Shown: one piece after another, positions 1 through 64,000 of the stretch
Position numbering within the stretch: the stretch's first letter is position 1
Layout: each line of letters starts with the position of its first letter
NCBI GenBank assembly: GCA_015143295.1
Contig: CM026560.1
Location: 8,186,501-8,250,500 of the forward strand
Reading direction: 5' to 3'
DNA from: Tetracentron sinense
Taxonomy: Eukaryota > Streptophyta > Magnoliopsida > Trochodendrales > Trochodendraceae
Length of the DNA stretch: 64,000 nucleotides
Position numbers and translations under genes: made by a program
Notes under the pieces: generated by a model
Databases searched by the model: none
What the model saw: only the letters and a program-made list of their open reading frames with translations
What the model was told of the DNA's origin: nothing

Positions 1-697
1 CCCCCTTTCAAAACGTACGTGAGATGGCTGCCCTAGCTTGGAGAGTGGCTCCCACACGAGCTTGAGCCTTGAACTTGAAGCAAATCCAAGTTTGAGGACG
101 ACCTAGGATGGTCCACCCCTTTGGTTTCTTCCTCAATACCAAACCCTAGGTTAGAGCTTTCTCCTCTTTCTCTCTCTATCTCTCAAAATCCCTCAATGTT
201 GTAAGTGAGGCCTCAAAGGGTCGAGCAAACCCTTATGGGTAAGGGTTTAACACCCAAAAGATGAAAACGCCCTTACTGAAATTTCTGCAAAAACGCGAAG
301 ACCGAGCGATCGGTGGTTATGACCGATCGATCGGTTGCCTACCGAGCGATCGGTGTTATTGACCGATCGACCGGTCAAAAACTCACTCTCTGGAAAATTT
401 CCCCATACAAAATTTCTGACCGTGCGATAGCTACCGATCGATCGGTTATGGACCGATCGACCGCTGACTGAACCGAGCGATCGGTGCTCTGTATGTCTGG
501 ACTGTTTTGACCATATCTTTTGACTCGTTCGTCGGATTTCGACGATTCAACTTGCGTTGGGTTCGTCTTTCGAAAACGCACATTTTTGACATTTCGGAAT
601 TTCCGATTTCTCTCTTATTTATTAATTAGACTATGAGGAAGGCCAATTAGCTACGAAAATGGTATTCATTAAGTATAGAAAAATCCGGGGTGCTACA
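1..697 (-). mobile_element. Ty3/gypsy chromovirus LTR, minus orientation, cut by window edge
   Basis: This segment matches the inner part of the LTRs at 49629-52031 and 61034-63956, including the shared run around 505-565 (CATATCTTTTGACTCGTTCG and the following GACGATTCAACTTGCG). It ends at 697 in GGGGTGCTACA, the complement of the LTR start TGTAGCACCCC. The base after it resumes the RT reading frame of a plus-strand chromovirus at TGCGT, so the LTR is an insertion in that gene. Its other end and the target duplication lie outside the window, so solo LTR and full element cannot be told apart. A weak TATA-like CCATAAGG lies on the minus strand at 231-238. Confidence 0.85.
301..485. promoter_or_regulatory. 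Array of 14-bp palindromes, ACCGATCGATCGGT type, in LTR
   Basis: Copies or near-copies of the palindrome ACCGATCGATCGGT (variants ACCGAGCGATCGGT, ACCGATCGACCGGT) start at 301, 322, 341, 362, 433, 452 and 472. A spacer at 376-432 separates two groups. In element sense (minus strand) the array lies about 60 bp upstream of the degenerate TATA-like site at 231-238. The spacer holds a 26-bp stretch (386-411) that matches the Sirevirus LTR at 25267-25292 with one mismatch. A promoter-proximal regulatory role is an inference from position. Confidence 0.75.
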
Positions 698-3046
698 TGC
701 GTGATTGTATTTGTTGATGACATTTTGGTCTATTCCCAGACACGGGATGATCACACACACGACCTACGCCTTGCTTTGGAAATGCTAAGAGAGCACAAGC
801 TATACGCCAAACTTAGCAAGTGTGAGTTTTGGTTGGAAGAGGTGGCATTCCTAGGCCACGTTGTTTCTGCAGAAGGTATCTCGGTGGATCCAAAGAAGAT
901 AGAGGCAGTCATAAGTTGGGCGAGGCCCAAGAGTGTCATGGAGATACACAGCTTTCTTGGGTTGGCAGGCTATTACAGGAGATTCATAGAGGGTTTCTCT
1001 AGCCTTGCAGCACCGCTCACTTACCTGACAAAGAAAAACGCCAAGTTTGTATGGAGTGATAAGTGCGAGATCAGTTTCCCGGAACTGAAGAAGAGGCTTA
1101 CTACAGCCCCTGTCCTTACTGTGCCATCTGGACCTTATGGGTATGAGGTGTATAGTGATGCCTCACACGTTGGACTTGGGTGTGTACTCATGCAGCACAA
1201 GAAAGTCATTGCCTATGCATCAAGGCAATTGAAGGAGCCTGAGAAGAATTATCCCACGCAGGACTTGGAGCTTGCGGCAGTCGTGTTTGCACTTAAGATT
1301 TGGCGTCATTACCTTTATGGGATGGAGTTCTATGTGTTTACGGATCACAAGAGCCTCAAGTACCTCTTTTCCCAAAAGGAATTGAATTTAAGGCAACGGC
1401 GTTGGATGGAATTTCTGAAGGACTATGATTGTACCATTCAATACCACCCGGGTAAAGCAAATGTAGTGGCTGATGCTTTGAGTAGAAGACCTCAGGGGTT
1501 GTTAGCACACTTGTTAGTTCAAGAATGGAAGCTACTAGAAGACTTGGCAAATCTGGACATCAGTGTGAATGACTCTGTCCGCGGTCCTACCTTGGCAAAT
1601 GTTACGGTTCGGTCGTATATTATAGATTTGATCCAAGAATATCAAGCCATGGATGTGGAATTATTGACTTATCGGGACAAGGAAGTTGCTAAGGGTAGTG
1701 AGGACTTCTCTCTCACTAGTCGGGGTGCTATCACATTCAAGGGAAGGCTGTGCGTCCCAGCCAATGCAGATCTTCGAAGAGAGATTTTAGATGAAGCACA
1801 CCGTTCGAAGTACACAGTGCATCCAGGGGGTACAAAGATGTACCGGAACCTCAAGAGTCACTTTTGGTGGCAGAATATGAAGAGGGAGGTTGCGGAATAT
1901 GTAGCACGGTGCTTAGTGTGTCAACAAGTAAAAGCAGAACACATACGGCCCGCAAGCCTATTACAGTCCCTTCCGATTCCCGAGTGGAAATGGGAGAACA
2001 TATCCATGGATTTCATAGTTGGCTTGCCAAAGACGGTAAGGGGCTCAGATGCGATATGGGTAGTAGTGGATCGTTTGACAAAGTCCGCTCATTTCCTATC
2101 CTACCGAACTACTTTCAACTCTAGTCAGTTAGCCACTTTGTACATCAAGGAAGTGGTAAGGTTGCACGGAGTGCCCGTTAGTATTGTGTCAGATCGGGAT
2201 CCAAGATTCACATCGCGATTCTGGAAAAGCTTCCAGGAGGCTATGGGTTCCCGACTTGATTTCAGCACCGCTTTTCATCCACAAATGGATGGACAAACCG
2301 AAAGACTGAACCAAGTCGTTGAAGACATGCTTCGGGCTTGTATGTTGGATTTCAGAGGCAGTTGGGAAGAGCACTTGCCTTTGGTTGAATTCGCCTATAA
2401 TAACAGCTATCAGGCAAGTATCCAAATGGCACCATTTGAGGCCTTGTATGGGCGAAGTTGTAGGTCTCCTCTCTATTGGGATGAGGTTGGAGAAAGGAAA
2501 TTACTTGGTCCAGAATTGATTGAGCAAATAGCAAACACAGTTAAGATCATTCGGGATCGATTGAAAGCCGCTCAAGATCGCCAGAAAAGCTATGCGGACA
2601 CACGCCGTAGGGACTTGGAATTTCAAGTAGGGGATCAAGTTTTTGTGAAAGTATCTCCTATAAAAGGGATCGTGAGATTTGGCAAGCGAGGCAAGCTCAG
2701 TCCTCGGTATGTTGGGCCTTTTGAGATTATCACACGGGTTGGTGAAGTTGCTTATCGTGTAGCTCTCCCATCTCACATGGCCGCAGTTCACAACGTCTTC
2801 CATGTGTCTATGCTTCGGAAGTACATTGCGGATCCTTCGCATGTCATAGAATTGGAACCGTTGGAGATTCGAGAGGACCTCACCTTGATTGAAAGGCCAG
2901 TTCAGATTTTGGATCGAAGGGATCAGGTGCTTCGCAACAAGACAATCCCTTTGGTTCTTGTGCAATGGCAACACCATGCTCGGGAAGAAGCTACATGGGA
3001 GCGTGAAGCCAAAGTCAAAGCAAAGTACCCAGAATTAATTGAATGA
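698..3046 (+). CDS. pol: Chromovirus pol: RT (3' part), RNase H, integrase, chromodomain
   Basis: The frame is open without stops from the LTR junction at 698 to the stop at 3044-3046. The frame can be read back to ATG 659, but that ATG lies in the inserted LTR, so it is not the native start. Numbering from ATG 659, the RT active site FVDDILVY holds D20 and D21. RNase H aspartates include D167 (YSDASH) and D229 (TDHKS). Integrase has a zinc motif ending in C418 and C421, then D451, D512 and E548, giving the expected D-D-(35)-E spacing. The C-terminal ~60 residues ([15 protein letters not shown] to YPELIE) resemble the chromodomain of Tekay/Del elements, which guides integration to chromatin. 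The product copies the element RNA and inserts the cDNA in the nucleus. Here it lacks gag, protease and the RT fingers in cis, so it is probably not functional as it stands. Confidence 0.9.
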
Positions 3047-3135
3047 GTTATTGTATGAAGTTTGTATATGACTTGTAATGTTCTTTTTGGTTTGTAATGC
3101 AAGTATCGTCTGAATTTCGAGGATGAAATTTCTGT

Positions 3136-3147
3136 AAGGGGGGAGAA
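3136..3147 (+). other. Polypurine tract of the chromovirus
   Basis: AAGGGGGGAGAA directly precedes the 3' LTR start TGTAGAGCCCC. This is the usual position of the primer for second-strand DNA synthesis. Confidence 0.85.
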
Positions 3148-3429
3148 TGTAGAGCCCCAGACTTTTTCATGCTTAATACATGACACTTTCGTTGTCATTT
3201 TTCCTTTTTAGAGGTATAAATAATAAATAAGTAAGAAATTGGAAATTCTGAAACGTCAGAAATGTTCCTCTTCGAAGTACGAACCCAACGCAAGTTGAAT
3301 CGTCAAAATCGAACGAACGAGTCAAAAGATATGGCCAAAATAGTCTGGACCTGTAGGCAATCGTAGGTCGAAAGGCGCTAAGGACGTAGCTCGGTTATGC
3401 GCTAAGGACGTACTCTGATAACGTATACG

Positions 3430-4010
3430 TTGTGCATCCGTTGTGCAACAGACAACGGGTGCGTTGTGCAACAGACAACGGGTACGTCGTGCAGCTCACA
3501 ACGGGTACATTGTACAGCACCACGAGCACGCTGTACATAAGACAACGGACAACGTGTTCAGCACTGTCCACAACGGACAACGTGTTCAGCACTGTCCACA
3601 ACGGACAACGTGTTTGGCACTGTTCACAGCTCAGCGAGCTCAGCACTATGCACAACACAACGGACACGTGTTCGGCACTATCCACAACGGACAACGTGTT
3701 CGGTACTGTCCACAACGGACAACGTGTTCAACACTATTCACAGCACAACGAGTTGGTGCTATTCACAGCACAACGAGTTGGCACTATTCACGGCACAACG
3801 AGTTGGCACTATTCACGGCACAACGAGTTGGTGCTATTCACAGCACAACGAGTTGGTACTGTTCACAGCACCATGGGTTCGGCACTGTTCACGGCACAAC
3901 GTGTTCAGCACTATTCACGGCACAACGATTTGGCACTATTCACAGCACAACGAGTGGCACTATTCACAGCACCACGGGTTCAGCACTGTCCACAGCTCAA
4001 CTTGTTCAGC
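3430..4010. repeat. 25-28-bp minisatellite inside the chromovirus LTR
   Basis: Two related units alternate in blocks: a 28-bp unit built on CAACGGACAACGTGTTCAGC (for example starting at 3543 and 3571) and a 25-bp unit built on CACGGCACAACGAGTTGGCA (from about 3740). Because the units lack stop codons, all three plus frames stay open across most of the array. It occupies the site of the palindrome array in sister LTRs. Confidence 0.85.
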
Positions 4011-4930
4011 ATTCGTGGTTGTACAGTAATTCCAGTAAGGGTATTATGGTCTTTTGTCGGTCCACTCTTACCTTAAGAGTTTAACCCGAGCCTTTAGGGC
4101 ATCATTCGACACTTCGAGAGTCTGAGAGATTAGGAAACAGGGGAGAAGGCGATTCTAAACCTAGGGTTTGTCTTTGAAAGAGAAATCAAAGGGGTTTTGA
4201 GACCCTAGATCACTCCCAGTCCGGTTTTCTTCAAGATCTCGGCCCAAGCTCGTGCGAAGCTCGTGTTCCAAGCTAGGACAGCAGCTTACAGTCGTTTGGA
4301 AGAGGGATTCCTTCCTCATCTCTTCAAGGTCGGTACTTCTTGCTACCCTCCTAGTTATAGTTCTTCTTTCCCTTCATTTCTCTTTATTTTCCTTTATTTA
4401 CACATGTGCTATGAGATGGATGGGTGTGAATGGTGAATAGAGATGGAAGGGGCGACTGGATGCCAATGGTTGTGGATGATGTGATGAATGAATGGGAAAG
4501 GGCATTGTACTAATAATGAACATACAAGTGTGATGTGAGCATAACCCACCTAGAAAAGCATGATTTAGGTTTAACTGAAAAATGAATAATGAACACACCA
4601 TGTTTGATGAAATGCCAAGGTGAATACAGTGAGTTGGAAATGGGGAAATGCATGCCTGATAAATTATGGATACTGCTAGGGTCTATGATAGTGTGTTTTC
4701 TTGCTTTCCCTAAATGACATGAATATCGTATTGATTCAATCATTGATGTTATATGTATTGTGAAATTACCCAATGTCATATTTAAATTTAAATGCAAGTA
4801 TGTACACGGTTCCCACGAGCACGGCATGCATGACATGATTTATTGAGGTTTTCAAGAACATGGTTAGAGGTGGGACATATCCTATGATATGTTTTACCTC
4901 GCTTTTCACAAGAAAACAAGAACCAACATT

Positions 4931-5075
4931 CCACGAGGGGTCTCCCCTCACTCACAAGTGCATATCATGAAGAAGGGCCTCCCTTCCCTCGCAAGTACAT
5001 ACATATCATAAAGAAGGGTCTCCCTTCCCTCGCAAGTGCATTCCATAAAGAAGGGTCTCCCTTCCCTCTCAAGAC
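4931..5075. repeat. Short tandem units with GAAGGG-TCT-CCCTTC inverted repeat
   Basis: Four or so imperfect units carry the inverted repeat GAAGGGTCTCCCTTC followed by CCTCGCAAGTGCAT. The same motif, in the opposite orientation, forms the repeats at 8938-9070 and the 86-bp array at 50355-50785 in sister LTRs. It could form a small hairpin in RNA. Confidence 0.7.
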
Positions 5076-5835
5076 ATCTCACAAGTGCATCTCACAAGTT
5101 ACATGATCACAAGCAAGCACGCATGACATGCATGACATGACACAATATACAAGAATCAAGCAAGACAAACACAACAAGCTTTCAAGTACGAAAAGATATT
5201 TCAAGTCAAGTCAAGTGCACGATGTTTTCAAGAGGTTTCATCGGCTTTCTACGAAATACAAGCATGATTATAAATTGCTTTGCTTCCTTGTATGATATGA
5301 ATTGTTTCCTTCTAACATATATGAATTGTTCCTGCTTTATGTATGCTATCTGTATGCTATGACTGTTGGTTAGTGCTTAGTACCCGCTGAGTATTCCATG
5401 CGCAGCCGTACTTCTTATGTCGGCAGGTGATGGCGGAGCAGCTGCTCCATTTGATATCTGTGCTCCGAGCCCTTGGGTGGAGGAGGAGTACGCCGAGGAA
5501 CCTTTGGAGGAACCTCCAGTAGAGGGTTACCATTAGGTGGTTGTAGATTCTGAGTGAATTAGCTGTGGGTGAGATGAGGGTTAGATTTGTGTATTTTGGC
5601 GGGCATGTCCGCACTTTCTTTTGATTACTTTTTGTATAAATTGGATTTGCGTATGCATATACATAGAGGTTTGGTAGACTTCCGCTGTGCTTTATGGTTA
5701 TGTTTCCGCTATGATGTCCCCTATTGTATATGCCCTGTGGGTTTTTGCAGGTTAGTTTGTCAAGCAAGTCATGTAAGCCATGATTAGTCGTCCAAAGTTC
5801 ACTCTAACTCCTAGGGTGGGTTTTGGGTCGCGACA

Positions 5836-6600
5836 CCTAGGGTTTATCCATCTAACCTTAGTTTTAAGAAAAAAATAACCTTAGGCTGGTTATGCTAAAC
5901 CACAATTAAAGAGGGCTCTACAAGTCGTCATGTGTTCCTTTTAACACCCACTAACTGTGGTTAAGATTCACTTATCCCCAGGATTCAATAATCTAACCTT
6001 GGTTATAAGAAAATATGATAAAAAATATTAATCTTAGGTTAATTATGTTTAACACCAGTTAAAGGATCTCTACAAGCCACCATGTGTCCCTTTTAACACC
6101 CACTAACTATGGTTAAGACTCACTCACCCCTAGGGTTCATCCATCAAACCTTGGTTTTTAGTAAAAAAACCTTAGGTTGCTTATGCTTAACCACAATTAA
6201 AGGGAGCTCTATAAGCCACCACGTGTCCCCTTTAACGCCCACTAACTGTGGTTAAAATTCACTCACCCCTAGGATTCATCCATTTAACCTTGATTTTTAG
6301 AAGAAAAACAAAACCTTAGGTTGATTATACTTAACCACAATTAAAGGAGGCTCTACAAGCCGCCACGTGTCCCCTTTAACACCCAGTTAATTGTGCTTCA
6401 GATTCACTCACCCCTAGGTTTAATCCATCTAACCTTGCTTTTAAGGAAAAATTAAACATATTAACCTTTCATTAATTATGCTTAACCTCAGTTAAAGGAT
6501 CTCTATAAATCGCCATGTGTCCCTTTTAATACCCACTAACTATGGTTAAGATTCACTCACCCCTAGAGTTCATCTATCTAATATTGGTTTTTTGAAAAAA
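5836..6600. repeat. Tandem array, about five units of 139-151 bp
   Basis: Unit starts of the form CCCCTAGGRTTCATCCATCTAACCTT occur at about 5834, 5976, 6127, 6266, 6411 and 6560. Each unit also holds a run like TTAGGTTGATTATGCTTAACC and a segment CCACGTGTCCCTTTTAACACC with a G-box core CACGTG in the best copies (6218, 6364). Copies decay to the right; an inverted partial copy (AAAAGGGACACGTG) lies near 6690-6705. The left end is set by the chromovirus LTR, which appears to have inserted in the array. Confidence 0.85.
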
Positions 6601-7377
6601 AAAAAATATATTCTTGATTTTGGAAATATATATTAACCTTAAGTTGATATTATTGAACTCCAATCAAAACCATGATTGATTTGGGTTAAAAGGGACACGT
6701 GTTGGCCGATGGGTGCATTTGAACTCTCCCCAAATCCAATCACAATTGGCTGTGAATCGATCTCTAGGATTGGGAATGGGGGTAGGTGACCCTAAACTTT
6801 GAATTTTTTTTGTTGAGTTGACATCATATTCAATCACGATTGAACTTTCCCTGAGCTCAATCACATCGACAGGTTCAACAATCTAACCTTTGTTTTTAGA
6901 AAAAAAATATTAACTCTAATGGTTTAAGTTCTTAACTAGAATTCAAAGGAGGTTATGTGAGTGTTACTGTCCGAATTCAATCACAATTTCATAGGATCGG
7001 GACTCATAATTTTTTATATTAATATGTTTAAGTATTTTTTTTTCATAGTCTAGGGTTAGGGGTTAGTATATATTCTAGCAAAGTGTGGAGAATTCTCAAT
7101 AACAAAAATTTTCAATAATCAGATTGGCAGCACATCCTTTCCAAGGCACCTATTTCCATCTCCCATAATCATGAGTACTTATGCTATGAATAAAAAAAAA
7201 GAAAAAAACCATGATAACCAAAAGTAAAAATAAAACAGGGATAACAGTAAACCAAGATAAAAAAAGGGATCACCATTACAATAAACCATGACAACATAAG
7301 CAAAAAACCATGATAACCAAAAGTAAAAAATAAAAAAGCTCTCACATGAACAAATCTAGCAAGAAATTAAAAAAAAT
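6601..7377. other. AT-rich stretch without a gene
   Basis: No convincing coding sequence is visible. The left part (6601-6960) holds decayed pieces of the flanking tandem unit, including one in inverse orientation. The right part is rich in A-runs and has a 24-bp direct repeat (AACCATGATAACCAAAAGTA...) at 7207 and 7306, 99 bp apart. Confidence 0.6.
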
Positions 7378-8157
7378 TCAAATTTTTTTATAACCTGAGC
7401 GTGGCCAGAGGTGGAGGGGTGGAGCTACCATTAACTGTCCGTGGAGCTGCCGGAGGTGGGAGAGAGAGTTAAGAGAGAAAGCAAAAATTTTTTTAAAAAA
7501 TGGCTTGCATGTGGGTTTCGAGGGATTACCTGAGCATGGAGAGGGGATAACAGTTGGCCGGAGGTTTCGGATGTCGCCGGATGTTCCGGTTGTGACCACA
7601 GAGGGAGAAAGGGTCACCGGAGATATATGCTACTGGTAGTGTCATCGGAAATCGTGGAGTTGCCGGAGTTCAAGTGGTCAGCGGTCGTGGAGTGGCTGGA
7701 GAGCAAGATAATAGGAGAGCAGAGGGCACACGAGAGCAGAGAGCAGGAGAGTAGAAGAGAAGGGGAGGAAGAAAGAAGAAAGTATCGGGATGTTATTAAA
7801 AACCTATCATGGTAGTTACAATATTACTGCCATCATATATAAATCTATGACTGCGGTTTTCTCATACCCGCCGCCCTTAATTAAATATTCACGATGGTTA
7901 TTTTGAAACCCGTCGTGCTATGTTGAGAAGGCGGGAAACCGAAATAGGTGGAGGGAAATCCTACCATGACGGTTATGAATAAACCCCCCGCCATTTAGTA
8001 TATAACATAGCGGGTATTAATTAACCGCAATGATATTTGTTCCGAAAACAGCCATAGATGGCAGTATTATAATACCATCGTGGTATACTCTATACGGCGG
8101 CGGATTTTACTAACCGCCTTCAAAAGTCCGTCGCAATAGGCCTTTATTTTTGTAGTG
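7378..8157 (-). mobile_element. End of a CACTA (En/Spm-like) DNA transposon
   Basis: Read on the minus strand the segment starts CACTACAAAAATAAAGGCC at 8157, the typical CACTA terminal inverted repeat. The adjoining 350 bp carry short subterminal repeats in both orientations (ACCATCGTGG, GACGGTTATG, ACCCGTCGTG and similar), as is usual for transposase binding regions of this superfamily. Further in (7390-7720) is a GC-richer stretch with many GCCGGAG motifs, also common in these elements. The opposite terminus and a transposase gene are not seen, so this is a truncated or non-autonomous copy. The inner limit is approximate. Confidence 0.7.
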
Positions 8158-10444
8158 ATTCTAAGTGACCCTAAAGACCTAAAGCCTAAGTTCTGATACC
8201 ACTTCTGTTGCGATCCAAAACCCACCCTCGGAGTTAGAGTAAATCTTGGACGACTTATCATGACTTACATGACATGCTTGACAAACCATCCTGTAAAACA
8301 CCCGGAGCATATACAATAGGGGACAATAATAGCGGAAACATAACCAACATAGCACAGCAGAAGATAATCAAACCTCTAAGTATATACAGTGATCCAAGTT
8401 TTGAACAAAATCAAATCACAAAAGAAAGTGCGGACATGCACGCCAAAATACATTAATATACTCTCTCAAGCTCACCCACAGTCACCTAGAACCTACCACC
8501 TAGTAGTAGCCCTCTACCGGAGGTTCCTCCACAGGTTCCTCAACATATTCCTCCTCCACCCATGGGCTGGGAGCACAAATGTCAAAAGGAGCAGCAACTC
8601 CCTCAGTACCTACCGACATAAACGTACGGTTGAGCATGGAATACTTAGCGTATACCAAATGCTAACCAACAGTCACAGCATAACAATAACGATATATCAA
8701 GCAGGAAGAAATTCATAAAATGACAGGAAAGTAACACAGTTTATATTCATGCTTGCATCACATAAAAGCCGATAAAACTCTTGAAATCATCGTGCACTTG
8801 ACTAGACTAAAATACTCTTTTCGTGCTTGAAAACTTGTCATGTCTGTCTTGCTTATCAGTCATGCGTGTCGTGTCATGCGTGTCATGTCAAGCGTGCTTG
8901 CTTGTAATTTAAACATGCTCATGTAACTTGTGAGATGCGCTTGTGAGATGCACTTGGGAGGGAGGGGAGACCCCTCTTTCAATGACATGCACTTGAGAGG
9001 GAAGGGAGACCCTTCTTTCAATGATATACACTTGTGAGGGAGGGGAGACCCCTCTTTCAATGAGATGGGAGGGAAGTGTAAACTCCCTCATGTGCAATGC
9101 TTGTTCTTGTTCTTGACGAAAGCGAGGCAAAACATATCATATGATATGTCCTACCTCTAACATCCTTATTCTTGAACAACACCGGTAAACCATGTCATGC
9201 ATGTCGTGCTCGTGGAATCGTGTACATACTTTCACTTGGAATTAAATATGACATTTGGGATTTCAACAATACATAGAATACCATTAATTTAAACGAGTAA
9301 ATATTCATACCATTAAGAGAAAGAAATTAATCACACTATCATAAACCCTAGCAATTTCATACGCTTTTAAGCATACATTTCTTGATTTACAACTCCTTTT
9401 CTTCACCTTGGCATTTCATCAAACATGTGGTGTGTACATTATTGGTTAAAGCCTACACCATACTTTTCTAGGTGGGTTTATGTTCACAACATACATGTGT
9501 GTTATTATTGGTACAATACCCTTCCCATTTGATTCATCATATCACATACACATGGCATCCTTCGCCCAACATCCATCTTCATTCATGCATCCCAACTCAT
9601 AGCATAGTTATAGTTTAGGAAAAACAAAGAATAATGAAGGAAAAGAGGAAACCATGACTAGGAGGGTAGCAAAAGGTACCGACCTTGAAAAGATGAGGAA
9701 GACCCTTATTCTTGCCGAGGAAGATGCTGCCCTAACTTGGAGAACGTGTCCTTCACTTGCTTGAAGTTGGATTTGAAGAATCTAAGCCTTGAGGTGAGAT
9801 CTAGGGTCCTTGAACTCTTGATTCTTCTCAATTGGAAACCCTAGGTTAGAATCCCCTTTTCTCCTCTCCCCCTTTCTCTCAAATTGATGCCTTAGGGTGT
9901 ATGAACCCCTAATGGCTCGGGCAAGCCTTAATAGGTAAGGGTGAAACGCTCAAATGACGAGAAAGCCCTTAATGAAATCTCTGTAAAACGCGATATACCG
10001 ATCGATCGGTGGTTAATACCGAGCGATCGGTCGCCTACCGTGCAACCGGTGTTCTTGACCGAGCGATCGATCAAAAACATGCTCTCTGGAATTTTTCCCC
10101 ATACAAAAAGTGCACCAGTCGATAGCTACCAATCGATCGGTTGTGAACTGACTGATCGCCAATATGGACCGAGCGATCGGTGCTCTGCAAATTTCTACAC
10201 TGAGTCCATTTTTCCATTCCATCCTCTACTTGGACTTATTCTTCTTCTATTCTAACCTTTTCTAAACAGGACTAGGACCCTTTCAAGGCTTATAGACATT
10301 ATTAAATAATTTATTTAATTAATTGTAGCATTCTTGAAACAATTCTCAAAGTTTCCAATTCTCATTTCATGAAATTGGAGATTACAAGGCATCATGCCTT
10401 GACACACAATCCAATGCATATACAAAAAGTTTTGGGGTTCTACA
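8158..10444 (-). mobile_element. Chromovirus 5' LTR plus leader, minus orientation, truncated
   Basis: The LTR proper is 8206-10444 (minus-strand start TGTAGAACCCC, end GGATCGCAACA). Downstream on the minus strand come a 4-bp spacer, a PBS TGGTATCAGAAC (8190-8201, one mismatch to initiator-Met tRNA) and about 30 bp of leader. This leader matches the leader of the next chromovirus at 15049-15076. The CACTA end at 8157 cuts the rest off. The LTR abuts the integrase of the neighbouring minus element at 10445 and its flanks (ACTTC left, TGCTA right) do not match, so it is a separate truncated insertion. It has palindromes at 9997-10181 and short repeats with AGGGAGGGGAGACCCCTCTT at 8938-9070. Confidence 0.8.
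9997..10181. promoter_or_regulatory. Array of ACCGATCGATCGGT-type palindromes in LTR
   Basis: Copies and decayed copies start at 9997, 10018, 10037, 10058, 10128 and 10168. The spacer contains the complement of GCTATCGACTGG (10115-10126) and a 26-bp stretch (10082-10107). These match the Sirevirus LTR at 25247-25258 (12 of 12) and 25267-25292 (25 of 26). On the minus strand the array precedes a degenerate TATA-like CCTATTAAGG around 9927-9936 by about 60 bp. Confidence 0.75.
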
Positions 10445-13400
10445 TGCTAGGAGATATCTTCACAAGGACTTGATCCCCTACCCAGAATTCCAAGTCCCTA
10501 CGGCAAGTGTCCGCATAGCTCTTCTGACAATCTTGGGCAACTTTCAACCGATCCCGGATGATCTTGACCTTGGCTACGATCTGCTCAATCAACTCAGGGT
10601 CCAATACTTTTCTCTCTCCCACTTCATCCCAGTAGAGAGGAGACCTGCAACTTCACCCATACAAGGCCTCAAATGGTGCCATTTGAATGCTCGCCTGGTA
10701 GCTATTATTATAGACGAACTCCACCAAAGGCAATTGCTCTTCTCAGGTGCCCTTGCAATCTAACATACAAGCCCAAAGCATGTCCTCGATGATTTGGTTC
10801 ACCCTCTCGGTCTGCCCATCCGTCTGTGGATGAAAGGCGGTGCTAAAGTCTAGTCGGGAACCCATGGCCCTCTGAAAGCTCTTCCAAAACTTGGTTGTAA
10901 ATCTTGGATCCCGATCTGATACAATGCTAACTGGCACCCCTTGCAACTGAACCACTTCCTTGATATATAATGCCACTAACTGGTTGGAGTTGAACGTAGT
11001 CTGATAGGGCAAGAAATGCGCAGACTTCGTCAAATGGTCTACCACAACCCATATTGCATCTGATTTCCTTGCTGTACGTGGCAAGCCAACAATAAAGTCC
11101 ACGGATATGTGTTCCTATTTCCACTCGGGAATAGGGAGAGACTGTAATAGACCAGCCGGTCTCATGTGCTCTACCTTCACTTGCTGACACACCAAGCATT
11201 GGGATACATATTCTGCAACATTGCTCTTCTTGTTCCGCCACCAAAAATGCCCCTTTAGGTTTCGGTACATCTTTGTACTCCCATGATGCACTGTATACTT
11301 AAAACGGTGGGCTTCATCTAGAATCTCTCTCCAAAGATCTACATCAGCCGGGACACAAAGTCTACCCTTGAACGTGATTGCCCCTTCACCGTTCGTGGCG
11401 AACTCATCATTTCCTTTGCTAACCGCCTTATCACGGAAAGCAACCAACTCGGCATCCACTACTTGCAACTCCCGGATCCGGTCTATAATGCACGACTTTA
11501 CCATGATATTTGCCATCAATGGCCCATGAGTAGGAGGACTGAAACTAATGTCGAGGTTGGAGGCATCCTCTAATAACGTCCATTCTCGAACCATCATATG
11601 TGCAATAAGCCCATGTGGCTTCCTACTCAATGCATCCGCCACCACGTTCACCTTACCCTGGTGGTATTGGATGCAGCACTCATAATCTTTTAGAAATTCC
11701 ACCCATCTTCTTTGCCTCAGATTTAACTCCTTCTGGAAAAATAGATACTTCAGACTTTTGTGGTCCGTGAACACTTCAAACTGCTCCCCATAGAGATAGT
11801 GCCACAAAATCTTCAAAGCAAAAACAACCGCAGCGAGTTCCAAATCGTGAGTGAGATAATTCTTCTCATGCTCTTTCAATTGCCCTGAGACATAGGTGAT
11901 GACTTTACCGTGCTGCATGAGCACACATCCCAACCCCACGTGGGAGGCATCACTATACACTACGAATCCACCATGCCTTGATGGCACTGTAAGGATGGGG
12001 CAGTAGTGCACTGTTTCTTCAACTCCGTGAAGCTTGCTTCACACTTACCGTTCCACACAAACTTGGCATTCTTCCTAATCAAATATGTAAGTGGTACCGT
12101 TAGACTGGAGAACCCCTCGATGAATCTCCAGTAATAGCCTACCAACCTAAGGAAGCTGTGGATCTCTGTGACAGTCTTGGGCCTCACCCAACTCATGACT
12201 GCCTCTATCTTCTTCGGATCTACCAATACACCTTCCGCAGAAACAACGTGGCCAAGGAATGCCACCTTCTCCAGTTAGAATTCGCACTTGCTTAGTTTGG
12301 CATATAGCCTATGCTCTCTCAACATCTTTAGAGCGAGGGAGAGGTCTCGTGCGTGATCTTCCCGTGTCTGGGAATACACCAAGATATTGTCAACGAATAC
12401 AATCACGCATCGATCCAAGTACTATCAGAACACCTGGTTCATCAGATTCATAAAGCCTGACGATGCATTCATGAGACCAAAAGGCATCACTAAGTACTTG
12501 TAATGCCCATATTAAGTCCTGAATGCAGCTTTGGTAATAACTTTCGCCTTGATCTTCAACTGGTGGTAACCGAACCGAAGATCAATCTTAGAGAAAAATT
12601 TTTCTCCCTTTAACTGATCGAACAAGTCATCAATCCTATGCAATGGATACCTATTCTTTATTGTGACCTTGTTCAACTGCTTGTAATCGATTCACATCCG
12701 TATCGAGCCATCCTTCTTGACAAATAGCACTGGGGCACCCCATGGTGAGAGACTCGGTCTAATGAATCCCAGGCTTTGCAGTTCTTCCAACTGCACCTTC
12801 AACTACTTGAGTTCAATCGGGGCCATTTTGTAAGGAGCTCTAGAGATCAGAGCAGTGCCGGGTGCAAGCTCTATCATGAATTTGATCTCTCTAGTTGGAG
12901 GCAACCCTAGTAATTCCTCTGGAAATACGTCCATAAATTCACTCACCACCGAAATGGTAGATGATTTTTTTACCTCCGGGTTTGCTAGACTTAACGCCGT
13001 GAAACAGGTGATGTCTTTACTCCTTAATCCTCTGAAATGGAATATCTTTGCTTCCACCCGCTTGAAATACACCATCTTCTCAAAGCAAGCCACATGCCCA
13101 TAGTGAGCGGCTAGCCAATTTATCCCCAAAATGACATTAAACTCTTGGAATCCAAGGATGATAAGATCGGCTGCAAGCTCATGGTTCCCAACCTGAACTA
13201 CACTACCTCTATACACTCTGCTTGCTACAACTGTCTTGCCGAGTGGAGTCTAGATGGATAACTCCGGTTCCAACTGACTAAGTTCTAAGGAAAAGCCCTG
13301 GGAGAAACTCGACGAGACAAATGAATGTGTCGACCCAGTGTCAATCAACACCCGAGCCAAATATTCATTGACTACTAATGCTCCTGAAATTTATAACTAA
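10445..13400 (-). pseudogene. pol: Chromovirus pol pseudogene: protease, RT, RNase H, integrase
   Basis: The protease active site DTGSTHSF is encoded at 13342-13322, with an in-frame stop shortly after (about 13252). The linker and RT start (GLPPTREI, 12803-13216) are followed by an RT segment broken by several stops between 12266 and 12803. The RT catalytic pair reads VDN instead of VDD near 12390, which should abolish polymerase activity. RNase H and the integrase zinc domain are readable at 11115-12011 after a frame change around 11960-12011. The integrase core ([24 protein letters not shown]) is at 10743-11102 and its C-terminal part at 10445-10622. The frame ends at VKISP where the neighbouring LTR begins. 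This was the replication and integration polyprotein of the minus element. Confidence 0.88.
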
Positions 13401-13599
13401 CTAGAGTCAATCCATGCAACAAGTATATATATATTTATATATAGCATGCAATATACGACATGCAAGTAAAACACAACAACAATCATCAATGATCTAATAA
13501 AACATGAAACTCGTACCTTGCACGAAATCATCTGATGCCCATGCATCTCCCTCCGTCAAAGTGAAAACTCGCCCCTATTTTTTCTGGCGAGGCAACGAT

Positions 13600-14775
13600 G
13601 TTGACCTCGTAGGCTAGGAGGACCCTTGGTAGGATGCTGCTAGTCGAGCTGGGGGCCTACTCCCCTGAGACTAGCTTGGCAAGTGCTTGCTCGGGCAATC
13701 CCTGATCATGTGGCCCTGGTGACCACAATGAAAGCATCCTCCTGACACCTTACGACAATCTCCAGCCTGATGCCTTCTGTCGTAGAGAGAGCAGATATCA
13801 TATGTGAATGCTGGGTAGCCTGAGTAAATGCTGGGCGCGGATCCGGGACTGCCTGAGGTCTAGGTGCCTGGGGCATATAAGGTCGTGGAGCAGGTGGCAC
13901 AAATGGTGGCCTCTGAAGTGGCACTGGCCATGAATACTGATATGGGTTAGTCCTTGCCCTCTTCTCCGGCGGTGCCGAACTCTTGGATTAGCCTCTTGCC
14001 AAATCTCTCTTCCTCACAAATGCCTCTGAGTTGGTCTCAACCAACAAGGCCTTATCCACCACCTCTACATAGGTAGCATGCCTGAATATGGAGAACCTAT
14101 CCATGATGAAGTCCCTGAGGCCCTGCTTAAGCCTCCTCGCCTTCATTGCCTCCGTAGCAATCATGTGAGGCACAAAGCATAAAGCTTTGCGAATTTGGCC
14201 TCATACTCGGCCACTGACATCGATCCTTGCTCTAGGATGATGAATTCCCTTTCCTTCTTCTCCCGAGCTCCAACCAGGAAGTACTTCTTGTAGAAGATAT
14301 CCATGAACTCACCCCAAGTCCATGGTTGACCTTGCCTGGTCAAATCCTGAGTCCTCAAGGTGGATAACCACCAATAGTGGGCCTCACCCTCTAACATGAA
14401 AATAGGCCATGCCACTCTTTCCTCCTCAGTGGGTGAGAGGACTATGAAGATCTTCTCTAACTAGAGGATCCAAGCCTTTGCAGCAAGAGGGTCTACACTC
14501 CCATGGAATGCTGGAGGCCTCATTCTTCAAAATGCCTCAACCACAGCTGTACGATATACTGGTGCTACAGGCGGTGGAGTAACAGGATGAGGGGTAGCCT
14601 GCCTAGCTGCTAGCAATGCCAAAGACTCTACAATTGAACTAAGAACTTGAGAGAGGTCCAACTGCTCATCCTCATCTTGAGAAGAGGAAGAAGCTCTCGT
14701 ATGTGGTCCGCGACCCCGTATGCCCCGCCTCATGACCAAACTCCTGAGAACAATAGCAACACATGAGTCTAACAT
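13600..14775 (-). pseudogene. gag: Chromovirus gag pseudogene
   Basis: The minus frame starts at ATG 14775 (MLDSCVAIV) and carries a typical retrotransposon gag region (FMLEGEAHYWWLSTL, 14161-14415; SMSVAEYEAKFAKLYAL). A stop interrupts the frame at about 14470 (WIL*LEK) and frame changes occur near 14165 and 13790. A CCHC zinc knuckle, C-FH-C-GHQG-H-MIRD-C, is readable at about 13736-13695 in a frame different from the upstream proline-rich stretch (13706-13924). Gag would form the virus-like particle and bind the element RNA. The 3' limit is approximate because the frame is broken. Confidence 0.85.
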
Positions 14776-15092
14776 GGAACCACGATTTACCGCATTGATT
14801 CAATTTTCACAATAGTGCAATCAATAATAGTATAGTATTATCACATTCATCACATCAAGTCATCAAAGTATTTATAATATTATATTTTGGGGTTCTAGCG
14901 TTCCTAAGACCCATACTTGGTTGAAGCAACCATTTTAGACTAAGACTAAAGTTTAGTCTTACACTTGGAATATGAATTGCTTCCGACTTACTTCCTTCCT
15001 AACTTGCTTCCTGACATATGCTCTCGTCAAGTTGTGGTACCAGATTCTAAGTGACCCTACGAGACTTAAAGCCTAGGCTCTGATACCAAACC
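14776..15092 (-). other. PBS and 5' leader of the minus chromovirus
   Basis: TGGTATCAGAGC on the minus strand at 15077-15088 is complementary to the 3' end of plant initiator-Met tRNA and lies 4 bp from the LTR. The rest is untranslated leader of about 300 bp, AT-rich, without a gene. Its first part is shared with the leader fragment at 8158-8190. Confidence 0.85.
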
Positions 15093-17556
15093 TGTCGCGC
15101 CCCATAACCCACCCTAGGAGTTAGAGTGAATCTTGGACGAGACTTGACATGACTTGACAAACCATCCTGCAAAAAAGAGTCAGAGTGTACAGAGCGGAAG
15201 CAAATACCTAACATAGCGGAAGTAAAATATCTATCTCATCTATATATAAACAAGTATCCCAAGTTATGTACAATATCCAAAAGACAAGGTGGACATGCCC
15301 ACCGCAAAATATTCAAGTATAACTCTCTCACCCACGCTCAATGTCTTCTAAACAAAACCTAACTAAGGTCAATAGTCCCCATCACCAAGCTGAGGATCCT
15401 CCTGAGGTACCTCTTCAATGTACTCTTCCTCCCATGGACCGGGAGGATATATATCAAAAGAAGCGGTTGCTCCACTAACACTTGCTGACATCAAATGTTC
15501 GACTGAGTATTGAAACACTCAGTGGATACCTACTACTAACCAACAAGTCATAGAAATAGTGCATAATAATAATGATAACAATAAGCAGAACAATAACCTT
15601 AAACAGAACAACAAGCAATTGATAATCATGTATGCTTGAAATCATGATCGGCGAAACCTCGGTAAATCATCGTGCGCTTGTCTTGTCTTGTTAATTACAT
15701 TTTAAATCATGTTTCTGCATGTGAAAACTTGTCTTCTCACTTTTCTTGTCATGTCATGTTCTTGTCTTGTACTTGTGAAAACTTGCTTGAATGAACATGA
15801 ATGCAAATGCAGGTATGCTTGTCATGATATGATATGCACATGCTTGCTTGCTTACTTGAATTTAAACGTGCTTGCTTGTCATGCATGCTTGGGATGTTAG
15901 TGCCCTTGAACAACTTGAAGTTGGGAGTGTAAGCTCCCTTCAACGAAACATGTCAAACTACTTGACGTCAGGAGTATAAACTCCCTTCAGCGAAAATGGA
16001 ATAGAAGCAACTTGAAGTCAGGTGCAAGCACCCTACGTGGAAACATGCATGCTTGAAAGGCACACTAACATCTTGCTTGTCCTTGTGAAAAACGAGGTAA
16101 GACATACCCGAAAATATGCCCCACCCTTTTTTTTACCAACCCTTACGTTTGGCCTTGTCATGGTGTTCATGAATCGAGTCATTTTATTCTTGTTTTTCAT
16201 GAAATCAAAATCGGTGTTGATGCTTGAAAAACCCTAACCCTACATAAATGTCATGCTCATGAGATCGTGTACAATTTACACATGAAATTAATGAACATAG
16301 CATTTCATGGAAACACTTCATTGAAAGCAAGTAAATTTACAATCATGCAATTCTAGAGAGCGAGTAAATCAACAATTATGTTATTCTAGAAAACGATTAA
16401 CAATCATTAGAGTATTTGATCAAGATTAGCTTTTGGGAAAACCACGTGAAATCATGCTTTTATAGACTTAGTCAAATTCTTTTAATTTCCATACAAGCAT
16501 TTCATCAAACATATGGTGGTCAACATTCTTGTGTCATTTATTTACGTTTTTCATGTTCCAACATTTCATCAATCACATAGGGTGCGTCCATTATGTGTAC
16601 ATTGCCCTTCTCATTTGTTTTCATCACACCACACATCTATGGTATCCATCTCATCCAACCCAACCCATCCATTCACAACCCCATTTCAAATCATGTAACA
16701 ACTTAGGGAAAGCAAGAAGATAGAGAATACAAGAAATAAAGGAAGAAAAAGATGGCAAGTTGGGGAATAGGGTACCGACCTTCAATGGATGAGGAAAACC
16801 CTCCAAAAACATGTGTGGAGTCGCTACCGAGCTTGGAGGAGGTGCTCCTCATGTTCTTTACCTTGGATTTGAAGAATCCAAGGATTTGGGGATGATCTAG
16901 GTCACCCAAGTGATCAATCTCTCCTCAAGGATAAAAACCCTCTCTTGGAAATCCTCCCTCTCTCTCAATCTCTCAAAGACTCTCTTTAGGTTTAGTGTAA
17001 ACCAAAAACCCCAAATGTAACCCCCTATTTATAGGCAAAGGGGAGAAACCTTAAAACTCCCGACATAAAATTCTGGGTTTACGACCTACGATTGATCGTA
17101 AATCTGCTACGATCGGTCGTAGGTTTCTACGATCGATCGTAAACGTTACAGAGAGTTTGGCCATTTTTGGAATTCTACGATCAATCGTAGGTTTTCTACG
17201 ATCGATGTAACTCACCTATGATCGTTCGTAGGTTCTGTACAATCGTTCGTAAATCTGACAGTAAATTTTCTAGATTTTCCCATTTTGGTATTTCGGCCAT
17301 AACTTTTCACTCGTTCGTCGGATTATGACGATTCAACATGCGTTCGACTCGTCATTCGAAGAGGAAAAATTTTGGCATTTTAGAATCTTTCAATTCTTCA
17401 TTATTCAAGAACCAAATTATCCCCAAAGTTGACTGATCTACAAATGGAGTTCAGCACCCTGGATTTTCAAAATATCCGACTTCGGAAATCCTACTTATAA
17501 CTCAATAAAATGACCTTAAAGCTTTAATACATGTCAAAAATATCCGGGGTGCTAGA
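15093..17556 (-). repeat. 5' LTR of the minus chromovirus (2464 bp)
   Basis: On the plus strand the LTR begins TGTCGCGCCCC and ends GGGGTGCTAGA, where sister LTRs end CTACA, so the terminal C has mutated. The right flank is part of a Sirevirus LTR (17557-17941), showing insertion in that element. On the minus strand a clear TATAAATA lies at 17026-17033. No gene is present. Confidence 0.85.
17026..17251 (-). promoter_or_regulatory. LTR promoter: TACGATCGATCGTA palindrome array and TATA box
   Basis: Seven 14-bp copies of TACGATCGATCGTA type (TACGATTGATCGTA, TACGATCGGTCGTA, TACGATCAATCGTA and others) start at 17087, 17108, 17128, 17176, 17198, 17217 and 17238. The minus-strand TATAAATA at 17026-17033 lies 53 bp downstream of the array in element sense. 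The core CGATCGATCG is the same as in the ACCGATCGATCGGT type; only the flanking bases differ, and they differ symmetrically. Confidence 0.75.
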
Positions 17557-19796
17557 TGAGAAGAGTGTCTTCTTGTACCCAAGAGAAAGTTTATCTTGAA
17601 GAGGATATTGCTTATCCTGCTAAAAGGATTGTAAAGGTTCTTCCTGACCCTGTAAAAGGATTGTTAAGGCTTGCTCTCTAACCGTAAAGAAGAGTGCGAT
17701 TATTGGAATCATGAAAATCCTTAAAGCGGGAAGCTTAAAGGCAGGGATGTAGGTAAGTTGTTGAACCCCGATAACATATCGTGTGTCTGGTATCTCTAAC
17801 TCTCTCTCTATCTATTTCTTCCCAATTTTTTGTTGGTAGCAATAGTGATTAATTTTTAATTCCGTAAAAATCACTTAGCTTAAATTTTTAATTGCCATAG
17901 AACCTATTCACCCCCCTCTAGGGTCCATTATCTAGGCAACAATTGGTATTAGAGCATAGTGATCTATTTTAGATTTAACCATTTTGAGTTAAAGATCCCT
18001 ATATGGCAAACATATTTGCTACTACCTTAGGAGAGGGCCAATCTACCACCCGTTCTCCATTGTTCAATGGAAAAAACTCTAATTATTGGAACACCAGGAT
18101 GATGGTTTACATCCAATCTCTTGACTATGATTACTGGAAAGTCATTGTCAAAGGACCTCATTTACCCTCTAAAATAGTTGATGATGTTAGAATACTTAAA
18201 ACAGAAGAAGAATGGAATGAGGCTGATATTAAACTCATCCAAACAAATGTTAAGGGTATTAGCAATTTGTATTGTGCTCTAAGTCCACAAGAGTTTAATA
18301 GAAACTTTGGATGTGATTCTGCCAAAGAGATATGGGACAAACTTCAAGTCACATATGAAGACATGAATCAAGTAAAAGAAGAAAAAGTAAGTATGTTAGT
18401 TCAAAAGTATGAACTTTTTAAAATGGAAAAGGATGAATCCATAGGAGACATGTTTACTCGTTTTACAAATATTTTGAATGGACTAAAATCTCTTGGTAAA
18501 GTGTATTCCAATGCAGAAAATGTAAGAAAAGTTCTTCGCTCGCTTCCAAAAGGTTGGGATCCCAAAGTCACTGCCATTGAAGAAGCTAAGGATTTGACCA
18601 ACCTTCCAAAGGATGAGCTTCTTGGAGCTCTCATGTCTTATGAGGTGATAATGAAAGATCAAGAAGATGAGCTGAGAGCAAAGAAGGGACTCGCCTTTAA
18701 AACAACTCAAGAAAGTGAGGAAGAAGAAAGCAATGAAGATGATGACATCGCACTAATGGCGAGGAAATTCAAGAAGTTCTTGAAGCACAAAAGGAACTTT
18801 AAGAAGAGGCCTTACAAAAGAGAATTCTCTAAAGAGATAGCTAAAGGACAATCAAGCAAGAAAGAATAAATCATTTGCTATGAGTGTAAGAAACCAAGAC
18901 ACATCAAGACCGAGTGTCTTCAACTAAAGAAAGGTAAAAAATTCAGTAAAAATGCAATGAAGGCTACATGGGACGACTCAGAAGAAAGTGGGTAAGATGG
19001 AAGCTCCAGTGATGAAGATGTCGCCAACCTTTGCCTAATGGCTCTTGAAAATGAAGGGGTAAAATCTTCACCTAATGAAACTCTTTCTTATGAAGAAATT
19101 AGTGAAGCATTTGATGAACTTTACCTTGAATTTCTAAAACTAGGATCAAAGAACAAAGAACTTATAAAGGACAATATTTTTCTTTCAAGCTCAAATGAAT
19201 CTTTATTAAAAGAGAAAGATGATTTACAAAAGGAAAAGACCAATCTTGTTAAAGAAAATGATGTTTTAAATAAAAAATTAAAAAAATTTCAAAATTCACC
19301 CCAAGGACTATCTTGTGAGTGTGAAGAGCTTAAAGCTAAAGTCAAAGACCTAGCTAAAATTGCTCACATTTTATCTACAGGGGAATAGAATCTTGAAAGA
19401 CTTTTGGGCCAACAAAGATGTGTCTTTGGAAAGGCTCTTGGATACAACCTTTTTGCAAAACAAAAGGAGTACAAATTTTTTTTTTCAAAATCAACTAATG
19501 TGTTAAACCCACCATCTAATGCATTTTTTACTTTTAATGAAAAGAAAGTGGTTAAGAAAATTTGGGTCCCAAATGGATCATTCACTCCCAAGACCATCCA
19601 TAAAGGACCAAACATGGTTTGAGTCCCTAAAGGAACTTACCCTCCCAAGACCATCCAATAATCAGTTTGGGTTCCAACCAAAATTGTGTGGGTACCGGGA
19701 GGAACATATGTTGGAGTTACTTAAATCTTGTCTTATAGGTATGTTTGAATTCTAACTCCTCAAAGTCAAGATGGTTCTTGGATAGTGGATGCTCTA
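17557..19796 (+). mobile_element. Sirevirus-like Ty1/copia fragment: LTR end, PBS, gag
   Basis: The right part of a 5' LTR (17557-17941, ending CACCCCCCTCTAGGG...GGCAACA) is followed by a PBS TGGTATTAGAGC (17944-17955) and gag. The left part of the LTR is lost to the minus chromovirus. The right end at 19796 is cut just before the protease by the Tat-like element's LTR. The gag is closely similar to that at 47833, so it is the same family as element B. Confidence 0.85.
18003..19795 (+). pseudogene. gag: Sirevirus-like gag pseudogene, 3' truncated
   Basis: Gag opens at ATG 18003 (MANIFATTLGEGQSTT) and reads 288 codons to a TAA at 18867-18869. It carries the copia gag domain (YWNTRMMVYIQSLDYDYW, KVTAIEEAKDL). 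Immediately after the stop the same frame encodes a zinc-knuckle sequence CYECKKPRHIKTEC, in which the usual Gly before His is Arg. Another stop (about 18993) precedes an acidic and coiled-coil stretch (19038-19388), long gag extensions being typical of Sireviruses. The tail (19389-19795) is broken by stops and ends at the SWIVDAL stretch next to the protease site. The parent protein would form the particle shell and package RNA; this copy is dead. Confidence 0.85.
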
Positions 19797-21611
19797 TGTA
19801 AACAGCCCAATTTTACACCCCTTTTACCTCTTTTTGCACCCTCAAAACCTTTTAAAAAAACCTCTCAAAAACACTTTTTAAATGTCTCTTTAAACCCTAT
19901 TTCCACATACACAAATTTCTGAAAAATGCCCTTGAAGCTGAAAATGACCAAAATGCCCCTGGAGTGCAACATGACCAAAATACCCCAAAAAAATATTTAA
20001 AAACTCACATTTTATCTAAATAACTTTTCATGGATTTATTAGTTCAATTTCAGCTATTTCCAGGCTCAAATTAGGCTGAAAACGCAAAATCAAGCTTCTA
20101 GCGAACCTGAAAATGTCACGTGGCAATGCAAAAAATAGGGGTTTGAGCTGGTCGTTTTTGCCAAAAATGACCAACCCATTTTGGGCAGTTTTGCTTGGTC
20201 GTTTTTAGTAAAAACGACCAAAGTTTTTTGGTTTTTAATGTTTGGTCATTTACCATAAATGACCAAATAAATATCTGGTTTTTTTTTGTCATTTTTCCCC
20301 TATAAACCGTCTTACTTTCCATTATTTCGGGCTTTTTGGCTTTGGTCGTTTTTCACATAAACAATCCAAGTTTTTTTGGTTTTTTCAAAACCTATAAATA
20401 CTCCCTCCTCTTCTCTCGTTTCTCTCATTCCCAAAAGCCCTTCTCTTCATTTTCATATTTTCGAAAACCATATTCTAAAGTTTGGATTCCCGGGAAGCAC
20501 GATTTCTTGAAGAATCAGTTCTCGGGACCTCTTTTCAAAACTATTTTTAGATTTCCTGGAAGGTAAAATATCGCCAAACTCTGAATTTTCCTTAGTCTTT
20601 TATTAGTTTTAATTACTTTATTCTTTTTAAATACTTAGATTGCTTGTCTTGTCGAACCCTTCACGGTTTTATTTAAACCTAGCCTACCCTGTCGAACCTC
20701 TGCCCGGTTTTACTTAAACTTATCCTACCCTATCGAACCCTTGCCTGGTTTTTTTTAAACCTAGCCTACCCTGTCGAACCCCTGTCCGGTTTTATTCAAA
20801 CAAACCAACCATGTCGAACCCCTGCCTGGTTTTATTCAAACAAAACGAACCCTATCGAACCCCTGCCCAAACTTCGGTTCGAACAAACCAACCCTATCGA
20901 ACCTCTGTCCGAACCTCGATTCAAACCCTGGTTCAAACCCTACCCACCTAGTCGAACTTCTGTCTGAACCCTGCTTCAAATCCTATCAAACTCTAACCCA
21001 ACCCAATGCTCCTTGACATGAGCTAAAACTGTCCAAATGCTCCCCAACAAGAGCTTAAAAGGCCCAAGTGCTCTTGAATAGGAGCCCAAACCATTCAAAA
21101 TGCACCCTAACATTTAAAAGACAAATCTCAGCCTATCAAACACCCACAATCCAAATTAAACCATCAACTACCCCTCTGAAACTACGTGTAACTTGATTCC
21201 ACTAACAGTGGATATGTAGGCAACCCTGATCGGGTTCAGCTCACCTAGGATAGAGCCCCTATCCTATCCCTGCTTATTTCAACTTGTACATTACTATCAA
21301 TATGATATCTGCTTAGCATATAAATGAAATTTCAAGCTTCTCTTATGGTTTCCCCCACTTTAATTCAGACTTAGGGAGTAGGTAACCATCTCCAGATGGG
21401 AGTTTAGGAGTGCCTAACACCTTCTCCTAACTCAAATGAATCCTTACCTTGAACTCTATTTCTAGACCAAAGCCTTATCCAACCTTTTCAAGGACCCTAT
21501 TTACCCTCACAATCTAAATAGGTGGCAAATCTCTCTTTTTCTGTATTTTTAGCACTATTCCTCTTCGGGTTCAATCCTGATCGGGAATGGGGTTAAAATC
21601 CCGGGTCTACA
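19797..21611 (+). repeat. 5' LTR of the Tat/Ogre-like element (1815 bp)
   Basis: It begins TGTAAACAGCCCAATTTTAC and ends GGGTCTACA. The first ~1.1 kb matches 38813-39890. A TATA-like CCTATAAATA lies at about 20391-20400, conserved in the 3' copy near 39402. A downstream stretch of degenerate ~42-bp repeats (CTACCCTGTCGAACCCTTGC / CCGGTTTTACTTAAACC) spans about 20641-20990. Confidence 0.85.
20641..20990. repeat. ~42-bp tandem repeats in the Tat/Ogre-like LTR
   Basis: Units of about 41-43 bp contain CCTGTCGAACCCTTGCC followed by CGGTTTTACTTAAACCTA. About seven imperfect copies occur here; five cleaner ones occur in the 3' LTR at about 39640-39890. They lie downstream of the TATA box, so they would be in the transcript. 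Confidence 0.75.
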
Positions 21612-22889
21612 GCTTGGCAACTCTACTAGGAACTCTGGTTTTGCCGACCAGCATTCGAGCCAAAACCTAAATCTGAACTGAACAAGAGAAACCACATCAG
21701 AAACTTTTACTTTCATCTATATACTGCTAATTTTGTACATATTCTTACTTTACTATCATTCATCGAATCTCGGATATTTGTTTGCCAACTTAGCAACATT
21801 CTTAGGATTCCATTTTTTATTTATTGCTTGATTTCTATTGATGCATATGCATTCATATTCATTGCATAATAGAATAAAAACCCTTCACCTTTCTAGTTGG
21901 ATCCAGTTAGCTTACAATCGAGGGAGGGTTATCCTCGATGCTGGAGCCCAAAGATCTGTGGAAAGTACTGGTTGTAGACTGAGGGATGGTTATCTCCGGT
22001 AAACGCGATTGATCTTTTCAGCTTGCAGTAATCATCCCTTTTCAGGTATTTTCTATACCGGGGAGTCGTATATACGGTCAAGTGCTCATCAACCTTTTAG
22101 ACAAAAACCTTACACCAGTATAAACATATAGACTATAGGTCTTTGTTTAGGCATAAACCAAGAACATCCGTCAGGAGGGACTACCTTATCCTTGTTCTGT
22201 TACTGGTTTAAGCCACTCCTGCATCATTTGTTCAAGTATAGGGACAATCTTAACCCTATACTTAACAATTTTCAGAGTTTGTGTGAGCCTTGATTGCTAG
22301 ATAGGTCTAACCCTATTCTTTTCTAAGTCAACAAGATGTTGTGAAGGTTAAAACCCTGGACTCTAAACGAATCACAAGGTTAACCCATTGATTCATTTTG
22401 ATCTGAACCCAGTGAGCTCTAGTTCCCTACAACCCAGATAAGTGAAATGGATCTCTATCCACTCACCCCATTGGGTCACACACGTTGAGTTGACGCATCT
22501 TTTTTTTAGTCTACTTGCCCAATTTATTCATTTAATTCATCAAAAACAAAAAATTTCATTGTATTTCATTCAAGTCAATTCAAAAACTTCATTCAATCAT
22601 TTTGCTCATCATCATATTGTTTAAATCATATATTAGTCTTAGGACTTTCCGCATCTATCATTTTGTGCATACTTATATTCATAGCCAAACAAGGGGCAAT
22701 GGCCCATGTTAAAAAGTCATCCATTAGATCATATGTGTGTACCATTACTACTTTCATCATTGTCTTAATTCAATCTTCATTCAGCATCTTGACCGTCATG
22801 TTACCCATCTGTACATAACTCTTATTACCACCCAGTTCATTACACCCTGAGCAAAAATGGTACTAAGCTATTTGCCCTCTTTGAGATGA
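21612..22889 (+). other. PBS-like site and leader of the Tat/Ogre-like element
   Basis: TGGCAACTCTACTAGGA at 21615-21631, 3 bp after the LTR, resembles the TGGCGACTC...CTGGGG type PBS known from Tat/Ogre relatives; I cannot verify the tRNA. The rest is long untranslated leader without a convincing gene. Confidence 0.6.
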
Positions 22890-24408
22890 CCTCGGTAAGT
22901 ATAAGATTGACTGATCGAGATGAGCCAGTTGTAGAAGGTTTGGAAACCGACCTTAACAGCCTAGTATCTCCTCAACATGTATGGCAGCAAATCCCTGATT
23001 TAGAGGCAAGGGTATTTGGAACTGAACAAGGCATCCTAGAACAGAAAAACATCATGTAGGATATCTCGAATGCCGTGAATAGGAAGCAACCGTCCTCCTC
23101 GTCGAACCACTCGCCTTAAACTGATCAAATCCACCATCTCACAATCCATCACCTTCAAACCGACAATCTCACGATCCATTACTGTTGAACCAACCATCTT
23201 TTAACATCCCGCCACCACGCATTGACTGGTATGAGGAGAAGGAGGCGTGGATTACACAGAATACAAAGTAGCCAGACATATCAACCAACTCAGCCCACAC
23301 CCCAGACTTCTACAAGGACAGGATTGAGAGGTTCGAATAATTGGTGAAGATAACCCAGAGGTCTTACAATTTAGCATCTACTGACTTTCGACATATGTGT
23401 CTGCATCCGGGGATTCAATTGCCTCGAGACTTCAAAATGCCTGAATTTGATAAATACAATGGAAAAGGATGCCCGGAGACACACCTAAAAGTTTACTACG
23501 GAGAGTTATTCCAGCTAGAGCCTGGTGACAAGCTGTTGGTGCAGCTATTTCAGAGAAGTTTGAAGGGACCAGCCCTACAGTGGTTTACTAATGTTGACCC
23601 AGCTAAGGTCCATACATAGGAAGACCTCTGTGAGGCATTTTTTGCTCAATACTCTTACAACATTGACTTGGTATCATAGAGAGCATATCTAGAGAGAATG
23701 ACTCAAAGAGAGAATGAATCCTTTATCGAATATTCTGTTCGATGGAGGGAAAATACTGGAAAGATGAACACTCCTCTACCCGAGGACGAGTTGGTGACCA
23801 CATTCCTCCGCACACTCAAGCATCCATTCAAGACTCTGCTATCAGCCGAACCTATTTCTAATTTCAGCACTATGGTCAAATGTAGGGCCAGGATTGATGC
23901 TACAATGGGAGATGTGGGAATAGTTGACATGTTCTAAGGATACAAGGGGGCGTCATCCTCTAGCCATCCTCAACCATCGCGAAGAGATACAGAGAGAAGA
24001 GAGGATGAGGTGCAAATGGTGACAGCAATGGCTATCCATGTTCCCCATTTATCCAAGCGACCCCGACAACCCGAGCTGACTCAACAACAACTTACCTCAC
24101 AGTAGATGATATTTAAGCAAAAAAGGAGAAGACTCTTCACTCCCATGACGTAACTCCTCTCTTATCCACTAGATAAGAAATTGGTCACGCTTAGGGAAGC
24201 CAAGCTGCCACAAGTCATGCTGCCAAGGACATACAGGGTTGACCAGTATTGTGGGTATCATCAAGCTCTGGGGCATTCCATTGATATGTGTTTTGATCTA
24301 AAGCATACAATCCAAGATTTGCTTGAAACGGGAAAGATTCAGTTTGAACTAGGGAACACCGACATCAACCAGGCCCCTCTCCCTAATCATGCAGTAGCAG
24401 GAAACTGA
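22890..24408 (+). pseudogene. gag: Tat/Ogre-like gag pseudogene
   Basis: A single frame is readable through several stops (for example 23338-23340, 23617-23619 and about 23680) in blocks 23341-23619, 23698-23937 and 24181-24408. The block MPEFDKYNGKGCPETHLKVY followed by LVQLFQRSLKGPALQWF, then ENESFIEYSVRWRE and LVTTFLRTLKHPF, is the characteristic gag of Tat/Ogre elements. The C-terminal knuckle is C-GY-H-QALG-H-SIDM-C (24250-24291), a CX2HX4HX4C variant seen in that lineage. Gag would build the particle; this copy cannot make a full protein. The start is uncertain. Confidence 0.75.
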
Positions 24409-24876
24409 GGCGCACCAGCCTAAGCCACTCTATAGCCGGCTTTGAGCAGTTTCACCAGTTCTTTGTCTTTTTGCTTTATTCCTTAATTTCTCTTTTTTGC
24501 AAATGGTCATGATGGCCCAAGTTGAAGTCTTCCCGGTCAGTTAGCATATTGGCTAGTGGCCACTTGTCTTTATCTTCCGCAATTCATTCTGTACATTCTT
24601 ACATACTCTAATGAAATCTCTCACTTTTGTTAAACCTGTCTTGCTTATTACTCCGAGATGCTTAGTTTTAGGAACTGAACTAGATTCTAAGCCTGCAAAG
24701 GATAGTTGCATGATGATCGGGTGAGTAATCTAAAAACTCATGACCCTTTCATGAATTAGAAAGGTACTCTGCTCCCTAAAGATTTCAAGGCGAGCTACCA
24801 ATCCATCAGAAGACAAGAAGCAAAGGAGCGATGAAGACCTCCCCGAGCTATCAAACATCAAACATATTTGAACAAG
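24409..24876 (+). other. Non-coding stretch after gag of the Tat/Ogre-like element
   Basis: No protease or RT follows gag. The sequence is T-rich at first and has no sustained frame. It ends in ACAAG (24872-24876), the target site duplicated by element A. Confidence 0.6.
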
Positions 24877-25192
24877 TGTAAATCCCTAAATAGGTGTTGG
24901 CAAATTCCGTGATCATTAGATAGGTCAGTTGAGTCGAGTCCTCGAGTCATGTTCAACTTGTCAGAAAAGAAGAGAAGAGCTAAAGCTTAAAGAAGATAGA
25001 AGAAAGAGAAGAAAAAGGTTCTACTCCGGATCTAGACAGGTAATGGACTTAGAGACCCCTACCTAGGTTTGATTTGACTTAGATAACTCTAAAAATACCT
25101 AGGAGGATAGATTTAAGCCTACCAAAGTTATTTGATCTTAGTTGAATCAAATAAAAATAAAATGAATTAATTTTGGCAAAAATTCTGTCTCA

Positions 25193-25377
25193 ACCGATCG
25201 CTCGGTATTGCGACCGATCGATCGGTGGCCTACCGAGCGATCGGTGGCTATCGACTGGACTAAATATTTGTATGGGGAAAATTTCCAGAGAGATGTTTTA
25301 AGACCGAGCGATCGGTCATTAGAACCGATCGATCGGTTGTGAACCGAGCGATCGGTTGTGAGCACCGATCGATCGGT
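25193..25377 (+). promoter_or_regulatory. Seven ACCGATCGATCGGT-type palindromes upstream of LTR TATA
   Basis: Copies start at 25193, 25213, 25232, 25303, 25324, 25343 and 25364, mixing ACCGATCGATCGGT, ACCGAGCGATCGGT and its complement ACCGATCGCTCGGT. A 57-bp spacer divides three from four copies. The array ends 45 bp before the TATA box. The same array is repeated in the 3' LTR at 35048-35232. Palindrome clusters have been reported in Sirevirus LTRs; what binds them is not known to me. Confidence 0.8.
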
Positions 25378-25422
25378 CCCCGTAAAAAGAATTTTTCTTT
25401 TTCTGGATTCCTTTTTTAACCC

Positions 25423-25430
25423 TATATAAA
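25423..25430 (+). promoter_or_regulatory. LTR TATA box of element A
   Basis: TATATAAA lies 45 bp after the palindrome array and about 680 bp before the LTR end; the transcription start is expected some 30 bp downstream. The 3' LTR copy is at 35278-35285. Confidence 0.7.
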
Positions 25431-26110
25431 CAACTTTTGAGAGACCTAATTCGTGTCTTTGATAATTTTTGAAAGAGTAGAGGTCTGAGAAACTCTTCTA
25501 GGGTTTTTCTAATTGTTTTTATTAGATCTTTGTGATCCCTCCTCTTTCTTAGATCCTAGAGAATGCAAGTATAGATTAAAATCTTTGATCTTGCATTGTG
25601 TGATCTCAGATCTGTATGAGATCCCTCTAGGGTTTGAAATTTACTAAATTGATTCACAACCCTACACCTTGTGTGTGTGTCCGGTGTTTGATCCGGAGCC
25701 TTCGTGGAAGGAGATCGATCGTGTGTGATCGTGGATTTGAAGTTGCTTGAAAAGATTTGGTCGGTGTGGAACCGAAGCTGCTAAGGCGGAGATCGAACCT
25801 GCTGGTTCGTGGAAATCAAGAGTAAGAGTCTATACCTAGGAACATAGTTTCTGTTTTGGTAAGGTCTTATCTTGTACTTGATATCTTTTCATAGTGAAGT
25901 TTATTGCTGGACAAGGTCCCGTGGTTTTTTCCCGTTAGGGTTTTCCACGTAAAAATCTTCTGTGTTTGATTTGTGTGGATTGTCTGATTGAGTTAATCAT
26001 TGATTTTTAAACATATTAATTGAAAAATTAAAATTGGTTAGAAATTATTAGATAGACCTATTCACCCCCCCTCTAGGTCTTAGAGATCATTGATCTGGAT
26101 AAATTTCAAT

Positions 26111-26122
26111 TGGTATCAAAGC
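26111..26122 (+). other. Primer-binding site of element A
   Basis: TGGTATCAAAGC starts two bases after the LTR. It matches the initiator-Met tRNA PBS TGGTATCAGAGC with one mismatch and would prime minus-strand synthesis. Confidence 0.85.
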
Positions 26123-26175
26123 TAGTTCACTGATAAGGCTAATCCCTTAAGTGTGATCCTGTATTATCCGTAATC

Positions 26176-27450
26176 ATGAGTACTCTAAGAGAAGGAGGAT
26201 CCGTCTCTCGTCCCCCACTTTTTGATGGAAATAATTATGCATACTGGAAAGCCAGAATGAGAGCCTTTCTCAAATCAATTGACGAGAGAATTTGGATGTC
26301 TATACAGAATGGGTGGACTACGCCCGTAAAAACTGTAGGTGATTTGACTGTCGTCAAATATTCTGATGAATGGACCAGAGAAGAGCTTGATTCAAGTGGA
26401 TGGAACACTAAAGGTCTCAATGCTATCTTTACTGCAGTCACTGCTGAGGAATTCAGACGAATTTCTTCATGTGAAACAGCAAAGGAGGCTTGGGACATTC
26501 TTGAAATTACCCATGAGGGTACTACCACTGTTAAAATCTCAAAACTCCAAATGTTAACCACCAAATTTGAACATTTAAACATGGACGACAATGATACTTT
26601 TGATGAATTCTATGCAAAACTTAGTGACATTGTCAACGCTAGTTTCAATTTAGGTGAGAAAATATCTGAGTCCAAAATAGTTAGAAAAGTCCTTAGATCT
26701 CTCCCAGAGAGATTTCAACCCAAAGTCACTGCAATCGAAGAGAGTAAAAATGTTGACTCTCTGAAGATTGAGGAATTGGTTGGATCACTCCAAACCTATG
26801 AACTCAATCTACGTCCATCCAAGAAGAATAAATCTTTAGCCTTGAAAACCATCAAGGAAACTTTGGATGAGGATGACAGTGATGGAGAAATGAATGAGGA
26901 AGAAATGGCTCTTTTCGTTAAAAAATTTCGAAAATTTTTTAGAACGAAAAAGAGGTTTAATCCCAAACAGGGAGGAAAATCTTTTGATAAGTCAAAGTCT
27001 AAGCCCTGGGAAAACAAGAAAAATTCCAAAAGTGGCGACAAGAAATCCCAAGGTGTTCAATGTTATGAATGCCATGGCTTCGGTCATATTTCACCTAACT
27101 GTCCTAACAAGAAGAAGAGTAAGGGCAAGGTGATGAATGCCTGTTGGGATGACAGTGATTCCGAGAATGAAGAATCGGACAGTTCCTCTTCAAGTGAAGA
27201 TACTGGAAATCATACGGCTTTCACTGTTTCCCTATCTGGGATTCTTGAGACTACCTCTGCGGTTGATGAAAAGGATAGAAGTGATGAAAGTATTCATACT
27301 GAGTCAAGTGATGACTTACTGAAGAGTCAAACTGACTCTGAAAGTGATGAAGATTTGAAAACAACTTATGATAAGTTGTATGCTGAAAGTTTAAAACTGA
27401 CTAAAACAAAAATCTCTTTGAGCAAAAAAACTCAAATTCATTCAAAATGA
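26176..27450 (+). CDS. gag: Element A gag (capsid/nucleocapsid region)
   Basis: The frame opens at ATG 26176 (MSTLREGGSVSRPPLF), 54 bp after the PBS, and gives 424 residues. Residues 15-220 form the copia gag domain (YAYWKARMRAFLKSIDERIW, VRKVLRSLPERFQPKVTAIE). A Lys-rich stretch (about 250-290) precedes the CCHC zinc knuckle CYECHGFGHISPNC at residues 296-309, and an acidic Ser-rich tail follows. Gag assembles the cytoplasmic particle and binds RNA. The stop at 27448-27450 follows a seven-A run (27424-27430). The next frame continues the same coiled-coil region without a break, so gag and pol were one frame and this end is caused by a one-base length change, real or a sequencing error. Confidence 0.9.
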   Translation: MSTLREGGSVSRPPLFDGNNYAYWKARMRAFLKSIDERIWMSIQNGWTTPVKTVGDLTVVKYSDEWTREELDSSGWNTKGLNAIFTAVTAEEFRRISSCETAKEAWDILEITHEGTTTVKISKLQMLTTKFEHLNMDDNDTFDEFYAKLSDIVNASFNLGEKISESKIVRKVLRSLPERFQPKVTAIEESKNVDSLKIEELVGSLQTYELNLRPSKKNKSLALKTIKETLDEDDSDGEMNEEEMALFVKKFRKFFRTKKRFNPKQGGKSFDKSKSKPWENKKNSKSGDKKSQGVQCYECHGFGHISPNCPNKKKSKGKVMNACWDDSDSENEESDSSSSSEDTGNHTAFTVSLSGILETTSAVDEKDRSDESIHTESSDDLLKSQTDSESDEDLKTTYDKLYAESLKLTKTKISLSKKTQIHSK

Positions 27451-29605
27451 AAGAGATACCTGTAAACTAGTAGCAGAAGAGAAGAGTGCACTAGTTAGTC
27501 AGTTGGAAAAAGAAAAAGAAGCATTTGTTATAAAAGTTCAATGTCTTTTGGAAGAGAATGTCTCATTGACTAATGTGGTCAGAAAATTAGAAGATGAAAG
27601 AGACACTTCCATGAAAGAAATTGAAGAGTTAAAAACTCTGCAAATGGAGCTGGAAACTTTTAAAGTCTCTCTTGTTGATAAGGTGAAATTTCTTGAAAAA
27701 GAACACCAAATTACCCTTAAAGACAAGACTGACTTGATTCAGAAGGTCTATACTCTTGAAAAAGAAGTGAGAATGTTTGGTAACACCAGCTGCCTAGATG
27801 AATTAGTCAGAAAGTATGGATCAAATTCTAGTAGATCTGGGATAGGACATGTTGACACACCAACTGGTCCTTTAGCTGTTGGAACAATGGCGAGTGCAGT
27901 GTTTGAGCCAATACATTCTGAACCCAAAGAAAATTTACCTTCTACATCAAGTACTAAGGCTTATACAAATATTGTAAAGCCTAGAAATACAGCTCCTAGA
28001 GTGAATGCTTTAAGGAATCAAATTCCAGTTAGAAGAAATCTTCCTCCTCTACCAAGATTCATACCCACATGTCACTTTTGTGGTGTGAGAGGTCACATTC
28101 GACCTAATTGTAATGCATTTAGGAGAGCTCCCCAAAATGGTTCATGGAACCAAAATCTGAGTCAAGGGACTCTTCAAAGGCAGATTCAGGTTCTAGCTGA
28201 AAAGTCTAGAATGTTGAGCGATGATGTTAACAGAATTGCTCAAATCTCTAGGACAAGGACTGGTCAATTTATTCCAAATGATTATTCAAGAGGAAATAAT
28301 TTGACCTATCACAAAACTAGAACTGAACAAAACAGAAAAAGGTCAAGGAGGACAAAAAGGAAAAAGATCTCTACTACACAGATTAATGATCAAAGATCTA
28401 AACAAAGTTTAAAGACTGTGTATGTGAGAAAGGAAGACCTTAAGTGCTTTGTCATTCATACTGCCTTGAAAGCCCAAAACACAGAAATGTGGTACTTCGA
28501 TAGTGGGTGTTCTCGGCATATGACAGGTAACAAGTCCTTATTTATTCAATTTGAGGACTGTCCTGATGGGACTGTTACTTTTGGTGATGGAAGCAAGTCA
28601 TTAGTCAAAGGAAAGGGTATCATCAATTCACCAGGCATACCTAAATTGAAAGATGCCTTGTTTGTTGAAGGACTGAAAGCTAATTTAATTAGCATAAGTC
28701 AACTATGTGATGATAATCATGCTGTGCACTTTACCCAAAATAAATGCTTAGTCATTAATGGTAAAGGTAAGTGTGTTCTAGAAGGATTGAGAACCACTGA
28801 CAATTGCTACGGCTTAACTCCCAGTATTATTCCCTCAAATGTCTGTTATAAGACTAGAATTGAGGAGGTTGATTTGTGGCACCGAAGACTAGGTCACATG
28901 AACTTCAAAGACCTATGTAAAATCTCTAAGCAAGAGCTTGTGAGAGGTGTTCCCAAACTAGGAAAGCCTTCTACTGCTGTGTGTGGGCCATGTCAAATTG
29001 GTAAACAAATTAGGACCCCACATAAGAAGACTTCAAGTATTGCTACTTCATATCCACTGGAATTAATTCATATGGACCTTATGGGTCCTACAAGAACTGA
29101 AAGTCTAGGTGGAAAGCGATACATCCTAGTCATGGTTGATGATTTCTCTAGAATGTCTTGGGTGGCATTTATAAGAGAGAAATCCGATGCTTTTGACAAT
29201 TTCAAAAGTATTTGCTTGAAAATTCAAAATGAGAAAAGATGCCCAATCACTCGAATTCGAAGTGATCATGGAAAGGAGTTTGAAAACTCTAAGTACAATG
29301 ACTTTTGTGATGAGTCTGGTATCAAACATGAATTTTCTGCACCTATTACACCTCAGCAGAATGGTGTAGTAGAGAGGAAGAACAGGGTTCTCCAAGAGAT
29401 GGCTAGAGTTATGCTTCATAGCAACAATCTAGCTTCTCATTTCTGGGCTGAGGCAGTTCACACTGCTTGCTATATAGTTAATAGAGTTTTTGTAAGACCT
29501 GGAACAAGGAAAACCCCATATGAGTTGTGGAATAACAAGAAACCTAGTGTAAAGTACTTTCGAGAATTCGGAAGTAAATGCTATATCCTTAAGGATAGAG
29601 AGTAA
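27431..29605 (+). CDS. pol: Element A gag C-terminus, protease and integrase
   Basis: This is the continuation of gag in the next frame from the A-run at 27424-27430; no native ATG is needed. Counting from the TTG at 27503, residues 1-95 are a coiled coil. A second zinc knuckle CHFCGVRGHIRPNC is at 190-203. The aspartic protease site WYFDSGCSRHMTGN has D333. Integrase has the HHCC zinc motif (H460, H465, C494, C497) and the catalytic triad D525, D588, E624 with 35 residues between the last two. Protease cleaves the polyprotein and integrase inserts the cDNA. The frame ends in TAA at 29603-29605, after which the same frame goes on, so this stop is a single nonsense change. Confidence 0.88.
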   Translation, partial: LKFIQNERDTCKLVAEEKSALVSQLEKEKEAFVIKVQCLLEENVSLTNVVRKLEDERDTSMKEIEELKTLQMELETFKVSLVDKVKFLEKEHQITLKDKTDLIQKVYTLEKEVRMFGNTSCLDELVRKYGSNSSRSGIGHVDTPTGPLAVGTMASAVFEPIHSEPKENLPSTSSTKAYTNIVKPRNTAPRVNALRNQIPVRRNLPPLPRFIPTCHFCGVRGHIRPNCNAFRRAPQNGSWNQNLSQGTLQRQIQVLAEKSRMLSDDVNRIAQISRTRTGQFIPNDYSRGNNLTYHKTRTEQNRKRSRRTKRKKISTTQINDQRSKQSLKTVYVRKEDLKCFVIHTALKAQNTEMWYFDSGCSRHMTGNKSLFIQFEDCPDGTVTFGDGSKSLVKGKGIINSPGIPKLKDALFVEGLKANLISISQLCDDNHAVHFTQNKCLVINGKGKCVLEGLRTTDNCYGLTPSIIPSNVCYKTRIEEVDLWHRRLGHMNFKDLCKISKQELVRGVPKLGKPSTAVCGPCQIGKQIRTPHKKTSSIATSYPLELIHMDLMGPTRTESLGGKRYILVMVDDFSRMSWVAFIREKSDAFDNFKSICLKIQNEKRCPITRIRSDHGKEFENSKYNDFCDESGIKHEFSAPITPQQNGVVERKNRVLQEMARVMLHSNNLASHFWAEAVHTACYIVNRVFVRPGTRKTPYELWNNKKPSVKYFREFGSKCYILKDRE

Positions 29606-31492
29606 CTGGGAAAATTTGAATCCCGGAGTGATGAAGGGATATTTCTTGGGTATTCCACCAACAGTAGAGCTTATCGAGTGTATAACTTGAGAACCTCTAC
29701 AATTATGGAGTCCATAAATGTAATTGTGGATGACTCTGGTGTTGAAAATGTGCAATGTGAGGATGATGAAAGTGCTGAAAATGAAGATGTTGAAATTATT
29801 TCAACTTCACCTATTGATAAGCAAACATCTCCATTAAAACCTACACATCCTAGGGTCATGAGTCCTCACACCTCCACTGATATTATTGGTGATGTTGAAA
29901 GTGGAGTGAGAACGAGGAAACAAATTGAAAATGAAGTTAGCTACATTTGCTATACTTCATCTTTTGAACCCAAGAATGTAGCTGAAGCTCTTGCAGATGA
30001 TAATTGGATAAATGCAATGCAAGAAGAGTTACTTCAGTTTACTAGGAATGATGTTTGGTATTTAGTACCTAGGCCTAATAATACAAATGTGATAGGTACC
30101 AAATGGATTTTCAAGAACAAATCTGATGAAAAAGGTACTATCATAAGAAATAAGGCTAGGTTAGTTGCACAAGGATATACCCAAATTGAAGGTATTGACT
30201 TCGATGAAACTTTTGCTCCTGTAGCCAGACTAGAATCAATAAGAATTCTTCTAGCTGTGGCTTGTAATATGAAATTCAAACTTTTTCAAATGGATGTTAA
30301 GAGTGCCTTTCTGAATGGCATTCTACATGAAGAAGTCTATGTGGAACAACCAAAAGGGTTTGAAGATCCACATCACCTTGATCAAGTTTATCGACTAAAA
30401 AGGGCCCTCTATGGTTTAAAACAAGCTCCAAGAGCTTGGTATGAGAGGCTGACTACTTATCTCTTGGAAAACGGATTTTCGAGAGGGGGAGTAGACAGAA
30501 CCCTTTTCATAAAGAAAGTGAAAGGTGATATTGTCATCGCCCAGATATATGTTGATGACATAGTATTTGGTTCCACATTAGACTTACATGCTCATTCATT
30601 TGCTGAACAAATGAAAAATGAATTTGAAATGAGCATGGTTGGTGAGCTAAGTTTCTTCCTTGGTCTTCAGATCAAGCAATTGGATTCTGGGATCTCAGTA
30701 TCTCAAATCAAATATGCAAAAAATTTAGTGAAGAAATTTGGAATGAGTTTTGCTAAGCATGCTAGGACTCCTATGAGTACTACTATAAAACTTAGTAAAG
30801 ATACTTCAGGGAAGGATGTCGATCAGACTAATTATAGAAGCATGATTGGTAGTTTGCTCTACCTAACTGCTACTAGACCCGACATAGCCTTTAGTGTTGG
30901 AGCATGTGCCCGTTATCAAGCAAATCCCAAAGAGTCTCACTTAGTTGCTGTCAAGCGTATCATTCGCTATGTGAGTGGAACTTTGTCCTTAGGCCTCTGG
31001 TATTCTTTCGATACAAATGTCATTGTTGTGGGGTATTCTGATACTGATTGGGCTGGAAATACTGATGATAGGAAAAGCACCTCCGGCGGGTGTTTCTATA
31101 TTGGAAACTGCTTGGTTGCTTGGCTTAGCAAAAAGCAGAATTCCATTTCCTTGTCTACAGCCGAGGCTGAGTATATAGCAGCTGGTAGTTGTTGCACCCA
31201 ACTTCTGTGGATGAAACAGATGTTGAAGGATTATGGAATTGATCAAAGCACTATGATTGTGTATTGTGATAACACAAGTGCAATCAATATCTCCAAAAAT
31301 CCAGTGCAACACTCTCGCACAAAGCATATAGACATTAGGCATCACTTCATCCGTGATCTTGTTGAGCAAAAAGTTGTGTCTATTGAGTATGTCCAAACAG
31401 AGAATCAATATGCGGACATTCTCACAAAACCTTTAGATTCCCTTAGGTTTGAACTCCTTAGGAAATCCATCGGTTTGTGTGGAGTTGAGTAA
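29606..31492 (+). CDS. pol: Element A integrase C-terminus, reverse transcriptase and RNase H
   Basis: The frame is the same as the preceding one and starts directly after the nonsense codon at 29603-29605; the first ATG is at 29678 but is not a native start. Numbering from that ATG, RT begins around residue 110 ([15 protein letters not shown]). It has the first catalytic aspartate D206 ([12 protein letters not shown]) and the pair D293-D294 in YVDDIVFGS. RNase H follows with D455 (YSDTDWAG), the STAEAEYIA motif and CDNTSAI, ending near [19 protein letters not shown]. The order integrase then RT is diagnostic of Ty1/copia. All catalytic residues are present, so this part looks competent. Confidence 0.9.
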
Positions 31493-32615
31493 TGGTGTAC
31501 TTATTTCATAGCCTATGTGTTTTTCATGTTCTATTTAAGTCATAGAGCTATTTTTTTTGTTATTTTCTTTGTTATGACCTTATTTATCCTATCTTTTAGC
31601 TTAATGTTATTTCCTTGAAATCATATTTAACTATATAATCCAAGGATAAATATATCATAGGATTGAATAAAATAGGAAAGTTCAATTGTTGGTTCGATCT
31701 TGTGATTGAGTTTGGTCATGCTAATTAACCTCAGTTAGAGTTGAGCATACAATGATGTTCTAATTTGCACAAGCACTCTGACTGATTATTTAGATGGTTT
31801 TAGTTCCTAAATAAAGGTTCTGATATTATACCATATGGTTCCCTAGATTAATCAAATCTAGTATAACCAATGTCATAAAAATTCCATAAGGTGAGCCCCC
31901 TAGATATAAAAATTATTGACATGGAGAGGACTACCTGTGAGTTTGTGTGATAGCTACTAGTGAATGCAAACAGTAAGTAATGGCTACCTAGACAAACAGT
32001 AGGTATCTATATGGATTGCTAGTGTGAAAGCCCCTACTGTCATTAGAAAGAGCTACCTTCTCACTTGAGTGAAAGTCACCAGTGTGCTAGTGTCTATATA
32101 TGTGTACTCCAAAAAGAATTTACATAATGAGTACAATTTGACTGAAAAAGAAATGAAATAATTTATTAGTCAAATATGGGGTAAAAATTGCTCATCAGAT
32201 AAATATGGATGATTATTGGTTTTAACACTAGTTTTTGAAAATTTTAGAGTATCATTTGAAATATAATGTCAAAATCTAGATTAAGGAAGGAAACCAATTC
32301 AACGAGTCAAGTAATGAATTTTGATTTCATACTCACATTACTTCTAATTGTATCTTGACTCTGATTGTGAATTTGATGCAAATACCATATTTAATCACCG
32401 GTGAAAATCAATTAATGTTTTAATAATCCTTGTTTATGCCTATACTTGATATATCAATTCTTGGGTGATTATTATCTATGATTTTGATGAAATCACATAT
32501 TGCAAATTTTTTTTATTAGTTGGTCATTTTGAGGTGAAAATGTATTTTAAATGTTCCATTGGTTGAGGGGGAGAAAAGGTTTTAACTGTGAAAATTTTTG
32601 AAAAATTTTCAGAGC
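31493..32615 (+). other. Non-coding region between pol and env-like gene in element A
   Basis: About 1.1 kb of AT-rich sequence without a sustained frame. Near its right end is a polypurine run GAGGGGGAGAAAAGG (32565-32579), similar to the tract before the 3' LTR. Confidence 0.7.
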
Positions 32616-32673
32616 ACCGATCGCTCGGTGCTAAAGACCGATCGATCGGTCTTTCGTGAACAGGGTTATAAAA
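32616..32673 (+). promoter_or_regulatory. Putative internal promoter of the env-like gene, element A
   Basis: Two 14-bp palindromes, ACCGATCGCTCGGT (32616-32629) and ACCGATCGATCGGT (32637-32650), precede a TATA-like TATAAAA (32667-32673). The palindromes are the ones found in this element's own LTR promoter. The env-like frame opens 130-240 bp downstream. A promoter function is inferred from this arrangement and from the parallel arrangement in element B (55230-55456). Confidence 0.55.
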
Positions 32674-32807
32674 CCCTCATTTCTATTTTTTTGTTCACTT
32701 GTTCTCCGATCTCCAGAGCGATCTCTCGGTTTCCTCTCCTCCAAATCTTTCCTACGAACATTCCATTCTACTCTAAAGGTTTCCCAAGGATCTAAAAGGT
32801 AAGAGTT

Positions 32808-34160
32808 GTGCATTTTCTTTGCTTTAGATTGATTTTCTCATCTAGGGCATCATTTCTTGCATTTTCTTCAATGGCGTTCGTTTTGTCGTTAATCCTTCTT
32901 GCATATCTCATGTCTGGCATCCCCAAACGTCGGAGGTTGGTCCTCAACAACCAAGAGGATCCTCCTCAAGATGAGGAAAACCAAGAGCCCTTTACTTTCA
33001 CTCCAATAGGGCATGGTATTTCCATAGGGGACAGGCCAATTCGTAGAATGATTGATTCTACAATTGAGAATCGTCAAAAATCTCTGGCTGATAAAACTCG
33101 GAAAAATAAAGGAAAAGCTTCATCTTCCCAGTCTAGTAAGTTATCCCAGTTTATCAGTCCTACTGCTGCTCAACTCTATAGTGAGTATTTTAGTAAGAAA
33201 GGTGTTATGGTTGAAAGGGACATACATATTTCTGATTTTGGTGATTATTATCTTCCTACTCTCATTTCAGATCGTCAATGGGAAGGTATACTTACCTTAT
33301 CCGGTCCTGCTTCTGTCCAGTTAGTTAGAGAATTTTACTCTAATTTTTCTGAAATCAACCAGAAAAAATGGTCATTCAAATCTCGAGCATTAGAACAATC
33401 TGTTGTCATAAATGCTGATTTGGTTTCTAAATTCCTTGGATGTCCTAGAGTTCCAAATGCATATTATCCTTATAATTATAAAACTGATGAGGATAAAGAC
33501 TCCATGGAACATGTAGTTACCTTTCTAAGTGGTACTCCTTCGTTTTGGGTTGGGTCTCTTATTGAAGTGGCGAAACTCACTAAGGATGCTAGACTAGTAA
33601 ACCTTGTTATGAGTGCAAATATCCATCCAAAGGTTCATACTGCGGACCTTAGGGAAGATAGAGCTAGATTTTTGTTTAGTCTTCTACGTGGGCGTGATAT
33701 TGATCTTGCCGCTCACATCATTGACTTGATGATCCAAGCCCATCAAACTAATACAGCAGTTGGAGCCCTACCATTTGGTTCACTCATCACTAAACTTCTT
33801 GGTTCTCAAGGAGTTATCGCTCCTCCTGGTGTTCCAACTCGAGTTCCTAAGGGTCCAATCACCAAAAAGACCCTAGCTCAGAGTTTTTCACATGCCTCAG
33901 TTCGAGATACAGAGGAGGGAGCAGAAGTTGGTGCTGGGTCATCTCGTCCTCCTCCTACCACTATGGACGATCTTGGGAGGATGATGAGAGAGATGCAGAT
34001 GGATCTCCGGACTCATATTTCTTCATACGAGGAGTTTACTACAGAGGTTCGTGGTCGACTTGGATCTCTCGATGCAGCAGTGCTTGGAGTACAGAGAGAT
34101 GTTCGAGATTTTCGAACTTACTATGAGTCACAGCTCACTTCTGATGATGAGCAAGAGTGA
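32808..34160 (+). CDS. Env-like (third) protein of element A
   Basis: An intact 450-codon frame lies between pol and the 3' LTR, where Sireviruses carry an env-like gene. Possible starts are ATG 32808, 32871 and 32910; the last (MSGIPKRRRLVLNN) best resembles the start of the counterpart in element B (MPPRMKNAS...KKKSR). With the upstream starts the protein gains a hydrophobic stretch (residues 22-35, AFVLSLILLAYLM) that could be a membrane anchor. A Lys/Arg/Ser-rich segment (85-110) is followed by a domain like the 'putative plant transposon protein' domain of Sirevirus and Athila-type elements. The C-terminus (about 385-440) looks like a coiled coil with heptads. No virus-like envelope features such as a furin site or fusion peptide are evident, so the function is unknown. 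A splice-donor-like AAG|GTAAGA lies at 32796-32804. Confidence 0.75.
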   Translation: MHFLCFRLIFSSRASFLAFSSMAFVLSLILLAYLMSGIPKRRRLVLNNQEDPPQDEENQEPFTFTPIGHGISIGDRPIRRMIDSTIENRQKSLADKTRKNKGKASSSQSSKLSQFISPTAAQLYSEYFSKKGVMVERDIHISDFGDYYLPTLISDRQWEGILTLSGPASVQLVREFYSNFSEINQKKWSFKSRALEQSVVINADLVSKFLGCPRVPNAYYPYNYKTDEDKDSMEHVVTFLSGTPSFWVGSLIEVAKLTKDARLVNLVMSANIHPKVHTADLREDRARFLFSLLRGRDIDLAAHIIDLMIQAHQTNTAVGALPFGSLITKLLGSQGVIAPPGVPTRVPKGPITKKTLAQSFSHASVRDTEEGAEVGAGSSRPPPTTMDDLGRMMREMQMDLRTHISSYEEFTTEVRGRLGSLDAAVLGVQRDVRDFRTYYESQLTSDDEQE

Positions 34161-34731
34161 TGGTTCGTGATAGAAGTTGTTTTTTAGTCGAGTGACAGAC
34201 TTTGTTTACCATTTTGATGTACTTTGAATTGGTTGTACTTAGTACAAACCTTCTTGGTTATTATTGACTTGTTATGGATATATATATTTGAATGGTTTAT
34301 GCTCCTTACTTTCTATCTCATCTCCTTTCAATGGTTTATGATTTTCTTTTCTAATCCACCTTTGGCATTTCGAGCCAAAAAGGGGGAGAATATGTTATGG
34401 ATGAGTTATGGATGATGAATGGTTATAGATTGTGTTTTGGATTGTGAATGGTTTGGAATACTAACCTGTTATGGATTGTGAATGGTTTTGAATGGTTATA
34501 CATATTTTCATCCTATATGTTATTTCCCATGCTTCACAGGTTTTTGATTTAGCATGTGCAGGCAAACAGGTTCTAAGTTTGGTAAATCATGACAAGTTAA
34601 CATGTCAACAGTCATGTAATTATTTTTGAGTCATGTAAAGGTCAATTTTCCATTTTTGAATCAATTGGGAAAATTTGAACCTAGTATATGAATTAGTTTT
34701 GTTTTGTCCCGGAATTGCCAAAGGGGGAGAT
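34161..34731 (+). other. 3' untranslated region with two polypurine tracts, element A
   Basis: Polypurine tracts AAAAAGGGGGAGAA (34377-34390) and AAAGGGGGAGA (34720-34730) are both preceded by a TTGGCA- or TTGCCA-like stretch. The second directly precedes the 3' LTR and is the expected primer for plus-strand synthesis. Several near-repeats of TGGTTATGGATTGTGAATGG lie between them. Confidence 0.8.
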
Positions 34732-35963
34732 TGTAAATCCCTAAATAGGTGTTGGCAAATTCCGTGATCATTAGATAGGTCAGTTGAGTCGAGTCCTCGA
34801 GTCATGTTCAACTTGTCAGAAAAGAAGAGAAGAGCTAAAGCTTAAAGAAGATAGAAGAAAGAGAAGAAAAAGGTTCTACTCCGGATCTAGACAGGTAATG
34901 GACTTAGAGACCCCTACCTAGGTTTGATTTGACTTAGATAACTCTAAAAATACCTAGGAGGATAGATTTAAGCCTACCAAAGTTATTTGATCTTAGTTGA
35001 ATCAAATAAAAATAAAATGAATTAATTTTGGCAAAAATTCTGTCTCAACCGATCGCTCGGTATTGCGACCGATCGATCGGTGGCCTACCGAGCGATCGGT
35101 GGCTATCGACTGGACTAAATATTTGTATGGGGAAAATTTCCAGAGAGATGTTTTAAGACCGAGCGATCGGTCATTAGAACCGATCGATCGGTTGTGAACC
35201 GAGCGATCGGTTGTGAGCACCGATCGATCGGTCCCCGTAAAAAGAATTTTTCTTTTTCTGGATTCTTTTTTTAACCCTATATAAACAACTTTTGAGAGAC
35301 CTAATTCGTGTCTTTGATAATTTTTGAAAGAGTAGAGGTCTGAGAAACTCTTCTAGGGTTTTTCTAATTGTTTTTATTAGATCTTTGTGATCCCTCCTCT
35401 TTCTTAGATCCTAGAGAATGCAAGTATAGATTAAAATCTTTGATCTTGCATTGTGTGATCTCAGATCTGTATGAGATCCCTCTAGGGTTTGAAATTTACT
35501 AAATTGATTCACAACCCTACACCTTGTGTGTGTGTCCGGTGTTTGATCCGGAGCCTTCGTGGAAGGAGATCGATCGTGTGTGATCGTGGATTTGAAGTTG
35601 CTTGAAAAGATTTGGTCGGTGTGGAACCGAAGCTGCTAAGGCGGAGATCGAACCTGCTGGTTCGTGGAAATCAAGAGTAAGAGTCTATACCTAGGAACAT
35701 AGTTTCTGTTTTGGTAAGGTCTTATCTTGTACTTGATATCTTTTCATAGTGAAGTTTATTGCTGGACAAGGTCCCGTGGTTTTTTCCCGTTAGGGTTTTC
35801 CACGTAAAAATCTTCTGTGTTTGATTTGTGTGGATTGTCTGATTGAGTTAATCATTGATTTTTAAACATATTAATTGAAAAATTAAAATTGGTTAGAAAT
35901 TATTAGATAGACCTATTCACCCCCCCTCTAGGTCTTAGAGATCATTGATCTGGATAAATTTCA
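34732..35963 (+). repeat. 3' LTR of element A (1232 bp)
   Basis: Same length as the 5' LTR and identical by eye except one base (T where the 5' copy has C at 25411). It is followed by the target duplication ACAAG. Confidence 0.93.
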
Positions 35964-35968
35964 ACAAG

Positions 35969-38812
35969 GATAATGCAATGATCACACATGCTCTTGACCA
36001 ATCAAAGAAAGCATAGGAGGTCATCCTTGGTTAACCTTTAAAATCCCTTTCGTACCCATACAATAACATATACTAATTAGCCCATTGAGCCTAATAGCCT
36101 TTCTTTCTAAACCCATACATTGAGGCATCCTATGAATGACAAATCAGCAGAGCAAAATCTAAGCAATCAAAAGCAAAGCTTATTTTGAACTACGGTATGA
36201 CCTGATTCCACTTATCGTGGATACGTAGGCAACCTACAAATAGGTTCGGTCACATTATGGAAACTCTTCATCAATACCAGACAACTATATCTATACAGAG
36301 CACAAGAGTCGACAAGAAAAAAAAGGGAAGAAGAAAGAAAAAAGCAAAAATGGCAAATCTCCAAAATAATGAAGAGAAGCCAACTGGTTTTGTCTCTGTA
36401 TGCAACATCAAACAAACATTTTAGGGTGTCTTACCCCACAAGCAAATTTTGAGCCTCAATCATTTCTACCCCTACTACATTTCGTCCTAGTAACTAAGCT
36501 CTCCTTGATCTTTGAAAGGTCTTGAGCATCAATGGTCAGAAGCATTAATCTCTACCATTTTACCAGGCAATGATGGGAGAAGACAGATCAGCTTATCAAA
36601 AATCGCAAGCCTAGTGAAAATCAGAAATGGCACTAAGGCGCAAAAATTATGCAAGCCCAGCCATGACATTATTGTCAGGGGCAAAAAATGGAACAAATTA
36701 ACCAAAAATCATAGGTATGAGTGAAAACCGGAAACAACTTCATTGCGTAAAATTATGCGACCCCATGACTTGGTCATTCTAAGGGCAAAAAAGGGATAAA
36801 GGCAAATTTCTGATTCCATGGGCTTAGTATGGAATTATTAATCCTGCTAGAGTGCAAAACTAACTTGAACCCAGTCCTGGTGAAACCTGTTAAAGTCTAG
36901 GGGCAAACAATGGAAAATTGTAAGGTGCGAGTTTTCATATCAAGCGCCACCAATAGCAATCAGCTAGTACAATTAAGTACTATCTTATGCATCAGGCATG
37001 TGGCAAGGACATCCAGGAGCAGATTTGCCTATCTATCTCAGAAGCAATCAACCCAGACTTATTCAACTCCTTTCTAAGGCAAAAGAATCCTAGCTAGGGT
37101 TCCCATCAACAGGCAATATCGGACATTTTTCAAGTAACTTATGTCAATTTGTCAGTCTGTTAGTCTATCATCAAGACATCGATCTATCATGTCAAGTCAG
37201 TTAGTCAGACTCATGTCCTCGTGCAAGTCAGCTCAAATTTAGCTAATCGTTTCGGTGGTGCAATCGGATCTCCCGAACTTAAGACTGGTTCAAGCAGATT
37301 ATTTCAGTTGGAAAAATCCAGGTATAACCTCAGTGCAATTTTGATACATCAGGCAGAGGTCAGATATCAGATAAAGGCTCAGGGTGATGCTGCATTCTCT
37401 CGCCACTCATACCCCATCATTCATTTCATTTGCTTGTTTATGGATAAGCCACGTGGCTATCCCTTTTCATGCATTTATATTTTTCTTACTCATGAACTAG
37501 CCATGTGGCTATCTCCATTTATACATATATCGCATTCATTTGCTTGCTTTGCATTCATTCTCAGTGAAGATGGTTGTGTAACCAATCCTCACTAACCTTA
37601 CATTTTGCTTTCTCATGGGTTAACCGTGTGGTTTTCCTCATTCATACATCTTGCTTGAAAAATGGAACAACCGCATGGCTGTCTCCATTCATCATATACT
37701 TTGCTTGTGGACTAGCCATGCGGCTATCTCCACTAATACATCTGCTTGCTTACTTGTGCGAAAGTGGTCATACGATTCTTTCAAATATGACTTCATGTAT
37801 CTTGCTAGCATCTTACCTGGTGAGGCAACCGTGTGGTTTTCTGCACCATGGCATATTAGGTGGTAGGGCAACCGTGTGGTTATCTGCACCATGGCATATT
37901 ACCCGGTGAGGCAACCGTGGTTGTCTGCACCATGGCATAGTACCCAGTGGGGCAATCGTGTGATTTTCAGCACTAATTGCATCTTACACATTTTTTTGAA
38001 GGAGTAACTGAACGGTTGTCTGATTGGCCTTCAGTTGCGGCCCCTTGGGAAGTTGGTTGTGTAACCAACATTTACTCATTTGCATCTTTCACCACATGTT
38101 CACACTTCATCGCACATCACTGCATTACTTGCTCACTCTTAAAGGAATAACTCACACGGTTGTCTAATCGACCATCAGTTGCGGCCTCTTGTGAAGCCGG
38201 TCTTTCACTCTTCACACACTGCACTGCAATACTTGCTTACTCTTAAAGGAGTAACTAATGCGGTTGTCTGATCGACTATCAGTTGCGGCCTCTTGTGAAG
38301 TCAGTCTTGTACACTTCACTACACAACATTACTTGCTTACTCTTAAAGGAGTAATTGACACGGTTGTCTGATCGACCATTAGTTGTGGCCTCTTGTGAAG
38401 CCAGTCTTGCACACTTCACCGCACTGCACTGCATTACTTGCTCACTCTTCAAGGAGTAACTAATATGGTTGTCTGATCGACCATCAGTTGCGGCCTCTTG
38501 TGAAGCCAGTTTTGCAATAATTATCATTCATTTGCATCTCAATCACTTGCATCATGCACCCTGCTATTTAGTTGTCTGATCGATTAGCAAGCAGCTTCAT
38601 ACACCATAACCCTCTCTATCCCCAGCAAGTGCAAACTTGGCACGAGCGAACCCTTCCTCTGTCACCATGCAGTCATCCAGTCATTGGCAAGCAATCTAAG
38701 CTGAATTTATCTTTTCTTAAACTCTACAAGTTTTTCACACACGTGTGCAAAATTGAAGTGTTATCATCCTTTGTCGTTCACGTGCCCGCACCCTCCGTCA
38801 AAGCAGGGCAAT
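35969..38812 (+). other. 3' non-coding part of the Tat/Ogre-like element
   Basis: No gene is visible in this 2.8-kb stretch. Segment 36181-36260 (GATTCCACTTATCGTGGATACGTAGGCAACC) resembles 21190-21230 in this element's own LTR. It contains four ~45-bp repeats (GAGGCAACCGTGTGGTTTTC then GCACCATGGCATATTA) at about 37819-37980 and a ~103-bp tandem array at 37993-38520. The 3' LTR follows at 38813. Confidence 0.65.
37993..38520. repeat. 100-105-bp tandem array in the Tat/Ogre-like element
   Basis: Units starting CTCTTAAAGGAGTAACT begin at 38136, 38240, 38340 and 38445 and contain GGTTGTCTGATCGACCATCAG and GCGGCCTCTTGTGAAGCC; a diverged copy starts near 37993. The unit includes a short inverted repeat around GATCGACCATC. 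Confidence 0.85.
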
Positions 38813-39890
38813 TGTAAACACCCCAATTTTGATCTCCTTTTACTTCTTTTTGCACCCTCAAAACCTTTTCAAAAAACCTCTCAAAAACACTTTTTAAATG
38901 TCTCTTTAAACCCTATTTTCATATACCCAAATTTCTGAAAAAGGCCCCTGAAGCAGAAGAATGACCAAAATGCCCCTAGAGTGAAAAATGACCAAAATAC
39001 CACTAAAAATACTAAAAAACTCACATTTTATCTAAATTACTTTTCTTGGATTTATCAATTCAATTTTGGCGGTTTTCGCGCTTAAATCAAGCTTAAAACG
39101 CAAAATCGGGCTTCTGGTGAACCTGAAAATGGCATGTGGCGATATAGAAAATAGGGGTTTGTCGTTTTTGCCAAAAAAGACCAGCCCATTTTGGGCATTT
39201 TGCTTGGTCATTTTTAGTAAAAACGACCAGAGCTTTTTGGTTTTAAATGTTTGGTCATTTATACCATAAACGGCCAAATAAATATCTGGTTTTTTTAGTC
39301 ATTTTTCCCCCATAAACCGTGTTACTTTCCGTTATTTTGGGCTTTTTGCCTTTGGTCGTTTTTCACTTAAATGATCCAATTTTTTTTTGGTTTTTTCAAC
39401 TCCTATAAATACCCCCGCCTCTTCTCTCATTTCTCTCATTCCCAAAAGCCCTTCTCTTTCCTTTCCTCATATTCCAGCGTTTGGATTCCCGGGAAACGTG
39501 ATTTCGAAGAATCGGTTCTCGAGACCTCTTTTTCAGAAATATTTTTAGATTTCCTGGAAGGTAAAATATCGTCAAACTCTGACTTTTGCTTAGTCTTTTA
39601 TTACTTTTAATTACTTTATTGTTTTTAAATACTTAGACTACTTGCCCTGTCGAACCCTTGCATGGTTTTATTTAAACCTAGCCTACACTATCGAACCCCT
39701 ACCCGGTTTTACTTAAACCTATCCTACCCTGTCGAACCCTTGCCCGGTTTTACTTAAACCTATCCTACCCTGTCGAACCCTTGCCCGGTTTTACTTAAAC
39801 CTATCCTACCCTGTCGAACCCTTCCCGGTTTTATTTAAACCTAGACTTCCCTATCGAACCCCCTGGCCGATTTTATTCAAACAAACCAAC
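38813..39890 (+). repeat. 3' LTR of the Tat/Ogre-like element, interrupted
   Basis: It begins TGTAAACACCCCAATTTTGA and follows the 5' LTR with many differences. It includes a TATAAATA near 39404 and five ~42-bp repeats. It stops at 39890, in a stretch equal to the region around 20810 of the 5' LTR, where a minus copia LTR begins. The remaining ~0.8 kb is not found further right. Confidence 0.85.
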
Positions 39891-42110
39891 TGTAGGGGTA
39901 TCCAAATAAAAAGTTATGCAAAAACTGGATCCCCTAGATCTTAACACCATAGAAAACATCAAATTCTATCCATAAGTTTTAGTCATATCACCTCGGTGAA
40001 TGATGTTCACCGGTGAAGCTTAATCCACTCGAACCGTCAGAACTCTTTGTAGAGATTTCTCGATGAAATACTTGAAGCTCCATCCTTGTTCTTCACTATC
40101 CCCACGAAGCTTTAGAATCTTTCTTTGAAATTGTTGATGCAAGAGGAAAGAGATGGAGTAATGGTGTAGAACTTCTATCACCAACAACCTTAAGGATCAA
40201 AACCATAAAGTAGCGAAACCCAACATGGACCATCCTTAGTAGCTCATGAAAATCCCTAGGGGAGATCCTAGGGGCTCACGGTTTTGAGAGAGAGGTGAGG
40301 GAGAGAGAAAAAATTCTGGAGAATTTTTGAATACCTCCCACACGTTTTGGTCTTGGTGTATATATAGACTAGGATCTAATCCTAATCCTACTCCAACTTG
40401 ATCTTATCCTTTAGGAATTGTTTATCAATAATAACTCTTATTATTAATTAAACAATATTCTTGTTTATCTATAACTAGAGTAACCTACCATTTAAGGAGT
40501 CCTTATTAATTGAGGATTCCTCAAATAAAGGGATTAGTCAACAACCAACAAAGGGAGGAATCCTAGTCAAACTAGGAAACCTTAACCACAAAGGGAGGGC
40601 GTGAGCTCAAAGGGGGCGAGGACTTTGAGGAGCTTTAGACTCCTAGTTGCAATCCAACATAATCTCATCTTAATCCTAATTACAATCCAACCATTGAACT
40701 TAAATTCCATAATTAAAAGAGTTATTACTCAATAATTATTCAAGTAGCCAAATCCCAATCCAATTAGGATTTCCAAAGTGGGCGCCCCACCCTAGGGTTT
40801 AAACTCATGGGCTTGGGCCTATAATAAAGGTCCATATTAATGGGTTTATGGATATGGGTCAAACCCATTTCCCCTTTAATTATGTTAATTAAATAATTAC
40901 TAAATAATCCCTAGATTTAAATTAACAATTAATTTAAATCATAGATTAACTTTTAATCTATTTAATTAATGATTAACTTTTAATCACGTAAATAAATTAT
41001 TAACATTTAATCAATTATTGAGCTTGTATTTCTTATGTGAGCATCTCCACAAATTGCTCTAGGTCATTCTTAGCCTGGCTTACCCAATGTTATCCCATTG
41101 ACCCTAAACAGGAATTACATCGGAATTGCAAGTGACGTGAGATATCCATGTTACAATTGAATCCCAGTGTATGAACATTAACCATTATGGATCCCGCCAT
41201 ATGAACTTTTAAATTTGATTTATCCGTCCAAATACATTATCCTTAATCAGCTTTCAAAATTGACATACTATCTAACCCATAGCCTATTGCACATCATCTG
41301 AGTTTCCAAGATTTATGATTAAGCCATGAGAAACAATTTCTCATGAAAAACATTTTGAGAAAATCCTTTAATAAGTGTAATATCTTTTAATAAAATTATA
41401 TTTCAAAACTTATTTTGATTTCAAAATCACCTGCGTAGGATTAGAACTTAATCAACTGTTTTACCCGGAACTTGGATAATCTCTCAAATAAATGAGCATG
41501 AATTTCTTGTTTGAAATTCATCATAACTTGAACAGCTTTCTGACTATCCAATTGTCACTGTATTGTATTCCCTAAGTTAGAAAATACGTTGGTGTAATCA
41601 TAATAGTCAGATCACTGCTCAGTTAGAGATGAACACATCATATCTAAGTATCATCGAAACTGTTCAATATGAATAAGAGACCAACTACCTAATAGTATGT
41701 TTATGCAAGGGGTCTCTCATTGAATGCAATCAGTCAGTGTACATTTAAGCACCCATATGCTGATGTGTAGTCTCCACTACAATAGTTCAAGATAGAACTA
41801 CATCTCAACTATTGAGAATATCTTAGCATTTTGGCAGCCATATAAGTGAAGTGCCCAGCTTCACCCACAGCTATAACTATATAAGGTATCAGGAACCGGA
41901 AAGTTATATCTACCTGTGATAATCCAATCACATAACTTTCCTACAATATATTCTATGGACCTTTATCGATATCTCATATCGTATAGATCATCTCATGATC
42001 ATGGTGAATTACCCATAATGAATACACAATATATTAAGGAGAAGTCTTTATTAATCAAATTAATAAGAGTCTAACAATCTAAATGAGTTTTCTGGGCATC
42101 ATGTCTGACA
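39891..42110 (-). repeat. 3' LTR of the minus copia element (2220 bp)
   Basis: On the plus strand it begins TGTAGGGGTATCC and ends CATCATGTCTGACA. The minus strand therefore starts TGTCAGACATGATG after the polypurine stretch AAGTGGGAGAT (42121-42111). It matches 56733-58669. It has no gene. Confidence 0.88.
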
Positions 42111-45100
42111 ATCTCCCACTTACCCTAAAAGTCGCTGTGCCATTGATTTCAATCCCATATTATCTAAGTATGTTACAAATACTTTATCTAATAAAGTTTT
42201 AGTTATCGGGTAAGCAATATTAAGTTGAGACCTGATCTTTATAACTACTACATCTTGCCTATCTCTCAATAATCTCATTAATGAGAAGGTACTTCCTCTA
42301 AGTGAAAAGTAAGCATATAATCCCTAGTCCTTTTTAGGTACTTCATGATATGCTTCACAGCAGTCCAATTATCTCAAACTTGGATTTCTTTGGAACTGAC
42401 TAAAAACTCTCACTGCATGACAAATATCCGTTCTAGTACACACCATGGCTTACATGTGGCTCCCAACTGCCAAGGCATAAGGGCATCTCTTCATGTGCTC
42501 GATCTCATCAGCTGATGTAGGTGCCATCTTTTTTGACAAAGTGACACCATGTCTAAAAGGAATGAGTGTTGTCTTACAATCACTTATACTGTACCTAGAA
42601 AATAATTGTCTATGTAGGACGTTTGGCTCAATCCCAACATTCGGCATTTTCTATCTCTCAGAATCTTTATTCTGAGATATAGGATGCCTCTCCCAAGTCT
42701 TTAATTAAGAAATGCTGAGAAAGCCATATCTTGACTGATGATAACATCCCTACATCATTCCCAATGAGTTGAATGTCATCAACATATAGAATTAGGTATA
42801 CTACTGCTCTCCCACTATCCTTATTATAAATACAAGATTCTTCGAAATTCTTTTGGAATCCAAATTCTTTGATCGAAAGAACAAATCTTTGGTTCTAGCT
42901 TCTAGAATCTTATTTCAAACCATATATCGACTTGTTGAACTTGCATACCATGTTCTCCTAATTAGGAGCAATAAAGCCCTTCGATTGCCTGATATAGATG
43001 TCTTCATGTAACATTTCACTAAGGAAAGCAGTTTTGACATCCATTTCCCATATCTCATAGTCATGGTGTGTAGCTATAGCTAGCAATATCTTGATGAATT
43101 TGAGCATAGCTACTGGCGAAAGTTATCCTCATTATCAATTCCTTGAATTTGAGTGTAACCTTTTGGAACTAGTCTAGCTTTATAGGTCTCCACGTTACCA
43201 CCGGCACCCTTCTTCCTTTTGTAAATCCAATTGCATCCAATTGGCCTTATACCATGTAGTGGATCTACTAAAGTCCAGACGCCATTGTCATACATGGAAT
43301 CTATATATTTCAGCATTTATGGCTTTATTCGATTGAGATGCATCTACATCTATTGTAGCTTCCTGATAAGTATTAGGATCCATATCCTCATCATCAGGGG
43401 TAACTAGATAAACCTCATTATTATAATACTAAAGTCTATCTGGTGGTCTTGAAACTCTTTCAGACCTTCTCAATGGAATAGAACTAGGAGAATTATTAAT
43501 AGAAGGATTAGGTTCAGTTTAGACATTGGCTGTGTTGTCTTTCATCTCATGAAATTCAACCTTCTTAAGGAGATCCATTTCTTCCTCCAAGAAAGTGGCA
43601 GGAAGCCTAACAACTATTGTATGGTCTGCATTGGAGTAGAAATAAAAACCCTTAGTTTCTTTTGGATAACCTACAAAATTCCATTTCTCTGTCCTAAATT
43701 CCAACTTAGTGGGTTTGAGTTTGTGAACATTCGCATGACAACCCCATACCCTTAGATGTTGCAAACTCGGTTTTCGCCCAGTCCACAATTCATAGGGTGT
43801 AACTGGAATAGACTTAGATGGAACCCGGTTTAGAATATAAATGGTAGTTTGTAAAGCATATCCCCAAAGATATGAAGGAACATCGGCATGGTTCATCATA
43901 GAGCAAACCATATCTAATTAGGTCCAGTTTCTTCTTTCAGAAACTCGATTTTGTTGAGGAGAGGCAGGACTTGTCCATTACGAGATAATCTCATTATCCC
44001 TTAAGTAATCCATAAACTCATTGATAAGGTACTCAGCCCCTCGATCTGATCGAAGTGTCTTTATGGATTTGTCAATTTGATTCTCAACTTCTAATCTAAA
44101 TTCTTTGAACGTTTCAAAAGTGTCAGATTTGTGTTGCATCAAATAGACATACCCATATCTAGAATAGTCATCGGTAAATGTGACAAAATACCGGTATTGC
44201 CCTCGTGTAACAATGTTAAATGGACCACATACATCACTATGTATTAGTCTTAACTTTTCTTCAGCTCTTCCTACCTTTTTAAGGTAAGGCTTCTTGGTCA
44301 TCTTCCCTTCGAGACAAGACTCGCAAGTAGGGAGTGGTTCTACCTTGAGAAAGTCAAGGGGACCATCTCTTGCCAACCTCTTGATCCTATCAAGATTAAT
44401 ATGACCAAGTCTCTTATGCCAAAGACAAGTAGACTCTGTGCAATGTTTGTTCATTCCAGACATTCTAGATGATGAGGCATTGTCACTTTGTAGACATTCA
44501 TTATTTACCAAAGGGAATATAAAATAAAGACCAATGATGAGATTACCAGTAATCAAGACGATTCCATCTTTCTTAATTTCAACAATTGAATTAAAATTGA
44601 TAGAGAATCCATAATTTAAGAGTCTAGATATTGAAATCAAATTACGATGTGCAGAAGGCACATAAAAACAATCTTCTAAAATTAATGTCTTTCCATTAGG
44701 TAAATAAAGAGTAAACAAGCCAATTGACTTCACTGCAACATTTGCACCGGAGCCAACTTTAAGCTTCTGCTCCTGTTTGGTCGGCTTTTTGGTTTCCTTG
44801 AACCCCTGCAAACAATTACAAACGTGTACAATGGATCCAGAATCCATGCACCATGAGTTAGGGGGACCATCCAGAAAGTTAGACTCAATAGTAATAAGTA
44901 CTTCAAAGCATCTCATACCTTGAGTACTGCCGCTATCCTTCTTAAGAGTTGCGAGGAAAGTCGTACAATTCCTCTTCCATTGGCCTAATCTACCATAGTG
45001 GAAACACATTCCATTGCCACTCGATGAACCTTTGACAACTTTTACCTTACCCTTATTGTCTTTAAACTTACCTTTACCCTTATTCTTCTTTCTAAACTTT

Positions 45101-45753
45101 TTAGATTAATTGGAGGTATCAGGTTTATCGACAGTTAAAATTTCACCCTTCGTTGACTTTTTGATCAAATCTTCTGTAGACACAAGTGAGTTCATAAGCT
45201 TACTTAGTGACATTTCACTCTTGTTTATGTTATAATTTAACAGGAACGCATTGAAGGACAAAGGGAGTGACTGTAGAACAGTGTCAACCTGAGTGATGAC
45301 ATCCATCTCTACACCAAGAATTTCCTGTTCATTCAATAAGCCCATCATCTTTATAAGGTGCTCCCTAACTGGAGTTCCCTCAGCCATCTTGGTGTTAACA
45401 AGGGATTTCAATTTAACTTGTTGAGCTGATCTATTTTGCTCACCAAACATCTCATGTAGGTTTTGCAAAATATCAGAAGCCTTATCCATATGTTCATGAT
45501 GGCTTTGCAAGATGTTAGACATCGAAGCGAGAATGTAACACTTGATCATCTGATTGGACCTCTCCCATTGCTCTAACTCAGCCTTTTGGGCCGGTGAAGC
45601 ATCTGGAGGAATTTCGGGTTTAGGTGTCTTAAGACATAGGTCAAGGTTATCAGTAGCAAATACTATTCTAATTTTTCTTTTCCAGTCTACATAGTTAGTT
45701 CCTACTAACTTTTAATCACGAAGAATTTCAGTTAATGGGTGTAGGCCTGTCAT
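42111..45753 (-). pseudogene. gag-pol: TAR/Angela-like gag-pol pseudogene
   Basis: Gag starts at ATG 45753 on the minus strand; a stop follows 13 codons later, then the gag domain is readable (45106-45549, SDILQNLHEMFGEQNRSAQQ). The zinc knuckle (45009 on) reads CFHYGRLGQWKRNC, with two of the four ligands changed. Protease (WCMDSGSIVHVCN), the integrase zinc domain (LWHKRLGHIN...CESCLEGK) and core (HSDVCGPF, RSDRGAEYL) are in 43978-45009. The integrase C-terminal part is at 43519-43911. RT is recognisable at 43110-43316 (YKARLVPKGYTQIQGID) and then decays. The RT end is at 42450-42647 and most of RNase H is deleted before the end at 42121. The product was the particle, cleavage, copying and integration machinery of this element; it is not functional. 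Confidence 0.85.
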
Positions 45754-46387
45754 GATCTAATCAAATGACAAAAAAGAAAGTATCAGGGATCTATTGTATT
45801 CATTAATACCTATTAGATTATGGGTATGTTTCTAATGGTATTGCCAATTTGGGAAGAATCAATTGGCATTGAAAACCTAGACATTGGCTTAATGTGATCC
45901 TGCCTTTGGGCACATTATCACATCGTCTTGAATTGGCAGATAGAAACTATCTTCTCTAATTTCACAGATCATATCTTGTGAATCCTGGAGCATTCGATCT
46001 ACTGTCTGATCTATAAGGGATGTTATACTCACGCTTTGGCGTTATTGTATAATATCTCTTATTCATGTGCCCACCTACCATGAACCTAATAAATACCAAG
46101 CGAAAGCTCACGCTTTGGTGTTATTGCTCCCACTATTTGCTTATATAGTTTTCACCATGTTCATACACAGGTGAGAGGGATTGGGCCCGGCTTTGGCCTG
46201 TGAGCTTACTCACACTCCCCACTATATGATCACATAGTGTATAGTAGAATATCATCATACTTAGGGATTGTCTGTTAGCCTCAGGGTTACAACTATAAGT
46301 ACCCCTATTAATTTTGATAATAATATAATGAAATATTTGGTACTAATAAAACCATTTAAGTGCGTGAACATTTCAAATTATATAAGT
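45754..46387 (-). other. 5' leader of the minus copia element, gag-proximal half
   Basis: Untranslated leader between gag and the insertion of element B. It contains two copies of CTCACGCTTTGGYGTTATTG (about 46031 and 46108). The boundary with element B is uncertain to a few tens of bases. Confidence 0.55.
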
Positions 46388-47772
46388 TGATAGCACTCCA
46401 ATCATGAAAAATGATGGAAATTACCCAAGAGGAAGTTCAACTCACTGAATACAAGATGAAGATCCAAGATAAGACCTTAATCCAAGTCAGGTCCATTGAA
46501 GACAAAAGGCAAAATCACAAGATCCAAGTCAAGCCAAGATCATCTCTCATCATTTTTAAATCTATTTACTTTTTATTCTGAGAATGTATAGGACTTATGT
46601 AAAATGTCCTCAAAAGGATAGTAAGTTGAAAAGCTCAAGAATTATAGATTGACCATAGGAGCCTAAGATATTTTTGAAGATCACTCCAAAGCTCTAATTA
46701 ATCATAAAATTATGATAAGAGTATAGCTAATTGACCTAGGAAATAAATCACATTCCTTCAGTGTGATCCTAGACTGAATTCAGAATTTTTACTCTGAATT
46801 CGTCGACGAATTCTCTGGGTAGATTGAATTCGGCGACGATGTCATTACAGAAATTTTCAAATTTAGTTATGTTTCTTGATTTCGGCGACGAAATCTTTGG
46901 TTGGAACTTCGGCGACGAAGTCATTATAGGATTTTTGAAAATTAAAATTCCATCTTTTGAATTCGGCTACGAACTCAAGTGGGAACTCCACTTCGTCGAC
47001 GAAATCATGTCTGAAACTGAAAAATCTTTGCAATGGCTAGTTTGCAACGGACCTAAAAGCAATTAATGCTACCCCAACGGCACTATTGGATAAAATGCTA
47101 TAAAAGGAGTTTATTTATGAATATATAACAACTCTTGATCACAGCAATAACTCCCATCGATCACCTATTCACTGCTATTGATTTTCACTTACTCTCATAC
47201 TTAGAAAATCCCCAAAAAATACTCTCTTGAGCTTACTTGACTCCTACCTACTTTGAGAGACTTAATTAGAGTTTGTATTTCACTCTTATTCAGCTCATTT
47301 AAGGAGCTTTCTCTTCGGATTTTTAATCCAAAAAACTCATTTATTGAAAGTAGTTAAGAATCCAGGATTCTTGCACTGAAGCTGTTGCTTCAGTTATTTC
47401 AAGAGAGGGTTGTGCTCTTGAGAGGTTTCAACTCGGCCTAAAGGAGAGCTTGTAAGGTAATATCTCGACCTGTAAGAGAGATTGTAAAGGTTTGGACTCC
47501 ACATGTAAAGGAGCTAGTGCGATTAAGGAATCATGGTGAATCCTCTAGCTGGAAGCTGAGGCGGGGAGTAGGCTGGATTGCTGAACCTCGTAAACAAATC
47601 TTGAGTTTGCATTCTCCTTATCTCTTCTCTCTTTTCTTTAAATATTCTACAGTTCAGCTTGTTGCATATTTAATTTTATTCCACACTTTTGAATTTGTAG
47701 TTCAATTTTTTAAAAAACTGCCATAGACCCTATTCACCCCCCCCCCCCTTTAGGGTCATTACCTGGCCAACA
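46388..47772 (+). repeat. 5' LTR of element B
   Basis: The right end GGCCAACA at 47772 is fixed by the PBS; the left end is estimated at TGATAGCACTCC (46388). The end contains CACCCCCCCCCCCCTTTAGGGTC (about 47736-47757), the conserved C-rich run of these LTRs. Palindromes and TATA box are at 46799-47107. Confidence 0.65.
46799..47107 (+). promoter_or_regulatory. LTR promoter of element B: TTCGGCGACGAA array and TATA box
   Basis: Six 12-bp near-palindromes start at 46799, 46829, 46881, 46908, 46962 and 46992. They include the perfect palindrome TTCGTCGACGAA twice and TTCGGCGACGAA twice. TATAAAAGG follows at 47099-47107, 95 bp after the array. The same motif type recurs before the env-like gene at 55230-55436. 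Confidence 0.75.
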
Positions 47773-47774
47773 AT

Positions 47775-47786
47775 TGGTATCAGAGC
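47775..47786 (+). other. Primer-binding site of element B
   Basis: TGGTATCAGAGC, two bases after the LTR end, is a perfect match to the plant initiator-Met tRNA PBS. Confidence 0.88.
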
Positions 47787-47832
47787 CTAATACTCTAAAT
47801 TGATCTAAACAATCTGAGCAATCGAGTTTATT

Positions 47833-49628
47833 ATGGCAAACAATGTTTTTGCATCAAGCGTAGGAGAAGGACAGTCCACCACTAGACCACTTCTGTTTAA
47901 TGGAGAAAATTATAACTATTGGAAAACTAGGATGATGTATTACATTCAAGCTCTAGATTATGAGTGTTGGAGAGTAATAGTCAATGGCCCTCATCTTCCC
48001 ACAAAAACTGTGGATGATGTCAGAATTCCTAAGGTAGAGGAAGAATGGAATGAAGCTGACATTAAGCTCATTCAAATCAATGCTAAAGCTATTAGCAACC
48101 TCTACTGTGCCTTAAGTCCCCAAGAATTTAACAGAGTTTCTGGATGTGACTCTGCTAAAGAAATATGAGATAAACTGAAAGTCACCTATGAAGGAACTAA
48201 TCAGGTTAAAGAAGAAAAGATTAGCATGCTTGTTCACAAGTATGGATTATTCAAAATGGAAAAAGAAGAATCTATCGGTGATATGTTCACCAGATTTACA
48301 AACATTTTAAATGGTCTTAAATCTCTGGGTAAAGTGTATTCTAATGTAGAAAATGTAAAAAGATTTTAAGATCATTACCCAAGGAATGGACTCTAAAAGT
48401 AACAGCAATCCAAGAAGCTAAGGACCTCACCAAACTGCCTATGGATGAGCTGTTGGGATCTCTTATGACTCATGAAGTTATAATGAAGGATCAAATACCT
48501 GATGAACCTAGAACCAAGAAAGGGCTAACTCTCAAGTCTACTCAAGTTGAAATTAGTGATGAGGAAATCAGCAATGATGATGAAGATATAGCCTTGATGG
48601 CAAGAAGGTTCAAAAGGTTCCTCAAGCATAAGAAGAACTTCAAAAATAGACTATATAAGAAGGAGTTCTCAAAACAAGTGAACAAAGCTGAAGCTAGCAA
48701 GAAGGAACCTCTCACGTGTTATGAATACAAGAAGCCAGGCCATATAAAGACTGACTGCCCTCAACTCAAGAAGAGCCAACAGCACAAGAAAAAGGCTATG
48801 ATGACAACTTGGGATGACTCAGAGGGAAGCAAGTCGGAAGATTCAAGTGATGAAGAAGTGGCAAATCTGTGCCTCATGGCAAATGAGAATGAGGTAATTT
48901 CTTCCCCAAATAATTCTCTCATATAATGAAATAAGAGAAGCATTTGATGAACTTTACATTGAATTTGGTAGAATAGCTAAATTAAATAAATTCTTTAAAA
49001 AAGAAATTCACACTCTCTCACAATCATGTGAAAATCTACAAAAAGAAAAGAGTATATTAGCCATTGAGAATGAGGAATTGAGTAAGAAATTAAATGATAT
49101 TGAAAATGCTCCTCATAACTCACCATGTGAATGTGATGAGTTAAAAGTTAAAGTCAATGACTTGACTAATACTGTCCTCACATTCACAAATGGTCAAAAG
49201 AACCTAGAAAGACTTTTAGGACATTAAAGATGTGTTTTTAACAAGGCTGGACTTGGTTATAATACTTTTTCAAAACAAAAAGATTATCAAAACTTCTTTA
49301 CAAAATTAAGTAATCACCAAACTCCACCATCCACCTCATTTTATAATGGTAAAATAATTAGGAGAGTTTGGGTTCCAAAAGGAACATCTTCTCTTTCAAA
49401 ATCTAACCATAAAGGACCAAGAATGATATGGGTTCCCAAGGGAACTAATCCTCCCAAACCACAACCCAGATCACTTTGGCTACCATCCAAAACTGTTTGG
49501 GTATTGGGGGGAAAATATCTTGGAGTTACTTAAATAGGATGGGTAGGTATGCTCCAAATCAAGAACTTCCAAGATAACATGGTTCTTGGATAGTAGATGC
49601 TCAAGGCATATGACCGGGAACAAGGAAC
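47833..49628 (+). pseudogene. gag: Element B gag and start of protease, pseudogene
   Basis: Gag starts at ATG 47833 (MANNVFASSVGEGQSTT). A stop (TGA at 48166-48168) breaks the capsid domain and a one-base shift occurs near 48360. The frame 48441-48926 holds the gag end and a knuckle CYEYKKPGHIKTDC in which the second Cys is Tyr. A coiled-coil stretch follows to about 49190 after another frame change, then a linker with stops. The protease site at 49589 reads DSRCSRHM; the catalytic-loop Gly is Arg. The frame is then cut at GGAAC (49624-49628) by the solo LTR. Confidence 0.85.
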
Positions 49629-50354
49629 TGTCGCGACCCAAAACCCACCCTAGGAGTTAGAGTGAACTTTGGACGACTAATCATGGCTTATGTGACTTGC
49701 TTGACAAACCAACCTGCAAAAACCCACAGAGCATATACAATAGAGGATGACAGCAGAAACATAACTATAAAACACAGCGGAAGTCTAACAACCTCTAAGT
49801 ATATACACATGGTCCAAGTTTAATACCAAGAAATCAAAACAAAGAAAGTGCGGACATGCCCGCCAAAATACATGGATATAATCACTCATGCTCGCCCATA
49901 GCTAATCCACTCAGAATTTAACACCACCTACTGATAACCCTCTATGGGAGGTTCCTCCAAAGGCTCCTCGACGTACTCCTTCTCCACCCATGGACCAGGA
50001 GCACAAACATCAAATAGAGCAGCAGCTCCCTCAGAACCTGCCGACATAAGAAGTACGGCTGAGCATGGAATACTCAGCGGGTACTAAATACTAACCAACA
50101 GTCATAGTATACAGATAGCTTACATAAAGTAGGAAACAAATTGCATGTATAGAACAGGAACAATTTATATCATACAAGGAAGTAAAAGCAATTTATAATC
50201 ATGCTTGTATTTCGTAGAAAGCCGATAAAGCCCTTGAAAACCTTGTGCACTTGACTTGATTGGAAATACCATTTCTGTGCTTGAAACTTGTCATGTTGTC
50301 TTATCTTGTCATATCATGCGTGTCATGTCATGTCATGCTTGCTTGGAAAGTAAC

Positions 50355-50785
50355 TACTTGTGAGGGAAGGGAGACCCTTCTTCCTAAATGCCCATGCTTG
50401 TCATGTCATGTATCATGCTTGCTTGTTCGGAAAAGTAATCTACTTGTGAGGGAAGGGAGACCCTTCTTCCTAGAATGCTTATACTTGTCATGCCATGTCT
50501 TGTCATGCTTGCTTGGAAAAGTAAACTACTTGTGAGGGAAGGGAAACCCTTCTTCCTAGAATGCTTATGCTTTTCATGCCATGTCTTGTCATGCTTGCTT
50601 GGAAAAGTAAACTACTTGTGAGGGAAGGGAGACCCTTCTTCCTAGAATGATTATGCTTGTCATGCCATGTCTTGTCATGCTTGCTTGGAAAAGTAAACTA
50701 CTTGTGAGGGAAGGGAGACCCTTCTTCCTAGAATGCTTATGCTTGTCATGCCATGTCTTGTCATGCTTTGAACGAGGTAAAACAT
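50355..50785. repeat. Five 86-bp tandem repeats in the solo LTR
   Basis: ACTTGTGAGGGAAGGGAGAC starts at 50355, 50442, 50528, 50614 and 50700, giving periods of 87, 86, 86 and 86 bp. Each unit holds the inverted repeat GAAGGGAGACCCTTC. In element sense these repeats lie in the transcribed part of the LTR. Confidence 0.88.
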
Positions 50786-51560
50786 ATCGTAAGATATGCC
50801 CCACCTCTAAACCCCATTCTTGAAAACCTCGGTAAATCATGTCATGTATGCGTGCTCGTGAGGTCATGTGCATACTTGCATTTGAAATTAAATATGGCAT
50901 TTGAGTAATTCATAACACATAACATCAATGATTTGAGCAATTTAATATTCATATCATTTAGGGAAAGCGAACAATCACACTATCATGACCCTAGCAATTT
51001 CCATAACTTAAACATGCATTTTCTTAATTTATTATTCATTTTATTCACCTTGGCATTTCATCAAACATGGTGCATTCATCATTTATTAACCCTACGACAT
51101 GCTTTTCTAGGTGGGTTTTACTCACATCACATATGTATGTTCATTATGGGTACAATGCCCTCCCCATTCATCCATCACATCAATACACACGGAATCCAAT
51201 TGCCCATATTCATCTCCATTCACCATTCACCATTCACCATTCACAACCCGTCTCATAATACATGGATGTATAAAGGAACACAAATAAAATAAAGGAAAAG
51301 AAGAACTATAACTAGGAGGGTAGCAAGAAGTACCGACCCGAATAGGGAAGAAAACCTTTGCAAAAACGTGCGTGAGATGCTACCGAGCTTGGAGAACGTG
51401 GTCCTCCCGAGCTTGACCGAAGCTTGGGGTGATCTAGGGTATCAAACCCTTGATTTCTCCTTCAAGAACAAACCCTAGGTTAGGATCCCCTTCTCCTCTC
51501 TCTCTAACTCTCAAAAATACTCTAGGTGTGTGAATGAAAGCCCTAAAGGCTCGGGCAACC

Positions 51561-51804
51561 TTTATAGGTAGTGAAGAAACCCTAAAAATCCGATTAAAAT
51601 TTCTGGATTCGCGATCTACGATCAATCGTAACCTGTCTACGATCGATCGTAAGTTGTACTACGATACATCGCAAATTATCCACGATCGATTGTATATCGA
51701 CCCGAAACTTTTGTCAATTCCTGAGATTCTACGATCGATCGTAACCTCTACGATCGATCGTAACTCACCTACGATCGTTCGTAGGGTGTGTACGATCGGT
51801 CGTA
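51561..51804 (-). promoter_or_regulatory. Solo-LTR promoter: TACGATCGATCGTA array and TATA box
   Basis: Eight 14-bp copies or decayed copies start at 51617, 51638, 51660, 51681, 51730, 51749, 51770 and 51791; three are perfect palindromes. The minus-strand TATAAA (51561-51566) is 50 bp downstream of the array in element sense. Confidence 0.75.
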
Positions 51805-52031
51805 ACTTGCAGCAAAATTCCATATTTTTCCTCCTTCTTGTTTTGGCCATAACTTTTGACTCGCTCGTCGGATTTCAACGATTCAACTTGCGTTGGGTTC
51901 GTACTTCGAAAAGGAACATTTCTAACGTTTTGGAATTTCCAATTTCTTCTTTATTTATTAATTGCACTACTTTAAAGGAAAAATGGCTACGAAAGTGTCA
52001 TGCATAAATGTCAAAAGTTCGAGGCTCTACA

Positions 52032-55000
52032 GGAACTATTTGCATCAATCACTCCAAAGGATGGCGATCATGTAATATTTGGAGACAATGCTAAAGGGAA
52101 GATCATTGGCATAGGTAACATTGGTAAGAATAAATCCATTTTTATTGAGAATGTACTATTTATTGATGGACTCAAGCATAATCTCATTAGTATTAGTCAA
52201 CTTTGTGATAAGGGACTGAATGTTTCATTCAAGTCAAATATCTGCATGATTAAGGATAAAGATAATCTAAATAATTTGTTTGTCACATAGAAATGAAAAT
52301 GTTTATACCTTAGATTTTGATGAACTTAAATCTCAAAACATGATATGTCTCTCTGCTATAGATGAAGCTAGCTGGTTATGACATAAGAGACTAGGACATG
52401 CTAGTATGGATCTTTTGTCTAAACTCTCTAAAAATGAATTAGTTAAAGGATTACCTAAAACTAAAATTATCAAAGACAAAATCTGTGATGCTTGTCAACT
52501 TGGAAAACAAATAAAATCTTCATTTCAAACCAAGAAAATGATTTCTACCACTAGGCCCTTAGAACTTTTGCATATGGATCTTTTTGGTCCAAATGAAATA
52601 GCTAGCCTAGCTAGAAAAACTTATGCTTTTGTTATAGTGGATGATTTTTCAAGATACTCATGGGTACTATTTTTTTCTCATAAAAATGAAGCACCCTCTC
52701 TATTTAAAAAATTTTGTAAAAGAGTTCAAAATGAAAAAAGTTATTCTATTAACAACATAAGAAGTGATAGAGGAGGAGAATTTAAAAATAAAGAACTTGA
52801 ATCATTTTGTGATGAAAATGGTTTTAATCATAATTTTTCAACACCTAGAACTCCACAATAGAATGGTGTAGTAGAAAGAAAGAATAGATCTCTTCAAGAA
52901 ATGGCTAGAACAATGCTTAATGAAAATAAATTACCAAATTATTTTTGGGCTGAAGCCATTAACACATCATGTTATGTAATTAATAGAGTTGTTATAAGAA
53001 ACAAACAAAATAAAACTCCATATGAGCTTTGGAATGGAAGAATCCCTAATATAAGTTATTTTAAGGTGTTTGGATGTAAATGCTTCATACTTAATGATAA
53101 ACAACATCTTAAGAAATTTGATGCTAAATTTGTGGAAGGAATCTTCTTAAGATACTCTACTAATAGCAAAGCTTATAGAGTATTTAACAAGAAATCATTA
53201 ATTGTTGAAGAATCAATTCATATAGTTTTTTATGAATCAAATCCTTTTAACAAAATCAATACTGATATGGATGATGAAATTGATAATCTTCTAAAAGCAA
53301 TATCAAATTTACAAATCAACAAAGAAAATGAAAATGATCAAGAAAAAAAAAATCAAGTAACAACTCCATTGAAATAGATAATGAAGAAGAAATTAAAAAT
53401 GAAGAATCCTATCAACTTCCTAAAGCTTGGAAACTAATAAAAGATCACCCTGAGGATCTAATACTTGGTAATATGGAACAAGGGGTTAGAACAATAAGAA
53501 ATCTAATGAATCTTGCTTTCCTAAGTCAAATTGAACCTAAAAATGCCTTAGAAGCTATTGAAGATGACTCGTGGGGCATTGCTATGCAAGAAGAGTTAAA
53601 TCAATTTGATAGAAATCAAGTTTGGGATCTAGTACCTAGACCAAATGACAAATCTATTATTGGAACAAAATGGGTCTTCAGGAATAAAAAGGATGAAAAT
53701 GGGAATGTAGTTAAAAATAAAGCAAGATTAGTAGCTCAAGGTTACAACCAAGAAGAGGAGATAGATTATGATGAAACATTTGCCCCGGTTGCTAGACTAG
53801 AAGCTATAAGAATGTTACTTGCATTTGCTAGTCATAAAGAATTTAAACTATATCAAATGGATGTAAAAAGTGCATTTCTAAATGGGTATATCAATGAGGA
53901 AGTTTATGTAAATCAACCTCCTTGTTTTGAAAATCATAAATTTCCTAATCATGTATTTAAGTTAACTAAAGCCTTATATGGATTAAAGCAAGCTCCAAGA
54001 GCTTGGTATGATAGGCTAAGTAGCTTCCTAATTGAAAACGGATTCACAAGAGGTAAAATTGACACAACTTTATTCATAATGACCAAAAATGATGATATGC
54101 TAATAATCCAAATCTATGTAGATGACATCATATTTTGATCAACAAATGAATCTCTCTGTAGAATGTTCGCTAAAACAATGCAAAAAGAATTTGAAATGAG
54201 TATGCTGGGTGAATTAACATTTTTCTTAGGACTTCAAATCAAACAAGCCAAATAAGAAACTTTCGTTAATCAAGCTAAATATACTAAAGAACTAGTTAAA
54301 CAGTTTGGAATGGAAAACACTAAAATAATGGATACTCCTATGAGTCCATCAACCAAACTTGATAAGGATAAAAAAGGAAAAAATATTGATGAAAAACTCT
54401 ATAGAGGCATGATTGGAAGCCTTTTGTATCTCACTGCAAGCAGACCTGACATTATGTTCAGTGTTTGCATTTGTGCAAGATTCCAATCCTGTCCAAAAGA
54501 ATCTCACTTAACTGCTGTAAAAAAAATCTTTAGATACTTACTTGAAACAATTGATTTAGGCTTATGGTATCCAAAGGACACAAACTTAGATCTAATAAGC
54601 TATTCAGATGCAGACTTTGCTGGATGCAAAGTAGATAGAAAAAGTACTAGTGGAACTTGTCACTTTTTAGGACATTCTCTTGTTTCATGGATTAGTAAGA
54701 AACAAAATTTAGTGGCCTTATCCACAGCTGAGGCTGAGTACATGGCAGCTGAAATTTGTTGCCCTCAAACTCTCTACATGAAACAACAGCTAGAAGATTT
54801 TAAACTTCTCTATACTAAAATTCCTATTAAGTGTGATAACACAAGTGCTATTTGTATGACTAAGAATCCTATTCAACACTCAAGGACTAAACACATAGAA
54901 ATAAGATATCATTTTATTAGAGATCATGTGCAAAATGGAAATGTTATCTTGGAATTTGTTGACACAATTAATCAGCCTGCTGATATTTTCACCAAACCTT

Positions 55001-55068
55001 TACATTCTGATAAATTTAGTGCTCTGAGAAGAGAACTGGGTGTGACTTGTCTAAGTGATTTAACTTAA
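52032..55068 (+). pseudogene. pol: Element B pol pseudogene: protease, integrase, RT, RNase H
   Basis: The protease rest (VIFGDNAKGKIIGIGN) is at 52037-52290. After a frame change the integrase zinc domain (about 52380-52510; CDACQLGKQ) and core (LLHMDLFGP, IRSDRGGEF) are readable. A TAG replaces a Gln codon at 52859-52861 just before NGVVERK. The integrase end is at 52901-53377, then the frame changes. RT (53473-54138) keeps the first aspartate ([12 protein letters not shown]) and YVDDIIF but ends in TGA at 54136-54138. A further stop is near 54253. RNase H (54310-55068) keeps YSDADFAG, STAEAEYMA and CDNTSAI. The product would have processed, copied and integrated the element. Confidence 0.87.
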
Positions 55069-55229
55069 TCAAAAGCAATCAAAAATTGAAATCTTTGATT
55101 TGATATGCCTATAACTTACTTGATTGATAAATAGATTGATTTGAATACATTATGATTATTTTAGATGTCTTGATGAATCTTTGACTTAAAGAAAAATAGG
55201 TAAAACAATTCTTCATATTCAAGACTGAA

Positions 55230-55456
55230 TTCGGCGACGAATTCAATCTAGAATATGATTTCGGCGACGAATCTTTGGGAAATATAGAAAATAGAATGGT
55301 TTCTGTACCCATTTCGGCGACGAACCTGGATGAGTCATCCATTTCTTCGATGAATTCAATCCGAAATTAAAAACATTAGGGCTCCTAACTCAATTTCGGT
55401 GACGAATTCAGGGACGAAACTCATTTTGGCGACGAATTGAGTCGTGTGTATAAATA
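55230..55456 (+). promoter_or_regulatory. Putative internal promoter of the env-like gene, element B
   Basis: Six copies of the TTCGGCGACGAA motif or variants start at 55230, 55260, 55313, 55343, 55395 and 55425. A TATA box TATAAATA follows at 55449-55456, 119 bp before the env-like start at 55575. The motif type and copy number equal those of this element's LTR promoter (46799-47003). Promoter activity is inferred. Confidence 0.6.
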
Positions 55457-55574
55457 GTAACCCCAAAATCCGAACTTTTTCAAACCTAATCCTTCCCTCC
55501 AAAGTCCGTATTCCATTGCTCGTGCACCCTTCTTTGTTTCAAGCTCTAGCAAATCTTTCTAAATCTCTTAGAAT

Positions 55575-56218
55575 ATGCCTCCTAGAATGAAGAATGCATC
55601 TGTGGAGCCACCAAAGAAGAAATCACGAACTGATAAAGGAAAAGAACTGGCCTCAAGTTCAACTCCAGTCCCAGTAAAGTTCAAGGAAGCAAAGTTCGAG
55701 AAATTATTCAAAGAAAAATTCCTATCTCGTTCCCCTCTGTACGGTAAAGTCGTTAATTTCATTAGTTTTGATGCCAATGGGCTCGAACCCATAAAAACTC
55801 TCTTTTCTGCCCTAAAATGGGATAAATTTCTTGAATCAAATGAACCCATGTTTCCTGAGTTAGTCAAACTCTTTTACACTCACTTCCATTTCAATCAATC
55901 CGAATCTCTTATTACCTCATTTGTCTTAGGTAAAAACATTTCTCTTCATTTAAATAAATTGCACTCAATTTTAAAGATCCCTCGGTGTACCCTTCAAACC
56001 TTGGTGAATGGTCAGTGGACCAGTCATTAAGGATTTGATGTGGTTGTAGCACTGAAAATGATGTGCATAAACCAAGATTTCACTTCTCCTTTTCAACCTA
56101 AGGTTCAAGATCTCACCCTCACTGCTAGACTGATTCACCACATAATCACTTATAACCCAGTTCCCAGGGCTGGTGGTAGGGAGTATCTCACCTACTTCGA
56201 TGTATTCCTTATTTTTTT
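55575..56218 (+). pseudogene. Element B env-like gene, truncated pseudogene
   Basis: The frame opens at ATG 55575 (MPPRMKNASVEPPKKKSRTD) with a basic N-terminus and no hydrophobic leader. It runs 151 codons to a TAA at 56028-56030, then continues in the same frame to about 56218. The last part (LTARLIHHIITYNPVPRAGG) resembles the 'putative plant transposon protein' domain of env-like third genes. The gene then breaks off where the minus copia leader resumes, so the C-terminal half and 3' LTR are lost. It lies in the same place, downstream of RNase H, as the env-like gene of element A. Confidence 0.7.
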
Positions 56219-56732
56219 TAAATATAAGATAGAATTTTCTTAAAATCTCTACAATATTTTATTTCTTTCTCGAATGCAAGATCCTTTCATATAGATTGGT
56301 TCTACTATTATCCAAGATTGGTTATATTACTATCCAGGATTAAAATAAAAAATTAAGAGAATCGAAAATCCTAAATATGATCTCATCATAAATTAGGGTT
56401 TTATAATTTTTTGAATAAAATCTAATTGTGGGAAAAATAATTTATTAATTATTGTAAACAATTAATAAATATATATTAAATGATCAAATCATTTAAAAAT
56501 AAATTTAAAAAAAAACTCTTTATTTTGAATTTAATTATCATTATCAAATCTCATTCGATAATATAATAAAATCAATTATTTATTTATTCATCTCATGAAC
56601 AAATAAAATAATAAAAACTACGAGCAATATTAAATAGATCTAAATAAAATTCATCTCAGGAATTAAATTATCCATTTAATTACCTTATTAAAATAAACAA
56701 AAAATACTCCCTAACCATGCTCTGATACCACT
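56219..56732 (-). other. Leader (LTR-proximal half) and PBS of the minus copia element
   Basis: The PBS TGGTATCAGAGC is on the minus strand at 56719-56730, two bases from the LTR. The rest is very AT-rich leader without a gene. Confidence 0.75.
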
Positions 56733-58669
56733 TGTAGGGGGATCCGGATAAAAATTTATGGAAACTGGATCCCCTATATCTTAACACCATAGAAAACATC
56801 AAATTCTATCCATAAGTTTTAGTCATATCACCTCGGAGAATGATGTTCACCGGTGAAGCTTAATCCACTCGAACCGTCAGAACTCTTTGTAGAGATTTCT
56901 CGAAGAAATACTCGAAGCTCGATCCTTGTTCTTCGCTATCCCCACGAAGCTTTAGAATCTTTCTTTGGAATTGTTGAAGCAAGAGGAAAGAGATGGAGTA
57001 ATGGGGTAGACCTTCTATCACCAACAACCTTAAGGTTCAAAACCCTAAAGTAGCAAAACCCAACATGGACCACCCTTAGTAGCTCATGAAAATCCTTAGG
57101 GGAGACCCTAGGGGCTCACGGTTTTGAGAGAGAGGTAAGGGAGAGAGACAAAATTCTGGAGAATTTTTGAATGCCTCCCACACGTTTTGGTCTTGGTGTA
57201 TATATAGACTAGGATCCAATCCTATTCCTACTCCAACTTGATCTTATCCCTTTGGAATTGTTTATCAATAATAACTCTTATTATTAATTAAACAATATCG
57301 TAGTTTATCTATAACTACTTTAGTTATAGTAAACCTACTATTTAAGGAGTCCTTATTAATTGAGGATTCCTCAAATAAATGGATTAGTTAACAACTAATA
57401 AAGAGAGGAATCCTAGTCAAACTTGCAAACCTTAACCACAAAGGGGAGGGCGTGAGCTCAAAGGGGGCGTGGACTTTGAGGAGCTTTAGACTTCTAGTTG
57501 CAATCCAACTTAATCTCATATTAATCCTAATTACAATCCAACCATTGAATTTAAATTCCATAATTAAAAGAGTTATTACTCAATAATTATTCAAGTAACC
57601 AAATCCCAATCCAATTAGGATTTCCAAAGTGGGTGCCCCACCCTAGGATTTAAACCCATGGGCTTGGGCCCATATTAAAGATCCATATTAATGGGTTTAA
57701 GGATATGGGTCAAACCCATTTCCCCTTTAATTATGTTAATTAAATAATTACTAAAATAATCTCTAGATTTAAATTAACAATTTATTTCAACCATAGATTA
57801 ACTTTTAATCTATTTAATTAATGATTAACTTTTAATCACTTAAATAATTGATTAACATTTAATCAATTATGGAGCTTGTATTTCTTATATGAGCATCTCC
57901 ACAGTTTGCTCTCAGACATTCTTAACCTAGCTTATCCAATGTTATCCCATTGTCCCTAAATAGGAATTACATTGGAATTGCATGTGACGTGAGATATCAT
58001 TGTTGCAATGGAATCCCAGTGTATGAACATTAACCATTACGGACCCCGCCACATGAACTTTAAAATTTGATTTATCTTTCCAAATACATTATCCCTAATG
58101 GGCCTTTGAGATTGACATACTATCTAACCCATAGCCCATTGCACATCATCCGGGTTTCCAAGACTTATGATTAAGCCATGAGAAACAATTTCTCATGAAA
58201 AACATTTTAAGAAAATCCTTTAATAAGTATAATATCTTTTAACAAAAGTATATTTCAAAACTTATTTTGATTTCAAAATCACCTGTGCAGGATTTGAACT
58301 TAATCAACTGTCTTACCCAGAACTTGGATAATCTCTCAAATAAATGAGCATGAATTTCTTGGTTGAAATTCATCATACCTCGAATAACTTTCGGACTATC
58401 CAATTATCACTGTATTGTATTCCCTAATTTAGAAAATACGTTGGTGTAATCATAACAGTCAGATCACTGCTCAGTCATAGATGAACACATTAGATCTAAG
58501 GATCGTCGAAACTATTCAATGTGAATGAGAGACCAACTATCTGATAGTATGTTTATGCAAGAGGTCTCTCATTGAATGCAATCAGTCAGTGTACATTTAA
58601 GCACCTATATGCTAATATGTAGTCTCCACTACAATAGTTTGAGATAGAACTACATCTCAACTATTGAGA
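56733..58669 (-). repeat. 5' LTR of the minus copia element, truncated
   Basis: It starts on the plus strand TGTAGGGGGATCC and matches 39891 to about 41817, then stops in CTCAACTATTGAGA. The last ~290 bp found in the partner LTR are absent, and chromovirus leader begins at once. Confidence 0.87.
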
Positions 58670-58863
58670 TCACTTTTGTATGTGTACAGCTACAAGATGT
58701 TTTGTATATGCTGGTGTACTACGATACTGTACAGTGTTGCCTTGTATATCTTAGTAATGAAATGAATGAAATGTTTCTTTTTGACTATTGAACTCTTGTG
58801 TACATTTCTTTTTATTTCATTACATTTATAAAGCGTTCACTATGGTATAATTGTAGGAAAACC

Positions 58864-61033
58864 ATGCCACCTCAGAGAGTGCCCGAGAATACTTTAGCTG
58901 GAGCCTTTGAAGCCATCTCGGCTCTAGCTAATTTAAATGGGAATGGCAATGGTAGTCGTCCTATCGCTATCATACCAGAACATGGGCATGCGACAAGACT
59001 TGAGAAATTCAAAAGACTTGGACTATCAGCTTTCTCAGGGGCTACAGATCCGCTGAAGGTGGAGAACTGGATTAGGGGATTGGAAAAGATCTTCTGGGCT
59101 ATGGCATTACCCGAGAACGCGCAGTCGGAATTTGCTATATTCATGCTTGAAGGGGAGGCCGAGCACTGGTGGACAACAGTGGAACGAACAATCCCACCTA
59201 ATCAGAGGCCCGTGACTTGGGCAAAGTTTATAGAGTTATTTTAAGAGAGGTATTTCTCTGCCTCGATGAAGAAGGAGATAGAGTTTCTTCAATTAACTCA
59301 GGGAAACATGACCGTCAGTGAGTACGAACAAAGATTCAACCAACTCTCCAGATTTGCCACGAAGTTCGTGGAGGATGAGCGGTGGAGAGTTGAAAAGTTT
59401 GAGGAAGGTTTAAAGCCACCAATTAAGGGAAAGTTAGCAGCCCAACGATTTATTGTGTTTTCTGAGCTTTTAGACAGAGTGCTCCGAGTGGAGCGAGTGC
59501 ACGAGGAAATGTTTCCCTCAACTCTAGGGAAGAATAAAGGACCAGCTGGGAAGCCCTGGGACAAAAAGAACAACACCAATCGGTTCGCTAGAAAAAGAAA
59601 ATTTGATGATGTGAAGGGCCAAGGATCTATAGGAGGATCTGGACCAAAATGTGCCAAGTGTGGGCAAGCTCACTTGACCAATGATTACAGAGGAAAAGGT
59701 TGTTTTCAGTGTGGAAAGCTTGGCCACTTCAAGAGAGACTGCCCTCAATCGAAGCCACTAGCCCTGGACGGCGGGAAAGGTCGAGTTTTCGCTATCACGC
59801 AAGAGGAAGCTCAGCAGGTCGAAGGCGTTATTAAAGGTAAATTGCTAATTTTTCAAAAGCCTGCATATGCATTAATTGATACTGGTGCTACACATTCGTT
59901 TATCTCAACTCGTTTTGCTAGACACATAAGTTACAAGCCTGATACACTCAAAAGCATGATGTCTATATCTACACCATCAGGGAAAGTTTTGTGCACAAAA
60001 ACAGTCTATGATAGTTGTCCCATACTTATCAGTAGTGTACGGATGTTAGTAGATCTGATCGTGTTAGACTTAAAGGATTATGATGTTATCCTTGGGATGG
60101 ATTGGTTGGCCAATTACTATGCAGTGGTAGATTGTAATGCCAAGAAAGTGATATTTCGAATTCCGGACATCCCAGAGTTCAAAATGCAGGGGATTATCCG
60201 AAGTCAAGCACCCAAACTAATATCAGCAATTAAAGCATGTCACCTTCTAAATGAGGGGTGTACTGGGTATTTAGCAACAGTGGTGGTCGATAAAGATGAA
60301 GATGACACTTTAGAGAATACCCCGGTGGTTAGAGAGTTTCAAGATGTGTTTCCTGATGAATTACCAGGACTCCCTCCTACTAGAGAAATCGATTTTACAA
60401 TCGATATTACTCCGGGTGTAGACTCGATATCTAAAACACCGTATCAGATGGCTCCAGCTGAGTTGCAAGAACTGAAGATTCATTTGCAAGACCTATTAGA
60501 TAAGGGTTTGATCCACCCTAGTGTTTCACCGTGGGGAGCACCGGTGTTATTTGTCCGAAAGAAAGACGGGAGTCTACGTCTATCTATAGACTATCGTCTA
60601 CTGAATCAAGCGACGATCAAGAATAAGTATCCTCTCCCTAGGATTGATGATCTATTTGATTAGTTGCAAGGCGCCCAAGTGTTTTCAAAGATTGATTTAT
60701 GGTCCGGCTATCACCAGTTGAGGGTCAAAGAAGAAGATATTCAAAAGACAGCATTCCGAACTCGGTATGGTCACTACGAGTTACTGGTGATGCCATTTGG
60801 ACTGACAAATGCACCTGTGGCCTTTATGGAATTGATGAATCATCTTTTCAGGCCATACTTGGATCAGTTTATTATGGTATTTATTGATGATATCTTGGTG
60901 TATTCACCTAGTCGTGAGAAGCATGCTGAGCACTTGAGGATTACGCTACAGACATTAAGAGATAATCAGCTATATGCTAAGTTCTCCAAGTGCGAGTTTT
61001 GGATGGAAGAGGTAGCCTTCCTTGGGCATATTG
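58864..61033 (+). pseudogene. gag-pol: Chromovirus gag-protease-RT polyprotein, two stop codons
   Basis: ATG 58864 (MPPQRVPENTLAG) is the likely start. A single frame runs to 61033 with only two stops, TAA 59242-59244 in gag and TAG 60661-60663 in RT. Gag has the domain FMLEGEAEHWWTTV and a CCHC knuckle [14 protein letters not shown] (59701-59742), preceded by a second cysteine motif. The aspartic protease site DTGATHSF begins at 59878. RT starts around 60460 ([20 protein letters not shown]) and the active site FIDDILVY has its aspartates at 60896-60901. The order and motifs are those of a chromovirus polyprotein. Gag builds the particle, protease matures it and RT copies the RNA. The stops plus the solo LTR inactivate it. 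Confidence 0.88.
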
Positions 61034-63956
61034 TGTCACGACCCAAAATACCCCCTAGTAGTTAGGATACTTTGGCGACGTGAACTCATAACCAAACCAT
61101 CTTATATAACATATGAATCTTGTACAACATATAAAACCTGTGATAGCGGAAGCGTAATACTAATCTATATATGGTAGTGGAAGTGGACTACAAAATTTCT
61201 ATCAATACTATATGTCTCAGTTTATACATGACCCAAAATAAAGAGCGAACATACTCGCTCAACAAAATATATGTACATGTCTCTCCCTCTCGTCACTCAT
61301 GATGGGGCCACCTAACCAAAAGCCCTCTGCTCCTCCTGAGCCCTTTGCTGCTGAAGACTACCCCAAGTCTCCTCCTCCTCAACATACTCTTCCTCGACCC
61401 ATGGTTCTTGAGGACGCTCGCCAAAAATGTCGAAGGGACCTGCTGACATAATATGTACGGCTGAGCATGGAATACTCAGCGTATACAAACCACTAGATAG
61501 TAATATCGTAAACAAGAATACAACGTGTACATATCACAATTTAATCATCTCATATGCATTCCTGAAATCAGAGCGCGGAAAAAAAAATCATATCATGTGC
61601 ATATATCTCAGAAAATACTATCGGAAAACATCTTTTTATCATCTTTTTGTCTTTTACATCTTCTTATCATCTTTTGTCGAAAACATCTTCTTATCATCTT
61701 GTACCTTTGCATATACGGGTATTTAAAATACCTTGGTATTCATCATTTGCTACCTCCGGAGTAGGACAACTAGTACCCGTACCCACGTAAGCTGGGTGGC
61801 CTAATGTTCTCCTCACCTTCGGCTACCTTAAGGGTAGACGACCAGTATCCATCTCCCTTCTGAGCGGCCTGCTATCATCGGAGTCCGATGCCAGTATCCC
61901 TTTCCCTTTCAGGCAGCCTGCTATCGTCGCATCCCTGTCAGCTTTTTCCGTATACCTTCCATCTTCTTGTATTTCTTGTAACATCTTGTGCTTCTTGTAT
62001 TTTCTGTATGTATCTTGTGCTTCTTATACTTTTCCGTAGACCTCTTTTTTACTTCTTGTACTTTTCTTATACTTCTTATGCTTCTTGTACTATTCATTTG
62101 GTTCATTTACATCTTATACTTTTCGTGTGGTTCATTTGCATCTTATATACATGTATTTCTTCTTTTGGGATACCCATAATTTAGAAAAACTCGATCATGC
62201 ATATGCATATGTGTCCGTATAGCAGTTGTGATATAACATGGTAGACATTAGGGAAAACCCTTTACATATGGTCATATGTCTCATACTCAACATAATTCAT
62301 CCATCACCATAATCCATATACAATAACATCACACCATTCCAATCACATTTAAAATAAGGTATTTCTACTTGTTCTTCCCAAAACTTGTTGCTTTTCATCT
62401 TGGATACTAACATATAGAACAACTCAAAAATTACCATCTTTTATTTGTTGGTTGAAAGCATAGCATCATCACATTTAATTCACACCATCATTCATGGGAT
62501 TTTATCTTGATGTAGAAAGGGTTTCATGAAATCAATTGCTAGAAGAGTGTATTTTTACATATAAGAGGCTATATATAACTATACTTGTCAAGAAAATCAT
62601 GCTTTTCATTAAGGGTTTATGAAATTAGAACCTAGTAGAGTGTATCTACCTTATGCGATGAAATCCCTTTGATCCAATGCTTGAAAAGGCTTGAAGAAGC
62701 TTGTAGAAGCGAAACCCAAGCTTGATGTTGGAGATCCAAGCTCCAATGGCGCGTAGGAGCGAGATCAAGGCTCGATTTGTGCTCTTCTTCTCCAAATCCA
62801 AAAACCCCTCTTGCAATCCTCCACTCTCTTCCCTTCTCTTCTAAGATCTCTCACTAGGTTTAGGGTAACCCAAAACCCCCAAAAATGATCTCCTATTTAT
62901 AGGCCAAGGGGTGAAAACCCTAAAATCACGCACTAAAGAGTTTGATTCGCGCACCTACGATCGTTCGTAGGCTTCCTACGATCGATCGTAGGTCTTACAG
63001 TAAGTTTGCTCAGTTTCTGGAGTTCTACGATCGTTCGTAGGCTTCCTACGATCGATCATAGCTTCTCCAGTGAGTTTTCAGCATTTCTGTAACTTTACGA
63101 TCGTTCGTAACTACGATCGTTCGTAGGTCTTCTACGATCGATCGTAGCTCTGACAGGATGATTTTCCAGATTTTTCCCACTTTGGTATTTCGGCCATAAC
63201 TTTTGACTCGCTTGTCCGATTTTGACGATTCAACTTGCGTTGGATTCTTCTTTTGAAGGAGAACAACTTTCATGTTTTGTACAACTTCTAATTCGTATTT
63301 ATTATTAGACCATTTTACCCCTAAAGTTTACTGGTCTGAAACTGGGTTTTAACTGTCCAGATTTCCAACAGTCCCGACTTTGGAAATCGGACTTTTGACT
63401 CAACCCCAGCTCAAAATCAGGGAAAGTAATGAACATAAACCCCAAAGAGGGTTCACATGCCTCTCCAAAAACTCAAGAATCACTTGATTCTGAGCAATGG
63501 AGCCTAAACTAAGGCTTCGTAAAGTTGAGGGAAATGCCGAAACATACCTCTTCAACATCTAGAACACTTTGAGTGTTTTCACACTCCTTTCCCTCGGGTC
63601 CAAAACCATACTCACACCTCATTAATCATTCCACATATATTTTTAAATCCTTCTAAGTGATCATTTAACATACACCAATATGCATGAGAGGGCCCGGCCT
63701 CCTTATGCCTCGCGCACTAGCACTATTCATTACACTATTCATTCACAACCCATTAAACACCTTGGGTATTTATACCCTTGTTTTTAACCACTTAGAGTAT
63801 CTTTATACTCTCATTTTGAGACTCCAATTACATACCTAAGACCCTCACTTGACTCATCATAATACCAAGAATACCATGTAAGGCATTAGGCCTTTACACA
63901 TACCATACAAGGGCTCTATCCACATGAACAGTGAATCAAATTTTCGGGGCTCTACA
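61034..63956 (-). mobile_element. Solo chromovirus LTR, minus orientation, TSD TATTG
   Basis: The 2923-bp insertion begins TGTCACGACCC and ends GGGGCTCTACA. It is flanked by TATTG at 61029-61033 and 63957-63961, in the RT of the host chromovirus. There is no internal region. Segment 61580-62170 is rich in repeats such as CATCTTCTTATCATC and CTTCTTGTA; 61760-61930 has several imperfect copies of a CTACC-TCGGAGT motif unit. No gene is present. Confidence 0.93.
62894..63146 (-). promoter_or_regulatory. Solo-LTR promoter: TACGATCGATCGTA array and TATA box
   Basis: Copies of TACGATCGTTCGTA or TACGATCGATCGTA type start at 62956, 62977, 63026, 63047, 63096, 63112 and 63133. TATAAATA on the minus strand (62894-62901) lies 54 bp downstream in element sense. 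Confidence 0.75.
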
Positions 63957-64000
63957 TATTGTGTCAAGGAATGGAATATCTATTGATCCCTCCAAGATTC
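63957..64000 (+). pseudogene. pol: Continuation of chromovirus RT after the solo LTR
   Basis: After removal of one TATTG copy the reading frame continues with the RT segment ending near GISIDPSKI, the counterpart of GISVDPKKI in the element at 698-3046. The window ends here. Confidence 0.85.

Follow-up and report, generated by a model that had tools for sequence, protein, structure and literature searches.

A palindromic module common to Ty1/copia and Ty3/gypsy LTRs of Tetracentron sinense and its probable transfer from a Sirevirus-type element

How does an array of palindromes in the LTRs of a Ty1/copia element come to recur in LTRs of Ty3/gypsy elements? The window, a stretch of 64,000 nucleotides from the genome of Tetracentron sinense, raises this question, as the same module stands in both LTRs of a copia element, here called element A, and in two gypsy LTRs, G1 and G2 (Table 1). 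The first-pass annotation had noticed a cassette common to copia and gypsy LTRs and had favoured the transfer of a module over convergence. We confirm the observation, and transfer is supported by a 26-bp non-palindromic core, a geometry of seven positions, a common orientation and edges of homology that fall at the outer palindromes in most pairs. Taking all evidence together, we consider it probable that a U3 enhancer cassette of Sireviruses moved into a chromovirus LTR and then spread.

Table 1. Coordinates of element A, the module and contrasting gypsy LTRs, counted from the first letter of the window
Feature	Position	Strand	Remarks
Module in Ty3/gypsy LTR, G1 type	301..485	-	core 386-411; family by flanks and by pol in L036
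Contrast: gypsy 3' LTR start and array	3148..4001	+	G1-homologous on both sides (79% left, 69% right); different tandem array, no core
Module, more decayed, in Ty3/gypsy LTR, G2 type	9997..10181	-	core 10082-10107; gypsy pol on same strand, 10448-12410
Contrast: gypsy LTR with TACGATCGATCGTA-class palindromes, no core	17086..17285	-	likewise 51616-51817 and 62955-63180
Target duplication ACAAG of element A	24872-24876 and 35964-35968		
5' LTR of element A, 1232 bp, TG...CA	24877..26108	+	one mismatch to 3' LTR over 1233 aligned bases
Module in 5' LTR of element A	25193..25377	+	14-bp palindromes start at 25193, 25213, 25232, 25303, 25324, 25343 and 25364, around core
Degenerate fourth palindrome position with GCTATCGACTGG	25246..25259	+	
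Core, 26 bp, non-palindromic, TTTGTATGGGGAAAATTTCCAGAGAG	25267..25292	+	
LTR TATA box of element A	25423..25429	+	45 bp after last palindrome; similar place in 32/32 copia copies
Copia gag (PF14223), integrase (PF00665), reverse transcriptase RVT_2 (PF07727)	26176..31492	+	three mechanical ORFs
Two internal palindromes	32616-32629, 32637-32650	+	upstream of internal TATAAAA, 32667-32673
Env-position ORF of element A	32808..34160	+	first ATG 32871; PF20167; hydrophobic segment near first ATG
Polypurine octamer AGGGGGAG	34722..34729	+	exactly 10 bp upstream of 3' LTR
3' LTR of element A	34732..35963	+	module 35048-35232, core 35122-35147

The domain order of element A, with gag PF14223 and integrase followed by RVT_2, is the copia order expected of a Sirevirus. 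Palindromic repeated motifs (RMs) in Sirevirus LTRs were described by Bousios et al. in 2010 (PMC2829016), and further traits given in the accessible part of that paper recur here, namely the placement of the octamer close to the 3' LTR with additional copies in the linker (at 32566 and 34381 in element A, which has one more inside pol at 30484) and clustered palindromes upstream of TATA within the upper half of the LTR, with extra copies ahead of the env-like gene. The same portion of text terms RMs Sirevirus-specific and absent from classic copia elements, gives them a CGG-CCG signature and at least eight copies per element, and reports them from 13 elements rather than from all Sireviruses, with Tnd-1 as an exception to the signature. 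Element A has seven copies per LTR and two internal ones, and their arms read CCG...CGG, not CGG-CCG. We thus speak of a Sirevirus-type element rather than a proven Sirevirus, although the paper knows both the exception Tnd-1 and Sireviruses without RMs. The insertion is recent, because the two LTRs differ at a single position and the ACAAG duplication still flanks them. Pfam placed the env-position ORF in PF20167 and in no other family, and a comparison with a large protein database, in which 8000 candidates were scored, gave no relative at E <= 0.001; with this result and its env-like look, the ORF was set aside as a candidate for the factor that binds the palindromes.

The match between element A and the gypsy LTRs, claimed earlier for the array and its spacer, is real and was understated, the similarity being wider than proposed. 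The 26-mer at 25267-25292 differs from the complements of 386-411 and 10082-10107 by one mismatch each, exactly as first described, and lies within a gapless alignment of 186 nt between 25193-25378 and the complement of 300-485, with 76% identity. A and G1 agree in 52 of the 88 columns that lie outside the seven palindromes, and in 27 of 62 when the 26-mer is left out as well. With the palindromes masked, local alignment scores reach 50 (A-G1) and 52 (A-G2), against maxima of 30 and 31 in 2000 dinucleotide shuffles per pair, and the best score among 1222 other stretches of the window, with both strands counted, is 29. The likeness is thus not limited to the palindromes, and these scores rule out chance as the source of the spacer similarity. 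At up to nine mismatches on both strands, the 26-mer otherwise recurs in the window only in the 3' LTR of element A (no mismatch) and at one further place (nine mismatches).

In both superfamilies the palindromes, ACCGATCGATCGGT and its variants (hereafter R palindromes), start at -74 or -75, -54, -35, +36, about +57, +76 and +97, counted from the core's first base. This geometry also holds for copies that had not been chosen by an exact core. Eleven of 12 such copia copies have palindromes at -74, -54, -35 and +36, the twelfth being L107, a member of a different Sirevirus family with palindromes at -24, 35, 56 and 96; all 11 such gypsy copies have those at -54 and -35, 10 that at -74 or -75, and 7 that at +36. 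At -21 stands a degenerate palindrome that holds the 12-mer GCTATCGACTGG or a variant of it. The first-pass annotation had the identity of this 12-mer (25247-25258) to the complement of 10115-10126 right but treated it as plain spacer, which it is not, since it fills the degenerate fourth palindrome position. Sirevirus L094 has CAGTCGACTGG at nearly the same place, and comparison by eye suggests that the 12-mer is what remains of a palindrome from an older class.

The similar distance to the TATA box, also proposed earlier, stands for the copia copies, where TATA lies 154-161 bp from the core start in all 32, and for 22 of the 48 gypsy copies, in which [CG]TATAWA follows at 134-197 bp (153-175 bp in 20 of the 22); in the remaining 26 gypsy copies no such motif was found within 420 bp.

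The LTR at 1-696 lies on the minus strand; it abuts the plus-strand pol at 659-3046 but does not belong to it, since the element of that pol has its own 3' LTR, which begins near 3148 and bears another array. The place of the LTR at 1-696 in Ty3/gypsy is borne out by genomic copies. At 696/697 the end of the minus-strand gypsy LTR meets the start of the plus-strand gypsy pol fragment, probably through insertion into pol. For the G1 type the family is given by L036, where the same LTR type follows about 95 bp after the end of a gypsy pol (88% identity). Across the LTR types placed in Ty3/gypsy, pol ends just before the LTR in L023, L027, L029, L031, L032, L036, L069, L070, L072, L078, L082 and L086, and in this set L036 and L023 are of G1 type and L032 has the G2-type upstream flank. 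The ORF at 659-3046 encodes RT-RNaseH and integrase, and we call these gypsy elements chromoviruses on the strength of its match to the chromodomain PF00385 (E 4.5e-5), which at 23.7 bits lies below the cut-off of 25.1.

Across the 1.16-Gb genome the core pattern occurs at 8,444 places (4,228 + 4,216) and its reversed control at none, and the palindrome pattern, with perfect palindromes counted on both strands, has 52,480 places in forward and 52,525 in reverse orientation, where its reversed control has 3 and 4. A collection of viral contigs held no exact match to the core. The first 30 core copies listed, all on contig 1, comprise 28 gypsy and 2 copia LTRs, where 27 of the gypsy LTRs were recognized by their flanks and L028 only later, through its homology to two copies next to gypsy pol (L082 and L086). 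A flank word of the copia LTR, at up to three mismatches, has 954 + 1,040 genome places, and the module is present in all 30 perfect matches fetched (with a diverged core in L045 and L046). These two sets, 20 further core places that we picked and the window yield 80 distinct module copies, 48 in gypsy LTRs and 32 in copia LTRs; 7 of the 48 were at first without class and were assigned by adjoining pol or LTR homology. Three candidates for copia elements with gypsy-type LTRs (L015, L026 and L034) were rejected and are probably best read as gypsy LTRs inserted in copia sequence; their copia RT pieces are 33-39% identical to the RT of element A and, in L026 and L034, lie on the other strand.

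The homology between copia and gypsy copies has edges that can be located. In 1339 of 1518 copia-gypsy pairs, which share sequences and hence are not independent, the alignment starts on the left between -100 and -61, at the outer palindromes, and in 1258 it ends on the right between +97 and +130, again at the outer palindromes; the exceptions fall inside the array (154 left, 253 right) or beyond its edge (25 left, 7 right). Among gypsy copies, 125 of 1126 pairs show homology that sets in at the left array edge, with nothing related to its left, and continues far past the right one, in some of them at 95-96% identity (for example, L078/L085), and gypsy LTRs with the same flanks can carry quite different arrays (3148-4306 against G1; L133 against L141). 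Such edge-limited homology, together with equal flanks around different arrays, indicates that the array behaves as an exchangeable slot of the LTR, and the palindromes are likely to be the seeds of recombination. The exchange may have gone by template switching in shared particles or else by gene conversion among copies in the genome. In L104, a copia relative of element A, the core and five palindromes have been lost in a deletion from palindrome to palindrome, which looks like one recombination event between them. At 3439-4001 the gypsy 3' LTR has a long ACAACG / CACTATTCACAGCACAACGAG array in the slot where related LTRs bear the palindrome module.

In which direction did the cassette move? 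The first-pass annotation did not choose between the two. We sampled Sirevirus LTRs through the junction word CAAAGGGGGAGATTGT at the start of the 3' LTR (918 + 923 genome places, none in the control), taking 40 in order from 100 listed places on contigs 1 and 2 after leaving out eight known copies of element A, all of which carry the module. R palindromes are present in 13 of the 40, and the core in 12 of these 13, the exception being L104 with its deletion. A related core, at a threshold equalled by at most 1 of 200 shuffles, also occurs in 11 of the 27 LTRs without an R array, where the arrays are of class GGGTCGACCC in seven and CGGTCGACCG in one, and no class reaches two copies in L094, L111 and L119 (L111 and L119 have a single R-like palindrome each). 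The core at this threshold is absent from the other 16, among which L110, L114, L116 and L121 come near (7-11 of 200 shuffles) and some of the 700-bp stretches used may end before the array. An earlier test of the first 12 LTRs with 300 shuffles gave the same picture. L107, which represents a second Sirevirus family with R palindromes, is 68-69% identical to element A over the aligned LTR parts, and its core is three mismatches away. L108 and L109, with Sirevirus-type LTR starts, lack a detectable core and have palindromes of yet another class, CGTTCGAACG.

A matching gypsy sample was drawn by a flank word of the gypsy LTR (5,808 + 5,653 genome places, none in the control). The exact core lies near 26 of 100 listed places, and 20 LTRs were sampled among the 74 without it. 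All 11 with R palindromes have the core, at 1-6 mismatches, and none of the 9 with other arrays or none has it at the threshold, the nearest being L139 (6 of 200 shuffles); if core and palindromes were independent, this split would have a chance of 1 in 167,960, as calculated by hand. The four gypsy LTRs with other arrays in the window (at 3148, 17086, 51616 and 62955) likewise hold no core better than shuffles. As the core is not tied to one palindrome class in Sireviruses, and the two occur together in every gypsy LTR examined, the gypsy elements appear to have received both at once. A second palindrome class in gypsy LTRs, CTACGATCGATCGTAG, shares the centre CGATCGATCG and differs at the ends; it occupies 17086-17285, 51616-51817 and 62955-63180, has 1,681 exact genome places and is the main class in none of the 40 sampled Sirevirus LTRs.

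Copy number and diversity had first led us to the opposite direction, with the cassette arising in gypsy LTRs and captured once by a copia lineage. The preponderance of gypsy LTRs among the first 30 listed core copies and the greater diversity of the gypsy copies favour it, as does the unrooted module tree, in which the copia modules form one shallow clade (100/100) on a long stem and a midpoint root falls among gypsy; the shallowness is partly due to the choice of copia copies by a perfect flank word, and the gypsy copies of the tree were found by exact core, so that divergent ones are under-sampled. Against a gypsy source stand the related core in Sirevirus LTRs without an R array, compared with none in the 9 + 4 gypsy LTRs with other arrays, and the R palindromes in the second Sirevirus family, L107. 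We dropped this reading on the distribution of the core and regard it as unlikely. When the tree is rooted on other Sireviruses (62 columns), the R-type cores of copia and gypsy form a group that includes L107 (86/80), and 33 of 34 gypsy rows form one clade (93/89), a single gypsy clade not being rejected (AU p 0.588). L107, an R-type Sirevirus put in the outgroup, falls in the ingroup beside gypsy L075 (96/90), a pairing that makes a second exchange possible. The forks of the rooted tree are weak, and the trees agree only weakly with transfer from Sirevirus (copia) to chromovirus (gypsy), a direction that we infer from the whole of the evidence and regard as strongly but not finally supported.

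An independent origin of sites for the same host factor in both superfamilies would have a precedent in the Sirevirus palindromes of distant species, which are alike without LTR homology according to the accessible text of PMC2829016, but convergence would have to produce a non-palindromic core of 26 bp with one mismatch, seven positions in common and the full co-occurrence of core and palindromes in the gypsy sample, and the masked-spacer scores against shuffles also make it unlikely; we find it barely credible. Nor is a third donor, some other mobile element or a host promoter that supplied the cassette separately to both superfamilies, more than very improbable. Few of the 8,444 core places were examined and the element types covered are copia and gypsy, which leaves room for such a donor, but all 80 distinct module copies (30 of them chosen by a copia flank) lie in copia or gypsy LTRs, and it is unnecessary given that the core is native to several Sirevirus families. 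A different objection concerns what the palindromes do, as they could act mainly as RNA hairpins, U3 lying at the 3' end of the transcript, rather than as DNA-binding sites. The stretch 25193-25378 folds at -98.9 kcal/mol (z -8.86; no shuffle out of 200 did as well), and in maize an excess of small RNAs is said to gather at the palindrome clusters of Sireviruses (PMC10760457, in its accessible text, on Bousios et al. 2016). Strong folding is expected of any run of palindromes, however, and the fixed spacing of about 20 bp, the non-palindromic core and the placement upstream of TATA, in one case an internal TATA, would fit DNA sites better, so that we think a main role as hairpins quite unlikely.

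Our preferred explanation is that the module is a Sirevirus U3 enhancer cassette in which phased 14-bp palindromes, about two helical turns apart, flank the 26-bp core upstream of TATA. The sequence of the palindromes would turn over between Sirevirus families, with a recognizable core persisting in many. Recombination at the outer palindromes would have brought a copy of the version with ACCGATCGATCGGT palindromes out of a Sirevirus LTR and into the slot that the array occupies in a chromovirus LTR. Several gypsy LTR subfamilies would have acquired it afterwards, in part because copies were exchanged again at this edge. On this view one DNA-binding factor, or one set of factors, most likely encoded by the host, should act on elements of both types. 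We place moderate confidence in the enhancer function and put forward the mechanism of exchange and the bound factor as tentative proposals. Palindromes precede TATA in the copia LTR and in part of the gypsy LTRs, as well as the internal TATA and env-position ORF of element A, and their position upstream of two different TATA boxes in element A is the best hint of promoter function. Together with spacing near two helical turns and a core conserved between element families, the position before TATA suggests phased protein sites.

A bolder possibility, which we rate as doubtful, is cis-hijacking, where the palindrome class would be a specificity code for a trans-acting activator or anti-silencing factor and the core a shared docking site, and where the chromovirus would have captured the Sirevirus code and with it joint activation. 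The GGGTCGACCC, CGGTCGACCG, CGTTCGAACG, CTACGATCGATCGTAG and ACAACG arrays would then be competing codes of an arms race and would be swapped at the LTR slot. The VANC/VANDAL systems of Arabidopsis, as far as the accessible parts of PMC5735166 and PMC10398659 describe them, likewise have arrays of short motifs in non-coding parts of the elements, with fast turnover between related elements, and a close parallel is AT9TSD1, an unrelated element that carries the VANC6 motif and responds to it (PMC5735166, same portion). In VANC systems the element encodes the binding protein, and no protein of this kind was identified here. The extra ORF of element A has PF20167 and a hydrophobic segment near the first ATG; an element-encoded factor is suggested here by analogy only. 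The word palindrome does not occur in the main text of PMC5735166, and the accessible passages describe no exchanged cassette with a fixed core.

How much of this is new? Palindromic Sirevirus promoters were already known, and CGGTCGACCG, which the accessible part of PMC2829016 gives for a Vitis element, occurs in the Sirevirus LTR L089 of the present genome. That part mentions neither a conserved non-palindromic core nor sharing with Ty3/gypsy. Regulatory sites that recur among families are known from heat-responsive elements in Brassicaceae COPIA LTRs (PMC5059998, judged from its title and accessible text); by its title, that work concerns recurrent evolution within COPIA, whereas here one homologous module stands in two superfamilies. 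Literature searches, which covered few subscription journals, returned no title reporting a palindromic module common to copia and gypsy LTRs, and searches with the exact motif returned only titles on a bacterial regulator and on lung cancer. As far as these searches go, a cassette that two superfamilies have in common, whose core is conserved and whose edges can be traced, is new.

If the explanation is true, Ty3/gypsy elements received an entire promoter cassette from Ty1/copia, one with edges that can be traced and thousands of copies in one genome, so that switches, and not genes alone, appear to move between mobile elements. The case would serve as a natural experiment on how a single regulator gains hold of mobile elements that are not related, and the conserved non-palindromic core to which it points in the LTRs of Sireviruses could be assayed directly. 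Promoter arrays exchanged whole, beyond local duplication, would also change how LTR families are compared.

Tandem repeats occur elsewhere in the window. A 41-bp repeat (TGTCGAACCCCTGCCCGGTTTTA...) at 20650-20868 and 39645-39861 is common to related elements, and 50324-50768 holds 5.2 copies of an 86-bp repeat with 91% matches.
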